Shown: piece by piece, positions 1-64,000 of the stretch
Numbering within the stretch: position 1 is the first letter of the stretch
Layout of the letters: each line of letters starts with the position of its first letter
Origin: Methylococcales bacterium
GTDB taxonomy: Bacteria > Pseudomonadota > Gammaproteobacteria > Methylococcales > Methylomonadaceae
DNA: 64,000 nucleotides
Direction: 5' to 3'
Assembly (NCBI GenBank): GCA_026399075.1
Contig: JAPLRR010000029.1
Location: forward strand, 1 to 64,000
The notes under the pieces: generated by a model
Told to the model about the DNA's origin: nothing
The model's database searches: none
Seen by the model: the letters and a program-made list of their open reading frames with translations, nothing else
Program-made: the position numbers and the translations under genes

Positions 1-10
1 GCGGGGTCAT
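1..10 (-). CDS. 5' end of an unidentified gene (first three codons)
   Basis: Read on the minus strand, an ATG at 8-10 is preceded by a good Shine-Dalgarno sequence (GAGGAG, about 6 bases upstream). Only Met-Thr-Pro is inside the window, so the product cannot be named. The long empty region upstream (11-589) would be its leader and promoter. The call rests on the ribosome binding site only. Confidence 0.4.
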
Positions 11-589
11 GATGATCTCCTCGGAAAAACAGGGAACATTCCCTGATTTCCAAGGTAACCGTTTTTTTGAGTCAACCCAACAGAGTCATTAACCGAAATG
101 CTGAGGGGAACTGCCACCGCGTCAGCGGTTTAGTTCAACCATAATTAGACATCCTATTCGACGCAAAAGATTACGTCATCTATCTAAATGTATTTTAAAT
201 TGTAAACAATTTTTAAATCACTTACGGCCCCGATTCTAGCCCAGCCTAAAAGAAATGCAAGACCTACCAAAAAAATATTTATGTGACTTGACGATAAGAT
301 TTCATGATTACTACGAGAGCCTCTTCGTCGTCACATTTTAAAATCCTGCCTTGATTACCTATTCGGCAATAGCTAAACCCCTTGCACTCCATCAGGTTTG
401 CTTGACTGTCGCCCCTACCCTATGTGTCAGACTACCCTTAGGATTATGGCGAATCAAATCTCCCCCCCAAATAGCATGAATTGCCTAGCCTACCCCGCGT
501 TTCTTCAGCTTAACAATAAGCCGAATAGTCAGCTTTTCAAGCTGATTTATAGCAGCGCCAAAGCACCTAACCCCACAATAGGCTATTGC
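11..589. other. Gene-free stretch, probable leader of the gene running off the left edge
   Basis: No convincing coding sequence on either strand. The most visible element is a perfect hairpin at 30-45 (CAGGGAA, loop CA, TTCCCTG), just upstream of the minus-strand start at position 10. Positions 180-330 are AT-rich and could hold the promoter. I tried to match the leader to common riboswitch consensus elements (cobalamin, TPP, c-di-GMP) and found no fit. Confidence 0.4.
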
Positions 590-1264
590 CTACAGCAAGC
601 CATGCTCCGCAAACGAATAAGGGCTGCCATCGCCGATGATGAAATGGTCCAGCACCCGAATATCAAACAAGGCTAAGGCTTGTTTGAGTTTTTCGGTAAT
701 TTGGCGGTCGGCTTGGCTGGGTTCGGCGATGCCGGAGGGGTGGTTATGGGCAAAGATGACTGCCGCTGCGTTATGGAACAAGGCTTGTTTGACAACTTCC
801 CTAGGGTAAACGCTGGCACCGTCTATCGTGCCCCTAAACAACTCATCCAGTTGGATGACCCGGTGTTGGTTATCCAAAAATAAGCACGCAAACACTTCGT
901 AACTATAGCCGCGCAATTGGGCGCTAAGGAAGGCGCGGGTTATTTCCGGGCTGGTCAGGGCGTTGCCACGCTGTAGCACTTCTTTAAAATGGCGCTTGGC
1001 CATTTCCAGCACGGCTTGCAGTTGGGTATATTTGGCGGGGCCTAGGCCCTTGGCTAGGCAAAAGCGTTGCAGGTCGGCATCCAGCAAGGCTTTTAAGGAG
1101 CCGAAATCGGCGAGCAGTTCACGGGCCAAATCCACTGCCGATTTGCCGGGTGTCCCCGTCCTTAAAAAAATGGCCAGCAATTCAGCGTCGGTCAAGGCGG
1201 CAGGGCCGCGCTGCAAGAGTTTTTCCCGTGGCTGGTCTTCGGCTAGCCATTCCTTAATTGACAT
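590..1264 (-). CDS. radC: RadC family JAB-domain protein
   Basis: The 224-residue product has the full RadC layout: an N-terminal helix-hairpin-helix-like part (about 1-95) and a C-terminal JAB/MPN domain (about 100-224). The metal-binding JAMM signature is complete: H173-x-H175-P-S-G followed by D186. Full length for the family. RadC proteins were once linked to DNA repair, but the true substrate of the domain is not established. It stands alone, 40 bases downstream of the DUF1348 gene on the same strand. The identification is secure; the function is not. Confidence 0.95.
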
Positions 1265-1304
1265 GGTGAAACCTTGGGCTGTGGGTTAGGTCGCACAGGG
1301 ACTG

Positions 1305-1784
1305 TTACAGCCCCAATTCGCTTAAGCCGGGATGGTCATCGGGCCTTCGGCCCTGTGGCCAGTGGAATTTGCGTTCGCTGGATTGGATGGGCAAGTCGTT
1401 GATGCTGGCATAGCGGCATTGCATCAGGCCGTTTGGGTCAAATTCCCAATTTTCGTTGCCATAAGACCGGAACCACTGGCCATTATCATTGTGCCACTCG
1501 TATGCAAAGCGCACGGCAATATGGTTGTCGTGAAATGCCCATAGTTCTTTAATCAGGCGGTATTCATGTTCTGTGGCCCATTTGCGGGTTAAAAATTCGA
1601 TGATTTGCGCACGGCCCACGGGAAATTCGGCGCGGTTACGCCACCGACTGTCCGGCGTATAAGCCAGCGCCACTTTTTCCGGGTCACGGTTATTCCAACC
1701 ATCTTCAGCCATGCGGACTTTTTGGGTCGCGGTGTCATAGGTAAATGGCGGAAAGGGCGGGCGTATTTCTTGGTTGCTAGTCAT
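1305..1784 (-). CDS. NTF2-like protein, DUF1348 family
   Basis: The 159-residue product matches the DUF1348 branch of the SnoaL/NTF2-like superfamily: a helix with W-N-N-R-D-P, then Y-T-x-D-S-x-W-R-N-R, then W-x-x-E-x-x-Y-R-L, and a conserved end with F-x-W-P-x-G-R-R-P-x-D-H-P-G-L. It is cytoplasmic, with no signal peptide. The family forms small cone-shaped barrels and has no agreed reaction. It is last in a minus-strand group with a PNPOx-like and an AhpD-like gene divergent from a LysR gene. The context suggests stress or detoxification. Confidence 0.9.
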
Positions 1785-1885
1785 TGCAAACTCCTAGGTT
1801 AAAATGGGTAAAACAAAGGATAGGGTAGAGTTTATACCCGTATAGGATTTAATTCTACAGGGTCGCTTTTGGGGTTTTCATAGGC

Positions 1886-2494
1886 TTATGTTTGAGTGGC
1901 GGCAATTTGGGCTTTCAGTGATTCGATTTCAGCCACCAAGGGGGCCATAAGCTTTTCGATTGCTGATTTTGTATAACGCGGTGTAATGTGTTGTGGGCAA
2001 TTCCAATCATAAGCGGCAATGTCTATAATAATGCCACGCTCAATACGCGCCCGGTAAGTAGGTGATTCGAGTTGGGCAATCAATTCCGGCTCGTCGTTTT
2101 CTTCGACAATTCGGGCATGTCCCCAAATTTTTAGCCGCCGCTTATTGGCATAATCCACCAAAATTAGGGAAACACGGTCATTGGCATTCAGGTTCCCTAC
2201 GCTAATATATTGGCGGTTGCCGCGAAAATCCGCAAAACCAATGCGGTGTTCATCCAACACTTTTAAAAAACCGATAGGGCCACCCCGATGCTGTACATAA
2301 GGCCAGCCAGATTCCGATATGGTGGCAAGATAAAAGCTGTCCCGCCCGCTGATAAACCCGGCTTCTTGTTCAGACAAGCTGGGTTGGCTTTCTGTCACCC
2401 CCTCAAAGCCACTATTCGCTTGGCGGCTACCATATAAATTTTGGGCGGCTTTAACACTGGGTGTAAAGGCAATTTCTGCAAAGGCTCTGGCCAT
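1886..2494 (-). CDS. Pyridoxamine 5'-phosphate oxidase-like FMN-binding protein
   Basis: The start is set at 2494 (Met-Ala-Arg-Ala-Phe-Ala) because AGGAG lies just upstream; the longer frame to 2611 adds residues that overlap the preceding gene. The roughly 200-residue product has a split-barrel flavin-binding core: F-Y-L-A-T-I-S-E-S-G-W-P-Y-V-Q-H-R-G-G, then D-F-x-G-N-R-Q-Y-I-S-V-G-N-L and a V-x-L-I-L-V-D-Y strand. This subfamily is usually annotated as pyridoxamine 5'-phosphate oxidase family, often next to AhpD-like and DUF1348 genes. Its substrate is unknown. Probably co-transcribed with the gene ending at 2565. Confidence 0.85.
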   Translation of the reverse strand: MARAFAEIAFTPSVKAAQNLYGSRQANSGFEGVTESQPSLSEQEAGFISGRDSFYLATISESGWPYVQHRGGPIGFLKVLDEHRIGFADFRGNRQYISVGNLNANDRVSLILVDYANKRRLKIWGHARIVEENDEPELIAQLESPTYRARIERGIIIDIAAYDWNCPQHITPRYTKSAIEKLMAPLVAEIESLKAQIAATQT

Positions 2495-2564
2495 GGCTGC
2501 GCTCCTAAAGCAACCGAAGGCGGCGGGCCTTCGGTTTAGGTTAAAGGAAAGGGAGGATGACTGC

Positions 2565-3110
2565 TTAAGCCGCAATGTCCAAGGCCACTTTTGGAAAATC
2601 AATGTCCACACGGCTAGCTTTGCCTATCATGTTCGTTAAAAAATTCATGCCCGCATGGGTGATGATTTCGACGATCTCGGCATCGCTATAACCGACGTTG
2701 CGGGCTTCCAAAATTTCGGCGGTGGTGACTTCCCCCCGGTTGTCCACTAGCGATCTTGCCAGCTTTACCGCCACAGCGGCTTTTTCATCTTGGCTAGTTC
2801 CGGCACGGTTAGCGGCAATTTCTGCGCTGTCTAAGCCAGCTTTCCGGCCAATTGCCGTATGGGCGGATAAGCAGTATTCGCAGGTGTTTTGTTGCGCCAA
2901 TCCTATGGCGATACGCTCACGGGTTTGCGGGTCTAAACTACCTTCACCAGCAATGCTGTGCAATCCTAAAAACGCCCGCAATGCTGAAGGTGAGTTGGCA
3001 AACACCCTTAAAAAATTGGGTGTCATGCCCAATTTGGTTTGGATTGCCGCCAATAAGGCTTGTTGTTCGTTGTTGGCGGTTTCGTTGGTGACAATGGTTA
3101 TACGGCTCAT
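2565..3110 (-). CDS. Carboxymuconolactone decarboxylase/AhpD-like peroxidase-related protein
   Basis: The start is at 3110 with GGAG six bases upstream; an upstream extension to 3215 would run through the regulatory gap and is rejected. The 181-residue product carries the AhpD-type redox motif C77-E-Y-C80-L-S-A-H84, preceded by R-E-R-I-A-I-G-L-A-Q-Q-N. Proteins of this type use the two cysteines and the histidine in thiol-dependent peroxide or radical detoxification. First gene of the minus-strand group, 130 bases from the divergent LysR gene, which probably controls it. Confidence 0.9.
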   Translation of the reverse strand: MSRITIVTNETANNEQQALLAAIQTKLGMTPNFLRVFANSPSALRAFLGLHSIAGEGSLDPQTRERIAIGLAQQNTCEYCLSAHTAIGRKAGLDSAEIAANRAGTSQDEKAAVAVKLARSLVDNRGEVTTAEILEARNVGYSDAEIVEIITHAGMNFLTNMIGKASRVDIDFPKVALDIAA

Positions 3111-3206
3111 GGTAATTCTCCAATAATGGTTGTTAATGTCTGTGCCCCGCCCTGTTTGTAGCGAGTGGGTACAGTGTATTGAATTCCACTGGCAAGAAGA
3201 ATAGCC

Positions 3207-3231
3207 ATTGTTCACAATATATTATTACAAT
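3207..3231. promoter_or_regulatory. Candidate LysR operator between divergent genes
   Basis: The gap between the AhpD-like gene and the LysR gene holds ATTGT at 3207-3211 followed by ACAAT twice, at 3214-3218 and 3227-3231. The dyads ATTGT-N2-ACAAT and ATTGT-N15-ACAAT are of the T-N11-A-like kind bound by LysR proteins. The position, a few bases before the lysR start, fits autoregulation. Inference from symmetry and context only. Confidence 0.45.
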
Positions 3232-3244
3232 AAATGGAATAATG

Positions 3245-4135
3245 ATGGATAGGTTGCATTTGATGGCTGTGTTTGTGGCTGTTGCAGAAGAACAAGGCTT
3301 TGCGGGTGCTGCACGTCGTCTCGGCATGTCACCACCTGCTGTGACTCGGGCAGTTTTTGCGTTGGAGGAGCGTTTAGGCGTAAAGCTGCTGACCCGAACC
3401 ACGCGCTATGTGCGCGTGACCGATGCCGGGCAGCGGTATTTGACTGATGCTAGGCGTATTATCCAGGAAGTGGATGAAGCCGATGATGCCGCATCGGGTA
3501 TTAATGGACAACCCAAAGGGCATTTGGCGGTCACTGCGCCAGTATTGTTCGGTAGGTTGCATGTGTTGCCAGGTATTGTTGATTATTTACAGCGGTATCC
3601 CGACATGGAAGTGTCGGCGGTATTTTTGGACCGCGTGGTCAATTTACTTGAGGAAGGCTTGGATGTTGGCATACGCATAGGCGAATTGCCAGATTCCAGT
3701 ATGAATGCCATACGCGTTGGTTCTATCCGCCGGGTGGTGTGCGCCGCACCCCAGTATTTGGCTGTGCATGGCCTACCGATGACGCCTATGGAGTTGGCTG
3801 GCCATAGTGTGGTGTCCGCCAGTGCGGTCACGCCTGTGGTGGATTGGAAGTTTGCTAATGGACAGGTTGTCCGCGTAAAACCCAAATTGACGGTCAGCAG
3901 TAATTGCTCAGCAATTGCCGCAGCGGTACAAGGCTTGGGCATCACCCGCCTGCTGTCCTATCAGGTTGCACCTTTTGTCGAGACCGGGCAATTACAAATC
4001 ATCTTGGCTGCGTTTGAACCGGAGCGCTTGCCCATCCATGTTTTACACCGTGAAGGGCGTGCGGCTTCGGCAAAAGTCAGGACGTTTGTTGACATGATCG
4101 TGGCAAGATTACGGTCAGAGCCAATATTGCAATAA
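3245..4135 (+). CDS. LysR family transcriptional regulator
   Basis: About 297 residues, the usual LysR length. The N-terminal winged helix-turn-helix is clear (M-D-R-L-H-L-M-A-V-F, then G-F-A-G-A-A-R-R-L-G-M-S-P-P-A-V-T-R), followed by a LysR substrate-binding domain. Two ATGs are adjacent (3242 and 3245); I chose the second because these regulators start M-D-R. It is divergent from the AhpD-like/PNPOx-like/DUF1348 group and most likely regulates it. The inducer cannot be read from the sequence. Confidence 0.93.
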   Translation: MDRLHLMAVFVAVAEEQGFAGAARRLGMSPPAVTRAVFALEERLGVKLLTRTTRYVRVTDAGQRYLTDARRIIQEVDEADDAASGINGQPKGHLAVTAPVLFGRLHVLPGIVDYLQRYPDMEVSAVFLDRVVNLLEEGLDVGIRIGELPDSSMNAIRVGSIRRVVCAAPQYLAVHGLPMTPMELAGHSVVSASAVTPVVDWKFANGQVVRVKPKLTVSSNCSAIAAAVQGLGITRLLSYQVAPFVETGQLQIILAAFEPERLPIHVLHREGRAASAKVRTFVDMIVARLRSEPILQ

Positions 4136-4136
4136 T

Positions 4137-4166
4137 GCCTAACTGCCGCTTTGGTGGCAGTTAGGC
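4137..4166. terminator. Bidirectional hairpin between convergent genes
   Basis: A perfect 11-base-pair stem (GCCTAACTGCC / GGCAGTTAGGC) with an 8-base loop lies in the 39-base gap between the convergent lysR gene and the cytochrome gene. There is no strong T-tract, so efficiency is uncertain. Position and symmetry support a shared terminator. Confidence 0.65.
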
Positions 4167-4174
4167 GGCTGGTA

Positions 4175-6283
4175 TTAAGGCATCCGGTTGACCATCAGGG
4201 CATCGGCTTCCAATTTTAAGGCCTTCGCTTTTTTTAATAGCGGGTTGCGCAAGGATGGAAATTGTACCAATGCGGCGGAATATTCCAGTTTATACGCGGC
4301 CTTTAATTTACTGGCAGCCTCAAGGAAAGGGATTAACTGGCCTTCGGTCAGCACTTCGATGGCATCTTCGGTGTCAGCCATTGCCAACTTAGTGACTTCC
4401 CTACCGTTGGCGGCATTTAAGGCCATGGCTTGGTCATCCAATTTATTGGAATTGCGGATATTTTCCAGGGCATTGATCGTCCGTAAAAACAAAGACACCG
4501 CCACCACTTGGGAAGAGCTGATTTTTACCGTGCGGTCTGCTTTTGATGAGGTTAGATGGCCGGGTGAGTTGTTAAATTCATCGGTATTGTAATAGGCCAC
4601 GGCTTCTTCAATCGTGCTGACGCTATTATTGTGGAAAAACGGCGCGGTGTCGGCAGCTTCCACCAAAGGTGGCGTATTAAAGCGCCCGTCACCATAATTG
4701 CAGCGGGTATCTGGGTCATTATCAGAACACCAGCCCAGCTTGTCTTCATCACCCATGCCGCCATCCATCGGCGTGTTAGGGTCTAACAACACCGCCGCTT
4801 GGTCGGCCATCAGCTCAACCCCGGTGTCCCTAGTGGGGTTACCACGGGTAGTGGAGCTTATTGCGCCGGCATTGCTGTGGCAGCCGTTACAATTGGCGGA
4901 TTTGCCCAAAATAGGCTTTTTGCTAACTGGGTCGACGGGGTTGTTTTTTTGGTCAAACAAGACTTTGCCACGTTGCACCAGTTCTGATTTAAAGGTCATT
5001 TTACTCAGAACCAAATCGTCACTGCGCCCTAAAGACAACATATAGGCTTGCAGGGCGTTTAATTCCGCATCCGTCGGCAAACGAAAATCCACGCCCGGGG
5101 TGCGCGCCAAGGATTTGGTAAAATGTTGAACAACTGCACCTATGGCAAATTCACGTAGCGAGCCTGTCCCCACCGAGCCGTCACCTGACCAGCCCAAGGC
5201 ATTGGCATACTCCAAATCCAAGTCAAATTCACCTTTGATCAAATTGCCCAAGTCATCACGAATCAAGCCTTCGGTTTGGATGCTTTTGGCCAAGGCCAGT
5301 GTATGCGGCACACTACGCATCACGCCCGGTTTATTAAATCCATCGACGTTTGCCAAAATCAACCCCAGTTCGCGCATCAGTTTGGGGTTTTCAAACCCGA
5401 CCTTGAGGGCTGGGTTAGTTTCCGCAATAAACAATGGGTCTGATGGCGGCAAGGTCGCGATATATTTGGGGTCTATGGTGTGGTTGTTGTCTAGGCGGTG
5501 GCAGCTGGCACAGGTACGGCCATTGCCTTTGAAAGTTTCTTTCACAAAAATTCGGCGGCCTTCGGCAATTTCAGCACCCATGACAGCCGCTAAATTGGTC
5601 TGGTTGGCATCTTTGGCCTGCGCCAAACCAGGTAATAAAAATGCAAAAGGTGATGGTATCGTGATGGCCGGGCTTAGCTGGCCAAGCATCGCTTTTGCCC
5701 AAGGCTTATCCGCATAATACAGGTTTTGCAAAAAATCAGGGGCGCCCGCAATGACCAAGCTTTGGTCTGGGCTTTGCCCAGCGAGGCTTACTGCCACCAT
5801 ATCGATCTTAAAATTAGCCAAGGCGGCTTGGTCGATTTTTGTATTTAGTGACGCTAAGTCGGTTTGGGGATTCAAGCGGCCTAACCGGACAAAACGGTCG
5901 CCAATTTCTGGCTTGACGCTATGCTGGCCACCTTCGAGATTGTCTACCAACCAAACATCGTAAGTTTGATTATCCAGCCCTTTGACTTTAACCGACACGT
6001 CTCCGGTCATCAAATCCAAATCCATCGTGCCCCGCGCTTTGGTGGCGGTGTTGGACAAGATTTTTGAATGCGCCAAAGATAAATGCAAGGTGCTGGCGTT
6101 GCCGCCCCGCGCCTCATAGTTTTTTTGCCATTCGCCATACAGGTTTTTAAGTGCGTCCACGTCGCCATGGCCTAACACCATTTCTTGGTTGTTTTGTGGG
6201 TTATTACGGGTAAAGGCAATATTAGCAAGGCCGCCTATGAACACCATTAGTGTCATAGCCGCCAACAGTCGCTGTATTTTCAT
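4175..6283 (-). CDS. Di-haem cytochrome c peroxidase-like protein with large N-terminal extension
   Basis: The 702-residue product has an N-terminal signal or anchor segment (about 5-24) and two haem c motifs, C258-A-S-C261-H and C465-N-G-C468-H, in the arrangement of bacterial di-haem peroxidase/oxidoreductase proteins. It should act in the periplasm. The C-terminal part after about residue 240 covers the known family. Residues 35-220 form an extra region I do not recognise, with beta-rich sequence such as Y-D-V-W-L-V-D-N and R-F-V-R-L-G-R-L. A second hydrophobic stretch lies at about 208-222. Electron donor and substrate are unknown. It is convergent with lysR, with no partner gene nearby. 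Confidence 0.85.
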   Translation of the reverse strand: MKIQRLLAAMTLMVFIGGLANIAFTRNNPQNNQEMVLGHGDVDALKNLYGEWQKNYEARGGNASTLHLSLAHSKILSNTATKARGTMDLDLMTGDVSVKVKGLDNQTYDVWLVDNLEGGQHSVKPEIGDRFVRLGRLNPQTDLASLNTKIDQAALANFKIDMVAVSLAGQSPDQSLVIAGAPDFLQNLYYADKPWAKAMLGQLSPAITIPSPFAFLLPGLAQAKDANQTNLAAVMGAEIAEGRRIFVKETFKGNGRTCASCHRLDNNHTIDPKYIATLPPSDPLFIAETNPALKVGFENPKLMRELGLILANVDGFNKPGVMRSVPHTLALAKSIQTEGLIRDDLGNLIKGEFDLDLEYANALGWSGDGSVGTGSLREFAIGAVVQHFTKSLARTPGVDFRLPTDAELNALQAYMLSLGRSDDLVLSKMTFKSELVQRGKVLFDQKNNPVDPVSKKPILGKSANCNGCHSNAGAISSTTRGNPTRDTGVELMADQAAVLLDPNTPMDGGMGDEDKLGWCSDNDPDTRCNYGDGRFNTPPLVEAADTAPFFHNNSVSTIEEAVAYYNTDEFNNSPGHLTSSKADRTVKISSSQVVAVSLFLRTINALENIRNSNKLDDQAMALNAANGREVTKLAMADTEDAIEVLTEGQLIPFLEAASKLKAAYKLEYSAALVQFPSLRNPLLKKAKALKLEADALMVNRMP

Positions 6284-6453
6284 GTGAGTTTTTATTAATA
6301 AGGATGGAGGATAGAAGTGGCTATGCGCTGTGGTGATGGCTAGTCTGTGGGTAGACGTAAACCTAGCTTGGCAGCTGGCAACTTTATATAGGGGACAGCA
6401 ACATTTATACCATACAATAATTGCTGGAATTGCAGGGACTTAGCGGGTGGGCA

Positions 6454-6478
6454 GTTAATTAAACCGTGTTATATAACG
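6454..6478 (+). repeat. Dispersed AT-rich repeat, copy 1
   Basis: A 25-base stretch (GTTAATTAAACCGTGTTAT and flanking bases) that recurs with about three changes at 14415-14440 and in both arms of the inverted repeat at 14506-14564. It lies in the otherwise empty 275-base gap between the cytochrome and metallopeptidase genes. Probably a relic of a small mobile or MITE-like element. Confidence 0.6.
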
Positions 6479-6558
6479 TGGGATTTTGAATTTTTATGGC
6501 ATATCGCGTATTGCAGGAAAAATTTTAGCCAGCAATTTGCTAGCGTGCGCATAGGTGG

Positions 6559-7257
6559 TTAAATTTCTAAACGTGCGCCATGCTGTTTTAACCATGCGCC
6601 ACAATCACGGTAACCGGGGCAATAGATGGCGACGGCTTGCCAAAAGGCGGGTGAATGGTTGTGGTGCAAAATATGGCATAGCTCATGGATAACCACATAA
6701 TCGACGATTTGCTCAGGGGCGATGATGATTTTCCAGTTATAGTAAATGCCGCCTGAACTGCTGCAACTGCCCCAACGGGATTTAAACGATTTAATGGTGA
6801 TGGATGTCGGCATCACCCCAATTATTTTGGCGTAATGCTGGGTTTTTTCGGTTAGCACCGTATTGGCCTGTTGCTTATACCACTTAAGCAGCAGTTGTTG
6901 GATGGCTTTGGCAGGCTCCAGGGTTTGCTCGGGGATGAAGACCATGAGTTCATCGTGCTGTTGCCTCACCATAGCCCGTCCCGGCACAATTTTTAACAGA
7001 TGGTTTTTGCCCAGACAAGGAAAGCTTTCCCCTGCCGCATAAGCTTTCGGCTTAATGGCGGTAATTTCTTGTTGGATGGCCAGTTTTTCCTTAATCCATC
7101 GGCTTTTGTTGTTGACTAAGGCGGTGATGGTGTTGATAGGCAAGGTTTCTGGCACCATGACATAAACCACACCTTTTTGAATTTTTATGGCGGCGGTTGT
7201 TCTTCTAGCGGAGCGGACTATTTTGGCTACAAAGCCATTGCCTTGGATAACGGTCAT
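6559..7257 (-). CDS. YgjP-like zinc metallopeptidase (DUF45/M48-like)
   Basis: The 232-residue product has the YgjP/DUF45 signature: K-S-R-W-G-S-C-S around residue 160, N-W-K-I-I-I-A-P, then the zinc site H191-E-L-C-H195 and H-N-H-S-P-A-F-W about six residues later. No signal peptide, so it is cytoplasmic. The family is widespread and its substrates are not known. It precedes no obvious partner; the next gene on the strand is downstream past a 275-base gap. Confidence 0.9.
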   Translation of the reverse strand: MTVIQGNGFVAKIVRSARRTTAAIKIQKGVVYVMVPETLPINTITALVNNKSRWIKEKLAIQQEITAIKPKAYAAGESFPCLGKNHLLKIVPGRAMVRQQHDELMVFIPEQTLEPAKAIQQLLLKWYKQQANTVLTEKTQHYAKIIGVMPTSITIKSFKSRWGSCSSSGGIYYNWKIIIAPEQIVDYVVIHELCHILHHNHSPAFWQAVAIYCPGYRDCGAWLKQHGARLEI

Positions 7258-7310
7258 TCAGCTTGTGGTTTTCGTTGATGGCCATGTGGTGCATAGCCGT
7301 GATTAGGGGA

Positions 7311-8861
7311 TCAACGCAGCAACAATCCAGCACCTAGCCAATCTACAATGAAGTGCCGATAATATTCGGCTTTGGCGGTTTGTAAATGTTCCAACGGATT
7401 CAGGTTGTCGGTCAGGATTACACCTAGGGTTTTATCGACAGTAAAAACCCGTTCTTGCAACCAGTCAATTTGATCTTGTACCAGTGTTTTTGGGGCGATA
7501 TCAAGCGCCTGTTGGGAGGCGATAAAGATAAAGTCATTAAAATCTTTGCCTGGCTCAGAAATAAACAGCCGTTGCTGGGGAAACACTTGCGCCAAGGTTT
7601 TTGACACCGATGCCAATGCGCGGTTGTTGCTGTTTGAAAACGCCACAAAATTAAGCGCCAGCAAGCCATCCTTGGACAATAAACCTTGCAGTTGGGTCAG
7701 TGTTTCCACGGTCAGCAAATGTGCTGGCTCCGCACCACCCGTAAAGCAATCATGGATAATCAGGTCATAAGGGCCTTGTAAATGGCGGATCTCATAACGG
7801 GCATCGCCTACGATAGCCTTGCCAGTCGGGTTAAAGCCAAAGTAGCCGCTGGCAGCTGCCGCCACCGCCGGATCAATTTCCAAGGTGTCGGTGCTGATGC
7901 CATAGCGGTCATGCAGCAGTTTTGCCATGTGCCCGGCACCCAAGCCAATAATGAGGGCGCGGTTCATGTTAGGCCGCAGGGCAGGCATTAGGCCGACAAT
8001 ATCTTGATAGCTAAGCCGGCTTTCGCCATTGCTGATGCTGGCCGCACCAATGGCCGACGCATCCGAGGTAAGTAGGCGCAAATCGTGGGTAGGTTGGTCG
8101 ATTACCCGCACCCAGCCGTAAAGGCTTTCTTGTTCTGATTGCACTTGGAACGTTGGGTCGGCCTTATCGCTATGGCCTACACTAACAATTTTAGGCAATA
8201 AGGCCATCCCCACAATAGCCAATAGCAGGCATGGCAACACGGCAGTCACCACACCCAAGTATTTTTGTTCATAGACGGCCACGGCCACAGCCAACACCAA
8301 TAAAATGCAAGCCAGTCCGACGAGGATTTCGCGGGAACCCACTAGCGGAAACAGAAAAAAGCCTAAGATTAACGTGCCCGCTACACTCCCCAGTGTGCTG
8401 ACCGCATAGATTGAACCGGAACTGCTGCCGATGCCATCCAAGCGCGTGGTTGCCAGCTTAATCGCAAACGGCCCGACCATACCTAAAAATGCTAAACTTG
8501 GCGAGAACAATACCAAAGCACTGACAAAAGCCCCTAGCCGTAAGCCTAATGGGTCGGTTGCCAGCAAGACTGGCCGGGTCAGCCACGGGATCAATAAGGT
8601 TAGCAGGGCGGCAATGGCAATAATCAGCGCCAGCCCTGTCCTTTTTGCCACGTCCGCCCAACGGCCACCGACAAAATAACCGATTGCGAGCGCAATCATG
8701 GTCACGGAAATTAGTGATGACCACACATAAAGGCTAGCGCCATAAAAGGGAGCGATCAGGCGTGTGCCTAGCAGCTCTATCACCATCACTGATGCCCCAG
8801 TCAGGAACACCGTCATATATAGCCCAACACGCCCGTAGCGGTGTAGTGGTTTGTCGTTCAT
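7311..8861 (-). CDS. Membrane-bound spermidine synthase-like protein
   Basis: The 516-residue product has an N-terminal half with about six to seven hydrophobic segments (residues about 10-225) and a C-terminal Rossmann domain typical of polyamine aminopropyltransferases: A-L-I-I-G-L-G-A-G-H-M, T-L-E-I-D-P and G-D-A-R-Y-E, followed by Y-D-L-I-I-H-D. Such fused proteins are annotated as MFS/spermidine synthase, but aminopropyl transfer has rarely been shown. It lies 51 bases downstream of the DUF3570 gene copy 1 on the same strand and may be co-transcribed, though a functional link is unproven. Confidence 0.85.
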   Translation of the reverse strand: MNDKPLHRYGRVGLYMTVFLTGASVMVIELLGTRLIAPFYGASLYVWSSLISVTMIALAIGYFVGGRWADVAKRTGLALIIAIAALLTLLIPWLTRPVLLATDPLGLRLGAFVSALVLFSPSLAFLGMVGPFAIKLATTRLDGIGSSSGSIYAVSTLGSVAGTLILGFFLFPLVGSREILVGLACILLVLAVAVAVYEQKYLGVVTAVLPCLLLAIVGMALLPKIVSVGHSDKADPTFQVQSEQESLYGWVRVIDQPTHDLRLLTSDASAIGAASISNGESRLSYQDIVGLMPALRPNMNRALIIGLGAGHMAKLLHDRYGISTDTLEIDPAVAAAASGYFGFNPTGKAIVGDARYEIRHLQGPYDLIIHDCFTGGAEPAHLLTVETLTQLQGLLSKDGLLALNFVAFSNSNNRALASVSKTLAQVFPQQRLFISEPGKDFNDFIFIASQQALDIAPKTLVQDQIDWLQERVFTVDKTLGVILTDNLNPLEHLQTAKAEYYRHFIVDWLGAGLLLR

Positions 8862-8912
8862 GCCCTTGCCTTTAAAGTTGTTTAGCTATTACCAAGCCCG
8901 TTAAGGGCATCG

Positions 8913-11651
8913 TTAAAACGCATAATCCCAGTTGACACTTAAGGCACCTTGGCGTTCCAGTTGGTAGCCGTTTACATCGTCGCTCACGGGCTGTAACCAC
9001 TCAAAGCTTAAGCTATTGCCTTGGAGGTCGCCGCTAAGCACAACCGCATTAAGGCCAAAACCGACATCCCAATAACGGCCACCATAGTTATATGGCAAAT
9101 CCATGGGCCCGGACACCACATAAGGCTCATAGGCATCCCGATATTCAACGGTTTCAATGACTTCACCCGGGGCGATGACACCATCGCCATCGGCATCACC
9201 CGGTACAGTGACCGTAAATTCTTTATCACGCACCAAATGCTGGTTAAATTGGCCTTTGATAGCCCCCTGCCACGTATAAACACCACGCACCGAAGCAGAC
9301 AGCCAATCGAAAATATTATAACTACCCCACGCGGTAGATTGGAACAAATCGCCCAGCGCATAACCCGATGCGTTCCTGTTGTCCAAACGCTTGGTGCCGC
9401 TAAGCTGCGCACCCCATGACCACTTGTCCATCTGACCGGTATAGGTGATGCTGGGCTTAAAATCCCACGTGCCGCTACCTAGCTGCATCCCGTAATGGAT
9501 GTAGTCGCCTTCTTCATGATGGGTGTCCCGAAGCTTGATGTCAACATCGCCGGTAGGCGCACTAATGCCTAATGCAGAGTGCAGATGGTGGTTTTTGCCA
9601 TCAAATAATTTAAACAGCGCATAAATGCCAGTGTCACCAATCCCCCCGGTATCATGATAGCCATTGCCACCGCCATGATTGTGGCCGCCTGAGGATGGCG
9701 GCGCCCCGTCCAGCGGCCTTAAGTTCATGTTCATGTCCATAAACTGGGGCATCAACATCAGGTTCAACCAATCCGTGGGTGCGTACATTAGGTCAACCAT
9801 GATCATGTTCATATTCATTTCGCTAGGCACAACACTGCAAGTAGTGTTGCCACAGCCATTGGTCACAATGGTCTGGTCGTTCACCGAGGTTGTACCGTGT
9901 AAACGGTTGCCGCCTTCGGAACCATACATATAGCGCGCGCCCAACATGACATCGCCGGGCTTGGACAGCATGTGGCCAAACATCACCCCAGATGGTACAG
10001 GGCTATGATGATGGCTGTGCCCGCTGTGTCCGGCATGGCCGCCACTGGCGGTTGCGACGGCGGATAAATCGACTTTGACTGCACCACTGACTGTGTAATA
10101 GTTAAAATCGGCGTAATTGCCCTCACCATTGCCGCCCAACTTCAAGGAACCGGCATGGGTGTAATATTCGGCCGACGCCACAAAGCTGATGCCCTTGGCA
10201 AATTGCTTGCTTATGGTCAGCCCGCCACTTAAAGCACCATACCCAGACAAGCGGTAGTCGCTGGAAAAACTGCTGGGCAACAAATTAGGGTCATACTGTG
10301 TGTTGCCGATGATTGCTCCGGTATTGGGATCTATCACCACGCCTTGGTAAGCTTGCTGGGAAATCAGATAAGGCTTGTAGAAATTAGCCGCACTTTGCGA
10401 GTAATAGCGGAAACTGGGGGTGATAGTCCAGCCTTGGCCCAGCGGCTGTACCCAGTCACCCTCAAAGGTATGGGCGTTAATGCCCCAATCATCATGATAA
10501 AAGCGGTAATCCAAATGCAACGCAGCATCGAGGGGGGCAATATGCTGTACATAACGCAAGTTTGTCGTCACTTGGTTGCGCTCTTCGGGCCGTTGCTCCA
10601 TAAAGGCTTTAACTTGGCCATAATATCCGCCGCTAGGTGCCAGAAATTGCAGGCCGGGATCGATGAAAGCAATTTCCATCACTTTATACGGATTAGCCAA
10701 ATAGCCTGTGCTACGGGTATAACCCACGCCCGTTTCCAGCACCGCAGACTTGTTTAGCACTTGGGTCAGGCCAAAATGCGTCCCCCAATCTTGCCGTCTG
10801 GCATTGAGGATGTTGACGCCGGGGGCGGGATGTTCGATTTGGTTTTGATACGCGTTGGTGTTGATGTAACCAACCGTGTCGTGGTCTTGTTTGGCAGTCG
10901 TGGTACTATCCGTGTAACTCAAGCCTAAACTGGCCGTGGTTTGTTTCTGGTTAAAATCCATGCGCCCATCTAGGCTGCCCCAATGGGTGTTGTAGTCATT
11001 TTCCACAGACAGCCCGCCACCTGCATCCAATGCCGCCTCATCCCATTCATAGCCCAATTTGAAGTCGCCTTGTTTACGGGTTTCTGGTGAGGCTGAAGAC
11101 AGCGTATGTACTAATTGCGTTTGTTGTTTATAGACCGGATCGCCGGTGTTGGGGTCATAGCCGTCAACCACCATGGGATTTAATTGGGAATCAAAGAACA
11201 ACTCGCCATTAATATAAGGCGTTGCCCCCGACACAGTGGGTTCGTTGGCCCCGGTGTAGCCACCATTGCCGCCAAAAGCCAGCGGGGCGGTGGTGATGGG
11301 AGTTGCCCCTGACCACGTATCTTGTACGTAATTAAAGCCAAACTTAACCCTGTCGCTGAGCTTGAAACTGGTGCTGCCTTCCAGCGAGTCAACTTCTATG
11401 GGTTTAAATTTGCTTTGCTCGCCAAACAAATTACGGCTGCTTTCTTGGTAATGCCCATATTGCAAGCCGACCTCCTGATCAGCTGCCAAGCTGGCCATGG
11501 GCAACAAGCCCGGCAAGGCCAATGCCGCAGCTGTCAGTGCGGTTAAAGTGGCCTTGGATGAGGGTTGGGCATCGTTGTGGGGGTGTTCAGTAACAACCAC
11601 AACCGCCCCCGCTGGCTGAGCTACCGCCTGATGCGGACTCCCGGCTACCAT
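8913..11651 (-). CDS. DUF3570 outer-membrane protein fused to a second beta-barrel-like domain, copy 1
   Basis: The 912-residue product has an export signal ending near A-S-L-A-A (about 53-57), a DUF3570 half (about 58-535), a His-rich hinge (539-549), and a C-terminal half (550-912) like the Phenol_MetA_deg-type transporter family. The C-terminal half has a Met-rich block at 612-643. Alternating beta-strand pattern and the final aromatic residue (W-D-Y-A-F) fit an outer-membrane barrel. Residues 111-117 read D-T-W-S-G-A-T, a match to the ApbE flavinylation consensus. A second SGAT lies at 141-144. The ATG at 11651 is deep inside the DUF4266 gene and has no ribosome site; a GTG at 11600 is an alternative. 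It is about 60 percent alike by eye to the copy at 15500-18268. Confidence 0.85.
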   Translation of the reverse strand: MVAGSPHQAVAQPAGAVVVVTEHPHNDAQPSSKATLTALTAAALALPGLLPMASLAADQEVGLQYGHYQESSRNLFGEQSKFKPIEVDSLEGSTSFKLSDRVKFGFNYVQDTWSGATPITTAPLAFGGNGGYTGANEPTVSGATPYINGELFFDSQLNPMVVDGYDPNTGDPVYKQQTQLVHTLSSASPETRKQGDFKLGYEWDEAALDAGGGLSVENDYNTHWGSLDGRMDFNQKQTTASLGLSYTDSTTTAKQDHDTVGYINTNAYQNQIEHPAPGVNILNARRQDWGTHFGLTQVLNKSAVLETGVGYTRSTGYLANPYKVMEIAFIDPGLQFLAPSGGYYGQVKAFMEQRPEERNQVTTNLRYVQHIAPLDAALHLDYRFYHDDWGINAHTFEGDWVQPLGQGWTITPSFRYYSQSAANFYKPYLISQQAYQGVVIDPNTGAIIGNTQYDPNLLPSSFSSDYRLSGYGALSGGLTISKQFAKGISFVASAEYYTHAGSLKLGGNGEGNYADFNYYTVSGAVKVDLSAVATASGGHAGHSGHSHHHSPVPSGVMFGHMLSKPGDVMLGARYMYGSEGGNRLHGTTSVNDQTIVTNGCGNTTCSVVPSEMNMNMIMVDLMYAPTDWLNLMLMPQFMDMNMNLRPLDGAPPSSGGHNHGGGNGYHDTGGIGDTGIYALFKLFDGKNHHLHSALGISAPTGDVDIKLRDTHHEEGDYIHYGMQLGSGTWDFKPSITYTGQMDKWSWGAQLSGTKRLDNRNASGYALGDLFQSTAWGSYNIFDWLSASVRGVYTWQGAIKGQFNQHLVRDKEFTVTVPGDADGDGVIAPGEVIETVEYRDAYEPYVVSGPMDLPYNYGGRYWDVGFGLNAVVLSGDLQGNSLSFEWLQPVSDDVNGYQLERQGALSVNWDYAF
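11301..11321 (-). other. Predicted FMN attachment motif (Dxx(S/T)GAT) in DUF3570 copy 1
   Basis: Codons 111-117 encode D-T-W-S-G-A-T. ApbE enzymes link FMN to the threonine of Dxx(S/T)GAT motifs, as known for NqrB/NqrC and RnfG. Here T117 would be the acceptor. The same heptapeptide is kept at 17972-17992 in the paralogue, and an apbE gene lies in the same cluster. Inference, not shown experimentally. Confidence 0.65.
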
Positions 11652-11802
11652 AATTATGCGAGCGCAACGCGCTTTCCATGGGGTAAGGTGTCATGGCCAT
11701 TTGTGGTTTGGCCAAGATGCCGCGTTCCCAAGGCTGTATTTGGGCGCAGCTAGACAGGCTGATACTTACGGCGATTAACAGGGCGAGTTTGCTTGGTTTC
11801 AT
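11587..11802 (-). CDS. DUF4266 lipoprotein with Cys-x-Cys tail, copy 1
   Basis: The 71-residue product has a lipoprotein signal with lipobox L-S-S-C19, then the family core Q-P-W-E-R-G-I-L-A-K-P-x-M-A and H-N-Y-G-S-R-E. It ends in a Gly/Ser-rich stretch with G-G-G-C-G-C-Y. The two near-terminal cysteines are conserved in the second copy. Its role is unknown; the tail could bind a metal or form a disulfide. The 3' end overlaps the 5' end of the DUF3570 frame, so the two are translationally linked. Confidence 0.85.
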   Translation of the reverse strand: MKPSKLALLIAVSISLSSCAQIQPWERGILAKPQMAMTPYPMESALRSHNYGSRESASGGSSASGGGCGCY

Positions 11803-11889
11803 TACGGCTTATAGCGTTACAACACCTAAGCAAGAAACTAGGCAAAAATGGCATGGATAATAAAAAAGGAACATCAAGGTCAACCGTGC

Positions 11890-12321
11890 TCAGTTGTCTT
11901 GGGTCAAATCGACACTGGTGGCCGTCAAAGCAACATTTTTAGAATTTTTGCAGGCTATATCGACCGTATAAAGCTCTGCCCCAGCGGCGGTTTTGTCAAC
12001 AAAGACATAATAAATCCCGACCCCGCTAGCGGCTTTTACTAAAGGGCTATAAACCTTATCTTCTTTAGGGTCGGTGGCATTGGTGGCTTTTACGCCTTTG
12101 ATGGCTTGCACCTTTACCAAAGGTGTTGCCACAGGCGCTAGATCTATCACTTTAGTGTCTAAAGCCGTGGTTGTTGCCGGACAAACGACAGTCCAAATAT
12201 CAATTGCCCCCGCAGGAACTCCCAATGCCCCTGAATAAGGGAGCGCTGCTGCGGAACTGACTTGCCCTAGCGCAGCCAAGGCCAATACGATGGCTAGTCT
12301 TTTGTTAAGCATGTTTTTCAT
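11890..12321 (-). CDS. Small secreted protein of a local paralogue family, member A
   Basis: I chose the start at 12321 (Met-Lys-Asn-Met-Leu), which gives a classic signal peptide ending in S-S-A-A-A. The mature part is about 115 residues and begins L-P-Y-S-G-A-L-G-V-P-A-G-A-I-D. It shares with the proteins at 12391 and 19396 the pattern G-x-x-A-G-A-x-D near the start, V-x-C after it, D-x-x-Y-S-P-L in the middle, and a second Cys in the last quarter, suggesting one disulfide in a beta-sandwich. Unlike the other two, its mature N terminus is not His. No family name known to me. Confidence 0.75.
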   Translation of the reverse strand: MKNMLNKRLAIVLALAALGQVSSAAALPYSGALGVPAGAIDIWTVVCPATTTALDTKVIDLAPVATPLVKVQAIKGVKATNATDPKEDKVYSPLVKAASGVGIYYVFVDKTAAGAELYTVDIACKNSKNVALTATSVDLTQDN

Positions 12322-12390
12322 AAATTTCCCCGTTACGCGGTGTCTGGCGTTACTGCCCATCCAAAGGTGTGGCTAGCTGTTTTGGCAGGC

Positions 12391-12840
12391 TTATTGGTTT
12401 TGATAAGGGTAAATGGTCGTACCGGTATGGCTGCCCGTTTTGCTTTCGCAATGATAAACAATACCGTACTTCTCAGCGCCTGCCGCACTTTTATTGATGA
12501 TCACCAAATAACCGCCGTTACCGCCATTAAACTTTAATTCAGGGCTATACACTTTGTCGCCATCAATGGGATCGGTGGCATTTAATGCTACCCCGCCTTT
12601 AAAAATTTGGACGCTTAATAATGGGGCCGCCTTGGGCAAATAGTCTATCACTTCCAAATACAAATGTTCGGAGGTGCTGCCATCTTCACCGTCTTCACAG
12701 GTGACCAAATACATATCAGTTGCGCCAACTGCTGAACCCAATGCGCCGGATTGGTCATGGGCCATGGCAGAACCTATGGAGCCCGTCAAAGCCAGACAAG
12801 ATAAAGCTTTAAGCCATTTTTTAAGTGATAGGTTTGTCAT
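12391..12840 (-). CDS. Small secreted protein of a local paralogue family, member B (mature N-terminal His)
   Basis: The start at 12840 (Met-Thr-Asn-Leu) has a GGGGGACT ribosome site; upstream frame to 12912 is rejected. The signal peptide ends in S-A-M-A, leaving a mature protein starting His-Asp-Gln-Ser-Gly-Ala-Leu-Gly. Then come V-G-A-T-D-M-Y-L-V-T-C and, late in the chain, V-Y-H-C, so two conserved cysteines. Related to the neighbours at 11890 and 19396. An N-terminal His together with the downstream His is compatible with copper binding, but no function is known. Confidence 0.78.
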   Translation of the reverse strand: MTNLSLKKWLKALSCLALTGSIGSAMAHDQSGALGSAVGATDMYLVTCEDGEDGSTSEHLYLEVIDYLPKAAPLLSVQIFKGGVALNATDPIDGDKVYSPELKFNGGNGGYLVIINKSAAGAEKYGIVYHCESKTGSHTGTTIYPYQNQ

Positions 12841-12943
12841 AAAGTCCCCCGTAAACGCTGGTAAGCGGTGGTAATAGTGGTGGCTGGCGTAATTGCAGGC
12901 TGCCAAACGCACCTAGTATAAGTGATTTTTTGCTATCCTGGAA

Positions 12944-12986
12944 ACGCCACACCCCAACCATGCGTGGCATGATTGGGGTGTGGCGT
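12944..12986. terminator. Strong hairpin downstream of the 13044 gene
   Basis: Two 20-base arms (12944-12963 and 12967-12986) pair with one mismatch around a 3-base loop, giving a very stable GC-rich stem. It lies between two minus-strand secreted-protein genes. There is no T-tract on the minus strand, so it may act as a transcript-stabilising hairpin or a weak terminator. Confidence 0.5.
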
Positions 12987-13043
12987 CTTGTATCCCTAAA
13001 CAGGCCTAAGCAGCAAGGGGCTGCCGCCTAGGCCTGCAAGCGA

Positions 13044-13934
13044 CTAATTGTAAAAAGGCGTACCTGGCACACCGAGAGGGAATTTGCCTGTAGGCATAGG
13101 CAAATAGGTGTCAATATCGTTGCTAGATGGCTCAATTGACAAATCATAGCTGTTGTCAGCGGTGCAGTTAGCTGGTAACGCGCTAGTGCGTGTTAAGGTC
13201 ATGGTTGGCCAGAATGGCGCTTCGATAGCGGGATCATAAGGGGTAGCCCTAGGCATGGTCTTTTGGTCAGCAAACTTAGTTGTAGTATGGCCTATCCAAA
13301 CATCAACACGGTCAGGTGCTTTCTTGGAAGCAGTCCCCCGTTTACACCAGTTAGCCACAGCGATACGGATTTTCAGGCTTTTTGCACAAGACGTGGCTTT
13401 AAACTTGATAGCGCCATATCTGAAAGGCGATAAACCTGTCATGCTAACGGGGCTTTCTTGCAATTCAGCGCCTTTAATAGGCGTTGGCCCGCTCCAAGTA
13501 TGATAACCACGGATGGCCTTAGCTGGGTTGATGGCAGGGATAAAATTAGGGAACAACGTGCCGCCGCCAGCAACTAGGCCTGCACCCATATTGCTAAAAC
13601 CAACGCCTGGCAACACACCTTCAATGTCATTGGAAAGGTCAGGCAAAGGTGCGCCAACTTGCAGACCAGCTGCATTTAGCTTATAGATAACCGCATCCAA
13701 AGGATCGGCTGAGTTAGGGAACACCACACTTTGGGCTATCACATTGGAGGCAACCGCTGCTTCATTGGAATTATCGGTGCAACCATGGCCTATAGTAAAC
13801 GCGTTATAACCAGCAACCCCTTCTACGGGTTTGTCTTTTACGCCAGTATGTGCCATTGCCACTTGGCTAGCGCCGCAAATAACCGTGATAAGTGAATACG
13901 CGGCTAATTTGCCGAATGTAGTGGATTTTTTCAT
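13044..13934 (-). CDS. Secreted protein with mature N-terminal His, possibly YcnI/DUF1775-like at its start
   Basis: The start at 13934 (Met-Lys-Lys-Ser) has an AGGAG ribosome site. The signal peptide ends in V-A-M-A, leaving a mature protein of about 270 residues that begins His-Thr-Gly-Val-Lys-Asp-Lys. The next stretch, G-Y-N-A-F-T-I-G-H-G-C-T-D, resembles the opening of YcnI/DUF1775 copper proteins (N-terminal His, then a strand with H-G-C). The rest is longer than YcnI and I do not recognise it; it contains further Cys pairs and W-C-K-R-G. Its neighbours are the secreted paralogues and the flavinylation cassette. Confidence 0.75.
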   Translation of the reverse strand: MKKSTTFGKLAAYSLITVICGASQVAMAHTGVKDKPVEGVAGYNAFTIGHGCTDNSNEAAVASNVIAQSVVFPNSADPLDAVIYKLNAAGLQVGAPLPDLSNDIEGVLPGVGFSNMGAGLVAGGGTLFPNFIPAINPAKAIRGYHTWSGPTPIKGAELQESPVSMTGLSPFRYGAIKFKATSCAKSLKIRIAVANWCKRGTASKKAPDRVDVWIGHTTTKFADQKTMPRATPYDPAIEAPFWPTMTLTRTSALPANCTADNSYDLSIEPSSNDIDTYLPMPTGKFPLGVPGTPFYN

Positions 13935-14414
13935 GCTGCTCTCCTTTGAACAATTCATGTAAGTATTATTATTTTTGTCTTGATTAGGCGCTCCTAAAGC
14001 TTGATACAAAATAGCGGCAAGTTGCACCGCGTTAGGTTTCAGCTGTTAAAACGCCTGCTGGGCATCAGGATCATCCTACCGCCCTTCTTTCTAAATGAAG
14101 CTCATTCCTGTTTGCATAAAGCACGATACATGCCATAAATTCTCCTACCAAAAATAGCAGGTTAGGCAAGCTGACATTTGCCCTATTTCCGCGCTCATTT
14201 CCGGCTTATAGTGGTTTATTTTATAGTGTGCTGTGCTGTAAGCCCTGTCAATGTTGGAATCTGCTGTTGCGGCTTGATTTTTCGGGCATAAAAGCAATTT
14301 AGGGTGCGTAGCGACGCTAGGGGTGATAAGCATGATAATGCTGGCCCTACTAATCAATGGAATGGATTATTGCCCCGTCTATAATGCCGAAAATAGGGAA
14401 ATTGGGGGCGTCAA

Positions 14415-14440
14415 GAATTAAACAGCGTTATATGACGCAC
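14415..14440 (+). repeat. Dispersed AT-rich repeat, copy 2
   Basis: GAATTAAACAGCGTTATATG followed by ACGCAC, a near-copy of the repeat at 6454 and of the arms at 14506-14564, in the same orientation as the left arm. Spaced about 90 bases from the inverted repeat, as if it were the far end of a small element. Confidence 0.6.
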
Positions 14441-14505
14441 AAAATAAGGCCTTTTATCCGTTTTTCGCAGTCAAGCCAGCCTGTAAGCCACATTATTCGA
14501 CTGAC

Positions 14506-14564
14506 ATTAATTAAACTGTGTTATTTGACAAATTGACTGCGTCATATAACACAGTTTAATTAAT
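14506..14564. repeat. Long inverted repeat downstream of apbE
   Basis: Arms at 14506-14529 and 14541-14564 are 24 bases with one mismatch, separated by an 11-base loop. It starts 30 bases after the apbE stop, so it may also end that operon transcript, but it is AT-rich and each arm is a copy of the dispersed repeat at 6454 and 14415. A MITE-like relic is more likely than a dedicated terminator. Confidence 0.65.
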
Positions 14565-14594
14565 TGAAATGAAAGCATCCAGTCCCCTCACAAA

Positions 14595-15500
14595 CTATTT
14601 TGCCCCACCCACCTTACCTTGCACATCTACCCAAAGATGCGGCAGCCCTAGGTCTTGTAGCCAAGCGATGCCCTCAGTTTCTTTTAGCATGGCGATAGTT
14701 GCCGCGCTGCCCGCTACGACACAAAAATCCGCTATAACACTCACAGCCGCCAAATGATGCACAGGCCAACCCGTTTTAGGATTTAAAATATGTCCGTAAC
14801 GGATGCCATTGATGGTAATGCAGCGCTCATAATCGCCGCTGCTGGCCAACGCGCCTTCAGACATCAATAAGGTATCCAACAAACCGTCTTTATTAGCAGG
14901 GTCGCGTATGCCGATGTGCCAAGGGCTACCGTCAGCGCGGGGGCCGATGACCTTGATGTCCCCACCCAGATTAATTACCCCGTGCCGGATGCCTACAGAC
15001 TGGCACAGGGCGGCGGCCCTATCCACTGCGTATTCTTTGACCACGCCGCCAAAATCCAGCTCCATACCCGGCACGGTAAAGTGCAGCTTGGGCTTAAGCC
15101 AGCGCACTTTATGCCAACCCACTTTGTTGAGCAATCCATCCAATACGGCCTGTTCGGGTAACTGGCCCAGTTCAAATTTCCAGGCGCGGCGCAAAATACC
15201 TGAGCTAATATCAAACAGGCCGTCGCTTTGTTGGTGACAGGTTTGGGCATAATCCAGCAAGCCCGCAGTTTCGTCATCCACGTCAATGCTGCCGCCCACG
15301 GCAGCGGCTTGGTTAATGGCAGATAAAAAGCTGTCATTTTTATAGCGCGAATAACGCGCCTCCAAGCGTTGCACATCGGTAATGGCTTGCTGGATGGCTA
15401 ACTGGGCGGCAGTTTGGCTGTTGGCAAACAGCTGTATTTCACAGCGCGTACCCATGGCGGTAAATTCCTTGCGGTAATAGCTTAGGGCATTGACCGCCAT
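14595..15500 (-). CDS. apbE: FAD:protein FMN transferase (ApbE family)
   Basis: ApbE enzymes move FMN from FAD onto a threonine of target proteins. Family blocks are all visible: F-T-A-M-G-T near the start, E-L-D-F-G-G-V-V-K-E-Y-A-V-D, N-L-G-G-D-I-K, and S-S-G-D-Y-E-R followed by G-H-I-L-N-P-K-T-G-W-P-V. The block usually written A-D-x-x-x-T, which holds a magnesium-binding Asp, reads A-G-S-A-A-T here, so that Asp is replaced by Gly. No signal peptide is seen, whereas many ApbE proteins are exported. I set the start at 15500, where TAATG joins it to the DUF3570 stop; an upstream ATG at 15518 also exists. Last gene of the cassette. Confidence 0.92.
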   Translation of the reverse strand: MAVNALSYYRKEFTAMGTRCEIQLFANSQTAAQLAIQQAITDVQRLEARYSRYKNDSFLSAINQAAAVGGSIDVDDETAGLLDYAQTCHQQSDGLFDISSGILRRAWKFELGQLPEQAVLDGLLNKVGWHKVRWLKPKLHFTVPGMELDFGGVVKEYAVDRAAALCQSVGIRHGVINLGGDIKVIGPRADGSPWHIGIRDPANKDGLLDTLLMSEGALASSGDYERCITINGIRYGHILNPKTGWPVHHLAAVSVIADFCVVAGSAATIAMLKETEGIAWLQDLGLPHLWVDVQGKVGGAK

Positions 15501-18268
15501 TAAAATGCCAAACCCCAAGTGGCTGTCAATGCGCCATTGCGCTCAAGTTGATAACCATTAACGTAATCTTCAACAGGCTGTAACCATTCCACACTCAAGC
15601 GGTTGCCCGCCAAATCGCCAGATGGCACCATGGCACTCAAGCCAAAACCGATATCCCAATAACGTCCACCGTAATTGAACGCGTAATCCATGGGCCCAAA
15701 TTGCTCTATCAACCCGTCAAATTGGCCTTTGACTGTCCCTTGTAAGGTGTAGACACCCCGCAAGGAAGCCGTCAGCCAGCTGGTCAAATTATAGCTGCCC
15801 CACGCGGTGGCTTGGAACACATCGCCCAAGGCGTAACCGGAAGGGTTTTGGTCTTGCATACGCACTGTGCCGTTGGCTTGCGCGCCCCAAGAAAATTGCG
15901 CCGCTTGCCCGGTATAAGTCAGGCTAGGCTTAAAATCCCAGGTGCCGCTACCTAGCTGCATCCCGTAATGGATATAGCCGCCATCCACTTGGTGGTTGCG
16001 CCGCAACTCAATGTTGACATCGCCCGTCGGTGCGCTAAATCCAGTCGCCAAATAGATATGGTGGGTATCATTGGCAAACAGCTTGACCAAGGCATACATG
16101 CCCAAATCACCAATGCCGCCAGTCTCATGACCGTTTTGCAAATGGTGGGGGATATGGTTGGCGATAGGCGTAGGCAGGCCATCAGCGCCTAGCGGGTTGC
16201 CGACGTTATTATTGGCCAGTTCGTCATAGTCAGCGCTGCGCAATCTATCCATGGTCATGCTCATCGTCATAAATTGCGGCATTAACATTAGTGTCAGCCA
16301 ATCGGTGGGTGCATACATCAAATCCAACATGTGCATATTCATGCTCATGGTATTCGGCGCAAGAAAACAGGGGTTGGGCCCACAGCCGCCTTCCACTATC
16401 GCCTGATTACCGACAGTCTGGCTGCCATGCAACAGATCGCCCCCTTGGCTGCCATACATAAACCGATAGCCGACCATCATATCGCCCGCCTTGGGCAGGA
16501 TATGGTCAAACATCACCCCAGCCGGGGCATGGGCACCGTGATGGTGGTGGCCATGATGGCTATGCCCGCTGGCGCTAGGCGCGGATAATGCCGCCAAATC
16601 AACAGATAAGGTGGCCGTGGCTGACCAAGCATCAAAATTATTAAAATTATCCGCGCTATTGCCGCCTAGCTGCAAGGAACCTTGGTGGCTGTAATATTCA
16701 AAGCCCAAGTCCAACGCAACGCCATGGGCAAATTGTTTGCCCAAGGTTACTCCACCGCTGATCGCGCCATATCCCGCCAAGCGGTAATCGCTGGAATAAT
16801 GGGCAGGTAGTTTGCTGCGGTCAAATGGCACGGTTTTATTGCTGAGGGAAAGGTCGCCATTATCCACGGCATCAGTCACATTATTGCCTTGGGCATCAAC
16901 ATAGCCACCGGTATTGGGGTCGATAAAATATTCTTTGCCATTGCCCGGGTTGTTGTCGTCAACATAGATTTCCCGCCCGCTCGCATCTACGGCATTGCTG
17001 AATTGTGCTTGCGACGTGACTAGGTAGGGGCTGTAAAAATTAGCAGCACTTTGGGAGTAATAGCGCACCCTAGGGGTTAGTGTCCAGCCTTGGCCTAAAG
17101 GCTGCGCCCAGTCGGCCTCAAAGGTGTGTGAGGTGATGCCCCAGTCGTCGCTAAAAATCCGGTAGCCCAGATGCACAGACGCATCCACGGCATTGATATA
17201 CTGCACATAACGGAAGTTGCCTGTGCCTTGGTTACGGGTGTCCGGGCGTTGTTCCAGCAGCGCTTGGATATTGGCACAAAGCAAGCCCAAATCCGACTGG
17301 GGGCACTGGTCTTGGCTTAACGGGTCAACAAATGCAACAGTAACGGCCTTGTAAGGGTTTTCCATATAACCCGTGCTACGGGTATAGCCTGCACTGGCCT
17401 CCAATAACGCGTCCTTGTTAAGAATTTGGGTTATGCCAAACGAAGTAGACCAGTCTTGGCGGGTACCGGTGGCTATATTCGGGTTGCCGATGGTGTCGTC
17501 ATCGCTGATGATTATTGAATCGTAGGCTTCATCACGGATAATGTAAGCGCTAGTGTCATGGTCATTGACGGCATAGGTGTTGCTGTGGGTATAGCTTAAA
17601 CCCACCGCCAAGGTGGTCAATTTTTGGTTGAAATCCCAGCGGCCATTGATATTGCCAAAACCGGATACATAATCGTCTTCTACAGAAACGCCGCCACCCA
17701 CGTCCAAAGCGCTGTTATCCCATTCATAACCCAGCTTGAAATCGCCTTGTTGGCGGGTTTCTGGTGATGCCATCGACAAGGTGTCCACTAGCTGGGTGTT
17801 GGTTTTGTAAGTTTCGTTGCCATTGGCATCGATGATGCCCTCAACCGGATTTAGGTTCTGGTCAAACAAGGCATTGGTATGGACCAGCAACGGCGTTGCG
17901 CCTGATAACACTTGGTTTGAACCAGTAAAGCCCCCATTACTGCCGAATGCCAAAGGCATACTGGCAACGGGCGTGGCCCCGCTCCACGTATCTTGTTCAT
18001 AATTAAAGCCAAACTTAAGCCGATCCGTCAGCTTAAATTGGGTGCTGCCCAACAAACTATCCACTTCAATGGGGTTAAAATTGCTGCTCGCGCCATACAG
18101 GTCGCGGTGACCTTCTTGATAATGCCCATAAGTAAAGCTGGTTTCTTCCTCTGCCGCATACGCTGCGGGCAATAACAGGCCGGGCAGGCAAATGGCGGCG
18201 GCAGTTAATGCCTGTAATGGCGACAGTGAAGGCTTGTCAGCTGTTGCTTGGGATAGGATTTGACACAT
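15500..18268 (-). CDS. DUF3570 outer-membrane protein fused to a second beta-barrel-like domain, copy 2
   Basis: The 922-residue product has a signal peptide ending P-A-A-Y-A-A (about 39), a DUF3570 half (about 40-565), a His-rich hinge (568-580, nine His) and a C-terminal transporter/Phenol_MetA_deg-like half (581-922) with a Met-rich block (641-673). Residues 93-99 are D-T-W-S-G-A-T, the expected FMN acceptor motif with T99, and a second SGAT lies at 122-125. The chain ends W-G-L-A-F, as outer-membrane barrels do. Its gene touches apbE by a TAATG overlap and follows a DUF4266 gene after 206 bases. Standard DUF3570 proteins are much shorter, so the double-domain form is notable. Molecular role unknown. 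Confidence 0.88.
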   Translation of the reverse strand: MCQILSQATADKPSLSPLQALTAAAICLPGLLLPAAYAAEEETSFTYGHYQEGHRDLYGASSNFNPIEVDSLLGSTQFKLTDRLKFGFNYEQDTWSGATPVASMPLAFGSNGGFTGSNQVLSGATPLLVHTNALFDQNLNPVEGIIDANGNETYKTNTQLVDTLSMASPETRQQGDFKLGYEWDNSALDVGGGVSVEDDYVSGFGNINGRWDFNQKLTTLAVGLSYTHSNTYAVNDHDTSAYIIRDEAYDSIIISDDDTIGNPNIATGTRQDWSTSFGITQILNKDALLEASAGYTRSTGYMENPYKAVTVAFVDPLSQDQCPQSDLGLLCANIQALLEQRPDTRNQGTGNFRYVQYINAVDASVHLGYRIFSDDWGITSHTFEADWAQPLGQGWTLTPRVRYYSQSAANFYSPYLVTSQAQFSNAVDASGREIYVDDNNPGNGKEYFIDPNTGGYVDAQGNNVTDAVDNGDLSLSNKTVPFDRSKLPAHYSSDYRLAGYGAISGGVTLGKQFAHGVALDLGFEYYSHQGSLQLGGNSADNFNNFDAWSATATLSVDLAALSAPSASGHSHHGHHHHGAHAPAGVMFDHILPKAGDMMVGYRFMYGSQGGDLLHGSQTVGNQAIVEGGCGPNPCFLAPNTMSMNMHMLDLMYAPTDWLTLMLMPQFMTMSMTMDRLRSADYDELANNNVGNPLGADGLPTPIANHIPHHLQNGHETGGIGDLGMYALVKLFANDTHHIYLATGFSAPTGDVNIELRRNHQVDGGYIHYGMQLGSGTWDFKPSLTYTGQAAQFSWGAQANGTVRMQDQNPSGYALGDVFQATAWGSYNLTSWLTASLRGVYTLQGTVKGQFDGLIEQFGPMDYAFNYGGRYWDIGFGLSAMVPSGDLAGNRLSVEWLQPVEDYVNGYQLERNGALTATWGLAF
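17972..17992 (-). other. Predicted FMN attachment motif (Dxx(S/T)GAT) in DUF3570 copy 2
   Basis: Codons 93-99 encode D-T-W-S-G-A-T, identical to the motif at 11301-11321 and in the same position after the signal peptide. T99 would carry FMN. The apbE gene starts at the stop codon of this same gene, which strengthens the prediction. Confidence 0.72.
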
Positions 18269-18428
18269 TGCGGTTTAACTTAAGCGGGATAATTAGGGCT
18301 GAAAAATGGTCGTTTTGCTAACTGGCTGACAGGGTGGCTTAAGTTTGTTTGTTGGGGCATGGCAGTAATTGGTTTGAGCTTTGGATTTAGGCGGTTAATG
18401 ACTGTTATTAGTTTATTAGGGCCCACGA

Positions 18429-18452
18429 CAACGTCTAAAGCCATTGCACTCC
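18429..18452 (+). repeat. Half copy of a dispersed inverted repeat
   Basis: This 24-base stretch (CAACGTCTAAAGCCATTGCA plus CTCC) equals the right arm of the full 74-base element at 42213-42286 with one change. It sits 22 bases after the DUF4266 stop, in the 206-base gap before the DUF3570 gene. The rest of the gap shows no gene. Confidence 0.65.
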
Positions 18453-18474
18453 ACTAACGTTAGCCAAAGCCTGC

Positions 18475-18696
18475 CTAATTGCAACCACACCCCCCGCCTT
18501 TGGCGGAACCGCTACCTGTGGAAGCTTCCCTGCTGCCGTAGTTATGCGCGCGGTACAGACTTTGTGCCGGATGCGGATCCAAAGCCATTTCGGGTTTGGC
18601 CAAAGTACCACGATCCCACGGCTGCACTGGGCTGCAAGCAGACAAGCACCCACCAAAAAGAATTGTTAAGGACAACAAAAACCGTTTTTTATCCAT
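18475..18696 (-). CDS. DUF4266 lipoprotein with Cys-x-Cys tail, copy 2
   Basis: The 73-residue product has lipobox L-S-A-C21, the family core Q-P-W-D-R-G-T-L-A-K-P-E-M-A and H-N-Y-G-S-R-E, then a Gly/Ser linker ending G-G-G-C-G-C-N. It closely matches the copy at 11587. The lipid anchor should tether it to a membrane facing the periplasm. The gene lies 18 bases downstream of the TlpA-like gene and upstream of DUF3570, so its cysteines are plausible substrates for that thioredoxin. Function unknown. Confidence 0.88.
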   Translation of the reverse strand: MDKKRFLLSLTILFGGCLSACSPVQPWDRGTLAKPEMALDPHPAQSLYRAHNYGSREASTGSGSAKGGGCGCN

Positions 18697-18714
18697 CGGT
18701 TGGCAATGCCATGG

Positions 18715-19254
18715 CTATTTCGCCGACAACAAACCCTGAATGGTGGATTGCAATTCGTCGGCGGCGCCTGGCCTAAAGCCTAGGTGGATATGGTGCACCA
18801 CGCCTTTATTGTCAATAATATAAGACGATGGCATAGCTTGTACGTCAAAATCCTTGGCGCATTGCTTGCTGGCATCTGCCGCTACCGGAAAGCTGGCGGG
18901 TATTTTTGCCAAAAACGTGTTGGCATCGTCGGCATTTTCATCCATATTGACCCCAACGATCTGTAACCCTTGCCCGCCCAACTGTTTGTGCAGTTCATTA
19001 AGAAACGGGAACGATTGGGCGCAAGGCCCACACCAAGAAGCCCAAAAGTCCACATAAACCACTTTGCCCTTGTATTGGCTTAATTTGCCGGCTTGGCCCG
19101 CGCCTAAGGCCGACAGTTCGCAGTCCGGGGCTTTATCACCAACAGCAACGGCCGAGGCGGCAGGTGCAGCCAGCAAGGCCAGGGCCGTCATCAATAATGC
19201 CAAACTTTGCTTAGCGTTCAATAATAAAGTGGGGTAGGCTGGATGGGTAATCAT
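18715..19254 (-). CDS. TlpA-like periplasmic thioredoxin
   Basis: The 179-residue product has a hydrophobic export signal (about 15-36) and a thioredoxin fold with active site W-C75-G-P-C78, preceded by V-V-Y-V-D-F-W-A-S and followed by the cis-Pro loop Q-A-M-P-S-S-Y-I-I-D. It resembles TlpA/ResA reductases. First gene of the TlpA-DUF4266-DUF3570-ApbE cassette, with short spacing to DUF4266. The likely task is keeping thiols of the DUF4266 tail or other exported partners reduced; this is inferred from the context. Confidence 0.93.
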   Translation of the reverse strand: MITHPAYPTLLLNAKQSLALLMTALALLAAPAASAVAVGDKAPDCELSALGAGQAGKLSQYKGKVVYVDFWASWCGPCAQSFPFLNELHKQLGGQGLQIVGVNMDENADDANTFLAKIPASFPVAADASKQCAKDFDVQAMPSSYIIDNKGVVHHIHLGFRPGAADELQSTIQGLLSAK

Positions 19255-19348
19255 AACTCAAGCGTAAGTAATTAGGGTTAAAGGGCAAAATGTTGACGTT
19301 ACGTGTCTTTTACCAAAAGCTAAGGCTATTGGCCCGTATTAGTTGGGA

Positions 19349-19364
19349 AGCGCTTAGGCGCTTT
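19349..19364. terminator. Small palindrome after the 19396 gene
   Basis: AAGCGC-TTAG-GCGCTT, a perfect 6-base-pair stem 31 bases beyond the stop of the minus-strand gene at 19396 and upstream of the cassette start. Could be a weak terminator or an operator; no T-tract. Confidence 0.35.
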
Positions 19365-19395
19365 GGCTACAAACACTAAGGGATAAATCCAACGG

Positions 19396-19839
19396 TTATT
19401 GATTTTGTTTTTTAACAATTGACGTACCCGCATGGATATTCGATTTAGTCATGCAATGGTAGGATACGTCATATTGCCTACTGGCGGCGGTGGTTTTATC
19501 CACCATCACATCATAAGTCCCATTGCCGCCAGCTATTGCTAACAATGGGCTATAAATATCATCCCCACCATTGCTGTCCGTCGTATTGCCCGCCAACAAA
19601 CCTTTTTGCACTTGTAAACTCAACAGCGCCGTACCCGGGGTGTCGTCATTCACTTGTAACTCCAGACGGGAGGCATTGCCATGGCCATCGTTATAGCATT
19701 TAACTTGGAAATAATCGGTTGCACCAGCTGTAGGGCCTAAAACTTCGTTATTCCACGCATGGGCCGCCGCCGTACCCGCGTAAGTGCAATAAAATATTAA
19801 GGCGCAAGCCCAAGGCCAGTATTTTAGGTTGCTGTTCAT
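19396..19839 (-). CDS. Small secreted protein of a local paralogue family, member C (mature N-terminal His)
   Basis: The start at 19839 (Met-Asn-Ser-Asn-Leu) has GAGG upstream. The signal peptide probably ends T-A-A-A, leaving His-Ala-Trp-Asn-Asn at the mature N terminus, though a cut after A-H-A is also possible. It shares with members A and B the block G-P-T-A-G-A-T-D-Y-F-Q-V-K-C and, late, Y-D-V-S-Y-H-C-M, so two conserved cysteines. It lies just upstream of the flavinylation cassette on the same strand. Role unknown; an exported copper or substrate-binding protein is one possibility. Confidence 0.78.
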   Translation of the reverse strand: MNSNLKYWPWACALIFYCTYAGTAAAHAWNNEVLGPTAGATDYFQVKCYNDGHGNASRLELQVNDDTPGTALLSLQVQKGLLAGNTTDSNGGDDIYSPLLAIAGGNGTYDVMVDKTTAASRQYDVSYHCMTKSNIHAGTSIVKKQNQ

Positions 19840-19992
19840 CGTTATCCTCATTGCGCCTGTTTTGGCGATAATAGGTTTGGTAAAAATCACAATTATCTAT
19901 GCAAATCTTAGGCCAAATTAAAACGATGGACGACCATAAGTTTTGGCTGTCTCTGTTGATGTAGTGGAGTTTTAAGTTTGTGTAGTTAACGG

Positions 19993-20847
19993 TTATTTAT
20001 TGCGCTTTTTTTGTAAGGCATCCAATTTTGACAAGGCCAGTTGACGGATGGTTTCGTCGTCGTCATTAATGGCTTGTTGCAGCAAGGTGGCATCGTCGCC
20101 TATCCCATCCACGGCCATTAAGCGCACACCGGCATCGCTATCATGCAGGGCATTTTGAAGTGCGGCTACCGCTGCCGAACCCTCCCGATGGGCATAACTG
20201 GAAACCGCCTGCGCCCGCACCGTCGCATCCGGGTCAGACAATGCGGTTTCCAGGACATTTTTTACTTGCGCATCGCCTGGCCTGCCTGCGGACATTAAGG
20301 CACCGACGGCAGCGGCACGGACACTGGCATCATTGGATTTTGCCTGGGCAATTAAGTCATCGGTCTGGTCTGGTTCACTTTCATCCACCGAACTGGCGCT
20401 GGCTATAGCGGGCGGCTTATTGCTGGCTTGGGGACTGTTGCAATTGGTGGCTGAGTATTGGCTACCAATCACCCACATTTCGGCAGCCTTAGGCGGCGCG
20501 GCTTTCTTCCCCGGTTTGTGGTTGCGGACTATCAAATCGGCTTTATGCGCCAACAAACATTCGACAATTTTTTGCGGCGTGGATGCCACACAAGTTGCCG
20601 TCACCAAGCCTTCTGGCAAAGCCGAATAATGGATCGGCACACCTGTTTTTGCCGTGATGGTGTCTAGCACTTGGGCTAAGGGCGCTAAGCGCACTTCCAG
20701 CTGTAGCTCACTGCCAGGATCTGTGGCCTGCACCCAACCGATCAGGCTACCGTCGGTTTGCCCTGCCGCCTGCACATAAGGGCTGGCCGATAAACTGAGC
20801 GCTAAGATGAAAACCGCCGTGATGGCATTGACCTTAAGTTGTGCCAT
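19993..20847 (-). CDS. Exported STN-like plus HEAT-repeat protein
   Basis: The 284-residue product has a signal peptide (about 1-28, ending V-Q-A-A). Residues about 35-125 look like the short STN/secretin N-terminal fold: L-x-L-E-V-R-L-A-P-L-A-Q-V-L-D-T-I-T-A-K-T-G-V-P-I-H-Y followed by C-V-A-S-T-P-Q-K-I-V-E-C-L-L. Residues about 165-280 hold HEAT repeats with the A-D-x-S-V-R-A-A-A-V-type helix pairs. The gene starts 3 bases after the glnE stop, so it is co-transcribed with glnE, yet it is periplasmic. Probably a protein-protein interaction module; its partner is unknown. Confidence 0.78.
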   Translation of the reverse strand: MAQLKVNAITAVFILALSLSASPYVQAAGQTDGSLIGWVQATDPGSELQLEVRLAPLAQVLDTITAKTGVPIHYSALPEGLVTATCVASTPQKIVECLLAHKADLIVRNHKPGKKAAPPKAAEMWVIGSQYSATNCNSPQASNKPPAIASASSVDESEPDQTDDLIAQAKSNDASVRAAAVGALMSAGRPGDAQVKNVLETALSDPDATVRAQAVSSYAHREGSAAVAALQNALHDSDAGVRLMAVDGIGDDATLLQQAINDDDETIRQLALSKLDALQKKRNK

Positions 20848-20850
20848 AGC

Positions 20851-23751
20851 CTAGGCCATCAACTCATGCCAAATCGGCACCACTTGCTGGCTGTAATCAG
20901 ACACTTCAAGGCTATTGATGACGGTGGGTTCACCTTGCAAAACCAGCTTATGGCCTAAATCCCGGTAATGGCAATAAGCGGCCTTAAGGGTTTCGGCTTG
21001 GGCTGGTGACATAAACTGGCAGGCTTGCAAGCCTTCAAGCAACCTGACGTTATCGGTGTACACCGTCAATTCAGGGAATTGTCCCGCGAGTGCCAGAACC
21101 CCAAATTGGACAATAAACTCAATATCAGCAATGCCGCCTTGGCTTTGTTTTAGGTCAAATTGCCCGGCTTCTTTGGTGTCCAGCGCCTCGCGCATTTTTT
21201 TGCGCATCTCACGCACTTCGGTTTTTAACACGGTGGTGTCCCTAGGGAGGCTTAGTATTCGGTGGCGTATGGCTTCATAGGCCGTTTTTAACCGTGGGTC
21301 GCCCGCAATAAACCGCCCCCGCACCAAGGCTTGATGCTCCCATGTCCATGCTTGGTTTTTAAAATAATCTTCATAGACTTTTATATGCGTAACCAGCAAG
21401 CCGGAATCGCCGCTAGGCCGTAAGCGCATATCTACTTCATAAAGCACACCCGACAGCATCTTGGTGTCCAGTATATGCCGGATTTTTAGCCCCAAACGGC
21501 CATAAAACTGGGCGCTGGCAATCGGTTTTTCACCATCAGTCAGGGCATTGCCATCGTGGTCATCGTATAAAAACACCATGTCCAAATCCGAGCCATAGCC
21601 TAGTTCTATGCCACCCAGCTTGCCCAGACCCAGCACGGCAAAACCTTTCGATTGGCCATTGGCAGCTGGCGGACAACCATGCTTTTCGGTGAGCATCAGC
21701 CAAGCCCTATCCACCACATGGGCAACGATGCTTTCAGCAATCATAGTCAGATAATCACTGACCACCATCACCGGAATAGCGCCCATAATATCGGCGGCAG
21801 CAACCCGCAACACGTTTTGCTGCTTAAATTGCCGTAGCACAATCATCAGCTGCTCCAAGTCTTGCACGTCTATGGTGGCCAATAGCGCGTCCAACTGCGC
21901 ATCAAGGTCGGCTTTGTCCAGCGGGTCGAATAAGGTGCGGGTGTCCAACAGCTCATCGAACAACAAGGGATAACGGGACAAATAATCGCAAATCCACGGG
22001 CTGGCCGATGACAGCCTTAGCAATTGTGCCAAAGCATCGGGATTTTCTGCCAATAATGACAAATACACATTGCGACCGGCCACCGCCTCAAACAAAGCCA
22101 GCAGACGCTTTAAGGTAGTATTTGGATTGTCAACTTGCGCCAAGGCCGCAATCATTAGCGGCATTAGGCGGTCTAGCACTTTCGCGCCTTTGTTGGTCAA
22201 CCGTCTGATGGGGGACGACTGCTTAAAGTGTTTGATGGCCATCAGGCTTTCGTCAGCCTGTTGGAAACCATAAGCTGTCAAAGTGTCCAGCAATTGCGCA
22301 TCATCAGCCGCCGCCCCTGTCCAAACCTGTAGGCTAAGCTGGTCTTGCGTTTCTTGCTTGGATAACGAAAACACTTGATCAAACACCGCATGGACGTTTG
22401 CCCTGACGCTATCCAAATGGTCTTTAAAAGTTTGCCAATCAGGATAATCCAAGGAATAAGCGAGGATTTGCCGGACGTTTGTTGTAGTCGGCAAATCGTG
22501 GGTTTGCTGGTCTTGATATTGCTGGATATGGTTTTCCACGCGCCGCAAAAAACCATAAGATTGCTGCAATTGGGCCGCGTCGTCAGCGGTCAGCAGACCT
22601 AGCTTGCCTAGCCTGTCCAAAACGTCCAAAATGCCCCGGGTTTGCAAAGATTTTTCATTGCCCCCGCGTATCAGCTGGAACGCTTGGCCGATAAATTCAA
22701 CCTCGCGGATCCCGCCTGGCCCCAACTTCACATTGTCCATGCGGTCTTTACGCTTTAATTCTTGGGTGATTTGCGCTTTTAAGGAACGCAGCTCCTCAAA
22801 CGCGCCGTAATCCAAATAACGCCTATACACAAAAGCTTGCAGCATCGCCATGAGTTGCTTGCCCGTGTTAAAGTCACCGGCAACTTGCCGCGCCTTAATC
22901 ATCGCATAACGTTCCCATTCCCTCGCTTGGGTCTGGTAATAGTGTTCCATGCCATCAAACGTCATGATGATTGGGCCGCTGTCGCCAAAAGGCCGTAAGC
23001 GGATGTCAGTGCGGAACACAAAACCTTCCACCGTGATTTCATCCAAGACCTTGACCAATTGCTGGCATAAGCGGGTGAAAAACTCGCCATAGCTGGTGGC
23101 TTTACGGTCAGCCAACACGCCGTTTTCGGCATAAGCAAAAATCAAATCGATATCCGACGAATAATTCAGCTCATAAGCCCCCAATTTACCCATGCCCAAC
23201 ACAATGATTTGCTGGGGGCTACCATCAGCCAACACGGGCGTGCCATATTTTGCACAAGCTTGTGTATAGAGCCAAGCCAGGGCGTATTGGATACAAGCAT
23301 CGGCTAGCCAGGACACTTCCGCTAAGGTTTCCGATAATGGTGCCCAGCCAGCCAAATCGCGCCAAGCAATCCTGACCATTTCCCGCCGCCGGAATAAACG
23401 CAGCGCCTGCATTAAACCAGCCATATCCCCAGGCTGCAAGCCCGCCAGTTTTTCGGCATAACGGGGTTCAGGATAGCTTGCCAGCAGGTCACCACTTGCA
23501 TCCAAATCCAGCAACAATGCGGGTCTTCGTAAACAGCTTTCGGAAATAAATTCGCTAGCACACCACACGTTGACCCATGCGGCGGCAAGCTGGGGGCTAG
23601 GCTTAAATGCCAAGCCCTGTGCCGCCAACTGTTCCTGCCATCGGGTCAAGGAGGCGGACACAGCGGGGCGCAATGCTTCAGGCAGTTGATCAAGTTCTGT
23701 TACGGGGGTATCACTAAAAGACATAAGAAAGCCCGGCAAATAGTCCATCAT
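20851..23751 (-). CDS. glnE: Bifunctional glutamine synthetase adenylyltransferase/deadenylase
   Basis: GlnE attaches and removes AMP on glutamine synthetase according to nitrogen status, through PII. The 966-residue length is normal. Two nucleotidyltransferase domains are visible: the first with G-M-G-K-L-G-A-Y-E-L-N-Y-S-S-D200-I-D202, the second around residue 700 with G-L-G-K-L-G-G-I-E-L-G-Y-G-S-D-L-D. The start is ambiguous: 23751, 23748 or 23724 (Met-Ser-Phe-Ser), none with a strong ribosome site. Followed by the HEAT-repeat gene with 3 bases between. Confidence 0.97.
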   Translation of the reverse strand: MMDYLPGFLMSFSDTPVTELDQLPEALRPAVSASLTRWQEQLAAQGLAFKPSPQLAAAWVNVWCASEFISESCLRRPALLLDLDASGDLLASYPEPRYAEKLAGLQPGDMAGLMQALRLFRRREMVRIAWRDLAGWAPLSETLAEVSWLADACIQYALAWLYTQACAKYGTPVLADGSPQQIIVLGMGKLGAYELNYSSDIDLIFAYAENGVLADRKATSYGEFFTRLCQQLVKVLDEITVEGFVFRTDIRLRPFGDSGPIIMTFDGMEHYYQTQAREWERYAMIKARQVAGDFNTGKQLMAMLQAFVYRRYLDYGAFEELRSLKAQITQELKRKDRMDNVKLGPGGIREVEFIGQAFQLIRGGNEKSLQTRGILDVLDRLGKLGLLTADDAAQLQQSYGFLRRVENHIQQYQDQQTHDLPTTTNVRQILAYSLDYPDWQTFKDHLDSVRANVHAVFDQVFSLSKQETQDQLSLQVWTGAAADDAQLLDTLTAYGFQQADESLMAIKHFKQSSPIRRLTNKGAKVLDRLMPLMIAALAQVDNPNTTLKRLLALFEAVAGRNVYLSLLAENPDALAQLLRLSSASPWICDYLSRYPLLFDELLDTRTLFDPLDKADLDAQLDALLATIDVQDLEQLMIVLRQFKQQNVLRVAAADIMGAIPVMVVSDYLTMIAESIVAHVVDRAWLMLTEKHGCPPAANGQSKGFAVLGLGKLGGIELGYGSDLDMVFLYDDHDGNALTDGEKPIASAQFYGRLGLKIRHILDTKMLSGVLYEVDMRLRPSGDSGLLVTHIKVYEDYFKNQAWTWEHQALVRGRFIAGDPRLKTAYEAIRHRILSLPRDTTVLKTEVREMRKKMREALDTKEAGQFDLKQSQGGIADIEFIVQFGVLALAGQFPELTVYTDNVRLLEGLQACQFMSPAQAETLKAAYCHYRDLGHKLVLQGEPTVINSLEVSDYSQQVVPIWHELMA

Positions 23752-24347
23752 ACCGAAATTAAGCGGGGAGAGATATGGCAGGCCTCAAGCGAGCGTGGGA
23801 ACTTGCCGGGCCAACGTGCTGAAGAGACCGAAGACAAGCGATTTTGAACAGTTCCGTAAAGCGATGCCCAAGATTCTAAAATGGTTGGGCAATGCGATGC
23901 TCACCCCAACCCACCTACGCGATACAATGCCCATCAAAGCTATAGCTTAAAAACAGCGTTGTTTCGGGTTGTACACATAAAAGAAGCTAAGGCCTCCTCG
24001 TCAGAACCAGATGTATATAAAAAACTTGGCTATTATTATAGGCTGCACAGAGCGAAAAACCGGGTGGAGCTTTGTGCCTACATTGAAAGAAATTGGGAGC
24101 ACCATTTTCCTCATGTTCAAGATGCAAAATTCCACAATTGATTTGCTACTCAAAATAATTTCGTGAGCCCTGTAGCAGTGCGCCAGAATCGGCAGTTTTC
24201 ACTCGCGTTCAAACTGCTTTATTTTGGCCTACAGGGCTGTAGGTTGCAATGGGGAACAAACCGCATCAATCAAGATCGATGCGGATCACTCCGTTCACTG
24301 CATCCTACGCATTTGTCCTATAACGACTGGCCTATAGCAAAACCAAC
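23752..24347. other. 596-base gap with dispersed repeat material
   Basis: No supported gene. An 86-codon plus-strand frame at 23881-24141 has no family resemblance and no ribosome site. The right part (24239-24308) is a dispersed inverted repeat annotated separately. Confidence 0.5.
24239..24308. repeat. Dispersed inverted repeat (GTAGG...CCTAC type)
   Basis: The left end GTAGGTTGCAATGG pairs imperfectly with the right end CACTGCATCCTAC, and inside it CCGCATC pairs with GATGCGG. This layout is common among intergenic repeats of gammaproteobacteria. It lies about 40 bases from the stop of the minus-strand gene at 24348. Confidence 0.55.
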
Positions 24348-24734
24348 TTACTTTTTATCAAAGTAGTAATAACCGCCGAATTTGCCTTTCAGGGTCATGG
24401 CCTTATCATTGATTTCAACGACGGTATAAGCTTCGGTGCGGCTGCTGCCCACCAAGGAAATTTTAAGTTTACCGTCTTCTATCTCGTAATTGACCGGGGG
24501 CTGGTCGTAATAAGTGCCTTCGCGGGGAATATGTAGGATGGTCAGTTTGCCGTCTTTAAATACCCAAGTGTCTTCGCGGGGGATCGCTTGTTTGTCGGTT
24601 AATGAATTCTTAGTGGATTCCAGCTTCCAGGTGCCCTGCACTTCTTCCTTGGTTTGTAAGCTTACATCGGCATATACCGCGCCACCAAAAACTGACAAAC
24701 CCAATAACAGTGCTGCAAAAGTTAATTTTTTCAT
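24348..24734 (-). CDS. Small secreted lipocalin-like protein
   Basis: The start at 24734 (Met-Lys-Lys-Leu-Thr) has AGGTG upstream and gives a signal peptide ending A-V-Y-A. The mature part (about 105 residues) begins with V-Q-G-T-W-K-L-E-S-T-K-N-S, as lipocalin-like domains do, followed by alternating strands and a final G-G-Y-Y-Y-F-D-K-K. Probably a small periplasmic beta-barrel. Ligand and role unknown. It lies 99 bases downstream of cti on the same strand. Confidence 0.7.
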   Translation of the reverse strand: MKKLTFAALLLGLSVFGGAVYADVSLQTKEEVQGTWKLESTKNSLTDKQAIPREDTWVFKDGKLTILHIPREGTYYDQPPVNYEIEDGKLKISLVGSSRTEAYTVVEINDKAMTLKGKFGGYYYFDKK

Positions 24735-24833
24735 ATCCACACCTATATTAATATTAGCTAATAAAGAACCCATTGTACGCACCCGCAGGCAAGAATTAAA
24801 GCATTATTAATGGCCATGTACCACCACCACAAA

Positions 24834-27254
24834 TTACAGGTTCGCATAGCGGCTCATATCAAATAAGCCCGCTTTTAAGCCCCGGTATTTTTTATGCTGG
24901 CTGTTAAACCAATCACTTAGCGGCCAGATTTCGGGGTTGCTGCGACGTATGCCAAATTTACCGTAAATGAGGTCTATGTCTGTTGGTGTCTTGGCATTTT
25001 TGACCATGGCAATAAATTCAGGCAGTTGGTTTTCCTCAACATTAAAGAAAAAGTTGGGGTAACTGCCGATAAATCCGGGATAAATGGTAAGCCTGTCGTT
25101 CTGCGGCATACGGTGTGAATCTTCTGACAGCATTTTCGAGATGTTGCTGTACGCTTTGTCCAGTAATAAGGTGTAAGCCAAATCCCCATCCGGGCCACCA
25201 GTTTTTATCCTAAGCTGGGACATTTCTGGCAAAGCGCCCAAGTCAAGGCCTTTTAATTTGGCGAGTTTGCGTAGCTCATTATCCACCCGTTGCTGGGCAG
25301 GGGTTGTTCCAGCCCGAACGCACGGTGCTTGTTCGCATCGGTTGATGCTGTCCACAATCCCGGCGGATTTGCCTAAGCGCTGCCTAACTTGGTCAAAGAA
25401 CTCTTTTTTATAGTCTGTGGTTTTAAATTTGACCTCGGTTTCATGGCTGATGCTATATAAAGCGTCCGCCGTCGTTATGCCATCGGAGCCGACATACCAA
25501 CTGTTATAAATGGTCTGCCGCTGCATGGCTGGCATATAACGTAAAAAATTACTTTCCCCATCTTGGCGCAGCAAGTCCATGTACATCCGGCTTGCCATTT
25601 GATGTCCTAAGGAGCCATATATGTTGAAGCCTGCCACCAACAAATAATGCAGCCGCTCAAAAAGCGGATAATCAACCACCCAGCCTGTCCAGGGGGTGTC
25701 ACCAATAAACCCTTGGGTGACGGTGGCACTGTCATAATGCCTGAAAATAGTCAGCGCCGCGTTGGGGTTGCCACCATCCCCATCCCAAATGTTATTGAGG
25801 CCAAAACCCCTGTTTTTGGGCAATACCTGATCAATGAACTCCTCTTTCTTTTTTAGGTATTCTTTGCCGAAATCATCAAAATCAAGCCAGTCAAACAAAC
25901 CGATTTGATCACCTTCTTCACCGGGCAAACCCAAAACCTGGTTATTGTCAGCCAAGGCCTGCGCCACTTGTTTGGGATAAAACTCACCCGGCTGGGAAAA
26001 CACCACCCAAAACTGATCCCGTATGCTATTGGTGGCAATATTGCCTCGGCATACTGGGCCTTTTATGAATCCTGTCACAAAATATTCGGCATCATCCAGC
26101 AAGAATTTGTACTTGGATGGCACTGGCAAATCAATAAATGCCTTAAATGGATTAGCCGCTGTTTTGGGCTCATAGGAAGGCAAGGCCGTCACTTGATAAT
26201 CCGGCTTAAAAAACAACTCGTCATAACGTTGCATTTTTTGGTCGCTTAACTCGTAGACAAAGTGCGTTTTATCGACAATAGTCTCAGTGATGGGGCGCAA
26301 GCGATAATAAAATTGGCCTAGGCCGGGATCATCGTAAGGCCGTACTGTGTTGATTTCCACGATAGGCTGGCCAGATGGGGTTTTAGAGCGCACCAGCTGA
26401 AAAAATTCGTCATCGGGATGGCCTTTAAAATGCAGATGGCCAATAAACAAGTGCTCATAAATATACCGGAACACCAGTTTTTGTTTGAGGCTGGCACCGT
26501 TAAAATAGGTTTCCCATTTCATGACCGCTGCAACGGCTAGCTTCGATAGTGGCGGCAACGCTTCAACTTTAGCGCCTTCCTGCAACCAGCGCAGCACCGT
26601 GTACTCTTCTTGTAAGGACAAGCCGGGCATTGCGTAAGGCATACCCCAGGTGGGGTGTTCAAATTCATATTTGCTGAATTCTTCGACGGTAGGGCATTGC
26701 AAAGACCTGTCCATCTCAAAGTTAAAATCCGTACCTAGCTTGCCGAGGTTGGGCAGCGGGTTAAGGCGTTTCAAGCCAATTAATTTGGCTAAGACTGAGT
26801 TGTCGATGTTAGCCACAGGTGAATCTTTGCGTTCATTTAACACCGGATAAAAATCTTTTTTCCGCCAGCCCTCGGTGTCCACCGCATCAGTAAAAAGCCG
26901 GGTCGGTTCGGTGGCCTTCAAGCGCTCAGAGTCATACACCAAACGTTTGGTCGCGCCCCTATCCAAACCTTCAATAGAGCCCAGCTTTAACTGGCAAGGC
27001 GCGTCATAACACCCATGACAAACAACACAACGCGAATCCAATACAGGTTTGACCTCTTTATGAAAAGAGATTGCGTGTTGCTGTCCGGCCAAGATGGCCG
27101 CTTCTGGGGTTAATACCCGGGATTTGGGGGCTGCCGACCCATAAAGGCTGGCGTAATCGGTGGTCTTGTAAATAATCGAGGCGCAACCGCTCATGATAAG
27201 AAACACCAGCAACATTAGAAATTTTTTGCCGGCCATTAGTCTGAATTTATCCAC
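24834..27254 (-). CDS. cti: Fatty acid cis/trans isomerase
   Basis: Cti converts cis to trans unsaturated fatty acids in membrane lipids, a rapid response to solvents and heat. The 806-residue product has a lipoprotein-like export signal (I-M-S-G-C24) and the single haem c site C76-V-V-C79-H80 expected of this periplasmic haem enzyme. The length and the W-G-M-P-Y-A and W-x-V-F-S-Q-P-G-E-F-type blocks match the family. It forms a minus-strand series with the SDR gene upstream. Confidence 0.93.
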   Translation of the reverse strand: MDKFRLMAGKKFLMLLVFLIMSGCASIIYKTTDYASLYGSAAPKSRVLTPEAAILAGQQHAISFHKEVKPVLDSRCVVCHGCYDAPCQLKLGSIEGLDRGATKRLVYDSERLKATEPTRLFTDAVDTEGWRKKDFYPVLNERKDSPVANIDNSVLAKLIGLKRLNPLPNLGKLGTDFNFEMDRSLQCPTVEEFSKYEFEHPTWGMPYAMPGLSLQEEYTVLRWLQEGAKVEALPPLSKLAVAAVMKWETYFNGASLKQKLVFRYIYEHLFIGHLHFKGHPDDEFFQLVRSKTPSGQPIVEINTVRPYDDPGLGQFYYRLRPITETIVDKTHFVYELSDQKMQRYDELFFKPDYQVTALPSYEPKTAANPFKAFIDLPVPSKYKFLLDDAEYFVTGFIKGPVCRGNIATNSIRDQFWVVFSQPGEFYPKQVAQALADNNQVLGLPGEEGDQIGLFDWLDFDDFGKEYLKKKEEFIDQVLPKNRGFGLNNIWDGDGGNPNAALTIFRHYDSATVTQGFIGDTPWTGWVVDYPLFERLHYLLVAGFNIYGSLGHQMASRMYMDLLRQDGESNFLRYMPAMQRQTIYNSWYVGSDGITTADALYSISHETEVKFKTTDYKKEFFDQVRQRLGKSAGIVDSINRCEQAPCVRAGTTPAQQRVDNELRKLAKLKGLDLGALPEMSQLRIKTGGPDGDLAYTLLLDKAYSNISKMLSEDSHRMPQNDRLTIYPGFIGSYPNFFFNVEENQLPEFIAMVKNAKTPTDIDLIYGKFGIRRSNPEIWPLSDWFNSQHKKYRGLKAGLFDMSRYANL

Positions 27255-27299
27255 AATATCACCTTCGCTTGGTCAATAATCATCTTGGACTGCCATTAT

Positions 27300-28016
27300 C
27301 TATAACTTTTTAAATTTAACAACCTTGTTTAACGGGCTTAAGTTGATTTCATCCACCACCATCTGCGGCCTGCTAGCCAGCACATAGGACACCGCCGCCG
27401 CCACATCTTCCGGTAACAGGAAGTTGCTGGCATGGTCGCCCGGCTCAAATGCCAAGTCATCAAAAAAAGCGGTTTTAACCATGCCGGGGTTAATCAGGCA
27501 GACCCGCACATTGCTGTTGGCAGATTCCTCACGCAAGGCTTGGGTAAAGCCACGCAGGGCAAATTTGGAAGCACAATACACCGCCCCTTTGCGGCTACCT
27601 TTTAAGGCCGCCTCAGAACCAATATAGATTAAATCACTATGCGGTTTGCGTTTTAAGGCAGGCAGCAAGGCTTTGGTCAAAAAAACCTGGCCTGTAAAAT
27701 TGCTGTCCATTACCGCTTCAATTTGCGGATAAGAAAACTCTTCCACCGAGCCAAACCGTCCCATACCTGCCGAAAATACCACCGCATCCAGCTCAGGAAA
27801 AGCCAATTGCAATTCCTTAAGTTTGGGCGGCAATTCAGCCAGCTGTCTTAAATCTAATTGCACGGCACTAAAATTGGCCATTGTCCGGGTAAATTTTTGG
27901 CAATCACGCGACACCCCAATAACCTTGTGCCCTGCTTGCAATAATTGCCTTGCTACCGCACGGCCTATGCCAGAACTGGCCCCAGTCACCAATACGGTAC
28001 GTTTTAGAGTGTGCAT
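27300..28016 (-). CDS. Short-chain dehydrogenase/reductase
   Basis: A 238-residue classical SDR: cofactor site V-T-G-A-S-S-G-I-G-R, the S-A-G-x-G strand, and catalytic Y-C-A-S-K around residue 150 with a Ser about 13 residues before it. Substrate unknown. Its start overlaps the end of the radical SAM gene upstream by 13 bases, so the two are translationally coupled and may act together. Confidence 0.93.
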   Translation of the reverse strand: MHTLKRTVLVTGASSGIGRAVARQLLQAGHKVIGVSRDCQKFTRTMANFSAVQLDLRQLAELPPKLKELQLAFPELDAVVFSAGMGRFGSVEEFSYPQIEAVMDSNFTGQVFLTKALLPALKRKPHSDLIYIGSEAALKGSRKGAVYCASKFALRGFTQALREESANSNVRVCLINPGMVKTAFFDDLAFEPGDHASNFLLPEDVAAAVSYVLASRPQMVVDEINLSPLNKVVKFKKL

Positions 28017-28996
28017 GGGAAAAACTTGGCCTTAGGGATAAACTGTAATAACTGTTGGGTGCAATAGGCGGTCATTTCCTGTTCGATGTCTGCCCGGTAA
28101 GCCATCATCCCCTGCTGGTTGGCTAAGGGGCTAGCAAACAGTTTTTCCTCGGGATAAATATTGTGCATTTTTTTAAAAAATTTTTCTGGCAAGCGAAAAG
28201 CCCCCAAGCTAACTGAATGCAATTGCTGTAGGTCAAGCACCGAAAAAACCTGCTCGAATAACTGACGATACTGCTGCTGGTAGCCTGTTTGGTAAATCAT
28301 CGGGTCAAACCGTAAGCCGATTTGCCAGCCTTGTTTTTGTAATTTACACAGCGCATCGAGGCGGCGTTGTAGCGTTGGAGCTTTGGCCTCCACTTTGGTG
28401 GCGATTTCTTCGGGGTTCAGGCTAAAAGCGACCACACAGCGGGGTATCGGTTCGCGGTTAAGCAAAGTCCGCACTTGGGTGCTTTTCGTCCGCAATTCCA
28501 GCCAGGCATTGGGGATTTGTGCAAAAAAGGGCAAAAATTGCCCGGCAAACTGGGTTACGGGTTCCATGGCCAAACTGTCGCAATCATAGCCGGAGAAAAA
28601 ATGCACCGCCTCATCGGGCGTGTTGGCGCACAATTGCCTGATCTCATCCTGAAACGCTTCATAATTGACAAACAACACATAATTGGCTGATTGGTACATG
28701 CCTTGTAAAAAACAATAACGGCAATCGTATAAACAATTGAGCATGTGCGAAAAATAATAATTACGCGCCGCGCCTATGCCATAACCAGGCGGGGCTGGCA
28801 TCGTAAAATGCCGGTATTTTTCCGCCAGTATCAAAGCGGGGTTTTGTTTTTGCAAACGAAAATTTTGGGCTTTCGGGTTAAACACTTCACCATAACGTCC
28901 GCAGGCAATCTTTCTGGCGTTTGGAAAACGCGCCACGATTGCCAACACTCGCGGATGTTGCAAGATGGCTTCTTCTATATAGATCGTTTCAATCAT
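28004..28996 (-). CDS. Spore photoproduct lyase-like radical SAM protein
   Basis: The start at 28996 (Met-Ile-Glu-Thr) is preferred; the longer frame starts with TTG. The product (about 330 residues) has a C-x3-C-x2-C cluster, C-L-Y-D-C-R-Y-C-F-L-Q-G, typical of the SPL family of radical SAM enzymes, after a conserved Y-G-I-G-A-A-R-N-Y-Y-F-S-H region. In Bacillus SPL repairs a spore-specific thymine lesion. In a non-sporulating proteobacterium the substrate is unclear; DNA photolesion repair is a guess. Coupled to the SDR gene. Confidence 0.85.
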   Translation of the reverse strand: MIETIYIEEAILQHPRVLAIVARFPNARKIACGRYGEVFNPKAQNFRLQKQNPALILAEKYRHFTMPAPPGYGIGAARNYYFSHMLNCLYDCRYCFLQGMYQSANYVLFVNYEAFQDEIRQLCANTPDEAVHFFSGYDCDSLAMEPVTQFAGQFLPFFAQIPNAWLELRTKSTQVRTLLNREPIPRCVVAFSLNPEEIATKVEAKAPTLQRRLDALCKLQKQGWQIGLRFDPMIYQTGYQQQYRQLFEQVFSVLDLQQLHSVSLGAFRLPEKFFKKMHNIYPEEKLFASPLANQQGMMAYRADIEQEMTAYCTQQLLQFIPKAKFFPCTL

Positions 28997-29162
28997 AAGC
29001 GTCGGTTGCGGGTGGTAGTTGCTAATCCCTTGCAAGGTTTCAGGCGATTACCTAGTCAAAAAGATTGCCGTTGCGGGGCATTTTATAGTAAAAGTGTTGT
29101 GATTGTTGGCACTGCCCTCATATTAGGTAAAATACCTTTAACACCACCAACCAATAACCACC

Positions 29163-29990
29163 ATGAATAAACAAAAAATTGCTTTTATCGGCGGCGGCAA
29201 CATGGCATCTAGCCTGATTAGCGGCCTGATTGCCAGTGGCCATTCCCCGCAGCATATTTGGGTGTCTGACATTAACCCTGACACCCTGCAAGCGTTGGCA
29301 ACAAACCTCAATGTCAACACCTCAAGCAGCAATGATGCCATCATCAATGAAGCAGATGTCATTGTTCTGGCGGTAAAACCCCAAACCCTCAGCGCGGTGG
29401 CAAAAAGCGCGGCACCTTTAATCCAGCAAAAACAAGCGCTGGTTGTGTCTATTGCGGCTGGCATCAGCCAACAAAGCCTAAGCCTTTGGTTGGGCGCTGA
29501 CACCGCCATCGTGCGCTGTATGCCCAACACCCCCGCTTTGGTGCTAACCGGCGCCACTGCACTCCATGCCAACCCGCAAGTCAGTGCTGCCCAACGCGAC
29601 CAGGCTGAAACCATCATGCGGGCCGTGGGTATTGCCCTTTGGGTTGACAACGAAAGCGAATTGGATGCCGTCACCGCCGTGTCCGGCAGTGGCCCCGCTT
29701 ATTATTTCCTGCTCATGGAAGCCATGGAAAAAACCGCGATAGAATTGGGCTTAAGTGAAGTGACTGCGCGGTTATTAGTTCAGCAAACTGCTTTGGGTGC
29801 AGCTAAAATCGCGTTGGAATCTTCCGAGTCACCTGAACAATTACGCAAACGTGTCACCTCGCCAGGAGGTACCACACAACGTGCGATAGAAACTTTTGAG
29901 CAAGGCGGCTTTGCCGAATTGGTCTCAAAAGCCTTACATGCGGCCAAAGACCGCTCCATTGAAATGTCCCTGCAATCGGAGAATACCTAA
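29163..29990 (+). CDS. proC: Pyrroline-5-carboxylate reductase
   Basis: Final step of proline synthesis, NAD(P)H-dependent. The 275-residue product has the N-terminal Rossmann site I-A-F-I-G-G-G-N-M-A-S-S-L and the C-terminal signature blocks A-V-S-G-S-G-P-A-Y and V-T-S-P-G-G-T-T. Full length. Its stop overlaps the start of yggT by TAATG, a pairing common in proteobacteria. Confidence 0.97.
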   Translation: MNKQKIAFIGGGNMASSLISGLIASGHSPQHIWVSDINPDTLQALATNLNVNTSSSNDAIINEADVIVLAVKPQTLSAVAKSAAPLIQQKQALVVSIAAGISQQSLSLWLGADTAIVRCMPNTPALVLTGATALHANPQVSAAQRDQAETIMRAVGIALWVDNESELDAVTAVSGSGPAYYFLLMEAMEKTAIELGLSEVTARLLVQQTALGAAKIALESSESPEQLRKRVTSPGGTTQRAIETFEQGGFAELVSKALHAAKDRSIEMSLQSENT

Positions 29991-30565
29991 TGGGTTCCAC
30001 CTACCTGAGCGACCCGATTATTTTTTTAATCGACACCCTAATTTCACTGTATATATTGGCCGTATTGCTACGCTTTTTACTGCAATGGTGCGGCGCGGAT
30101 TTTTATAACCCGATTAGCCAGTTTTTGGTACGGGTTACCCATCCGCCGTTAAGGATCTTGCGGCGGTTTGTGCCGTCCATTGGCAAGATTGACACCTCAT
30201 CGTTAGTGCTGGTGCTGGTTTTGCAAATGCTGGCTGATTTTTCGATCTTGATGCTCAAAGGTGTCGCCATCAACATCGGCGCATTGGCTATTTTGTCAAT
30301 GACCCAATTGATTGCGTTGCTACTTAATATCTTTGTTTTTGCCGTTTTCGCCAGGGCATTGCTGAGTTGGGTAAATCCGGGCACTTATCATGCGGCGGCC
30401 TCAATCTTAGAAACATTGACCGACCCTTTGCTGGATATTTGCCGACGCATGATACCCAACCTAGGCGGCATTGATTTATCGCCACTAGCGGCTTTGTTGT
30501 TTTTGCAATTGGCCAAAATGGTGTTGCTGCCGCCCTTGCATGAATTGGCTAGCTTAATCAGCTAG
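29990..30565 (+). CDS. yggT: YggT family membrane protein
   Basis: The 191-residue product has two YggT units, each with hydrophobic segments and the motif W-x-x-x-x-Y-N-P-I-S-Q-F-L-V-R-V-T-H-P or its second-half equivalent W-V-N-P-G-T-Y-H. Inner membrane. The family is loosely linked to osmotic shock and cell division; molecular role unsettled. Coupled to proC. Confidence 0.92.
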   Translation: MGSTYLSDPIIFLIDTLISLYILAVLLRFLLQWCGADFYNPISQFLVRVTHPPLRILRRFVPSIGKIDTSSLVLVLVLQMLADFSILMLKGVAINIGALAILSMTQLIALLLNIFVFAVFARALLSWVNPGTYHAAASILETLTDPLLDICRRMIPNLGGIDLSPLAALLFLQLAKMVLLPPLHELASLIS

Positions 30566-30642
30566 CCACCTCTTTGGCAAGCGGGGTTCGGGGATTTCAT
30601 TACCCCCATTTTTTAAACATAGGTATCTACACAAGTCAGAAA

Positions 30643-30735
30643 GCCCCTTCTCCCTCAGGGAGAAGGTTGGGATGAGGGGATTTAACCAATTGATTTAATA
30701 CCCCTCACCCCAGCCTTCTCCCTTGGGGAGGGGGG
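30643..30735. repeat. Dispersed inverted repeat between convergent yggT and argB
   Basis: The left end (CCCCTTCTCCCTCAGGGAGA and on through GATGAGGGG) is complementary to the right end (CCCCTCACCCCAGCCTTCTC and on through TTGGGGAGG), forming a long hairpin of about 90 bases. This pattern recurs widely in gammaproteobacterial intergenic regions. It may also end both transcripts. Confidence 0.7.
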
Positions 30736-30816
30736 TTATGTGCGGAGCAACTTATTGTTTTTATGGTCTCTAAAAATTGTGTGTCTATCTATGAATTTTT
30801 AGGGGGGGGATTTGCC

Positions 30817-31749
<933 letters not shown>

Positions 31750-31790
31750 TTACTTAAAAATAGGGGTTAACGCTAGGCCGACAGTAAGGC

Positions 31791-32249
31791 TTAATGCTTG
31801 CCAGTATGGCCAAAACCGCCCGCGCCCCTGTCGGTCAAGGTAGTAAACTCCGCCACTAACTTCAATGTGACTTGGACTACGGGCACGAACAATAATTGGG
31901 CTATCCTTTCGCCGGGTTGGATAGTGTAATCGTCCACCCCATCATTATGCAAAATGACCCCGATTTCCCCATGATAATCGGCATCAATAATACCCAAACC
32001 TTGACCCACCCGAACTTGGCTGTTTAAACAAAGCCCGCTGCGGCTGGCAACAACCGCCATAAGCCCTGGATCTTGAATATTAACAGCCAGGCCTGAGCCG
32101 ATCACTAGCGTTTTGCCGCCAGCGATCACAACTGGCGCATCAATACAGGCAAGTAAATCCATCCCTGCGGCCCCAGTGGTCTTGTAAGCTGGTAAGCCGT
32201 ATTTCTCAAGCAAGGGATTTACTATCCTCGTTTCGATTAGTCTTTTCAT
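31791..32249 (-). CDS. dut: dUTP diphosphatase
   Basis: Hydrolyses dUTP to dUMP, keeping uracil out of DNA. The 152-residue product shows all five trimeric dUTPase motifs: [34 protein letters not shown] and the C-terminal [11 protein letters not shown]. Divergent from the DUF2782 gene. Confidence 0.97.
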
Positions 32250-32430
32250 CTATGTAATGCCATCCAAAATCTTTATTATAACCCACCCATTTATGGATGC
32301 CGTGGTGAAACTTTTTACCGGCCTTAGCCTGGCAATGGCACACCAGCAAGGCTGGCTTATTTTAGTCAAGCGCACAGCTAAAAACTGTAATAAGATAGCG
32401 CCAGATTCCACAATTGAAAGAGCCCAAGCC

Positions 32431-32775
32431 ATGCGTCGTTTATTACTACTGAGTTTTCTTGCCTTCCCGGTGTTTGCGGTTGACGACAAGCCGCCCCAAA
32501 TTGAAGCCGTGCCTGAAGTGCCCGAATTGCCGCTACCTGTGCAAAGTGGGGAAACAATGGAGCCAGACATCGACATTCGCAAGCACAAAGTCAAAGACAA
32601 ACAATACGTCGAATATCGCCGTGGCGGCAGGCTGTATATGATAAAAGTAATACCGGATGTGGGGCCGCCGTATTATTTTCTTGATAATGATGGCGATGGT
32701 AAAATGGATGTCCGTAGCGACGACTTAAATAGGGGCAGCGGCGTCAACATGTGGAAACTACTGGAATGGAAATAG
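32431..32775 (+). CDS. DUF2782 family exported protein
   Basis: The start at 32431 (Met-Arg-Arg-Leu) gives a short signal peptide ending V-F-A. The upstream open frame to 32257 runs across the dut promoter and is rejected. The 114-residue product has the family core D-I-D-I-R-K-H-K-x-K-D-x-x-Y-V-E-Y-R-R-G-G-R-L-Y-M-I-K-V-x-P and P-P-Y-Y-F-L-D-N-D-G-D-G. Role unknown. DUF2782 commonly precedes thrB in gammaproteobacteria, as here with 8 bases between. Confidence 0.9.
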   Translation: MRRLLLLSFLAFPVFAVDDKPPQIEAVPEVPELPLPVQSGETMEPDIDIRKHKVKDKQYVEYRRGGRLYMIKVIPDVGPPYYFLDNDGDGKMDVRSDDLNRGSGVNMWKLLEWK

Positions 32776-32783
32776 CTTGACCC

Positions 32784-33710
32784 GTGTCCGTTTACACCAC
32801 CATAAACCAACTGCAACTCGCCCAGTTCTTACGTGCCTATGACCTAGGCCAGGCCCTCAGTTTTGAGGGCATACAAGCGGGCATCAACAACAGCAATTAT
32901 TTTGTCGAAACCACCCAAGGCAGCTTTGTCTTAACCCTCTTTGAAACCTTGGATGCCGACGACTTGACGCATTTTATCAAGCTGCTGCCACATCTGGCAG
33001 GACAGGGCATTCCTTGCCCCAGCCCGCAAGCCGACAGGCAAGGGCAATGCTTGCATCAGCTTAATGGCAAACCCGCCGCCCTATTCAACCGTTTAAGCGG
33101 ACACACAGTAAACCGCCCAACTAGTAGCCAATGCCATGCAATCGGTGCTTGTCTGGCACGAGTGCATAAGGCGACACAAAACTACCCATTCCCAATCAGC
33201 AATAGCCATGACTTGGACGGTTGCAAAAGCCAACTGGATAAGATGGCCGCCAGCTTACCGACCCCAGATCTCGCACTGATCAGCGATGAACTGCGGTTTC
33301 AAACTGAAAACACCCATCCAAGTTTGCCACAAGGTTTGATACACGCCGACCTGTTTAGGGATAATGCCTTGTTTGTCGGCGAACAGCTCAGCGGTATCTT
33401 GGATTTTTACAGCGCCTGCCAAGGCGTATTGCTTAGCGATATTGCCATCGTTGCCAATGATTGGTGTTGTGAAAACGGCCAGATGAATGCCGATAAAATG
33501 GCGGCTATGCTCGCGGGCTACGAAAGCGTTAGGCCATTGAGTGCTGCTGAAAAGCAACACTGGAACGTCGCACTTAGGGCCGCTGCCTTACGATTCTGGT
33601 TGTCCCGTTTGGAGCACCAGCTTTTCCCCCGCCCCGGCGATTTAATCCAGCAAAAAGATCCGCTGTATTTTAAGCATCTGCTGCTGGAACATCGGGCTAA
33701 AGTTGGCTAA
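32784..33710 (+). CDS. thrB: Homoserine kinase
   Basis: Phosphorylates homoserine on the way to threonine. The 308-residue product belongs to the aminoglycoside-phosphotransferase-like (ThrB2) type: N-N-S-N-Y-F-V-E-T, the catalytic loop L-I-H-A-D-L-F-R-D-N and the following I-L-D-F-Y-S-A. It starts with GTG at 32784, 8 bases after the DUF2782 stop. Convergent with the FAD oxidoreductase gene, with only two bases between stops. Confidence 0.95.
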   Translation: MSVYTTINQLQLAQFLRAYDLGQALSFEGIQAGINNSNYFVETTQGSFVLTLFETLDADDLTHFIKLLPHLAGQGIPCPSPQADRQGQCLHQLNGKPAALFNRLSGHTVNRPTSSQCHAIGACLARVHKATQNYPFPISNSHDLDGCKSQLDKMAASLPTPDLALISDELRFQTENTHPSLPQGLIHADLFRDNALFVGEQLSGILDFYSACQGVLLSDIAIVANDWCCENGQMNADKMAAMLAGYESVRPLSAAEKQHWNVALRAAALRFWLSRLEHQLFPRPGDLIQQKDPLYFKHLLLEHRAKVG

Positions 33711-33712
33711 GG

Positions 33713-35035
33713 CTAAAAACCCAAGGCATCAAAACGTTCGGTTTTCCTGCCGGAAAAATTTTCCTGGAACTGGCCGAGCACACCTGCTTCCCTCGCCAAT
33801 TGGCGGAAATTGTCTGAACGGTTGGTGGTTTCTGAGGCCACCAATATTAGTTCCAATTCCAGCTGGGGCAATAACTTCATCAAGCTTTTCACCAAGCTAG
33901 GATTGACCCCGTTGCTGCCGTAATCACCCAAGGACAAGGCCCTAGAGAAGCCATAAAATTGCTGCATACGGCTTTCGCAAAGTTGGCTGTAACGCAAACG
34001 CTGGCTAGGCTTTTTAAAAGATTCCTTAATGGCCAAGGTGGCAACGGCGGCATTATAAAAAGCATTTTGTACGCCATGGGAAAAAATGGGGTCGACAAAG
34101 GCCGCTGCATCACCAATGCAATAATAATTTTCGCCGCAAATTTGCGTGGAATAATAGGAATAATCCGGCCTGAACTGCAAGGAGCCTGCTATGAAGTTGG
34201 ACGGTTCCAATAGCTTGCTAAAATGCGGCAAGCTTTTGCAGGTTTGCTGGTAGAAGCTTTCCAGTTGGCTTTTATCCATGCCACGGGTGTGCGAGGTCGG
34301 CACCACCAAGCCCACGCTGGTCTTGCCACGCAAAACAATATGCCAAATCCAACCCGCTTCAACTGACATCACAAACGTGACTGGCAATACCGTACCTAAA
34401 GCTTCTGGCCCATAACTTTGGCGGTCAGCACCAACAAAGCGGGCATTTTCAAAATAACCCCACATCGACAAAAAATTGAGCTGCGGGCTGATGGTCTGGC
34501 GAACCTTGAATTGGCTGGCTAAAAATGAGCCGTGGCCACTGGCATCAATCACATAGTGGCAACGGATGCTGTTTTCAGAATTGCTGTCGCCGCGTTTGTC
34601 TGTGTAATAAACCACTGGCCACAAATTGTCGCTAAAATCGACTTTTTTGACCGCGACTTGTTGGAACACCAAAGCCCCGCAACTTTCGGCGTGTTGCAGC
34701 AGAATATTATCAAATATATCCCGCTCAACGTGCATACCAGGGCGGGTATAGCCAAAATCGGAAAACTGAATTTGGTGGATTTTGTCATTCCAGAGCGTAA
34801 TTCCACCCGCCTTGGCCACAAAACCTTGTTGGGCTATTTTTTCCGACACCCCCGTCATATCGGTGAATTTCCAAATATGCGGGATCAGGCTTTCCCCAAC
34901 TTGATTCCTGGGAAACACCGCCCGTTCCAATAGGACAACGGCAAAACCCGCTTGAGCCAAGTGGGTGGCGGCACTGCTGCCAGCAGGGCCGCCACCGATA
35001 ACCAGCACATCACAAGATTGGGGGATTGCAGCCAT
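33713..35035 (-). CDS. Tryptophan-halogenase-like flavin-dependent oxidoreductase
   Basis: The start at 35035 (Met-Ala-Ala-Ile) is chosen. The 440-residue product has the FAD site V-I-G-G-G-P-A-G-S-S, the G-E-S-L-I-P block and G-W-I-W-H-I, close to the W-x-W-x-I-P motif of flavin-dependent halogenases. Relatives occur in aryl polyene and xanthomonadin clusters, where they may halogenate or oxidise the chain. Whether it halogenates cannot be told from sequence. It lies next to the aryl-polyene-like operon but on the opposite strand, 7 bases after a lipoprotein gene. Confidence 0.8.
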   Translation of the reverse strand: MAAIPQSCDVLVIGGGPAGSSAATHLAQAGFAVVLLERAVFPRNQVGESLIPHIWKFTDMTGVSEKIAQQGFVAKAGGITLWNDKIHQIQFSDFGYTRPGMHVERDIFDNILLQHAESCGALVFQQVAVKKVDFSDNLWPVVYYTDKRGDSNSENSIRCHYVIDASGHGSFLASQFKVRQTISPQLNFLSMWGYFENARFVGADRQSYGPEALGTVLPVTFVMSVEAGWIWHIVLRGKTSVGLVVPTSHTRGMDKSQLESFYQQTCKSLPHFSKLLEPSNFIAGSLQFRPDYSYYSTQICGENYYCIGDAAAFVDPIFSHGVQNAFYNAAVATLAIKESFKKPSQRLRYSQLCESRMQQFYGFSRALSLGDYGSNGVNPSLVKSLMKLLPQLELELILVASETTNRSDNFRQLAREAGVLGQFQENFSGRKTERFDALGF

Positions 35036-35042
35036 TGTTAGC

Positions 35043-35579
35043 TTACAAATCACCTAATACCGCATTGGCCGTTGGGTGGGCCAACCATTCGGCCACATCA
35101 CGCCCTAAGGTTTTGACACAGCGCCCCAAAATCCCACACGTGCCTTTATAACCAGCAAACATCCCGCCGCCTGAATAACGTCTGGCCTTAAAATTACCCA
35201 GCACCTTGCCTTTTTGGCTTAATGAACCTTTCACCGTCACCGATTTGGCACCAGACCATGCGCCACCGCCAGACCCTTGCACATCTTCAAATTCCAGTGC
35301 CAGCACTTGGGCATCCGCAGCCTCCGAATTTGAATCTGTCAAGATAGTGGCGTACTGTTTGGCGGCACTCTGTTTAATAAACCCGGACAGTTTGCTATCC
35401 AAATCGCATTCTTGTTTGACGGCATCCCTAACCACCGCATCTTTCTGGAAAGTGATGGGTTTAATGATTAATGTACCCGTGCCAGTAAAAGCTACAGACT
35501 TATCCGGCTTACTTCCTTGGCTGGCACAACCGCCTAAAGCCACCATCAAAACTAACAAAACCAAATGACCAAATTTCAT
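35043..35579 (-). CDS. DUF4410 family lipoprotein
   Basis: The 178-residue product has lipobox L-G-G-C18 and the DUF4410-like pattern: an early strand G-T-L-I-I-K-P-I-T-F, a middle L-x-L-E-F-E-D-V-x-G-S-G-G-G-A, a later A-R-R-Y-S-G-G-G and the C-terminal amphipathic helix. Anchored to the outer or inner membrane facing the periplasm. Role unknown. Co-directional with the halogenase-like gene, so possibly one transcript. Confidence 0.75.
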   Translation of the reverse strand: MKFGHLVLLVLMVALGGCASQGSKPDKSVAFTGTGTLIIKPITFQKDAVVRDAVKQECDLDSKLSGFIKQSAAKQYATILTDSNSEAADAQVLALEFEDVQGSGGGAWSGAKSVTVKGSLSQKGKVLGNFKARRYSGGGMFAGYKGTCGILGRCVKTLGRDVAEWLAHPTANAVLGDL

Positions 35580-35924
35580 AAACCCACCTCTCGACGTTGT
35601 TGTAGTATGTTAGCCTAAAAGGATAGCATCTCTTGCAATCCTTGGATGATATTTTTAGCTTGCGCCCTTAACGGCCACTGTAGGCAAACGGGCAGGAAAA
35701 TTTTGCTTACTTGCCGATAGTCCGCACGTTAGGGCCAGCAAAAGTGATACAATCCAAACCTGTTAGCCGGCCTGATTTAACGCTGTTTCTAAAATTAGCC
35801 TTAAACATGGCGAAATGCTATGAGCACGTTTCTGTCCTTAAACAGCCTTGGGCATTCCCAACCACCATAGAAAACCCTGCATGTATAAAAAACAGAAACC
35901 CGTTTTGGTGGCGGTGTAAACACC
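35580..35924. other. 345-base gap between divergent transcripts
   Basis: Divergent starts on either side (lipoprotein on the minus strand, aryl-polyene-like operon on the plus strand) make this the control region for both. No gene, tRNA or clear operator seen. Confidence 0.4.
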
Positions 35925-36635
35925 ATGCAGCAAGACTTTGTTATTCAGCAATGGGCGCTATGGCCACCTTTGCAGCCCGATGAAGGGCGCGATTTGGCAA
36001 GGCAGCAGGCATTGCTGGCTGGTGTCCCAAAAATGCTGCAACGCCGCTTAAGCCCTTTGGCAAGAACCGTGTTCTGTGCCGCCAACCCCTGCATTGAAGG
36101 GCAAGCAGCGATGCCAGCCGTGTTTAGCTCCAGCCATGGCGAACTGGCTAAATCGCTGCTTATGCTACAAACTTTGGCCGCAGGAGAAGAAATTTCCCCA
36201 ACCGCCTTCAGCCTTTCGGTGCATAACGCCATTGCTGGGCTGTGTTCCATGGCATGGCAGAATAAACTGCAATGCACTGTGCTGGCACCTTGCGAAGAAG
36301 GCATGGCTGCGGCATTTATTGAAGCGTTAGGATTATTACAAGAAGGCGCAAGCCAAGTGTTGCTGGTGTTTTATGATGAGCCACTAGGCAATTTTTATCC
36401 GGCCGCGCCCTTTCACTTATCTAACGGTGAAACCCGCGCACTGGCCTTAGTCATCGGCAAAAGTGGCCAGGGGCAAGCACTGGCTTTATCCATATTGCCC
36501 CTAACTGGAAATGATGGCGAACAAGCCATCCAATTATCGGCCTTTATCCAGTTTCTGGCCGACACCCAAAGCCAGTTGACACTTAAAACCCCACGCCACA
36601 GTTGGCACTTTGAAAACCATGGCACGACATCTTAA
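35925..36635 (+). CDS. Beta-ketoacyl synthase-like chain-length-factor protein
   Basis: The 236-residue product resembles the short ketosynthase-N-terminal-like protein that opens aryl polyene clusters: S-S-S-H-G-E-L, F-S-L-S-V-H-N-A-I-A-G and A-P-C-E-E-G-M-A-A-A-F-I-E-A. The active-site Cys of a true ketosynthase does not occur in the expected context, so it is not expected to condense on its own. First gene of the compact operon; its end overlaps the acyltransferase start. Confidence 0.82.
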   Translation: MQQDFVIQQWALWPPLQPDEGRDLARQQALLAGVPKMLQRRLSPLARTVFCAANPCIEGQAAMPAVFSSSHGELAKSLLMLQTLAAGEEISPTAFSLSVHNAIAGLCSMAWQNKLQCTVLAPCEEGMAAAFIEALGLLQEGASQVLLVFYDEPLGNFYPAAPFHLSNGETRALALVIGKSGQGQALALSILPLTGNDGEQAIQLSAFIQFLADTQSQLTLKTPRHSWHFENHGTTS

Positions 36636-37401
36636 TTATTATTGGCGCTTATTTGCAACGGGGCTGAGCTTTACCGTGTTCGGTGTCGGCGGGGTTTTGT
36701 TGTGGGTTTTGGTTTTCCCCGTGCTAAATTGTGTGCCCGCAAGCCCCGCACAAAGAAAATTACGGTCGCTAAAATGCCTGCATTACAGTTTTTATCTGTT
36801 TATTGGCCTGATGCACCGTACAGGCATTATGAGTTATGAAATCACGGGGCTGGAAAAACTTAACCGCCCCGGTCAACTCATCGTCGCCAACCACCCCACC
36901 TTAATCGACATCGTCTTTCTCATCAGCCGGATCCCTACAGCGAACTGCATCGTTAAAGAAAAGTTGTGGCATAATCCCTTTACTAAAGGGCCTATAATTA
37001 ATGCGGGATATATTAGCAACGGCGACCCGGAAAAAATGATCCATGATTGTGTCACTTGTTTACAAGCAGGAGGCATTTTGATCATTTTTCCCGAAGGCAC
37101 CCGTTCGGTGCCGGGCAAAGCCTATAAATTCCAACGCGGCGCAGCGGCAATCGCCTTGCAGGCCAATGCCATTGTAACCCCTGTAACCTTGACCTGCGCC
37201 CCTAGCACCCTGACGAAAGCCGAAAAATGGTACCAGATCCCAGAACACCGCTTTCATTTGGCAATGACGGTCGGAGATGATATGGTGCTGGACGAATTTC
37301 AGGCGATGACGCCTAAAACCGTGGCTGTACGTCGATTTAACCGTTATTTACAGGACTATTTTAGCTTACAAAGAGAATGCTATGAACGGATTGGAGAATG
37401 A
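36619..37401 (+). CDS. 1-acylglycerol-3-phosphate-type acyltransferase
   Basis: The start is ATG at 36619, inside the end of the preceding gene. The 260-residue product is a PlsC-like membrane acyltransferase: N-terminal hydrophobic segment, then V-A-N-H-P-T-L-I-D (the H-x4-D catalytic site), and F-P-E-G-T-R-S about 80 residues on. In aryl polyene clusters such proteins are thought to move the finished chain onto a carrier lipid. Overlaps the first ACP gene by 20 bases. Confidence 0.9.
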   Translation: MARHLNYYWRLFATGLSFTVFGVGGVLLWVLVFPVLNCVPASPAQRKLRSLKCLHYSFYLFIGLMHRTGIMSYEITGLEKLNRPGQLIVANHPTLIDIVFLISRIPTANCIVKEKLWHNPFTKGPIINAGYISNGDPEKMIHDCVTCLQAGGILIIFPEGTRSVPGKAYKFQRGAAAIALQANAIVTPVTLTCAPSTLTKAEKWYQIPEHRFHLAMTVGDDMVLDEFQAMTPKTVAVRRFNRYLQDYFSLQRECYERIGE

Positions 37402-37660
37402 ATTAAAACAATTGATCATTGACTCGCTGGATTTGGAGGATATCGGCGTTGCCGACATAGACAGCCAAGAAGCCTTGTTTAATGAAGGTTTGGGGCTTGA
37501 TTCCATTGATGCCTTGGAGTTGGGCTTGGCAATCAGGAAAAAATACAATGTCAGGATTGATGCAGAAAAAGACGATGTGGTAAAAATATTTGCCTCAGTC
37601 GCTACGCTGGCTAGTTACATTGAATCTGAAAGTGCCCGGGGGCAAAATGAAAGACCGTGA
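37382..37660 (+). CDS. Acyl carrier protein 1
   Basis: The 92-residue product is an ACP with the phosphopantetheine motif G-L-G-L-D-S41-I-D-A-L-E. S41 would carry the prosthetic group. Overlaps both its neighbours, so translation is coupled. Second ACP follows. In related clusters two ACPs share chain building and starter loading. Confidence 0.93.
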   Translation: MNGLENELKQLIIDSLDLEDIGVADIDSQEALFNEGLGLDSIDALELGLAIRKKYNVRIDAEKDDVVKIFASVATLASYIESESARGQNERP

Positions 37661-37895
37661 TGAAATTCTGCAACTGATTAGGGACATCATGCAGGAGATG
37701 TTTGAGATTGACGCTGAGGATGTAAGCTTGGATGCCCGCCTATACGAAGACCTTGATTTTGACAGCATTGATGCGGTTGACATGATCGTCAAGCTGAAAG
37801 AAATGACCGGCAAAGCCCTGAACCCCAAAGACTTTAAAAACGCCCGCAGCATCAATGATGTGGTGGAGGCTGTTTATAAGCTGGCCCATGAGTGA
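37647..37895 (+). CDS. Acyl carrier protein 2
   Basis: The start at 37647 (Met-Lys-Asp-Arg-Asp) lies 14 bases inside the first ACP gene. The 82-residue product has Y-E-D-L-D-F-D-S40-I-D-A-V-D, with S40 as the phosphopantetheine site. In full clusters the next genes are a membrane protein and an AMP-ligase; here the 84-base gap leads directly to a glycosyltransferase. Confidence 0.93.
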   Translation: MKDRDEILQLIRDIMQEMFEIDAEDVSLDARLYEDLDFDSIDAVDMIVKLKEMTGKALNPKDFKNARSINDVVEAVYKLAHE

Positions 37896-37979
37896 TAGGC
37901 ATAAGCCCCATCATGTCCACCACCTTTTTTGGGCGCTTGGCCTAGCGGTGCGACCGCCCATTTTTAACCAGGCATCGTT

Positions 37980-38714
37980 ATGAAAACGGCGGTTATTATT
38001 CCGGTTTACAACCACCCGGAAGCCATCATCCTTGTGACCCAGGCATTAAAACCTTTCGGCCTGCCTTGTTATCTGGTCAACGATGGCAGCTCAGCGCCTT
38101 GTACTAGCGTGTTAAGGCAGTTGGCAGAGCAAGAAAAAACGTGGGTAATCCTCTATGAAAGGCCGCATAACGGCGGCAAAGGTGCGGCGGTCATAGACGG
38201 TTTGCAGTTGGCAATCGCCGACGGTTTTAGCCATGCCATCCAAATTGATGCCGATGGCCAACATAATGTGGCGGACATCAGCCGATTTTTGCAGGCCAGC
38301 CTAGCCCAGCCAGACCATTTGATTTTAGGCAAACCCCGCTTTGATGCCAGTGTGCCAAAAAGCCGCTTGTATGGCAGGCAGTTCACCAATCTGTGGATCT
38401 GGATCAACACCTTGTCGTTTGCCATCGCTGACGGCATGTGTGGCTTTCGCTGCTACCCACTGGCCCAAGTGGATAAATTGCTCAAATCCGTACGCCTGGG
38501 GCTACGCATGGATTTTGACATTGAAATTGTCGTGCGCCTATACTGGCAAGGGGTGGATGTGGTCAACCTAAGCACCGATATCCGCTACCCTTTGGATGGC
38601 ATTTCCCATTTTCAACTCTTGCAGGACAACCTGTTAATATCCCGCAAACATACGCAATTATTTTTCGGCATGTTGTGGCGTTTGCCGCGTCTGCTGGCAA
38701 GGCATTGGCAATGA
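37980..38714 (+). CDS. Family 2 glycosyltransferase
   Basis: The 244-residue product begins A-V-I-I-P-V-Y-N-H and has the donor-site Q-I-D-A-D-G-Q-H, with V-N-D-G-S-S in between, as GT2 enzymes do. It matches the glycosyltransferase component of aryl polyene clusters, where it is often fused to the acyltransferase that follows here as a separate gene. The ATGA overlap at 38711 couples the two. Confidence 0.92.
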   Translation: MKTAVIIPVYNHPEAIILVTQALKPFGLPCYLVNDGSSAPCTSVLRQLAEQEKTWVILYERPHNGGKGAAVIDGLQLAIADGFSHAIQIDADGQHNVADISRFLQASLAQPDHLILGKPRFDASVPKSRLYGRQFTNLWIWINTLSFAIADGMCGFRCYPLAQVDKLLKSVRLGLRMDFDIEIVVRLYWQGVDVVNLSTDIRYPLDGISHFQLLQDNLLISRKHTQLFFGMLWRLPRLLARHWQ

Positions 38715-39634
38715 GGCATTGGACGCACATCGAAGAGCGCGGCATTATATGGGGCATGCAAGCCTTGTTAAAGGTCTACCTGCTGTTTGGCCGCAAAGTG
38801 CTACAAGTGTTTTTGTATCCGGTGGTCAGTTATTATTGGCTAAATAACCGCAAAGGCCGCTTGGCCAGCCAACAGTATTTGCAAAACGTGTCAGCCTGTT
38901 TGCCGGATAAAACCCTGCACACTGGCTTATATGGCAGCTATTTGCATTTCATTAGTTTTGCCAATGCCATTATCGACAAACTGGCCGCATGGAGTGGCGC
39001 CATCTCGTTGCAAGATGTGGTCTATGATGGCCGTGCGGAAATGCTGGCCCATCTAAGCCAAAATCAAGGCCTGCTCTTGCTGGGCTCGCATTTGGGCAAT
39101 TTGGAAGTTTGCCGGGTGATTGCCCATCTGGGCAAAAGGGTCACCGTCAATGTCTTGGTGCATACCAAACATGCTGAAAAATTCAATACCTTGTTAAACC
39201 GCTACGGCAAAGCTGGCAGCCTAAACCTGATCCAGGTCACCGAAATGACAGCGGCAACGGCCATGTTGCTGGAAGATCGGATAGCCGCAGGCGAACTGGT
39301 GGTGATCGCCGCCGACCGCACCCCAGTTTCTAACCAAAAGCGTGTCGCCCCAGCGGATTTTTTAGGCAAAACCGCCTTATTCCCGCAAGGCCCGTTTATC
39401 TTGGCAGCGCTGCTTAAATGCCCGGTATATACCTTGTTTTGTTTAAAACAGCAGGGCAAACAGGTGATTTATTTTGACCACTTTTCTGATGGCCTGTCAT
39501 TCCCCAGAAAACAGCGTGATGCCCTGATACAAGTTTGTGTACAAAATTTTGCCGACCGCTTGCAGCACTACTGTTTGCAAGAACCGTTGCAGTGGTTCAA
39601 TTTTTATGACTTTTGGCAAACAGATGATGAATAA
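38711..39634 (+). CDS. LpxL/HtrB-like lipid acyltransferase
   Basis: The start is at the ATGA overlap (38711, Met-Arg-His-Trp-Thr-His). The 307-residue product has an N-terminal hydrophobic region and the H-x4-D/E catalytic block G-S-H-L-G-N-L-E-V, as in lauroyl/myristoyl acyltransferases. In aryl polyene clusters this domain usually follows the GT2 domain. Inner membrane. Confidence 0.88.
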   Translation: MRHWTHIEERGIIWGMQALLKVYLLFGRKVLQVFLYPVVSYYWLNNRKGRLASQQYLQNVSACLPDKTLHTGLYGSYLHFISFANAIIDKLAAWSGAISLQDVVYDGRAEMLAHLSQNQGLLLLGSHLGNLEVCRVIAHLGKRVTVNVLVHTKHAEKFNTLLNRYGKAGSLNLIQVTEMTAATAMLLEDRIAAGELVVIAADRTPVSNQKRVAPADFLGKTALFPQGPFILAALLKCPVYTLFCLKQQGKQVIYFDHFSDGLSFPRKQRDALIQVCVQNFADRLQHYCLQEPLQWFNFYDFWQTDDE

Positions 39635-40049
39635 TACCATCGTAAGCTGCGAAATTGACATTGAGGTGCCGTTTTTTGATGTGGATCTCATGGAAATTGT
39701 CTGGCACGGCCATTATGTAAAATATTTTGAAGTGGCGCGTTGCGCCCTGCTGGACAAAATAGGCTACAACTATATGCAGATGCGCGCATCCGGTTATGCG
39801 TGGCCCGTTATAGACCTACGCATCCGTTACGCCAAGCCCGCCCACTTTGGGCAAAAAATCACCGTCCACGCCGCCATTTCCGAATGGGAAAACCGTTTGC
39901 AGATCCACTATAAAATAACGGATAAACTGACTGGGTACAGGTTGACCCGTGGCACCACCAGCCAAGTGGCCGTGGATATGGCGACCCATGCCATGTGCTA
40001 CGAATCGCCAGCCATTTTATGGGAAAAACTGGGCTTACAAAAACCGTGA
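39624..40049 (+). CDS. 4-hydroxybenzoyl-CoA-type thioesterase
   Basis: The start is taken at 39624 (Met-Met-Asn-Asn), overlapping the acyltransferase end. The product of about 141 residues is a single hot-dog domain with V-P-F-F-D-V-D-L-M-E-I-V-W-H-G-H-Y, which holds the catalytic Asp of the 4HBT family. It probably releases or edits acyl chains from ACP. Overlaps the next gene by GTGA. Confidence 0.9.
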   Translation: MMNNTIVSCEIDIEVPFFDVDLMEIVWHGHYVKYFEVARCALLDKIGYNYMQMRASGYAWPVIDLRIRYAKPAHFGQKITVHAAISEWENRLQIHYKITDKLTGYRLTRGTTSQVAVDMATHAMCYESPAILWEKLGLQKP

Positions 40050-41578
40050 CAGATTACGACATCATTGTGGTCGGCAGCGGTATCGGCGGGCTGACCGCCG
40101 CCAGTTTGCTGGCCAAAGCGGGGAAGTCAGTTCTGGTGCTGGAGGGCCATGACCGCGCTGGGGGTTATGCGCACGGCTTCAAGCGCAAAAAATACCATTT
40201 CGATGCAGGTGTGCACCTGATTAGCGGCTGCGGGCCACAAGGCTATCAGGGCGGGCAAGTCATCCATAAAGTGTTGCAGGCTTTGGCAGTAAGCGAAGCC
40301 ATTTCATTTATCAACATTGACCCGTTCACCCATGCCCATTTCCCAGGGCTTACCGCTGAACTGCCGCAGACAGTGGACGCGTTTGTCAGCAGACTATCAC
40401 AATTATTTCCTGAACAACAATCAGGGCTGATGGCATTGACCACGCTTTGCCAGCAAGTTGCAGAAGAACTTGCCGTGGCGGATGAAGTCATGGCTAGTGC
40501 AGACCACGACCAAGCCCAACAACTATTGCCTGCGCTTTTTAAATACCGCAAAGCGACCCTAAACGATGTCGCCAAACACTTTATCAGCGACCCCAAATTG
40601 CTGGCGGTGTTTGCCAGCAACTGGCCTTATCTGGGGCTGCCGCCCTCGCAAGTGTCTTTTGTCTATTGGTCGGCCATGTTTATCGGTTATATGGTTGATG
40701 GCGCTTATTATTGTAAGGGCGGATTCCAACAACTGGCCAACACCTTGCTAAAAGGGCTTAAACAAAACGGCGGCAAAATTTTGTTTAAATCCACTGTCGA
40801 AAAAATCCTCATCGAAGACCAAAAAGTGGCTGGCGTGATAGTCCATGGCCAACGGCTAACCGCGCCCATCGTCATCGCCAATGCCGACCTACGGCACACG
40901 GTGTTCACCATGATAGGCGAACAGCATTTCCCGCCCCGCTACATCCAACGGATCAAAAAAATGCAGCATTCTTTGTCCATATTCGTGGTTTATATCGCCA
41001 CGGACATCGATTTGCCTGCCTTACAAGTTGCCCATGAGTCGTTTTGTTACCGTGATTTTAACCACGACCACCATTTTGACAACACCCGCAAAGGTGAAAT
41101 CACTTGGCTGAGCATAACCGCCCCCACCGTGGCAGACCCCAAACTAGCCCCGCCCGGCCAACACTTGTTAATGTTGACAACCTTGCTGCCGTATCAGGCG
41201 GCGGATTCATGGCAACAGGCCAAACCCGGCTATATGGAGGCTATGTTGGCCATGGCCGCCGATTATATCCCCGGACTGCAAGACCATATCCTGTTCATTG
41301 AAGGCGGTTCACCCGCCACTATGCTGCGTTACACCCAAAATTACCAAGGTTCGGCCTATGGCTGGGATGTGTCCCCCGCCCAAGTCGGCCCTGCACGGGT
41401 ACAAAACCAATCGCCCATAGACGGCCTTTATTTTGCTGGACACTGGACTTCACCCGGCGGCGGTGTCTACGGCGTTAGCGTTTCCGGCGTACAAGCCGCC
41501 CAACAAGTGCTGGGCATTAAAAAACAAGCGGATTTTTGGGCATATCTTAACAACCACGCTGGAGTACAAGGGCTTTAG
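40046..41578 (+). CDS. Phytoene-desaturase-like FAD/NAD(P)-dependent oxidoreductase
   Basis: The start is GTG at 40046, in a GTGA overlap with the thioesterase; this places the FAD site D-I-I-V-V-G-S-G-I-G-G-L-T-A at the N terminus. The product of about 510 residues has the C-terminal amine-oxidase/CrtI block G-L-Y-F-A-G-H-W-T-S-P-G-G-G-V. Members sit in aryl polyene clusters, where the step is unassigned. The last residues (A-G-V-Q-G-L) and the stop codon are encoded by a dispersed repeat that starts at 41559, so the native end may have been replaced. Confidence 0.88.
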   Translation: MTDYDIIVVGSGIGGLTAASLLAKAGKSVLVLEGHDRAGGYAHGFKRKKYHFDAGVHLISGCGPQGYQGGQVIHKVLQALAVSEAISFINIDPFTHAHFPGLTAELPQTVDAFVSRLSQLFPEQQSGLMALTTLCQQVAEELAVADEVMASADHDQAQQLLPALFKYRKATLNDVAKHFISDPKLLAVFASNWPYLGLPPSQVSFVYWSAMFIGYMVDGAYYCKGGFQQLANTLLKGLKQNGGKILFKSTVEKILIEDQKVAGVIVHGQRLTAPIVIANADLRHTVFTMIGEQHFPPRYIQRIKKMQHSLSIFVVYIATDIDLPALQVAHESFCYRDFNHDHHFDNTRKGEITWLSITAPTVADPKLAPPGQHLLMLTTLLPYQAADSWQQAKPGYMEAMLAMAADYIPGLQDHILFIEGGSPATMLRYTQNYQGSAYGWDVSPAQVGPARVQNQSPIDGLYFAGHWTSPGGGVYGVSVSGVQAAQQVLGIKKQADFWAYLNNHAGVQGL

Positions 41579-41613
41579 ACGTTGCCGTCTACGTTTTGGT
41601 GCAGACGGACGTA
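41559..41613 (+). repeat. Dispersed inverted-repeat element, left part, reaching into a gene
   Basis: CTGGAGTACAAGGGCTTTAG followed by ACGTTGCC and TTTTGGTGCAGACGG matches the left and middle of the full element at 42213-42286. It provides the 3' end of the FAD oxidoreductase gene, including its TAG stop. The right arm is not seen here. Confidence 0.7.
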
Positions 41614-41846
41614 TTCAGTCCCCCGCTTTGGAAAAGAGGGCTTAGGGAAGATTTATTAGCCAGTGCTTGGGCGAAAGCGAAAAGCGGCTTATTCCGGCCA
41701 AGCTACGCCCTAAGGTACAAAGCCCGCCCTTATATCTTACTAAAATAACGGTTAGAATAATCACTCGGGTTAGCCCGTATCCTTTCTCTACGGGACTGAC
41801 CGGGTTATATCCATTTCGAATCACCATTCCAGCTTAAGAGGTCATT

Positions 41847-42119
41847 ATGTTACCTATCAAATTAAAAAAACTCACCTTGCCATTATGTCTTTGTGCCATA
41901 TCAGTCCTGTTTACGCCATCAGTTGTATCAGCCGAAGAAACTGGACCAATCGCCGCAAGTAAAGCAGCAGATCAAAGGGCTGCGCTGGCGAAAAAAGCAG
42001 CGGAAAGGGAAGCCAAAAAAGCAGCTGAAGCAAAAAATGCGGCTGAGGCACAACAACCTGCTACAGAACAACAGGCGAATGAGACACCAACGCCTGCTGA
42101 GGAACCAAAGGGAAATTAG
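41847..42119 (+). CDS. Small exported Ala/Lys/Glu-rich protein
   Basis: The 90-residue product has a signal peptide ending V-V-S-A and a mature part of about 61 residues with low complexity, rich in Ala, Lys, Glu and Gln (A-A-E-R-E-A-K-K-A-A-E-A-K-N-A-A-E), likely a helix. AAGAGG lies just before the ATG. No family recognised. It stands alone between repeat elements. Confidence 0.65.
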   Translation: MLPIKLKKLTLPLCLCAISVLFTPSVVSAEETGPIAASKAADQRAALAKKAAEREAKKAAEAKNAAEAQQPATEQQANETPTPAEEPKGN

Positions 42120-42181
42120 TCGGGTAGGCAAGGTTTTTTTATTGCCCACCGTTCAGCTAAGTTTCGCGGCATTGTCCGTGT

Positions 42182-42206
42182 GGGCAGATGATAAATCCGT
42201 CTGCCC
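42182..42206. terminator. Hairpin after the small exported protein gene
   Basis: GGGCAGA and TCTGCCC pair around an 11-base loop, about 60 bases after the stop at 42119 and next to the repeat at 42213. Possibly a terminator; no T-tract. Confidence 0.4.
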
Positions 42207-42212
42207 AACCAA

Positions 42213-42286
42213 CTGGAGTACAACGGCTTTAGACATTGTTGCCTAAGTTTTGGTGCAGACGGCAATGTCTAAAGCCATTGCACTCC
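42213..42286. repeat. Full 74-base dispersed inverted-repeat element
   Basis: Two 24-base arms ending in GGAGTAC... and ...TGCACTCC pair with two mismatches around a 22-base centre that contains TTTTGGTGCAGACGG. Partial copies lie at 18429-18452 and 41559-41613. Three related copies in 64 kb point to a small genomic repeat family of MITE or REP type. Confidence 0.75.
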
Positions 42287-42345
42287 CGTGATAGGCTAGC
42301 GCTGAACACCCTAGCCCACCAATCATAAGTTTTAGGCCGTGGATT

Positions 42346-43431
42346 TTACTCATCCTGATCTTCGTCTGGGCGTATCCAATAACTAAAATCTGGGGCAGTA
42401 AAGGCGCCCTCGACCATTGGGTGTTCGCGGGGATAAATACTGGCCTTGCCGATATTCGGCAACACCCGAATATCGTATATTTCTTCAACGCCTTCGGTAA
42501 ACTCAAAAATACCGCTACAAACACCACGGTTCAAATCAACCAAGGCCAAGCCACAAAGCAACTCAGTGTGCTTATCATCTATTGGCAAGCCGCCAAACAC
42601 GGTTTTTTCACGAATCCTGCATAAACCAACAATAGCGGTGTCACCATAAAAAGCCAAGCCGCGTAGATAAGCCGGTAATTGACAGATGACTTCTGGTGTT
42701 GAGCCATCTTTTGACAAGCGTAAAAGCTCCCCTTTGCCGGAGTTGAGCAACCATAATTGGTCACGATACCATCGGGGTGAATGCGGCATGGATAGGCCTG
42801 CCAAGACAATTTCATTGCTGGGGATATCAATCACAATGCCGCCGCTGGCTTTGTTTTCCCGCCATCCGCCCACGGTATTGCTAACCCCAAGAGCGGTTGC
42901 GGATTTAAGTTCATCATTAAGGGTAGCCAAGCCGTTTAAATGGCACAGGTCGCCAGGCATAAGCTCCTTAATAAACGGCGGCTGCCAAATCGGCACAAAA
43001 CTATATTCATGGCTAACGGCTGCGATGCATGAAAAACGGGTATTGACAAAAACAATGCCGTCATGGGTAAACGCCAGATCATGGACAAACAAATCACCCG
43101 TATGAAAAATCGACCGTTCCAAATACAGCGCATCATAACGGCTAGGTTGGTCGGGGATAAAATCATCCGCCAACACGGACGCGTTTTGAAAAAACCGAAT
43201 TTCTGTATCGCTAGCCAATACTAAAGAATCGCCACGTGTATCTATGCCCATTGCCCGTTGGAAATTACGGGCGTTAAGCGTGGGTCGTTGACCGTCCCAA
43301 CCTAAAAACAACAACTTACCTGCTTGATAAGTGGTTACGGCTAATGAACAATTGGCTGTAGCTAGCCATTGGCTAAATGAGGTATCGACCCGGCAACCAA
43401 CGTCACCTCTTACCGATTTGGGCGCGGCCAT
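42346..43431 (-). CDS. TIGR03032 family protein
   Basis: The 361-residue product fits TIGR03032: F-S-Q-W-L-A-T-A-N-C-S-L-A-V-T-T-Y-Q-A-G-K-L near the start, F-x-R-A-M-G-I, H-T-G-D-L-F-V-H-D-L-A, N-T-R-F-S-C-I-A and S-M-P-H-S-P-R-W-Y. The family is thought to form a beta-propeller and has no known function. No signal peptide. A lone gene on the minus strand. Confidence 0.88.
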   Translation of the reverse strand: MAAPKSVRGDVGCRVDTSFSQWLATANCSLAVTTYQAGKLLFLGWDGQRPTLNARNFQRAMGIDTRGDSLVLASDTEIRFFQNASVLADDFIPDQPSRYDALYLERSIFHTGDLFVHDLAFTHDGIVFVNTRFSCIAAVSHEYSFVPIWQPPFIKELMPGDLCHLNGLATLNDELKSATALGVSNTVGGWRENKASGGIVIDIPSNEIVLAGLSMPHSPRWYRDQLWLLNSGKGELLRLSKDGSTPEVICQLPAYLRGLAFYGDTAIVGLCRIREKTVFGGLPIDDKHTELLCGLALVDLNRGVCSGIFEFTEGVEEIYDIRVLPNIGKASIYPREHPMVEGAFTAPDFSYWIRPDEDQDE

Positions 43432-43573
43432 ATTAATTCCTATCGTGTGACAAAGATAATCCCCAGCAAGCCGCTAGGTTGCCGGGGATGACAATTGCAT
43501 AAAACCATGCAGGGATAGGTAAAATGATAATTCATCCCAGACGAACGCACAGCCTGATCATCCCTTGGCTTTA

Positions 43574-44998
43574 TTACTTGGTGTTATAGCGTTTGGCTTT
43601 TAGGATGGACACGTTATCGGAAGCATCTGTCGGGACGGTTTTGTAATGGACACATTCCTTATAGCTATACCCATCATAGCTTACGGTTTTAAATTTGTCG
43701 CACACCTGTGTGGTATTTTCGTAATCCTTGTAATGGTCTTCATAATCGTTATGCCAAAACACCATAAAAGCATTTGTTTTTTCATCGGTCACCACGATAC
43801 TGGGGCCCAAGTTTGTTGAGTTTTTCAATGTGTGCTTAGCGGCCAGTTTGGGCTTTGAGGAAACTTGGGTCGCAGTGCCAGCAACTAACTTATTCGCTTT
43901 ATTGTTTACAAATTGTTTAACAAAAACCTCCGATTGGGCGGTGATAATGTCTTGCTCCCCGTATGAATTGGAGGGCGCATAGGTTACTTTTCCTGAGATA
44001 TAAGCAACGGTAAAATCGCCATCAGCATCCAAAACAACGTGTGCCGACCCAAGCACTACGCCTATGCCTTTGGCACTGGCAACCACCAAAGGTTTTGTAT
44101 CTTTAGCTTGCAAAGTATTATTGTAACGCCGGGAATTTATGTTTGATATGCTTGAGGATGTGTAGGTGAATCCAACATCGGCACATAATTTTTTGCCGTA
44201 ATAGGTATAGCAAACCTTATGAACTTTTCTTGTTATGTCAACTTCGGTTTCATTCCAAACAACCACAAACTCACCCGAATCATTAGCGGCAATTTCGGGT
44301 TCGCCTACCACAAACGAAACACTTTTATTGGGATTTTTGCCCTCCCCAAAGCCGTAGGTGCTAATTTGTTTGCTGGCAGGGATATCGATGGTTTGATCAT
44401 TGTTTTTTGTTATAGAAATCTTGCCGTTATTCGCTGTAGCCACAAAAAAATCTCCGCCACTATCCATCGCAACCGAGTCAAAAGCGCCAATAGGCTCGAC
44501 AGCACCAGGCGTGTCGTTAGCAGCGAAGTTTACTAACGAAGAAACCCAAGCAATGGCGTAGCCGTCTGTCTTGGCCAAAGCCTGAACTGGAACCGAAGTG
44601 ATATCTGGACTCACTACAAAAGGTGTCCCCAATGTTTTAGCTTCAACCTTAACCCCTTTAATACCAGAGGAAGTCGGCCAGCCAACCACAAATGACCCAT
44701 TTGAATTTACGGCAAGCCCAGCAAAATTACTTATATCATTAGAAATACCCAAACTATCGCCATCTAAAATCCCATTATTAAAAATACGTTGGCCGTACAA
44801 ATTACTGTCGCTTATCCAAGTGATAACAACATCACCATTACTCGCTTTTCCCGCTCTAATGCCATAAATGGCGCCTGCCTGCGGCAAGCCTTTAATGTCA
44901 AAAGGCTTAAGCCCTGCGTAGCTGGTGGCTGGTACTAGCGCCATGGCAATGGCAATAGAAAGCACCGATCTTGCAATATTTTTTTTATTATTTTTCAT
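43574..44998 (-). CDS. Large secreted protein, probable beta-propeller
   Basis: The 474-residue product has a signal peptide ending T-S-Y-A. Its mature part repeats a pattern of G-D-(F/V)-(V/T)-(V/I)-x-W with spacing near 50-60 residues (for example N-G-D-V-V-I-T-W-I, N-G-S-F-V-V-G-W, S-G-E-F-V-V-V-W, D-G-D-F-T-V-A-Y), typical of exported blade repeats. Two Cys-containing blocks, C-Y-T-Y-Y-G-K-K-L-C and C-V-H-Y-K-T, occur late. Function unknown. Confidence 0.7.
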   Translation of the reverse strand: MKNNKKNIARSVLSIAIAMALVPATSYAGLKPFDIKGLPQAGAIYGIRAGKASNGDVVITWISDSNLYGQRIFNNGILDGDSLGISNDISNFAGLAVNSNGSFVVGWPTSSGIKGVKVEAKTLGTPFVVSPDITSVPVQALAKTDGYAIAWVSSLVNFAANDTPGAVEPIGAFDSVAMDSGGDFFVATANNGKISITKNNDQTIDIPASKQISTYGFGEGKNPNKSVSFVVGEPEIAANDSGEFVVVWNETEVDITRKVHKVCYTYYGKKLCADVGFTYTSSSISNINSRRYNNTLQAKDTKPLVVASAKGIGVVLGSAHVVLDADGDFTVAYISGKVTYAPSNSYGEQDIITAQSEVFVKQFVNNKANKLVAGTATQVSSKPKLAAKHTLKNSTNLGPSIVVTDEKTNAFMVFWHNDYEDHYKDYENTTQVCDKFKTVSYDGYSYKECVHYKTVPTDASDNVSILKAKRYNTK

Positions 44999-45346
44999 AT
45001 CCTCACCCCCTCTTATTTAGAAATTCGAGGATTGAGCATAGCACAAGCACAATAAAATGTCCCTCAAGCTAATGTGGTTGGAAAATAGAAGGTTACAAGT
45101 TTGCATTGGATGAGCTGGTAAGCGTTGGGCACTTTATCAATGGCGTCGGCTTAAGCTGTAAAGCAGCCAATTCACGTTCTAGTTTGAGGGTGGGAGGAAC
45201 CAATGCCAAGCTATCCCTAGCTGCATTTACAAAACAGTTGCATGGCTTGGCCGCTAATCCTATATGATAGGGCTTGGGAAGCATGGGCTTTCCAGTTTTG
45301 CATTTTCGCCACTATTCGGTTACCACCGCAAAGGCCCTAAAAAATA
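44999..45346. other. 348-base gap without a supported gene
   Basis: Divergent starts flank it. A 63-codon minus-strand frame at 45093-45284 has no ribosome site or family resemblance. Nothing else recognised. Confidence 0.4.
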
Positions 45347-45697
45347 ATGAATATTTCTAAAAAAACTGCGCTCACTTTCCTTATGGCGGTCACTTTAGGC
45401 GCCAGCAGCGCCAGCGCATTCGCGGAAGCAGCGGTTGATGGTTCTTCGGCTGTAATTGCCGCAACCATCACCCATTTGGAAAAAGCGATAGTTGAAGTAA
45501 ACAACAGCGATTTTTCTGCTGCGCGTTTACATTTAAAAGCTGCACGTTCGTCTTCTGATCAAATCAAAGGCCATGACGATGTGGTAAAACCCGCCAACGC
45601 CAGTTTGATTCAAGGCCAAATTTTGTCCAACTCCGGCGAAGTCAAAAAATCGTCTGACGAATTGAACAAAGCCTTATCATTGTACAAAACACTGTAA
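45347..45697 (+). CDS. Small exported helical protein
   Basis: The 116-residue product has a signal peptide ending A-F-A and a mature helical part: I-T-H-L-E-K-A-I-V-E-V-N-N-S-D-F-S-A-A-R-L-H-L-K-A-A-R. The pattern recalls the metal-binding helical repeats of SmbP, but with far fewer His, so the likeness may be only in fold. Role unknown. Followed by a clear terminator hairpin. Confidence 0.72.
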   Translation: MNISKKTALTFLMAVTLGASSASAFAEAAVDGSSAVIAATITHLEKAIVEVNNSDFSAARLHLKAARSSSDQIKGHDDVVKPANASLIQGQILSNSGEVKKSSDELNKALSLYKTL

Positions 45698-45734
45698 ATT
45701 TACCGGGCACTGCTGCCCAGTATTGATTGTCGAG

Positions 45735-45756
45735 TAGGGTGCTATGCGGCACCCTA
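45735..45756. terminator. Terminator hairpin between convergent genes
   Basis: TAGGGTGC and GCACCCTA form a perfect 8-base-pair stem with a 6-base loop, 38 bases after the 45697 stop and before the end of the minus-strand tlpA gene. A second small hairpin (GGGCA/TGCCC) precedes it. Confidence 0.6.
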
Positions 45757-45802
45757 TAAGCCCTTCTTCAATTCCCCGTAAAACGCGCAACTAGCGCTCC
45801 CC

Positions 45803-46318
45803 TTATTTTAGCAAGGGGCCAATAACTGCCATGATTTTGTCTTTGGAAAACTCGCCGGCTTGGCGGTGGATAATCTGCCCTTGTGGGTTGACTATCACCG
45901 TATAAGGCACGGCATCAACCGTGTTGCCCAGCTGTTGCGCCAAGGCCATGCCGTTTAGGCCGCTGATCAAGATGGGATAATTGATTTTCATGGCGGCCAC
46001 AAATTTTTCAACAGGTTCAGCGTCGTCTATGGCGATACCGACAAATTGCAGGCCTTTAGCCGCATACTGTTGTTGCAGCGCGATGAATTCGGGTATTTCT
46101 TTACGGCATGGGCCGCACCACGTCGCCCAAAAGTTAATCACCAACAATTTGCCCCGCCATTCGGAAATGGGGTGCAGGGCTTCTTTGCTGTCAGGCAGGC
46201 TAAAATCCGGCAAGGTGTCTGGGTTAGTTTGTCCGCTTACTGACGGGGTATGCCCACGGAACATCACCCCAGCGCCTATCGCCATGAGTGCCACAAAAAG
46301 AACGATTGCCGTTTTCAT
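45803..46318 (-). CDS. TlpA-like thioredoxin downstream of dsbD
   Basis: The 171-residue product has an N-terminal signal anchor (about 4-18) and a thioredoxin domain with W-A-T-W-C-G-P-C-R-K-E and the cis-Pro loop D-A-V-P-Y-T-V-I. Probably a periplasmic reductase supplied with electrons by DsbD, whose gene overlaps it by ATGA. Targets unknown; cytochrome c maturation or other exported thiols are possible. Confidence 0.92.
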   Translation of the reverse strand: MKTAIVLFVALMAIGAGVMFRGHTPSVSGQTNPDTLPDFSLPDSKEALHPISEWRGKLLVINFWATWCGPCRKEIPEFIALQQQYAAKGLQFVGIAIDDAEPVEKFVAAMKINYPILISGLNGMALAQQLGNTVDAVPYTVIVNPQGQIIHRQAGEFSKDKIMAVIGPLLK

Positions 46319-48537
46319 AAGCCTAGCCCCTGTAAAGTTTTAATGAAGGTTACGGCATCTTGATAGCCGATAACCCGCTGCGCGGTCTTTTCTTGCTGGT
46401 CACGGCCAAAAAACACGATGCCTGGCGGGCCGATGAGGTTAAATTTTTCCAACAGGGCTTTATCGTCATCGGTGTCTTGGGTAACATCAGCCTGTAATAA
46501 CACAAATTTGGCCAGTGCTTTTTTCACTTGCGGGTCAGTAAAGGTATAGGCTTCCATTTCTTTGCACGATATACACCAATCGGCATAAAAATCCAGCATG
46601 ACCGGTTGGTGGTTGGCACTGGCTTGTTGGATTCTTGCCATCAAAGCCGCCACTGAGCTGACTTTTTCAAACTTTAGCCCGTCTTCAGCAGCCGCTTGTG
46701 CGGGTTCCCCGCCCAAACCCTGTAACGGCTTTAAGGGGTTGTTGTTGCCCATGCTAAAGCCTATCAACAATAGTAGGCCATAAGCAAGCATCATGAGCCC
46801 CAAGCCTTTCCAAAGTTTTTGCCAGCCCGAACTGTCGTGGGGCAAAGTGTCTATGGCCTTGAGGTAAATGGCAGGTAAGATCAGTAACATTGCCCACAAT
46901 AAAATCGTGATGCTGGGCGGCAAGATACGGCTTAGCATCCAGACTGCCACCGCCAACATGATCACCCCAAACACGGCTTTGGTGGAATACAACCAGGTGC
47001 CAGCCTTGGGCAGCAGTTTTCCGGCAGAGGCGCCCAATAATAACAAAGGCATGCCCATACCCATGCCCATAGCAAACAAGGCGCTGCCACCCAACACCGC
47101 ATTGCCGGATTGGCCGATGAATATTAAAGCGCCAGCCAAGGGTGCGGCTACACAAGGCCCAACTATCAGTGACGACAATGCGCCCATGATGGCGGCACCC
47201 CACGCCGATCCGTCCCTATGGCGTTCGCTGGAATTATGCAGTTTGGTTTTTAGCGCGTTGGGCAATTCCAGCTCATAAAAACCAAACATGGATAAGGACA
47301 ACACCACAAAAATAGCGCTGAACAAGCCGACTATCCAAGGTTGTTGGAAGGTTGTCTGTAAATTGCTGCCAAACAGCGCCGCCAGTACGCCAAATACCGT
47401 GTAAGTGAGTGCCGATGCCACCACATAGCTTAAGGACAGGAAAAATGCCCTGGCCGTGCTGATACGGTGGCCATGGCCGACAATGATGCCGGATAAAATC
47501 GGGATCATCGGAAAAATGCACGGGGTCATGGACAACAATAGGCCAAAACCAAAAAAGCTGAACAAGGTCACTGCCAAACTGTCATGTTTTAAGGATTGGA
47601 CAATTTGGTCTTGTTCGGACAAGGCCGGTTGGGCAGGGCTATCCGCAATCGGCTTAAGGCCTTGGATGGCAGGCAACGCCAAATCGATGGTTTGGTGGAT
47701 GGGTGGGTAACAGACTCCCCGGTCTGCACAGCCTTGATAACTGGCCTTTAAGCTGATGGTTTGGGCGATGTTGCTGGTGCGGATTAACGGTAGGTCAAAT
47801 TCCAAGGCATTATGGAATATTTCCACCTCGCCAAACGCTTCATCATGTTTAGGTGCGCCCCTAGGCACGGCATAATTGCCAAGGCTAACCCCTTCGGCTT
47901 TAATCAGTTCAAACTGGATTTTTTCGCGGTACAAATAATAACCGTCTGCCAGCTGCCAGTTGACATGCACGGTATTGGCATTTTTTACAGTGGCGACAAA
48001 TCGGTACGCTTGGTCGGCTGGTAACAAGGCATCTGTGCTTGTGCTAGACGCAAAGCTGGGTAACTTGCTGGCCAAAAATGCAAGGGGATTGGATTTTCCT
48101 ACAGTGCTGTCTTTTGGCAAGGCAACCGTAAAGGTCTTTTTTTGCGGCGGGTAACAAAGCCCCCTATCAGCACAACCTTGGTATTGCACCAGCAGCTGTA
48201 GCTCAGTTGCGCCATTGGCGGTAAAAGAAACCGGCACATTCACGGTGTTGCGGAAAATGACCACATCACCAAAAATTTCATCGTGTTTGCTGATGCCGTC
48301 CGGCAGCTCAGGGTTTAAGGTTTGGATAGACGCCGTTTTGGATTTGAACTGCATTTTATTGCGGTACAAATAATAACCCTCAGCAATGTCAAATGCCACG
48401 ACCAGTTGGTTTGCGGTGACGGCCTTGGTGGACACCTTAAACGCCTGGTCTGGCATTAAGGGTTCATCTTCCGCCATGACGGCAGTGGTTTGGGCAATCA
48501 GCAGAAAAAAGACAAAAAGTAGTTGTATCAATGGCAT
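46315..48537 (-). CDS. dsbD: Thiol:disulfide interchange protein DsbD with a duplicated N-terminal domain
   Basis: DsbD carries electrons from cytoplasmic thioredoxin to periplasmic thiol proteins. The 740-residue product has a signal peptide, two tandem alpha domains (about 28-145 with G-C122-A-D-R-G-L-C128, and about 172-290 with G-C270-A-D-R-G-V-C276), a central eight-helix membrane domain (about 315-600) with the cysteine blocks T-P-C and G-P-C, and a C-terminal thioredoxin domain with D-W-C-I-S-C. Ordinary DsbD has one alpha domain and is about 565-600 residues. Overlaps cutA upstream and tlpA downstream, so the three form one operon. Confidence 0.95.
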   Translation of the reverse strand: MPLIQLLFVFFLLIAQTTAVMAEDEPLMPDQAFKVSTKAVTANQLVVAFDIAEGYYLYRNKMQFKSKTASIQTLNPELPDGISKHDEIFGDVVIFRNTVNVPVSFTANGATELQLLVQYQGCADRGLCYPPQKKTFTVALPKDSTVGKSNPLAFLASKLPSFASSTSTDALLPADQAYRFVATVKNANTVHVNWQLADGYYLYREKIQFELIKAEGVSLGNYAVPRGAPKHDEAFGEVEIFHNALEFDLPLIRTSNIAQTISLKASYQGCADRGVCYPPIHQTIDLALPAIQGLKPIADSPAQPALSEQDQIVQSLKHDSLAVTLFSFFGFGLLLSMTPCIFPMIPILSGIIVGHGHRISTARAFFLSLSYVVASALTYTVFGVLAALFGSNLQTTFQQPWIVGLFSAIFVVLSLSMFGFYELELPNALKTKLHNSSERHRDGSAWGAAIMGALSSLIVGPCVAAPLAGALIFIGQSGNAVLGGSALFAMGMGMGMPLLLLGASAGKLLPKAGTWLYSTKAVFGVIMLAVAVWMLSRILPPSITILLWAMLLILPAIYLKAIDTLPHDSSGWQKLWKGLGLMMLAYGLLLLIGFSMGNNNPLKPLQGLGGEPAQAAAEDGLKFEKVSSVAALMARIQQASANHQPVMLDFYADWCISCKEMEAYTFTDPQVKKALAKFVLLQADVTQDTDDDKALLEKFNLIGPPGIVFFGRDQQEKTAQRVIGYQDAVTFIKTLQGLGL

Positions 48538-48845
48538 GAATCAATCCAATGCAGGTATTCAGGTAAACCGTTTTCAATTGGGACGGCAATTATTTCGGGA
48601 AGTTCGTACGGGTGCTGGTTTTTTATCAGGTCGGCTATCGGCCCAAAGCGGTCTTTATTGGCTTTAAGCAATAATAAGTGCTCTTGCGAGGTGTTTATTT
48701 CCCCTTGCCAGCGGTAAATGGAGGTAATGCCGGGCAAGAGGTTGGCACAGGCGACCAGCTTGGCGGAGACCAGTAAATACGCCAGTTTTTCTGCGGTAGC
48801 TTTATCCGGGCAAGTGCAAAAAATGAGTTGGTACGGGCTGGGCAT
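48528..48845 (-). CDS. cutA: Divalent cation tolerance protein CutA
   Basis: The 105-residue product is a full CutA1: C-P-D-K-A-T-A-E-K-L-A, C-A-N-L-L-P-G-I-T-S-I-Y-R-W-Q-G-E-I and the C-terminal H-P-Y-E-L-P-E-I-I-A-V-P-I. A trimeric protein long linked to metal tolerance; exact task unsettled. It commonly precedes dsbD, as here with a 10-base overlap. Confidence 0.96.
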   Translation of the reverse strand: MPSPYQLIFCTCPDKATAEKLAYLLVSAKLVACANLLPGITSIYRWQGEINTSQEHLLLLKANKDRFGPIADLIKNQHPYELPEIIAVPIENGLPEYLHWIDSCH

Positions 48846-48979
48846 TTTGAAGGCTAATCAGGCAAATTGGATATTATCCTAGAAATTTAATTGGTTTGCC
48901 TTTATATTGTGAATGATATACTGAAATTGCAAGGCCCCCGCCATTTTTAGCCGTCATTGTAAGGATTTAAAGTAAACCG

Positions 48980-49420
48980 ATGAAAATTTTTCAAATACTG
49001 TTTTTGCTTGTGTTGGTCGTGCCTTTTGCAGAAATTTATTTGCTATTGCTGGTGGGTAGTGTGATCGGTGCATTTTTGACCATTTTTTTAGTGGTGTTTA
49101 CTGCGGCCTTGGGGGCTTGGTTGTTGCGGCAACAAGGTTTTACCACCTTCCGGCGGTTTCAGGAAAACATGGCATTAGGCCAGATTCCCGCTTATGAAAT
49201 GATTGAAGGCCCCATTATTTTGCTGGGCGGCCTGTTACTGCTAACGCCAGGCTTTATTACCGATATCTTGGGCCTTGCTTGTTTAATCCCGCCGTTGCGG
49301 AAAAAAATAGCCCAGTATGTCATTGAAAACCATCTTGTCCAAGCGGCAGCGGGCGGTTTTTCACAAACCAAAGCCACTGGAAAGAATGTGTTGGAAGGGG
49401 AGTTTCGGAAGGAGGATTAA
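48980..49420 (+). CDS. fxsA: FxsA family membrane protein
   Basis: The 146-residue product has the FxsA layout: a first hydrophobic segment with P-F-A-E-I-Y-L-L-L-L-V-G, a second, then the conserved G-x-L-L-L-x-P-G-F-I-T-D-I-L-G block. Inner membrane. In E. coli FxsA overproduction relieves phage T7 exclusion by F; cellular role unclear. Ends in a strong terminator hairpin. Confidence 0.95.
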   Translation: MKIFQILFLLVLVVPFAEIYLLLLVGSVIGAFLTIFLVVFTAALGAWLLRQQGFTTFRRFQENMALGQIPAYEMIEGPIILLGGLLLLTPGFITDILGLACLIPPLRKKIAQYVIENHLVQAAAGGFSQTKATGKNVLEGEFRKED

Positions 49421-49460
49421 GGCGCAAGGTAAGGCCGTAGCCGTTGATTACCTTGCGCCT
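49420..49460. terminator. Bidirectional terminator hairpin between fxsA and the DUF2892 gene
   Basis: GGCGCAAGGTAA and TTACCTTGCGCC pair perfectly (12 base pairs plus a flanking A-T) around a 15-base loop, in the 46-base gap between convergent genes. Confidence 0.75.
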
Positions 49461-49466
49461 AGGGCT

Positions 49467-49724
49467 TTAGTTGTTTTCTTCGGGTGCTGCACTAGCTTCT
49501 GGACTGGCGCCAATACCGCAGGTGTTTTTGTTCATTCCTGAGTAGGCAGGGCACCAGCCAGAAAATCCAGTGCCGACCAATACCATCCCAACCAGCAACA
49601 AAGCGATTGAGGCGGTAAAAATGGCCACCGCAATCAATGCTGCGCCGCCATAAAGACGGTATTTTTTTTCTTTTTCGCCGACATTGTGTTCAAATTTCAT
49701 CATACGTTTAACATCAAAACTCAT
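49467..49724 (-). CDS. DUF2892 family membrane protein
   Basis: The 85-residue product starts at 49724 with AAGGGG upstream. It has the DUF2892 core: N-V-G-E-K-E-K-K-Y-R-L-Y-G-G followed by two hydrophobic helices and G-W-C-P-A-Y-S-G-M-N-K-N-T-C. The same domain ends rhodanese-type proteins such as YgaP. Inner membrane, role unknown. Confidence 0.9.
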   Translation of the reverse strand: MSFDVKRMMKFEHNVGEKEKKYRLYGGAALIAVAIFTASIALLLVGMVLVGTGFSGWCPAYSGMNKNTCGIGASPEASAAPEENN

Positions 49725-49847
49725 CTTAATCCCCTTCTGTGTAATTTTTAATTGTTATAGTTTTAGCAACGCCTTGGTTGGTTCAGCTATTAAAGAACCT
49801 TGGACAATATACACAGCTCCACAAAATGTGCAAGCGATAAAATAATA

Positions 49848-52013
49848 ATGGATGTCACCTCGATAATTGATCCTTTAAATGACGCCCAGCGTCAGGCTGT
49901 TACCGCACCTTCCCAGGCCATGTTAGTGCTGGCAGGTGCAGGTAGTGGCAAAACCCGAGTGCTGGTGCACCGCATTGCTTGGCAAATTCAGGTTGAAGGC
50001 TTGCCTGCGCACAGCATACTGGCCGTGACCTTTACCAATAAGGCCGCAAAAGAAATGCGTGGCCGGATTGAAAACTTACTCAATGTTTCCGCCAACACCT
50101 TATGGATAGGCACATTCCACGGCATTGCACACCGCCTGCTTAGGCGGCATGCAGCACAGGCCAAATTGCCCGACACCTTTCAGGTTATGGATTCTGGCGA
50201 CCAACTGAGGGTCATTAAACGCTTGCTTAGCACCTTGAACCTTGATGATGCCAAATGGCCACCGCGTGAAATACAGTGGTTTATCAATGCCCAAAAAGAT
50301 GAAGGCATCAGGGCGAAGCATTGTGTTGAATCTGGCGATGCCCATCAGCGGCAAATGTTGGCCGTCTATCGGGCTTACGAACAACTATGTGAACGCTCCG
50401 GCCTGGTGGATTTTGCCGAATTGCTGTTGCGGGCCCATGAACTGTTGCGCGACAATCCCGAGGTTTTGGCATTTTATCAGCAACGTTTCCGGCAAGTGCA
50501 TGTCGATGAGTTTCAAGACACCAACACCATTCAATACGCGTGGTTGCGGCTATTGACTGATGGCCGGGACAATTTGTTTGTGGTCGGTGATGACGACCAG
50601 TCCATTTATGGCTGGCGGGGTGCAAAAATTGAGAATATCTACAGTTTCCAAAGGCATTACCCTAACCATCAAGTCATTAAGCTGGAGCAAAATTACCGTT
50701 CTACGGGCACTATCCTTAAGGCTGCTAATAATATTATCGCCAATAACACTGGACGTATGGGCAAAGAGCTATGGACCGAAGCTGGCGAAGGCGAAAAAAT
50801 TTCTTTGTACACAGCCTTTAACGAACAAGACGAAGCCTATTTTGTAGTTGAACGCATTAAGGCGTGGGTGAATGAAGGTGGCTTACGCAGCGATGCCGCG
50901 ATTCTTTACCGGGCCAATGCCCAATCCCGCCAGTTTGAAGAAAAACTGATGGCCACCGGCACACCTTACCGGGTTTATGGCGGCTTACGCTTTTTCGACC
51001 GTGCGGAAATTAAAAATGCATTGGCCTATTTACGGCTGATGTCCAACCGTGATGATGATGCTTCATTTGAACGGATCATTAACACGCCAACCCGAGGCAT
51101 AGGTGCCAAGACTTTAGACGAACTGCGCATCATCGCGCGTGACCAAAGCATCTCCTTATGGGCTGCCTCAATTGCCCTACTTAACCAGCGCAAGATGACC
51201 GCCCGCGCCACCAATGCCTTAGTCGGTTTTTTGGAGCTAATCAAACAACTGTCACTGCAAGCGGAAAGCTTGGAGCTTTACGAAAAAGTAAAGCTGGTGG
51301 TTGAAAAAAGCGGCCTGATTGCACTGTACACTAAAGAGAAAATGGACAAAGGCGAGGAAAAGGTTGAGAACTTGGAGGAATTGGTCAACGCCGCCAAGCT
51401 TTTTGATTTTGACCGCGCCAATGAAGAGAACATGGGCGAACTGGATATGTTTTTGACCCATGCCTCTTTGGAATCGGGTGACAGCCAAGCCGATGACTTT
51501 GAAGACTGTGTGCAATTGATGACCTTGCATTCAGCAAAAGGATTGGAATTTAAGTTGGTATTTTTGGTGGGTATGGAAGAGGGCTTATTCCCGTCCCAAC
51601 AGTCTGTGGATGACGCAGGCCGCTTGGAAGAAGAGCGTAGGCTTTGTTATGTGGGCATGACCCGGGCCATGCAACAACTCTATTTATGTTATACAGAATC
51701 CAGGCGCTTATATGGCCGTGAAACCTATCCCAGGCCATCGCGGTTTTTGCGCGAAATACCCCCAGAGCTCATCCATGAAGTCCGGCTACGCGCAACGGTT
51801 AGCCGCCCTGTCAGTGTCGCCCAGCCCAAAGCGGCATCGTTACAGAATTTGGGCAGTTATAAGCTTGGGCAACGGGTCAGCCATGCCAAATTTGGGGAAG
51901 GTGTGGTGTTGCAAATAGAAGGGTCTGGTGCCCAGGAAAGGGTGCAAATCAACTTTAAGCAAGTGGGCGTTAAATGGCTGATGTTGGCTTATGCCAACTT
52001 GGAGGTATTGTAA
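49848..52013 (+). CDS. uvrD: DNA helicase II (UvrD)
   Basis: The start at 49848 (Met-Asp-Val-Thr) is chosen; the frame opens upstream at 49800. The 721-residue product is a superfamily 1 helicase with Walker A A-G-A-G-S-G-K-T, motif II V-D-E-F-Q-D-T, D-D-D-Q-S-I-Y-G-W-R-G-A and the late V-G-M-T-R-A. It acts in nucleotide excision and mismatch repair. Convergent with fhs. Confidence 0.97.
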   Translation: MDVTSIIDPLNDAQRQAVTAPSQAMLVLAGAGSGKTRVLVHRIAWQIQVEGLPAHSILAVTFTNKAAKEMRGRIENLLNVSANTLWIGTFHGIAHRLLRRHAAQAKLPDTFQVMDSGDQLRVIKRLLSTLNLDDAKWPPREIQWFINAQKDEGIRAKHCVESGDAHQRQMLAVYRAYEQLCERSGLVDFAELLLRAHELLRDNPEVLAFYQQRFRQVHVDEFQDTNTIQYAWLRLLTDGRDNLFVVGDDDQSIYGWRGAKIENIYSFQRHYPNHQVIKLEQNYRSTGTILKAANNIIANNTGRMGKELWTEAGEGEKISLYTAFNEQDEAYFVVERIKAWVNEGGLRSDAAILYRANAQSRQFEEKLMATGTPYRVYGGLRFFDRAEIKNALAYLRLMSNRDDDASFERIINTPTRGIGAKTLDELRIIARDQSISLWAASIALLNQRKMTARATNALVGFLELIKQLSLQAESLELYEKVKLVVEKSGLIALYTKEKMDKGEEKVENLEELVNAAKLFDFDRANEENMGELDMFLTHASLESGDSQADDFEDCVQLMTLHSAKGLEFKLVFLVGMEEGLFPSQQSVDDAGRLEEERRLCYVGMTRAMQQLYLCYTESRRLYGRETYPRPSRFLREIPPELIHEVRLRATVSRPVSVAQPKAASLQNLGSYKLGQRVSHAKFGEGVVLQIEGSGAQERVQINFKQVGVKWLMLAYANLEVL

Positions 52014-52017
52014 GTCC

Positions 52018-52050
52018 CCCTGCGCTTGCGTTTTAACGGCAAGCACAGGG
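52018..52050. terminator. Hairpin between convergent uvrD and fhs
   Basis: CCCTG-C-GCTTGC pairs with GCAAGC-A-CAGGG around a 9-base loop, in the 45-base gap. No strong T-tract, but position supports a shared terminator. Confidence 0.6.
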
Positions 52051-52058
52051 TGCAAGCC

Positions 52059-53732
52059 TTAAAACAAGCCCGTTATCTTGCCATCATCATCAATATCTAT
52101 CCGTTCAGCCGCTGGCACTTTCGGTAGGCCCGGCATGGTCATGATGTCGCCAGCAATGGCGACAATAAAGCCTGCACCATTGGCCAACCTGACCTCGCGG
52201 ATTTCCACGGTATGCCCTGAAGGTGCCCCTTTTACCGTGGCATTAGTCGAAAATGACATTTGGGTTTTGGCGATACACACCGGAAATTTGCCGTAATCCG
52301 TATTCCACGCCGCCAACTGTGCCTTCACTTTGGGGCTGGCGGTAATGCCAGCAGCGCCATATAACTTGGTGGCTATCGCTTCGATTTTCTCCCACAAGCT
52401 GAGGTTTTCATCATAAACAAAGGTAAATTCCGGTTCACGTTGGTCCACCACCTTAATAACCGCAGCCGCCAAGCTTTCAGCGCCTGCACCGCCATGCGCC
52501 CAATGTTTGGACACAACACATTCTGCACCTAAATCTTGGCATTTTTGTTGTAACAAGGCGACTTCGGCATCGGTGTCAAACGTGAAATGATTGATACAGA
52601 CTACGCAGGGCAAACCATAATGTTGGGTGATATTGTGGTAATGGCGTTCAAGATTGACAAAGCCTTGCGCTAAGGCCGCCAAATTTTCGTTGTTTAGCTC
52701 GTCTTTGTTTAAGCCACCATGAAATTTTAACGCCCGTATCGTGGCGACCAGCACCACCGCTGACGGGGTCAGACCGGACATGCGGCATTTGATGTCAATA
52801 AACTTTTCCGCACCCAAATCCGCGCCAAATCCTGCTTCTGTAACCACGTAATCGGCCAGCTTTAACGCGGTTTTAGTGGCGGTTACGGTATTGCAGCCAT
52901 GGGCGATATTGGCAAACGGGCCGCCGTGGATAATGGCGATATTGTTTTCCAAAGTTTGCACGAGGTTGGGTTTAATGGCATCTTTCAACAAGGCCGCCAT
53001 CGCGCCATGGGCATTGAGGTCCCGCGCATACACCGGGGTTTTGTTGTCGGATTTATAGCCAATCACAATACGGCCCAAGCGTTCTTTTAAGTCCGTGCGT
53101 CCGGTCGCCAAACACAAAATCGCCATCACTTCCGAAGCCACGACGATGTCGTAGCCATCTTCCCGCAAATAACCATTTGCTGGGCCGCCCATGCCCACCA
53201 CAATACTGCGCAAGGCGCGGTCATTCATATCTACCACACGTTTCCATTGGATGCGGCGCGGGTCTATATCCAAGGCATTGCCGTGGTTAATGTGGTTGTC
53301 TATCAAGGCCGACAACAAATTATGCGCCACGCCGATGGCATGGAAGTCGCCGGTAAAATGCAGGTTAATGTCTTCCATCGGCACAACTTGCGCATAACCG
53401 CCGCCTGCCGCACCGCCTTTAACGCCAAAACAAGGCCCTAAGGACGGCTCGCGCAAACACATCATGGTTTTTTTGCCCAAGCGGTTCATGGCATCGCCCA
53501 AGCCTACGGTCGTCGTGGTTTTGCCTTCACCCGCCGGGGTAGGACTGATGGCAGTGACCAAAATCAGCTTGCCGTCCGCTTTGTCCTTAAGGCTGTTGAT
53601 ATATTCCAAGGATATTTTGGCTTTGTAATGGCCAAAAGGATCCAAGTGTTCGGCTTCAATGCCGTACTGTTCTTTAGCCAAAGCGATGATGGGTTTCATC
53701 TTGGCCTGTTGGGCAATTTCTATGTCTGACAT
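52059..53732 (-). CDS. fhs: Formate-tetrahydrofolate ligase
   Basis: Makes 10-formyl-tetrahydrofolate from formate, THF and ATP, linking formate to assimilatory C1 units. The 557-residue length is normal. The ATP site [11 protein letters not shown] and the block [11 protein letters not shown] are present. In a methylotroph this enzyme can feed C1 from oxidation into the serine cycle or biosynthesis. Single gene, convergent with uvrD. Confidence 0.97.
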
Positions 53733-53881
53733 GGGTTATCCCGAATTAATAAAGTTTTTAAGGTAAGGAAATTTATAGCATTATAGCAATTGACGGCCAA
53801 TCTAGCGCCTTTCTAATCCTTGAAATGCCAGCCGATAGTTTTTCGGGTAACTGATTAACCTACCAACGTCTCTATACGGTT

Positions 53882-54171
53882 TTATTTATATACGTCGTCT
53901 CTACTATCGGCTTTATAAACATAGATGAATAGCTCTGCATCTATGATTTCATATAAAAACCGATATTTTCCGATGCGTAGCCTAAAGTGCCCTTTTTTAT
54001 TGATCATAGCTTTAATGTCAAGGCTTGTAGAGCGGGGATCTTTTCCCAGCTGTCAAATGCAGTGATAATTTTCATTCTTAACCGATGCTCAGATTTATCC
54101 AAAAACTTCCCAACTTGTTTAGAGACACTTAACTGATAAGCCCTCCTTGCTTTAACGCTTTCTAGTCCTAT
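53882..54171 (-). pseudogene. Frameshifted RelE/ParE-type toxin
   Basis: Two frames on the minus strand together read as one toxin. The first gives Y-Q-L-S-V-S-K-Q-V-G-K-F-L-D-K and W-E-K-I-P-A-L-Q-A-L; a shift then gives D-I-K-A-M-I-N-K-K-G-H-F-R-L-R-I-G-K-Y-R and on to D-S-R-D-D-V-Y-K-stop. This is the RelE/ParE fold with its F-R-L-R-I-G-x-Y-R strand. No in-frame ATG start is obvious. The break falls near 54030. No antitoxin gene is seen beside it, since the next gene upstream is unrelated. Either a decayed toxin or a sequencing frameshift. Confidence 0.75.
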
Positions 54172-54183
54172 CTAGATCACTGC

Positions 54184-55062
54184 CTACCACTGAACACATA
54201 AATCTGGCGAACTTAAATTTCTTCCACGTATCCCAGAAGGATGGTAGGCATGGAATTTAATATTGCAATTTATATTGGCATCAATCGTTAGTTTTACCCA
54301 ATGTTTTAGACTATCAACCTCAACAACACCCTTATTAAGGCCGCCCGTACACATATTAAAAATAGCAATAGGCTGATATAGATGTATACGACTTACAAAA
54401 TCACGTTCACAATAGGGGTATATGGCCTTCCAAACCTTGTTTCTAATTACTGAGGCAGTTTTATCTTGCTCCATACTTGTTTTATGAATGAAATTAAGAG
54501 ATGTTTGAAAAGGAACAGGGTTAATAAAACAAATACTATATGTTCCATTAGAAAGGTTAAGGCAAGATTGCAATTTAGATAAAATGTGTGACTCAAAATT
54601 ATTGAAGAATTTGTCTCCTGTTGTACCATTCGCCAATGTTAAAGGGTTGAAATTTTCGTCATATTCGGATATGTGCGGTGATTCTAAAATAACTAAAATT
54701 GTATTTTGCAGTGTGTTACGGTTGGCAGGATTGTTAAGCGGCTTATCAATATGAATAAATTCTTCATTGTGTTTTTTCTTACGTTGTGTGAAAGTTAATA
54801 AATTTCCTAGGGCAGCCCGCTTCTGTACTACAGTACCTTCGAAAAAGTCAAAATCATACCTATGCACATCTGGAATTTCGGTTTTTTTATTAAAAAAGGA
54901 ATTTTTTACCACAAAGAAATCGTCACCATAATTACTAAAATATCCTTGTAACTGAGGCCTTGTTGAATTGCTGTTAGTTAATATGGATTTTTCGTTCTCT
55001 TCTAATTTAATCAATGGATAAGAACAGGGATTGCTCCCAAAGTCCAACATTAAATACGCCAT
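54184..55062 (-). CDS. Unrecognised protein in an accessory islet, possible uracil-DNA-glycosylase-like fold
   Basis: The 292-residue product starts at 55062 with AAGGA upstream. It is soluble, with no signal peptide. Three features recall the uracil-DNA glycosylase superfamily: L-V-I-L-E-S-P-H about where motif A lies, then F-I-N-P-V-P-F, and a late Y-H-P-S-G like the H-P-S of motif B. The match is by eye and the family is not certain. The gene is markedly more AT-rich than neighbours and lies 3 bases after vapC, inside a toxin-antitoxin islet. A nuclease or defence role is possible. Confidence 0.65.
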   Translation of the reverse strand: MAYLMLDFGSNPCSYPLIKLEENEKSILTNSNSTRPQLQGYFSNYGDDFFVVKNSFFNKKTEIPDVHRYDFDFFEGTVVQKRAALGNLLTFTQRKKKHNEEFIHIDKPLNNPANRNTLQNTILVILESPHISEYDENFNPLTLANGTTGDKFFNNFESHILSKLQSCLNLSNGTYSICFINPVPFQTSLNFIHKTSMEQDKTASVIRNKVWKAIYPYCERDFVSRIHLYQPIAIFNMCTGGLNKGVVEVDSLKHWVKLTIDANINCNIKFHAYHPSGIRGRNLSSPDLCVQW

Positions 55063-55065
55063 CTT

Positions 55066-55437
55066 TTAATTCCTTGCCAAAGGATTGAAAAATCTAACAT
55101 CCAAAGAGCTAAAGTCTGAAATATTCCGAGTCACTAAAATTAAATCATTAACTTGTGCGCTAGCTGCAATAATATTGTCGGGTACTTTTATTTTCTTTAT
55201 TTTTCTATTTTTAATCGCTTGTATTGCTATGTCCCTAGTAATGTCTATTATTTTAAAGCCCTCTAAAAATGCTTTTACATCCGCTTCTTGTTCTGGGGTA
55301 AAAGAAAAAGAAAGAATTTCAATATAGCTTATTTGTGAGATGGAGCATTGATTTTTGTTGTTGACCAAAAATGAAGTAGCTATGTTTTCACCATTTAAAT
55401 GATAAATAATAATGTTGGAGTCGATCAGATACTTCAT
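55066..55437 (-). CDS. VapC-type PIN-domain toxin
   Basis: The 123-residue product is a PIN ribonuclease: first acidic site Y-L-I-D-S-N-I-I-I-Y-H-L, a middle acidic pair S-Y-I-E-I-L-S, and the late V-P-D-N-I-I-A-A-S-A and T-R-N-I-S-D-F. VapC toxins cleave RNA and are held by the antitoxin. The gene overlaps the antitoxin gene upstream by ATGA. Confidence 0.92.
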   Translation of the reverse strand: MKYLIDSNIIIYHLNGENIATSFLVNNKNQCSISQISYIEILSFSFTPEQEADVKAFLEGFKIIDITRDIAIQAIKNRKIKKIKVPDNIIAASAQVNDLILVTRNISDFSSLDVRFFNPLARN

Positions 55438-55664
55438 GCTTTATCGTTCCATTCATCCCTTATCTGTTTTTGCCATTCTAATGGGTCTATCATTTGCGAG
55501 GCTAATATCCCTGCCGTTTTGTTAATAATATCCGTTGATGGGTCAACCGTATTTTCTGGTTCAACAAAGGGCAGCACTAAAATTTCCACTTTAGTATTTA
55601 GGTATTCTGCGGGAATCCGAAGCGTATAATCTTGGGACTTTGGTGTAATAATTTCTCTTAGCAT
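55434..55664 (-). CDS. VapB-like antitoxin
   Basis: The 76-residue product has an N-terminal beta-rich part (Y-T-L-R-I-P-A-E-Y-L-N-T-K-V-E-I-L-V-L-P) and a C-terminal helix with D-P-L-E-W-Q-K-Q-I-R-D-E-W that should wrap the toxin. Its ATGA overlap with the PIN gene and its small size support the antitoxin role. The DNA-binding type is probably AbrB-like but not certain. Confidence 0.8.
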   Translation of the reverse strand: MLREIITPKSQDYTLRIPAEYLNTKVEILVLPFVEPENTVDPSTDIINKTAGILASQMIDPLEWQKQIRDEWNDKA

Positions 55665-55789
55665 CGTAGATTACCTTAGATTAGTTTTGGTCAGTCCCGT
55701 TGTAATTCGATTACCTGATTAAACACTTTACTTACTTGTTTAGAGCCCCAGTGATTTATTGGCATTGTCCCCGCCCAAACCATCAACAA

Positions 55790-56602
55790 CTACAACTTAA
55801 CCAACACTTCCCCACGCCCCATTTCTGACATATCCCCGGCATAACGCTGGACGCGGTTAAAGGCTAGCGTGGAGTCGGCAAATTTGCTGTCCAGTGTTTT
55901 GAATGAGGCGAATAAAATGGGTAAGAATGCTAAGGTATGGGCACCGCAATCATTAAAGCTTGCTGATAGTTGGGGTGGGTTCCATAACAATAACGTGCCT
56001 CGGCGCATGGCGTAGCCTAAAAACCGTCCTGTTTGGCCCATGACAGCGATAGTGCCTGCGGTCATCCGTGAACCGCAATAATCCCCGGCATTGCCTTCAA
56101 TCAGGATATTGCCCCGGCGCATGTGGTCGCCTGCGCGTTGCCCGACATTGCCTTTCACTAAAATTGTGCCGCCTTTCATGCCCATTTTATTGCCGGGCAG
56201 GGCTGCGCCTAAAAAGTCACCGACATTGCCGGACACTTCCAGATAGCCTTTTTTCATTTCACAAGCCGCATAAAGCCCGGCATTGCCGTGTACTTTAAGC
56301 TCGCCTGATTTCATGCCCATGCCCAAATAAGCGCCCGCATCGCCTTCAACGGTAATGCTGCCGCCGTCGAGTTCTTTGCCGATAAAATCAAGCTTGGCCG
56401 TGCTGTTTTTTATGACAATGGCTTGGCTGTCCACGCCCTCAATGGTGAATAATTCATCAACACGCAACTTGCGTTTGCCACTTTGCAAATGCAGGGCGGC
56501 AATGTCTGCCACTGCCAGGTCTTTTAACAGATGGCACACCAGCGGTGACATATCCACACGTTGAGCGGGTGGGTTTATTAGCGTAAATGTCAAAGCGCTC
56601 AT
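55790..56602 (-). CDS. fhcC: Formyltransferase/hydrolase complex subunit C
   Basis: FhcC is the subunit of the bacterial complex that converts formyl-tetrahydromethanopterin to formate, and is a homologue of formylmethanofuran dehydrogenase subunit C. The 270-residue product is made of the typical Gly-rich repeats, each close to G-D-x-x-G-x-x-M-x-x-G-x-I-x-V-x-G-N-x-G. Cytoplasmic. Overlaps fhcD by four bases (ATGA). The A and B subunit genes are not in this window. Confidence 0.96.
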   Translation of the reverse strand: MSALTFTLINPPAQRVDMSPLVCHLLKDLAVADIAALHLQSGKRKLRVDELFTIEGVDSQAIVIKNSTAKLDFIGKELDGGSITVEGDAGAYLGMGMKSGELKVHGNAGLYAACEMKKGYLEVSGNVGDFLGAALPGNKMGMKGGTILVKGNVGQRAGDHMRRGNILIEGNAGDYCGSRMTAGTIAVMGQTGRFLGYAMRRGTLLLWNPPQLSASFNDCGAHTLAFLPILFASFKTLDSKFADSTLAFNRVQRYAGDMSEMGRGEVLVKL

Positions 56603-57495
56603 GCCATAATCTCCTGTAAGTGAAAGTGGAACGGCCCCAGTTTGCCGCCATAATTACCCGCGCTTATCCGTTTGATGCCGTTTTCTGCACCCAAATCACA
56701 CACGGCTTGGATACCGACACGCATGGCCAAGTCTATGTCTGCTTTGCTTAAGCCATCGATAACAATTTCCATGACTGATTCAATTTCAGGCGACAAATCG
56801 GTTTTGGTCGCGCCTTTTAAGGTTGGGCAAAAGGCATCGTTAGTCGAAGCATTGAGGGTTTTGTATTTTGAGCCAACTTTAGACCCTGAGCGCACCACGC
56901 CGCCAGGAAAAGGCATAATGACATTGGGGATTTTACGCATGGCTTCGATGGCGGCTTCGCAAGCGGCCAAGGCTTGGGGCTGGGATTGCGCCAGCACTAA
57001 AAAGTTGCCGCCGCCAATAGCATCCACTTGGCCAGTGGTGGCTTCCGATAAAAATTCCCCATCCATAACGGGTATGCGCCAATAACGCTTGCCGGCAATC
57101 ACTTTGGCAATTTGGAAGCCATCGCCAAAATAGCGTAGATTTTTGCCTAAGGGGATACGGATGCCGCCATCTATGCCGGCAAACAGCGCGGAAGTCGGTG
57201 ACGTTAACACGCACTGTCCTGCCCTTGTTTCCAATTGCTTAGCCAAACCTTTGCCGCCCATGGCAAAAATCATAATCGATACACCCGGACGGCCATCTGG
57301 GGTTTCGTCTGGACCCAACACCCTTTCGATGCCTGCTTCACAACCACAGGCTATCACCGATGTGGCGAAGCCGGTCATGGCTTGTGCGGAAATCATCGCC
57401 CATTTTTCGTTTTGTGCGGTGATAATGGCGCGGGTGGCTTTCATGGGAAACGCTTCGGCAAAAGTCGCGTCTATAGTGACACCGTTAATAATCAT
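56599..57495 (-). CDS. fhcD: Formylmethanofuran-tetrahydromethanopterin formyltransferase subunit D
   Basis: FhcD (Ftr homologue) moves the formyl group between tetrahydromethanopterin and the methanofuran-like carrier in the methylotrophic C1 oxidation route. The 298-residue length is normal. Blocks include D-A-T-F-A-E-A-F-P-M near the start, C-G-C-E-A-G-I-E, P-L-G-K-N-L-R-Y-F-G-D-G-F-Q and a late F-H-F-H-L. First of the fhcD-fhcC pair. Confidence 0.97.
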   Translation of the reverse strand: MIINGVTIDATFAEAFPMKATRAIITAQNEKWAMISAQAMTGFATSVIACGCEAGIERVLGPDETPDGRPGVSIMIFAMGGKGLAKQLETRAGQCVLTSPTSALFAGIDGGIRIPLGKNLRYFGDGFQIAKVIAGKRYWRIPVMDGEFLSEATTGQVDAIGGGNFLVLAQSQPQALAACEAAIEAMRKIPNVIMPFPGGVVRSGSKVGSKYKTLNASTNDAFCPTLKGATKTDLSPEIESVMEIVIDGLSKADIDLAMRVGIQAVCDLGAENGIKRISAGNYGGKLGPFHFHLQEIMA

Positions 57496-57616
57496 AATTT
57501 TATGCCCATTGTTGTGTGTATTTTCATGTTCTGGGTGGGGGTTCCTTGGGCGTATGGCATAAATTTTTGGCGGCTAAAAGCTGCCGAATAGCACCTAAAC
57601 GCCGGACTGGCCGTGT

Positions 57617-58219
57617 TTATTCGTTGGTTTCGGTGATGATCACATCAATACCTTGCTGCCTTAACCGTGCCCGGTTGGCATTTACACTACCCGTCTGGGT
57701 GAAAGGCCCCATTTTGACCCGATACCAATTGGTTTTGCCCACTTTTGCTTTTTGGACTTTGGATTCCATCCCTAATGCGGCAAGCTTTTTACGGAGCTGT
57801 TCAGCTTCCTTAAACGTCTGAAAAGAACCCGCTTGCATAATATAACGGGTTTCTTTCGCCTTACCCACCCGCTCTTCGCGGGTGCGGGTCTTAATTTCGT
57901 GTTCCGCCACCACCACTTCTTTTTTGGCCAAAACGGTGTAAAAATCGAAACGGGGCGGTTTAGGGGCGGCGTCCTCTGCCGCCTTTTGTTCCGCTTTGGC
58001 TTGCTCGCCAGTCTTTGCCAAGGGTGTTGTGCTGGCTGGCTGGGCACTTACTGGTTTAGGGGTGCCACTACGCAAATAAACCAAAAAAACGACAAACGCT
58101 ATTATTATTGCGGTAATTAGCATCCATCGCCACAAACCAACGCCGGACGGACGCTCAGATTTTGATTTGCGTTGCCCGGCATAGCGGTCTTTCGGTCTTG
58201 GTTTATAGTCTCTGGACAT
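57617..58219 (-). CDS. SPOR-domain membrane protein, FtsN-like
   Basis: The 200-residue product has a short cytoplasmic part, one transmembrane helix (about 29-48), a Lys/Pro/Ala-rich periplasmic linker and a C-terminal SPOR domain (about 120-197) with Y-I-M-Q-A-G-S-F and W-Y-R-V-K-M-G-P-F. SPOR domains bind septal peptidoglycan, so a role in division is likely. Starts at a TAATG overlap with the end of argS, a common pairing in gammaproteobacteria. Confidence 0.9.
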   Translation of the reverse strand: MSRDYKPRPKDRYAGQRKSKSERPSGVGLWRWMLITAIIIAFVVFLVYLRSGTPKPVSAQPASTTPLAKTGEQAKAEQKAAEDAAPKPPRFDFYTVLAKKEVVVAEHEIKTRTREERVGKAKETRYIMQAGSFQTFKEAEQLRKKLAALGMESKVQKAKVGKTNWYRVKMGPFTQTGSVNANRARLRQQGIDVIITETNE

Positions 58220-59979
58220 TACATCGATTCAGGTGTATTGATATTCAATAGGCCCAGCCCGTTAGCCAACACTTGTTTAACCGCACACACCAAGTTTAAT
58301 CGGGCATTGCGGACACTGGCATCGTCAACGAGAAACTGATGGGCGTTGTAATAGGTATGGAACTCATGGGCCAATTCACGCAGGTAGAGCACTAATTGGT
58401 GTGGCTCATAGTGCAACGCGGCCCGCTCCAGCACTTCAGGATAGCGCGCCAAAGAAACCAATAACATGGTCTCATGCTCTTCGGTCAATTTAGCCAAACT
58501 TTCCATGCCTAGCAAACTATTTCTTTCCAAGCCTTTTTCATCCAACTGACGCAAGACGCTACAAACCCTAGCGTAAGCATATTGGACATAAAATACTGGG
58601 TTTTCATTGGATTTTGAAGTCGCTAGTTTTAAGTCAAAATCCATGTGCTGTTCTGAACGTCTCATCACATAGAAGAAACGCGCAGCATCATTCCCCACTT
58701 CATTACGCAATTGCCGCAAGGTGACAAATTCACCAGAACGGGTGGACATGGACACTTTTTCTTCACCCCGGTAAAGGATGGCAAATTGTACCAACAACAC
58801 GCTTAATTTCGATTCATCCGCACCCAAGGCTTGGATGGCGGCCCTTACCCTAGGGATATAGCCGTGGTGGTCAGCGCCCCAAATATCGATAATTTGGTCA
58901 AAGCCACGATCCAGCTTGTTCATGTGGTAGGCAATGTCAGACGCAAAATACGTGTACTGGCCATTTTCACGCACCACCACCCGGTCTTTTTCATCGCCTA
59001 AGCGGCTGGAGGCAAACCACGTTGCGCCTTCTTGCACATAAAGATAGCCGCTAGCCTGTAAGCGGGCCAGCGCTTTTTCCACTGAGCCGTCATTCATTAG
59101 CTGGCGTTCTGAAAACCATTGCTGGTAGTTGACACCAAACTCCTCCAAATCCTGCTTGATGTCTTCAAGGATGTCAGCCAACCCACTTTGGAACAAATCA
59201 TGGTATAAAGACTGCCCCAACAAGGTTTTTGCCCGCGCAATCAGCGCGTCAATATGGATGTCCTTATCGCCGCCTTGTGGTTCATCGGCGGGGATATTCT
59301 CCATAACCAACTCTATAGGCCGACGGTATTCGTTGTTGGCGTTTTTGTGAATTTGCCGCGCAATTTCGCGCACATAATCACCGCGATACGCATTGCTGGG
59401 AAACTCCACCAACTCGCCGCATTCTTCCAAATACCGCAACCAAACGCTAGTGGCAAGAATGTCCATCTGCCGCCCGGCATCATTGACATAATATTCCCGA
59501 TGCACATCAAAACCTACGGCATCAAGCAAGCTGGCAACCGCAGAACCATAAGCCGCACCTCGTCCATGGCCGACATGCAAGGGGCCGGTCGGGTTGGCTG
59601 AAACAAATTCGACTTGGACTTTTTTACCCGCACCGACCTGGCTTAGGCCAAATTCCCGCCCTTGGGCATGGATTTGCTGGATGATTTGATACTGGGCATT
59701 GGGGTTGATAAAAAAATTGATAAACCCTGGGCCTGCCAACTCCACTTTCAAAACCGCTTCATGCGCCGGAATGGCAGCAATAATCTTTTCGGCCAGCTGC
59801 CTAGGGTTAGCTTTTGCCGACTTTGCCAGCACTAAGGCCAGATTGGAGGCAAAATCGCCGTGCTGGGCATCACGGGTGCGCTCCAAGGTGGTGGCGGGAA
59901 TCACGTCCAAGCCCGCGAGGCCTTCCGCTTTAAGGGTTTCAAGGGCTTGTAGGATCAGTTCCTCTAGTTTTTGTTTCAT
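58219..59979 (-). CDS. argS: Arginyl-tRNA synthetase
   Basis: The start at 59979 (Met-Lys-Gln-Lys-Leu) gives 586 residues, the usual length; the open frame extends to 60045. The HIGH-like motif [13 protein letters not shown] and the class I fold with K-V-S-M-S-T-R-S-G are clear. Charges tRNA-Arg. Followed by the SPOR gene in a TAATG overlap. Confidence 0.97.
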
Positions 59980-60121
59980 TGCTTCACTGCGTAGTTTAAT
60001 CAGATAAATAGGCCCATTATCCCTGAAAATCACCTGATTATCCATTCAAAGTATAGGGGGCGTGGTGTTAAGGGATAAATTGTATAACACGGCCTGCTGG
60101 CAAATGCTTTGTTGGGGCGCT

Positions 60122-62356
60122 TTAATACAAGTCCACCGGATCAACATCCAATGACCAGCGCAGTTTTTTTGCCTGCTTGAGTTTGGCAATTTCGGGTATC
60201 AGCTTATCCAACAATTGGTGCAAGTCTTTACGGCGGACATTTTGGAACAGCAATTGATAGCGGTAAAAGCCTGCCCGTCTGGCCATGGGGGCTGACACTG
60301 GCCCTAATATATGGGTTTGGCCGCTGTTATATTGTTGTACCAAATCGGCAAGGGCTTGGAAAAACAGCGCCGGTGTTTCGGTATCGTGGGACTCTACGCG
60401 CAACAGGGCCTGATGGCTAAATGGCGGCAGTTGCGCGGCTTTGCGTTCTGCCAATGCGGTTTTGGCAAAACGCCGGTAGCCTTGCTGGATTAAGGTGGTC
60501 AACAAAGGATGCTCTGGTTGCCTGGTTTGCATAATGACTTTGCCGGGCTTTTCCGCCCGCCCGGCACGCCCTGCAACTTGGACCACCAGTTGGGCCAATT
60601 TTTCGGGTGCGTGGAAATCAATGCTAAATAAGCCGCTGTCCACATCCAATAGCGCCACTAAGGTCACGTTAGGGAAATGATGGCCTTTAGCCAGCATTTG
60701 CGTCCCTAAAATAATGTCCACATCACCTTGGTTGATTTGCTGCAAATAATTTTCCAAAGTTCCTTTACGCTGCGTGGAATCGCGGTCCAAACGTACGATC
60801 ACCTGTTCGGGAAAGCGCAAGGCCAAAGCTTGCTCCACCCGTTCAGTGCCTAAGCCCAAGGCCGTCAATTCCCCGGTCTTGCAAGCCGGGCAGCGCCTAG
60901 GCAAAGGATATTCCTTAGCGCAATGATGGCAGCGCAAGCACTTATCATCGGCATGAACCACTAAATTGGCATCACAACGCAAACAACGCGCCACCCAGCC
61001 GCAACCGTGGCAAATCAGCGTGGGCGCAAATCCACGGCGATTTAAAAACAATAACACCTGCTCTTTTTTCGCCAGTGTTTGCCGCATCTCCCCTATGAGT
61101 GCTTCTGATAAGCCCTCGAACATCCGCTTATTCCTAATGTCCAGCAACTGCAAAACAGGCGCGGTGGCGCTGCCCGCCCTATCCGGCAAATGCAGCCATT
61201 GGTAACGGTGCTTGATCACATTATGCAGGCTTTCTAAGGAGGGCGTTGCCGATCCCAGCAACACCGGAATATGCAATAACTTCCCACGCACGACGGCAAT
61301 ATCCCGCGCTGAAAAACGAAAGCCGTCTTGCTGCTTAAATGAAGCGTCGTGTTCTTCGTCCAGGATAATCAAGCCCGGATTTTTTAAGGGCGTAAACAAT
61401 GCCGAGCGCGTACCTAGCATAATGCCGCACTGGCCTTGCTGCATTTGCTGCCAAGCCATGCTGCGCTGCTTAGGGGTCAATTTGGAATGCGACACGGCAA
61501 TCGTAACCGCAAAGCGTTGTTTAAAGCGGTCTTCCAGTTGGGGTGTCAGGGTAATTTCCGGCACCAGCACCAATACCTGCTGACCCTGTGCTAGCACTTT
61601 GTGGATCAGTTGCAGATACACTTCGGTTTTGCCGCTACCCGTTACACCCTCCAGCAGAAACACCCCAAACTTTCCAAAACTGGCACAAACAGCATCGATA
61701 GCCGCTTGTTGCGGCGGATTACAGGCCAAGGCCTGGCTTTTTGTTAGCAGTTCAGGGCTTTTTGCGGCGACTGCTGCCTGTGAGGTTTGCAGCAGTTCCT
61801 TGGCCATAAGCTGCTTGACCGCAGGCCGCCAATGGCTGTTCCATACCGATAGTTCGGATTCTGACAAACCGCTGGGATGGCTTTGAAATTTTTCCAGGAC
61901 ACTTTTTTGCTTGGGGCTGCGTTGCAGTTGCTGGGGAGTAGCCAGTTTGCCCAAATCGGTCAAGGTATAGTGTTTTTCTGTCTGCACACCTAACGCTTTA
62001 CCTTGCCGTAATAGCGCAGGGAAAGCCGTGCTAATCACCACACCGACAGGATGATGGTAATACTGGCTGGCCCACAACAGCAAACGCAGGTCTTTCGCGG
62101 ACAAAAGCGGCTGCGGGTCGATTATGCGCACAACTTGCTTTAACTTTTCTGCCGCCACCGCGCTGTGGCTGACAATCTCCAACAAAAAGGCAATTTGTTT
62201 GGCTTTGCCGATGCCAAACGGCACTTCCACCCGCACCCCCGGCTTAATGTCAGCCACCTCGATAGTGTCCGGCGCAAGATAATCAAATAAGTGATAAAAC
62301 GGTTGGGCGATGGCGACCCTAAAAATCAGCGGGTCGCCAGGGGATAGTTTAGGCAT
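60122..62356 (-). CDS. priA: Primosomal protein N' (replication restart helicase PriA)
   Basis: PriA reloads the replisome at stalled forks. The 744-residue product has the N-terminal DNA-binding part, helicase motif I G-V-T-G-S-G-K-T-E-V, D-E-E-H-D and the Cys-rich zinc module (C-H-G-C, C-L-R-C, C-L-R-C-H-H-C, C-P-A-C), then the late V-A-G-R-A-G-R. Full length. Confidence 0.97.
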   Translation of the reverse strand: MPKLSPGDPLIFRVAIAQPFYHLFDYLAPDTIEVADIKPGVRVEVPFGIGKAKQIAFLLEIVSHSAVAAEKLKQVVRIIDPQPLLSAKDLRLLLWASQYYHHPVGVVISTAFPALLRQGKALGVQTEKHYTLTDLGKLATPQQLQRSPKQKSVLEKFQSHPSGLSESELSVWNSHWRPAVKQLMAKELLQTSQAAVAAKSPELLTKSQALACNPPQQAAIDAVCASFGKFGVFLLEGVTGSGKTEVYLQLIHKVLAQGQQVLVLVPEITLTPQLEDRFKQRFAVTIAVSHSKLTPKQRSMAWQQMQQGQCGIMLGTRSALFTPLKNPGLIILDEEHDASFKQQDGFRFSARDIAVVRGKLLHIPVLLGSATPSLESLHNVIKHRYQWLHLPDRAGSATAPVLQLLDIRNKRMFEGLSEALIGEMRQTLAKKEQVLLFLNRRGFAPTLICHGCGWVARCLRCDANLVVHADDKCLRCHHCAKEYPLPRRCPACKTGELTALGLGTERVEQALALRFPEQVIVRLDRDSTQRKGTLENYLQQINQGDVDIILGTQMLAKGHHFPNVTLVALLDVDSGLFSIDFHAPEKLAQLVVQVAGRAGRAEKPGKVIMQTRQPEHPLLTTLIQQGYRRFAKTALAERKAAQLPPFSHQALLRVESHDTETPALFFQALADLVQQYNSGQTHILGPVSAPMARRAGFYRYQLLFQNVRRKDLHQLLDKLIPEIAKLKQAKKLRWSLDVDPVDLY

Positions 62357-62443
62357 TATGGAGGGTGTCCCGCATTGATAATCCTGATTGTTGCGGCTTG
62401 CAAAACATTATGGGCAACCCGGCGCTAAACCGGAAAATTGGCG

Positions 62444-63214
62444 TTACGATGCTTGCCCCGGTTCATCCAAAAATTTCCGGTAGTTAATGGCGACTTTAAG
62501 CCCGGCAAAGCGGCCGCTCATCCTCACCAACTCCCCCGTTTTTTTATCAAAGCTCAGCTCCACTACGCTTAAGGCACGGTCTTCATAGCCCTCATCTATG
62601 TGCGGGGTTTCCAATAGGAAGTGATAGCTGTAGATTTCCAAATCAGCCTCATCTTTAACCGACAATGGCGGGCCTAAGTGCGCCACAACCACGGGTTTTT
62701 TCGGTAAGTCTTCGGAAATTTTATCAATCAGCAGGCTGTTGGCGCGCAGTTGTTTCTTTTCCTTATCAATTTTACCGCCACCTATGGAGCGCAAAGACAC
62801 TTCTAAAAACTTGGGCGGAGCAATTTGCAAAAATAAGGATGAAAATGACCATGACGTGATGCGGCCTTCTTGATTAAAAATTAAGTCCGAATAAAACTTA
62901 ATTTCTGGGATTATCACCTTGTTTTTAGCATCAACCTTGCGGAACCAATAGCGCCAACGCTTACCGGTTTTATCGGGATGTTCTTCACTGGGATTTAGCC
63001 TCGCCAAAGACACAAAATCTTGGCTATACAAAATGGGCTCTTTAAATTGCAGGGTAAATTCATCCGTGGTGACGGTTTTAAAATACTGGTCAAACTCACC
63101 CATCTGCAAATAAGTCTGATAAGCGCGTATCCAGTAAATGCAACCGGAAAGAGAGGCCGCCATAAGCACTATCAGGATTATCCGCAAACCCCGTTTAATT
63201 TGTGTTGTTTTCAT
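62444..63214 (-). CDS. Predicted lipoprotein of unknown function
   Basis: The 256-residue product has a signal with L-S-G-C25, so it is probably lipid-anchored and periplasmic. The mature part is mixed alpha/beta with Y-F-K-T-V-T-T-D-E-F-T-L-Q-F and R-Y-W-F-R-K-V-D near the start and V-V-E-L-S-F-D-K-K-T-G late. No family recognised. Overlaps the glycosyltransferase gene by ATGA and may share its pathway. Confidence 0.78.
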   Translation of the reverse strand: MKTTQIKRGLRIILIVLMAASLSGCIYWIRAYQTYLQMGEFDQYFKTVTTDEFTLQFKEPILYSQDFVSLARLNPSEEHPDKTGKRWRYWFRKVDAKNKVIIPEIKFYSDLIFNQEGRITSWSFSSLFLQIAPPKFLEVSLRSIGGGKIDKEKKQLRANSLLIDKISEDLPKKPVVVAHLGPPLSVKDEADLEIYSYHFLLETPHIDEGYEDRALSVVELSFDKKTGELVRMSGRFAGLKVAINYRKFLDEPGQAS

Positions 63215-63855
63215 ACCTTGCCCTGCTGGCCTTGAATAAACGCCTGATACCGCCTTAAATCTTGCGGCGTATCAAGATCCCACTGTTGTTTAAGTTCGTG
63301 ATGGCTAAGATTGTACCGCTTAATGCGGCTGCGGGTAAGCGCCGCTATCTCAGCCGAACCCCAGGGCATGTTATCAAAAAGTTCGGGATGCGCTTGCTTA
63401 AGCCCAATCAACACATAGCCGCCATCTTCTGCTGGTGCTAAAACACAATCTGTTTGTGGGTTCAAATGGGTTAAAGCCTCCTCCAAATCGGCCTTATTTA
63501 AAGAAGGACAATCGCAACCGATGAGTATCGCTTTCGGGTAGCGCCCAAGTGCCTGGCAAAATGCGTGGTGCATCCGTTCACCCAAATCAGCGCCTTGTTG
63601 CACTTGCAAGGTAATGGGATAAGCCTCAGCACAGCGGCTAAAAAATTCATGCTTATCAGACGGCGAACACCATAGCTGCACTGGGCATAATTGGCTGGCA
63701 GCCGCCCATTGCAATAGGTTATTGGCCAATTCCATTTGCAGTTGGGCCGCCGCTTCTGGGCTAATTTCAGTGTATAAGCGGGTTTTGACTTGGCCTGCAA
63801 CCGGGGCTTTACAAAATACCATCAACACCGCATCAGGGTATTTATAAGCCATCAT
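63211..63855 (-). CDS. TIGR04282 family glycosyltransferase-like protein
   Basis: The 214-residue product matches TIGR04282 (arsenosugar-type glycosyltransferase): V-F-C-K-A-P-V-A-G-Q-V-K-T-R-L, then G-A-D-L-G-E-R-M, I-G-C-D-C-P-S-L, and P-A-E-D-G-G-Y-V-L-I-G-L. Nucleotidyl-diphospho-sugar fold, cytoplasmic. Members sit near radical SAM or arsenic genes in many genomes; the local partner here is off the right edge. Start at 63855 or 63852. Confidence 0.92.
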   Translation of the reverse strand: MMAYKYPDAVLMVFCKAPVAGQVKTRLYTEISPEAAAQLQMELANNLLQWAAASQLCPVQLWCSPSDKHEFFSRCAEAYPITLQVQQGADLGERMHHAFCQALGRYPKAILIGCDCPSLNKADLEEALTHLNPQTDCVLAPAEDGGYVLIGLKQAHPELFDNMPWGSAEIAALTRSRIKRYNLSHHELKQQWDLDTPQDLRRYQAFIQGQQGKV

Positions 63856-64000
63856 TATCGCTTCAAAGCTTTAAATGGCAGTAACAATAGTTGTAAAAAA
63901 CCCAATTGTTGTTGCTGGCGGTAAGCGGCTAAGCCTAGCGTCAGGCTGGTTTGCGGCTGTTCGGGTTCGGCGACATAGGTATTGCACAGCCTATCCCAAC
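63855..64000 (-). CDS. 3' end of a gene running off the right edge
   Basis: One minus-strand frame is open from the edge to a TAA at 63855-63857, which overlaps the ATG of the next gene (TAATG). It encodes W-D-R-L-C-N-T-Y-V-A-E-P-E-Q-P then a hydrophobic tail L-Q-L-L-L-L-P-F-K-A-L-K-R. I do not recognise the product. The coupling suggests one operon with the TIGR04282 gene. Confidence 0.7.
   Translation of the reverse strand, partial: WDRLCNTYVAEPEQPQTSLTLGLAAYRQQQQLGFLQLLLLPFKALKR

Follow-up and report, generated by a model that had tools for sequence, protein, structure and literature searches.

We examined a 64,000-nucleotide stretch of DNA from a Methylococcales bacterium (assembly GCA_026399075.1, contig JAPLRR010000029.1, positions 1 to 64,000; hereafter the window), for which an initial annotation had described four co-directional genes ending in apbE. 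We confirmed these on the minus strand as genes for a TlpA-like thioredoxin, DUF4266, DUF3570, and ApbE (Table 1). The TlpA and DUF4266 genes are 18 bp apart and DUF4266 and DUF3570 are 206 bp apart, while with the TTG at 15518 as the ApbE start codon DUF3570 and apbE overlap by 19 bp, and with the later ATG they do not overlap. Absent from the initial annotation was a second DUF4266-DUF3570 pair (8913-11802) situated 2.8 kb beyond apbE, whose DUF3570 has no apbE adjoining it. There were two ApbE matches in the whole genome, the other copy being on another contig, and a single apbE may serve two DUF3570 substrates. The cysteines of the two smaller proteins were strongly kept: all 29 module copies had the TlpA CxxC as well as the DUF4266 CxC near the C-terminus, the latter being present in 113 of 115 DUF4266 matches overall, and 23 of the 29 DUF4266 copies had a lipobox by pattern. 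DsbD is not part of the cluster; the genome's only DsbD_TM match was at 46921-47574 of the window, ~27 kb off. An AMO/pMMO-type gene is present in the host genome, and together with the taxa of the nearest relatives (below) this makes a gammaproteobacterial methanotroph the most likely host.

Table 1. Features of the DUF3570 locus in the window, listed in the direction of transcription (residue numbers are those of the encoded protein)
Feature	Coordinates	Strand	Match or remark
Secreted HEAT-repeat protein	19993..20847	-	HEAT_2 1.8e-20
Small secreted family member (AAA|HAW)	19396..19890	-	
TlpA/ResA-like thioredoxin, WCGPC active site	18715..19254	-	Redoxin 3.1e-28, AhpC-TSA 2.6e-25
DUF4266 small predicted lipoprotein, CxC end (GGGCGCN)	18475..18696	-	PF14086 8.7e-22
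DUF3570 double-barrel protein, 922 aa	15500..18268	-	PF12094 2.5e-108, residues 19-545
Conserved leader core, residues 18-31 (LQALTAAAICLPGL)	18176..18217	-	90% mean conservation
Predicted FMN site 1, D93-T-W-S-G-A-T99 (DTWSGAT, residues 93-99)	17972..17992	-	
Predicted FMN site 2, S122-G-A-T125	17894..17905	-	
His-rich linker between barrels, residues 558-596	16481..16597	-	no strands, low pLDDT at 561-577
Second barrel, residues 597-922	15503..16480	-	fold match to COG4313 channel 4rl8
Methionine ladder, M641 to M671, two neighboring strands	16256..16348	-	
ApbE flavin transferase, no recognizable signal peptide	14595..15518	-	PF02424 1.8e-74
Secreted protein, YcnI-like modelled fold, invariant putative mature N-terminal His60	13044..14027	-	
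Small secreted family member (AMA|HDQ)	12391..12912	-	
Further protein of the small secreted family, likely cleavage site without His	11890..12360	-	
Second DUF4266 (GGGCGCY)	11587..11802	-	
Second double-barrel DUF3570 protein (912 aa) with both predicted FMN sites	8913..11651	-	PF12094 1.1e-116
FMN sites (predicted) of second DUF3570	11301-11321, 11220-11231	-	
Membrane protein, spermidine-synthase-like	7311..8861	-	marginal Pfam match, E 0.1

Conservation extends beyond these four genes. Among 30 named loci of the nearest relatives with a DUF3570 protein, 29 were from Methylococcales taxa and one was from Nitrosomonas; TlpA, DUF4266, DUF3570, and ApbE occurred in this order on one strand in 20 of the 30, and seven had a full set of eight genes (YcnI-like, HEAT, small secreted, TlpA, DUF4266, DUF3570, ApbE, and spermidine-synthase-like). 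Within the 17 of these loci selected for long flanks, a set which excludes copies without TlpA and apbE beside them (e.g., L049, L056, and L057), 16 contained a member of the YcnI-like family and 16 a member of the small secreted family, with 10 for the synthase-like and nine for the HEAT family; no other non-core family (≥75 residues) occurred in three or more of the 17 module loci. DUF3570 matches reached up to ten in one relative, and there were also DUF3570s of about 370–550 residues without the second barrel. Our wider DUF3570 sample began as 126 matches, of which two were removed by length to leave 124; loci L063-L091 were omitted from the DUF3570 locus counts as duplicates of regions also sampled elsewhere, and L033-L062 possibly share species with other sampled genomes, so that its rows are not all independent.

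The initial annotation had proposed that DUF3570 is the substrate of the neighboring ApbE, with one flavin site just after its signal peptide. Conservation of the motif across DUF3570 homologs exceeded chance: D93, W95, G97, A98, T99, and P100 were invariant in 35 of 35 full-length relatives (the two window copies and 33 sequences from the named loci), and the general form D..[STGA]GA[ST] occurred in residues 21-260 of 111 of 124 DUF3570s versus 28 of 6200 shuffles, the latter drawn from a shorter stretch of 160 residues. The placement and number of sites required revision, as T99 is ~60 residues past the likely signal-peptide cleavage, placed by eye near residue 38, and we found two sites (T99 and T125) where one had been claimed. 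Of the long DUF3570s, 57 of 72 had a further motif ≤75 residues from the first one, as did 24 of 52 short ones.

A further expectation, that the motif would be kept only where apbE is nearby, did not hold. Counting within the first 400 residues, and with apbE scored as adjacent if on the same strand within 1.5 kb, the motif was present in 64 of 65 DUF3570s with apbE and 54 of 59 without (Fisher p = 0.10, the rows not being independent). When we considered the strictly aligned first site, the motif form was missing from 10 of 65 DUF3570s with adjacent apbE and seven of 59 without (p = 0.61), and nine of the 10 apbE-adjacent exceptions had another motif within their first 400 residues. An apbE was found somewhere in each of the 26 genomes checked, which had been chosen mostly for a DUF3570 without adjacent apbE. 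Six related DUF3570s had Gly changed to Ser or Asn at the aligned first site (SSAS/SNAS); none of these six has an adjacent apbE, and two have apbE 5.8 kb off.

Flavinylation of DUF3570 by ApbE, together with this type of cluster, was already published in 2021 by Meheust et al. (eLife; PMC8238504), who listed ApbE-DUF3570-thioredoxin-DUF4266 flavinylation clusters. There, the Chlorobium luteolum DUF3570 was demonstrated to be an ApbE substrate, flavinylated at two [S/T]GA[S/T] sites; for the window's proteins the same role is predicted. The paper also gives DUF3570 as a domain of ~420 aa with its function left open, places DsbD in one of two cluster forms (the form without DsbD comprising 316 clusters), and does not use the words "barrel" or "porin" in the main text. 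The window shares with those clusters the four genes and the two [S/T]GA[S/T] sites. It departs from them in a DUF3570 that is ~380 residues longer and is modelled with a second, methionine-lined barrel, in having a DUF4266-DUF3570 pair on either side of one apbE, and in its extra genes for YcnI-like and small secreted proteins; its thioredoxin had matches to Redoxin/AhpC-TSA and not to the PF13899 given in PMC8238504. Apart from PMC8238504, our literature search (subscription papers lying outside its coverage) found neither a flavinylated outer-membrane barrel nor an ApbE-linked methanotroph copper system described.

The outer-membrane location given to DUF3570 in the initial annotation was supported by a barrel model, built from the 35-sequence alignment (pLDDT 76, pTM 0.67), and by the C-terminal Phe (F922), invariant in 35 of 35. 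PDB sequence searches with either DUF3570 found nothing meaningful, and NCBIfam had no name for DUF3570, the second barrel, or the YcnI-like protein. In the model, residues 42-557 form 16 strands of ≥11 residues (shorter ones were taken as loop), and porins and other outer-membrane barrels aligned over about residues 31-564, e.g., OmpG with Z 17.9 and CymA with Z 18.1. The seven turns modelled after even-numbered strands are all 2–4 residues long, while odd-numbered strands are followed by loops of 15, 54, 2, 30, 43, 4, 93, and 15 residues, so six of the eight are 15–93 residues and the other two are as short as periplasmic turns, a caveat on sidedness. Because of these loop lengths and the porin rule, we infer from the secondary structure that both FMN sites, T99 at the end of strand 3 and T125 in the 54-residue loop after it, would be on the extracellular side. 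The side-chain parity that T99 shares with K85, N89, E91, and D93 in the modelled secondary structure suggests that it faces the barrel lumen. Mean pLDDT was 78 at residues 91-100, around T99, compared with 43–49 at residues 111-130, around T125.

The ApbEs encoded at DUF3570 loci differed from other ApbEs at their N-termini. With our own pattern rule (a signal peptide or a lipobox with hydrophobic core, not SignalP), 0 of 77 DUF3570-locus ApbEs passed, versus 18 of 21 control ApbEs. The controls were the window genome's second ApbE, which is of the lipoprotein type, and one long-frame copy from each of 20 DUF3570-bearing genomes; they were hand-picked as long-frame copies away from DUF3570, short non-adjacent copies there being left out, and the three that failed the rule look by eye like lipoproteins or exported proteins. 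A bare lipobox pattern without the hydrophobic core was present in three of the 77. The longest N-terminal extension available before the ApbE domain motif had a median of 13 residues, and while 17 of the 77 exceeded 25 residues none of these passed; for the window ApbE the reading frame is closed by a stop codon 28 residues upstream of the AMG motif with which the domain opens. Linked and control ApbEs were separated on the tree by one branch (support 100/99), and the signal loss in DUF3570-linked ApbEs may therefore have been one ancient change. Two of the 77, the L115 and L117 ApbEs, are encoded 5.8 kb away from DUF3570 and group on the side of the controls when the tree is rooted at its midpoint; some other linked ApbEs were on the opposite strand or >1.5 kb from DUF3570.

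The DUF3570 leader was unusual as well. Across 29 complete modules, residues 18-31 (the leader core) had 90% mean conservation, compared with 71% for the mature part and 44% for residues 32-40; this core was chosen after the alignment had been inspected, and residues 18-40 as a whole had ~72%, equal to the mature part. The corresponding values for leader and mature part were 43% and 68% for TlpA and 39% and 73% for DUF4266, so that even residues 18-40 of DUF3570 remained well above these control leaders. The pattern A-[LM]-x-L-P-[GS] was found in the leaders of 69 of 72 long DUF3570s and of 20 of the 52 short ones; the window DUF3570 at 15500-18268 has a variant of it and was scored as a miss. 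We suggest that the leader constraint could come from recognition by a cytosolic ApbE.

With an ApbE of this kind, FMN may be attached to DUF3570 in the cytosol. According to PMC8238504, the C. luteolum constructs followed a strategy of removing signal peptides, and the DUF3570 was flavinylated even though most of it ended up in the pellet, from which it appears that membrane folding is not needed for flavinylation. The methods wording of the same paper hints that the C. luteolum apbE may itself carry a signal peptide, in which case the lack of a signal peptide in ApbE may not be common to all DUF3570 systems. A periplasmic modification, with ApbE arriving by an unknown route or with the genome's lipoprotein ApbE doing the work, would agree with the presence of that second copy and with the description of ApbE as a lipoprotein that is mostly secreted (PMC12052999). 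Against this, the signal-less ApbE has been kept beside DUF3570 across many genera and is set apart from the control ApbEs by one supported branch, and the Klebsiella pneumoniae cytosolic ApbE described in PMC12052999, likewise without signal peptide, works on a cytosolic substrate; we consider the periplasmic alternative somewhat doubtful. The K. pneumoniae substrate is a soluble cytosolic fumarate reductase (PMC12052999), whereas here it would be an exported outer-membrane protein.

The C-terminal region of the window DUF3570 had no Pfam match at E-values up to 10, and so fell outside COG4313 as a sequence family; its modelled fold, however, was that of a COG4313 channel. VIA-align of the second barrel (model range 584-922) against the channel Pput2725 (PDB 4rl8) gave Z 22.3 and rmsd 2.8 over 253 aligned residues, with 16% identity. 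COG4313 channels are described for hydrophobic molecules (PMC4493636). Along two neighboring strands of the second barrel M645, M647, M651, M661, M663, M669, and M671 were invariant in 35 of 35 sequences, and M641 and M643 were each present in 34 of 35. The methionines alternate along these strands with the parity of D649 and Q665, so that the ladder probably lines the lumen of the modelled second barrel.

We detected the second barrel in 39 of 398 genomes (E up to 0.001, counting the window genome); in other Proteobacteria it was found mostly as a separate protein. Of 16 stand-alone loci taken, 15 had a match, and in 11 of these 15 relatives three or four of the positions 641, 643, 645, and 647 were Met, while in the remaining four none were; M669 was kept in one of 15. 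A Pfam scan of ten neighbor proteins, chosen by eye, revealed a PCuAC copper chaperone gene at a distance of no more than 1.5 kb from two of the 15 relatives; DUF2946, which we had expected near several, was absent from these ten.

Just beyond apbE is the gene at 13044-14027, for which all 16 family members lacked a Pfam match at E-values up to 10. The best fold matches of its model (pLDDT 66) were 8um6, 7me6, and 7mek, all YcnI (Z 8.8–9.3), and 3esm (9.3), with the next row at 6.1; for this weak model the YcnI alignments had rmsd 2.9–3.2 over 125–127 aligned residues, and they started with model His60 opposite YcnI residue 27. His60 was invariant in 16 of 16 members and follows the likely cleavage site (judged by eye), and W244 was also invariant in the family. 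In YcnI, His27 binds copper through the N-terminus (PMC8424229), and a Glu (Glu50) and a Trp belong to the same monohistidine brace. The modelled fold and the putative mature N-terminal His, on which our link to YcnI is based, may resemble those of YcnI/DUF1775 as described in PMC8424229, but the product is longer than YcnI, with 7–8% identity and no DUF1775 match. When 61 genomes were searched for DUF1775 (PF07987), the single match was in a genome other than the window's own. We had presumed a resemblance of this product to CorA/MopE, and we dropped that label as the 16-member profile had no match at E-values up to 10 among the PDB sequences used, which may lack CorA/MopE. The CorA/MopE surface Cu(I) proteins are also secreted and from methanotrophs (PMC3912023), whereas the 13044-14027 product has a YcnI-like modelled fold. 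In the small secreted family, 47 of 67 members had a His after the likely cleavage site by pattern, and an NCBIfam scan of two of these proteins gave one sub-threshold row (E 0.12).

We tentatively propose, as a plausible account that may well need replacing, that the window encodes a methanotroph form of the ApbE-flavinylated DUF3570 cassette which acts as a reductase and uptake module for a metal, most likely copper, at the outer membrane. In the cytosol, the signal-less ApbE would transfer FMN onto Thr99 and Thr125 while the precursor is still unfolded, after which the precursor would be exported to form the 16-strand barrel with its FMN sites at the extracellular mouth. TlpA in the periplasm, together with the Cys-x-Cys lipoprotein DUF4266, would supply the electrons, and DsbD may feed this pair; the flavin would reduce Cu(II) offered by the secreted YcnI-like proteins with N-terminal histidine, and the Cu(I) would pass through, or be held in, the methionine-lined second barrel on its way to the copper-dependent methane monooxygenase. 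The elements we infer in this scheme are the sidedness, the cytosolic timing, the electron route, copper as the metal, and the direction of transport. Evidence in favor comes from the Met ladder and its partial retention in most stand-alone relatives, the PCuAC genes close to two of these, the YcnI-like modelled fold of the neighbor, and the host's AMO/pMMO-type gene. We know of no electron route from a periplasmic thiol to a flavin on the outer face, which counts against even this best explanation. Doubtful in our view is the more specific proposal that the flavins are installed in the cytosol by the signal-less ApbE, with the leader core as a possible recognition or timing element, and then travel by way of Sec and BAM to the surface, where the methanotroph fusion would be a haem-free flavin copper reductase and importer.

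It is also conceivable, if unlikely, that the module serves to maintain thiols or methionines of the envelope in their reduced form, or acts as a redox sensor, with the barrel flavin feeding electrons inward or acting on periplasmic partners and any metal being incidental. The cysteines kept in all 29 copies of TlpA and DUF4266, the DsbD link published in PMC8238504, and the DUF3570s of about 370–550 residues without a second barrel agree with such a role, but it would leave the outward-facing modelled sites, the Met ladder, and the YcnI-like neighbor unexplained.

The same machine might instead handle iron, the surface flavin reducing Fe(III) and the second barrel passing Fe(II). According to the survey in PMC8238504, 25 DUF3570 clusters have the VIT1 ferrous iron transporter. 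Nine plasmid records matched the stand-alone barrel, and in one of the four we inspected, from Methylosinus sp. C49, the related second barrel adjoins feoB with PepSY and TonB-receptor genes near, which points to iron and speaks against copper; the three other plasmid copies were beside nitrate or cytochrome-biogenesis genes. Nevertheless, methionine ladders and N-terminal His proteins are better suited to copper than to iron, the 13044-14027 product has a YcnI-like modelled fold, and none of the four neighbor families recurring in at least three of the 17 loci included a recognizable iron gene; we regard iron as decidedly unlikely. Very improbable is a surface electron outlet in which the flavin would pass respiratory electrons to outside acceptors as a counterpart of the porin-cytochrome conduits, since despite the outward-facing modelled sites, the up to ten DUF3570 matches in one relative, and the presence of MtrB (6r2q_B) among the Foldseek matches, MtrB had a TM-score of 0.22–0.29 amid many unrelated barrels, two flavins alone cannot span the membrane, and the recurring neighbor families included no cytochrome.

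For the copper reductase and uptake module, the MtrCAB porin-cytochrome conduits offer an analogy in that a redox cofactor is brought to the cell surface via a barrel, but in the DUF3570 loci no haem protein was among the recurring neighbors and the flavin would be on the barrel itself. To our knowledge, how copper crosses the outer membrane in aerobic methanotrophs without a known copper-chelating peptide is unsettled. If a barrel flavin is indeed on the outer face, a Gram-negative cell would have a haem-free means of redox chemistry on its surface; and if a protein bound for the outer membrane is indeed flavinylated in the cytosol, a bulky covalent cofactor would pass the export machinery.

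An Rfam scan of the window gave no match. Elsewhere in the window, the cytochrome encoded at 4175-6283 had a weak match to the MbnH family (6.4e-6, with 25 bits against a cut-off of 363).

The DsbD encoded beside a Redoxin-type thioredoxin in the window may supply electrons to the module, the TlpA-like/DUF4266/DUF3570/ApbE gene group with its recurring secreted neighbours; in a genome-wide search this DsbD was the sole DsbD_TM match. The c-type cytochrome encoded near the module showed weak MbnH/MauG-like similarity. Allowing two or fewer mismatches, we found five genomic copies of a 21-bp repeat, and the four that lie in the window flank the downstream DUF3570 block (a second DUF4266-DUF3570 pair) on both sides, with two of them making an inverted repeat just past apbE.

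Features in the window and on the comparison plasmid
Feature	Location	Position	Remark
c-type cytochrome	window	4175-6283	702 residues; near module
21-bp repeat copies	window	6457, 14416, 14509, 14541 (reverse)	
Redoxin-type thioredoxin gene and adjoining full DsbD gene	window	45803-48537	
Fusion of the Met-lined barrel with another kind of barrel domain, OMP_b-brl	L239, Methylosinus sp. C49 plasmid	6780-8996	

Among DUF3570 relatives, those at six loci (L110, L111, L115, L117, L119, and L122) carry SSAS or SNAS at the flavin site, and these loci retain DUF4266 and TlpA while lacking an adjacent apbE; they possibly represent a flavin-free branch. The related genomes G051 and G076 (loci L132-L142) had ten and nine DUF3570 matches, respectively, the majority without an adjacent apbE, and in several of these GGAT replaces SGAT, the predicted FMN attachment motif. 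Eight further DUF3570s (L161-L168) were 1081-1274 residues long, with a long insertion behind the first strands and motifs like DRDTYSGATPAF. On the Methylosinus plasmid, the gene fusing OMP_b-brl to the Met-lined barrel adjoins feoB, and PepSY, TonB receptor, and sigma/FecR genes are close by.
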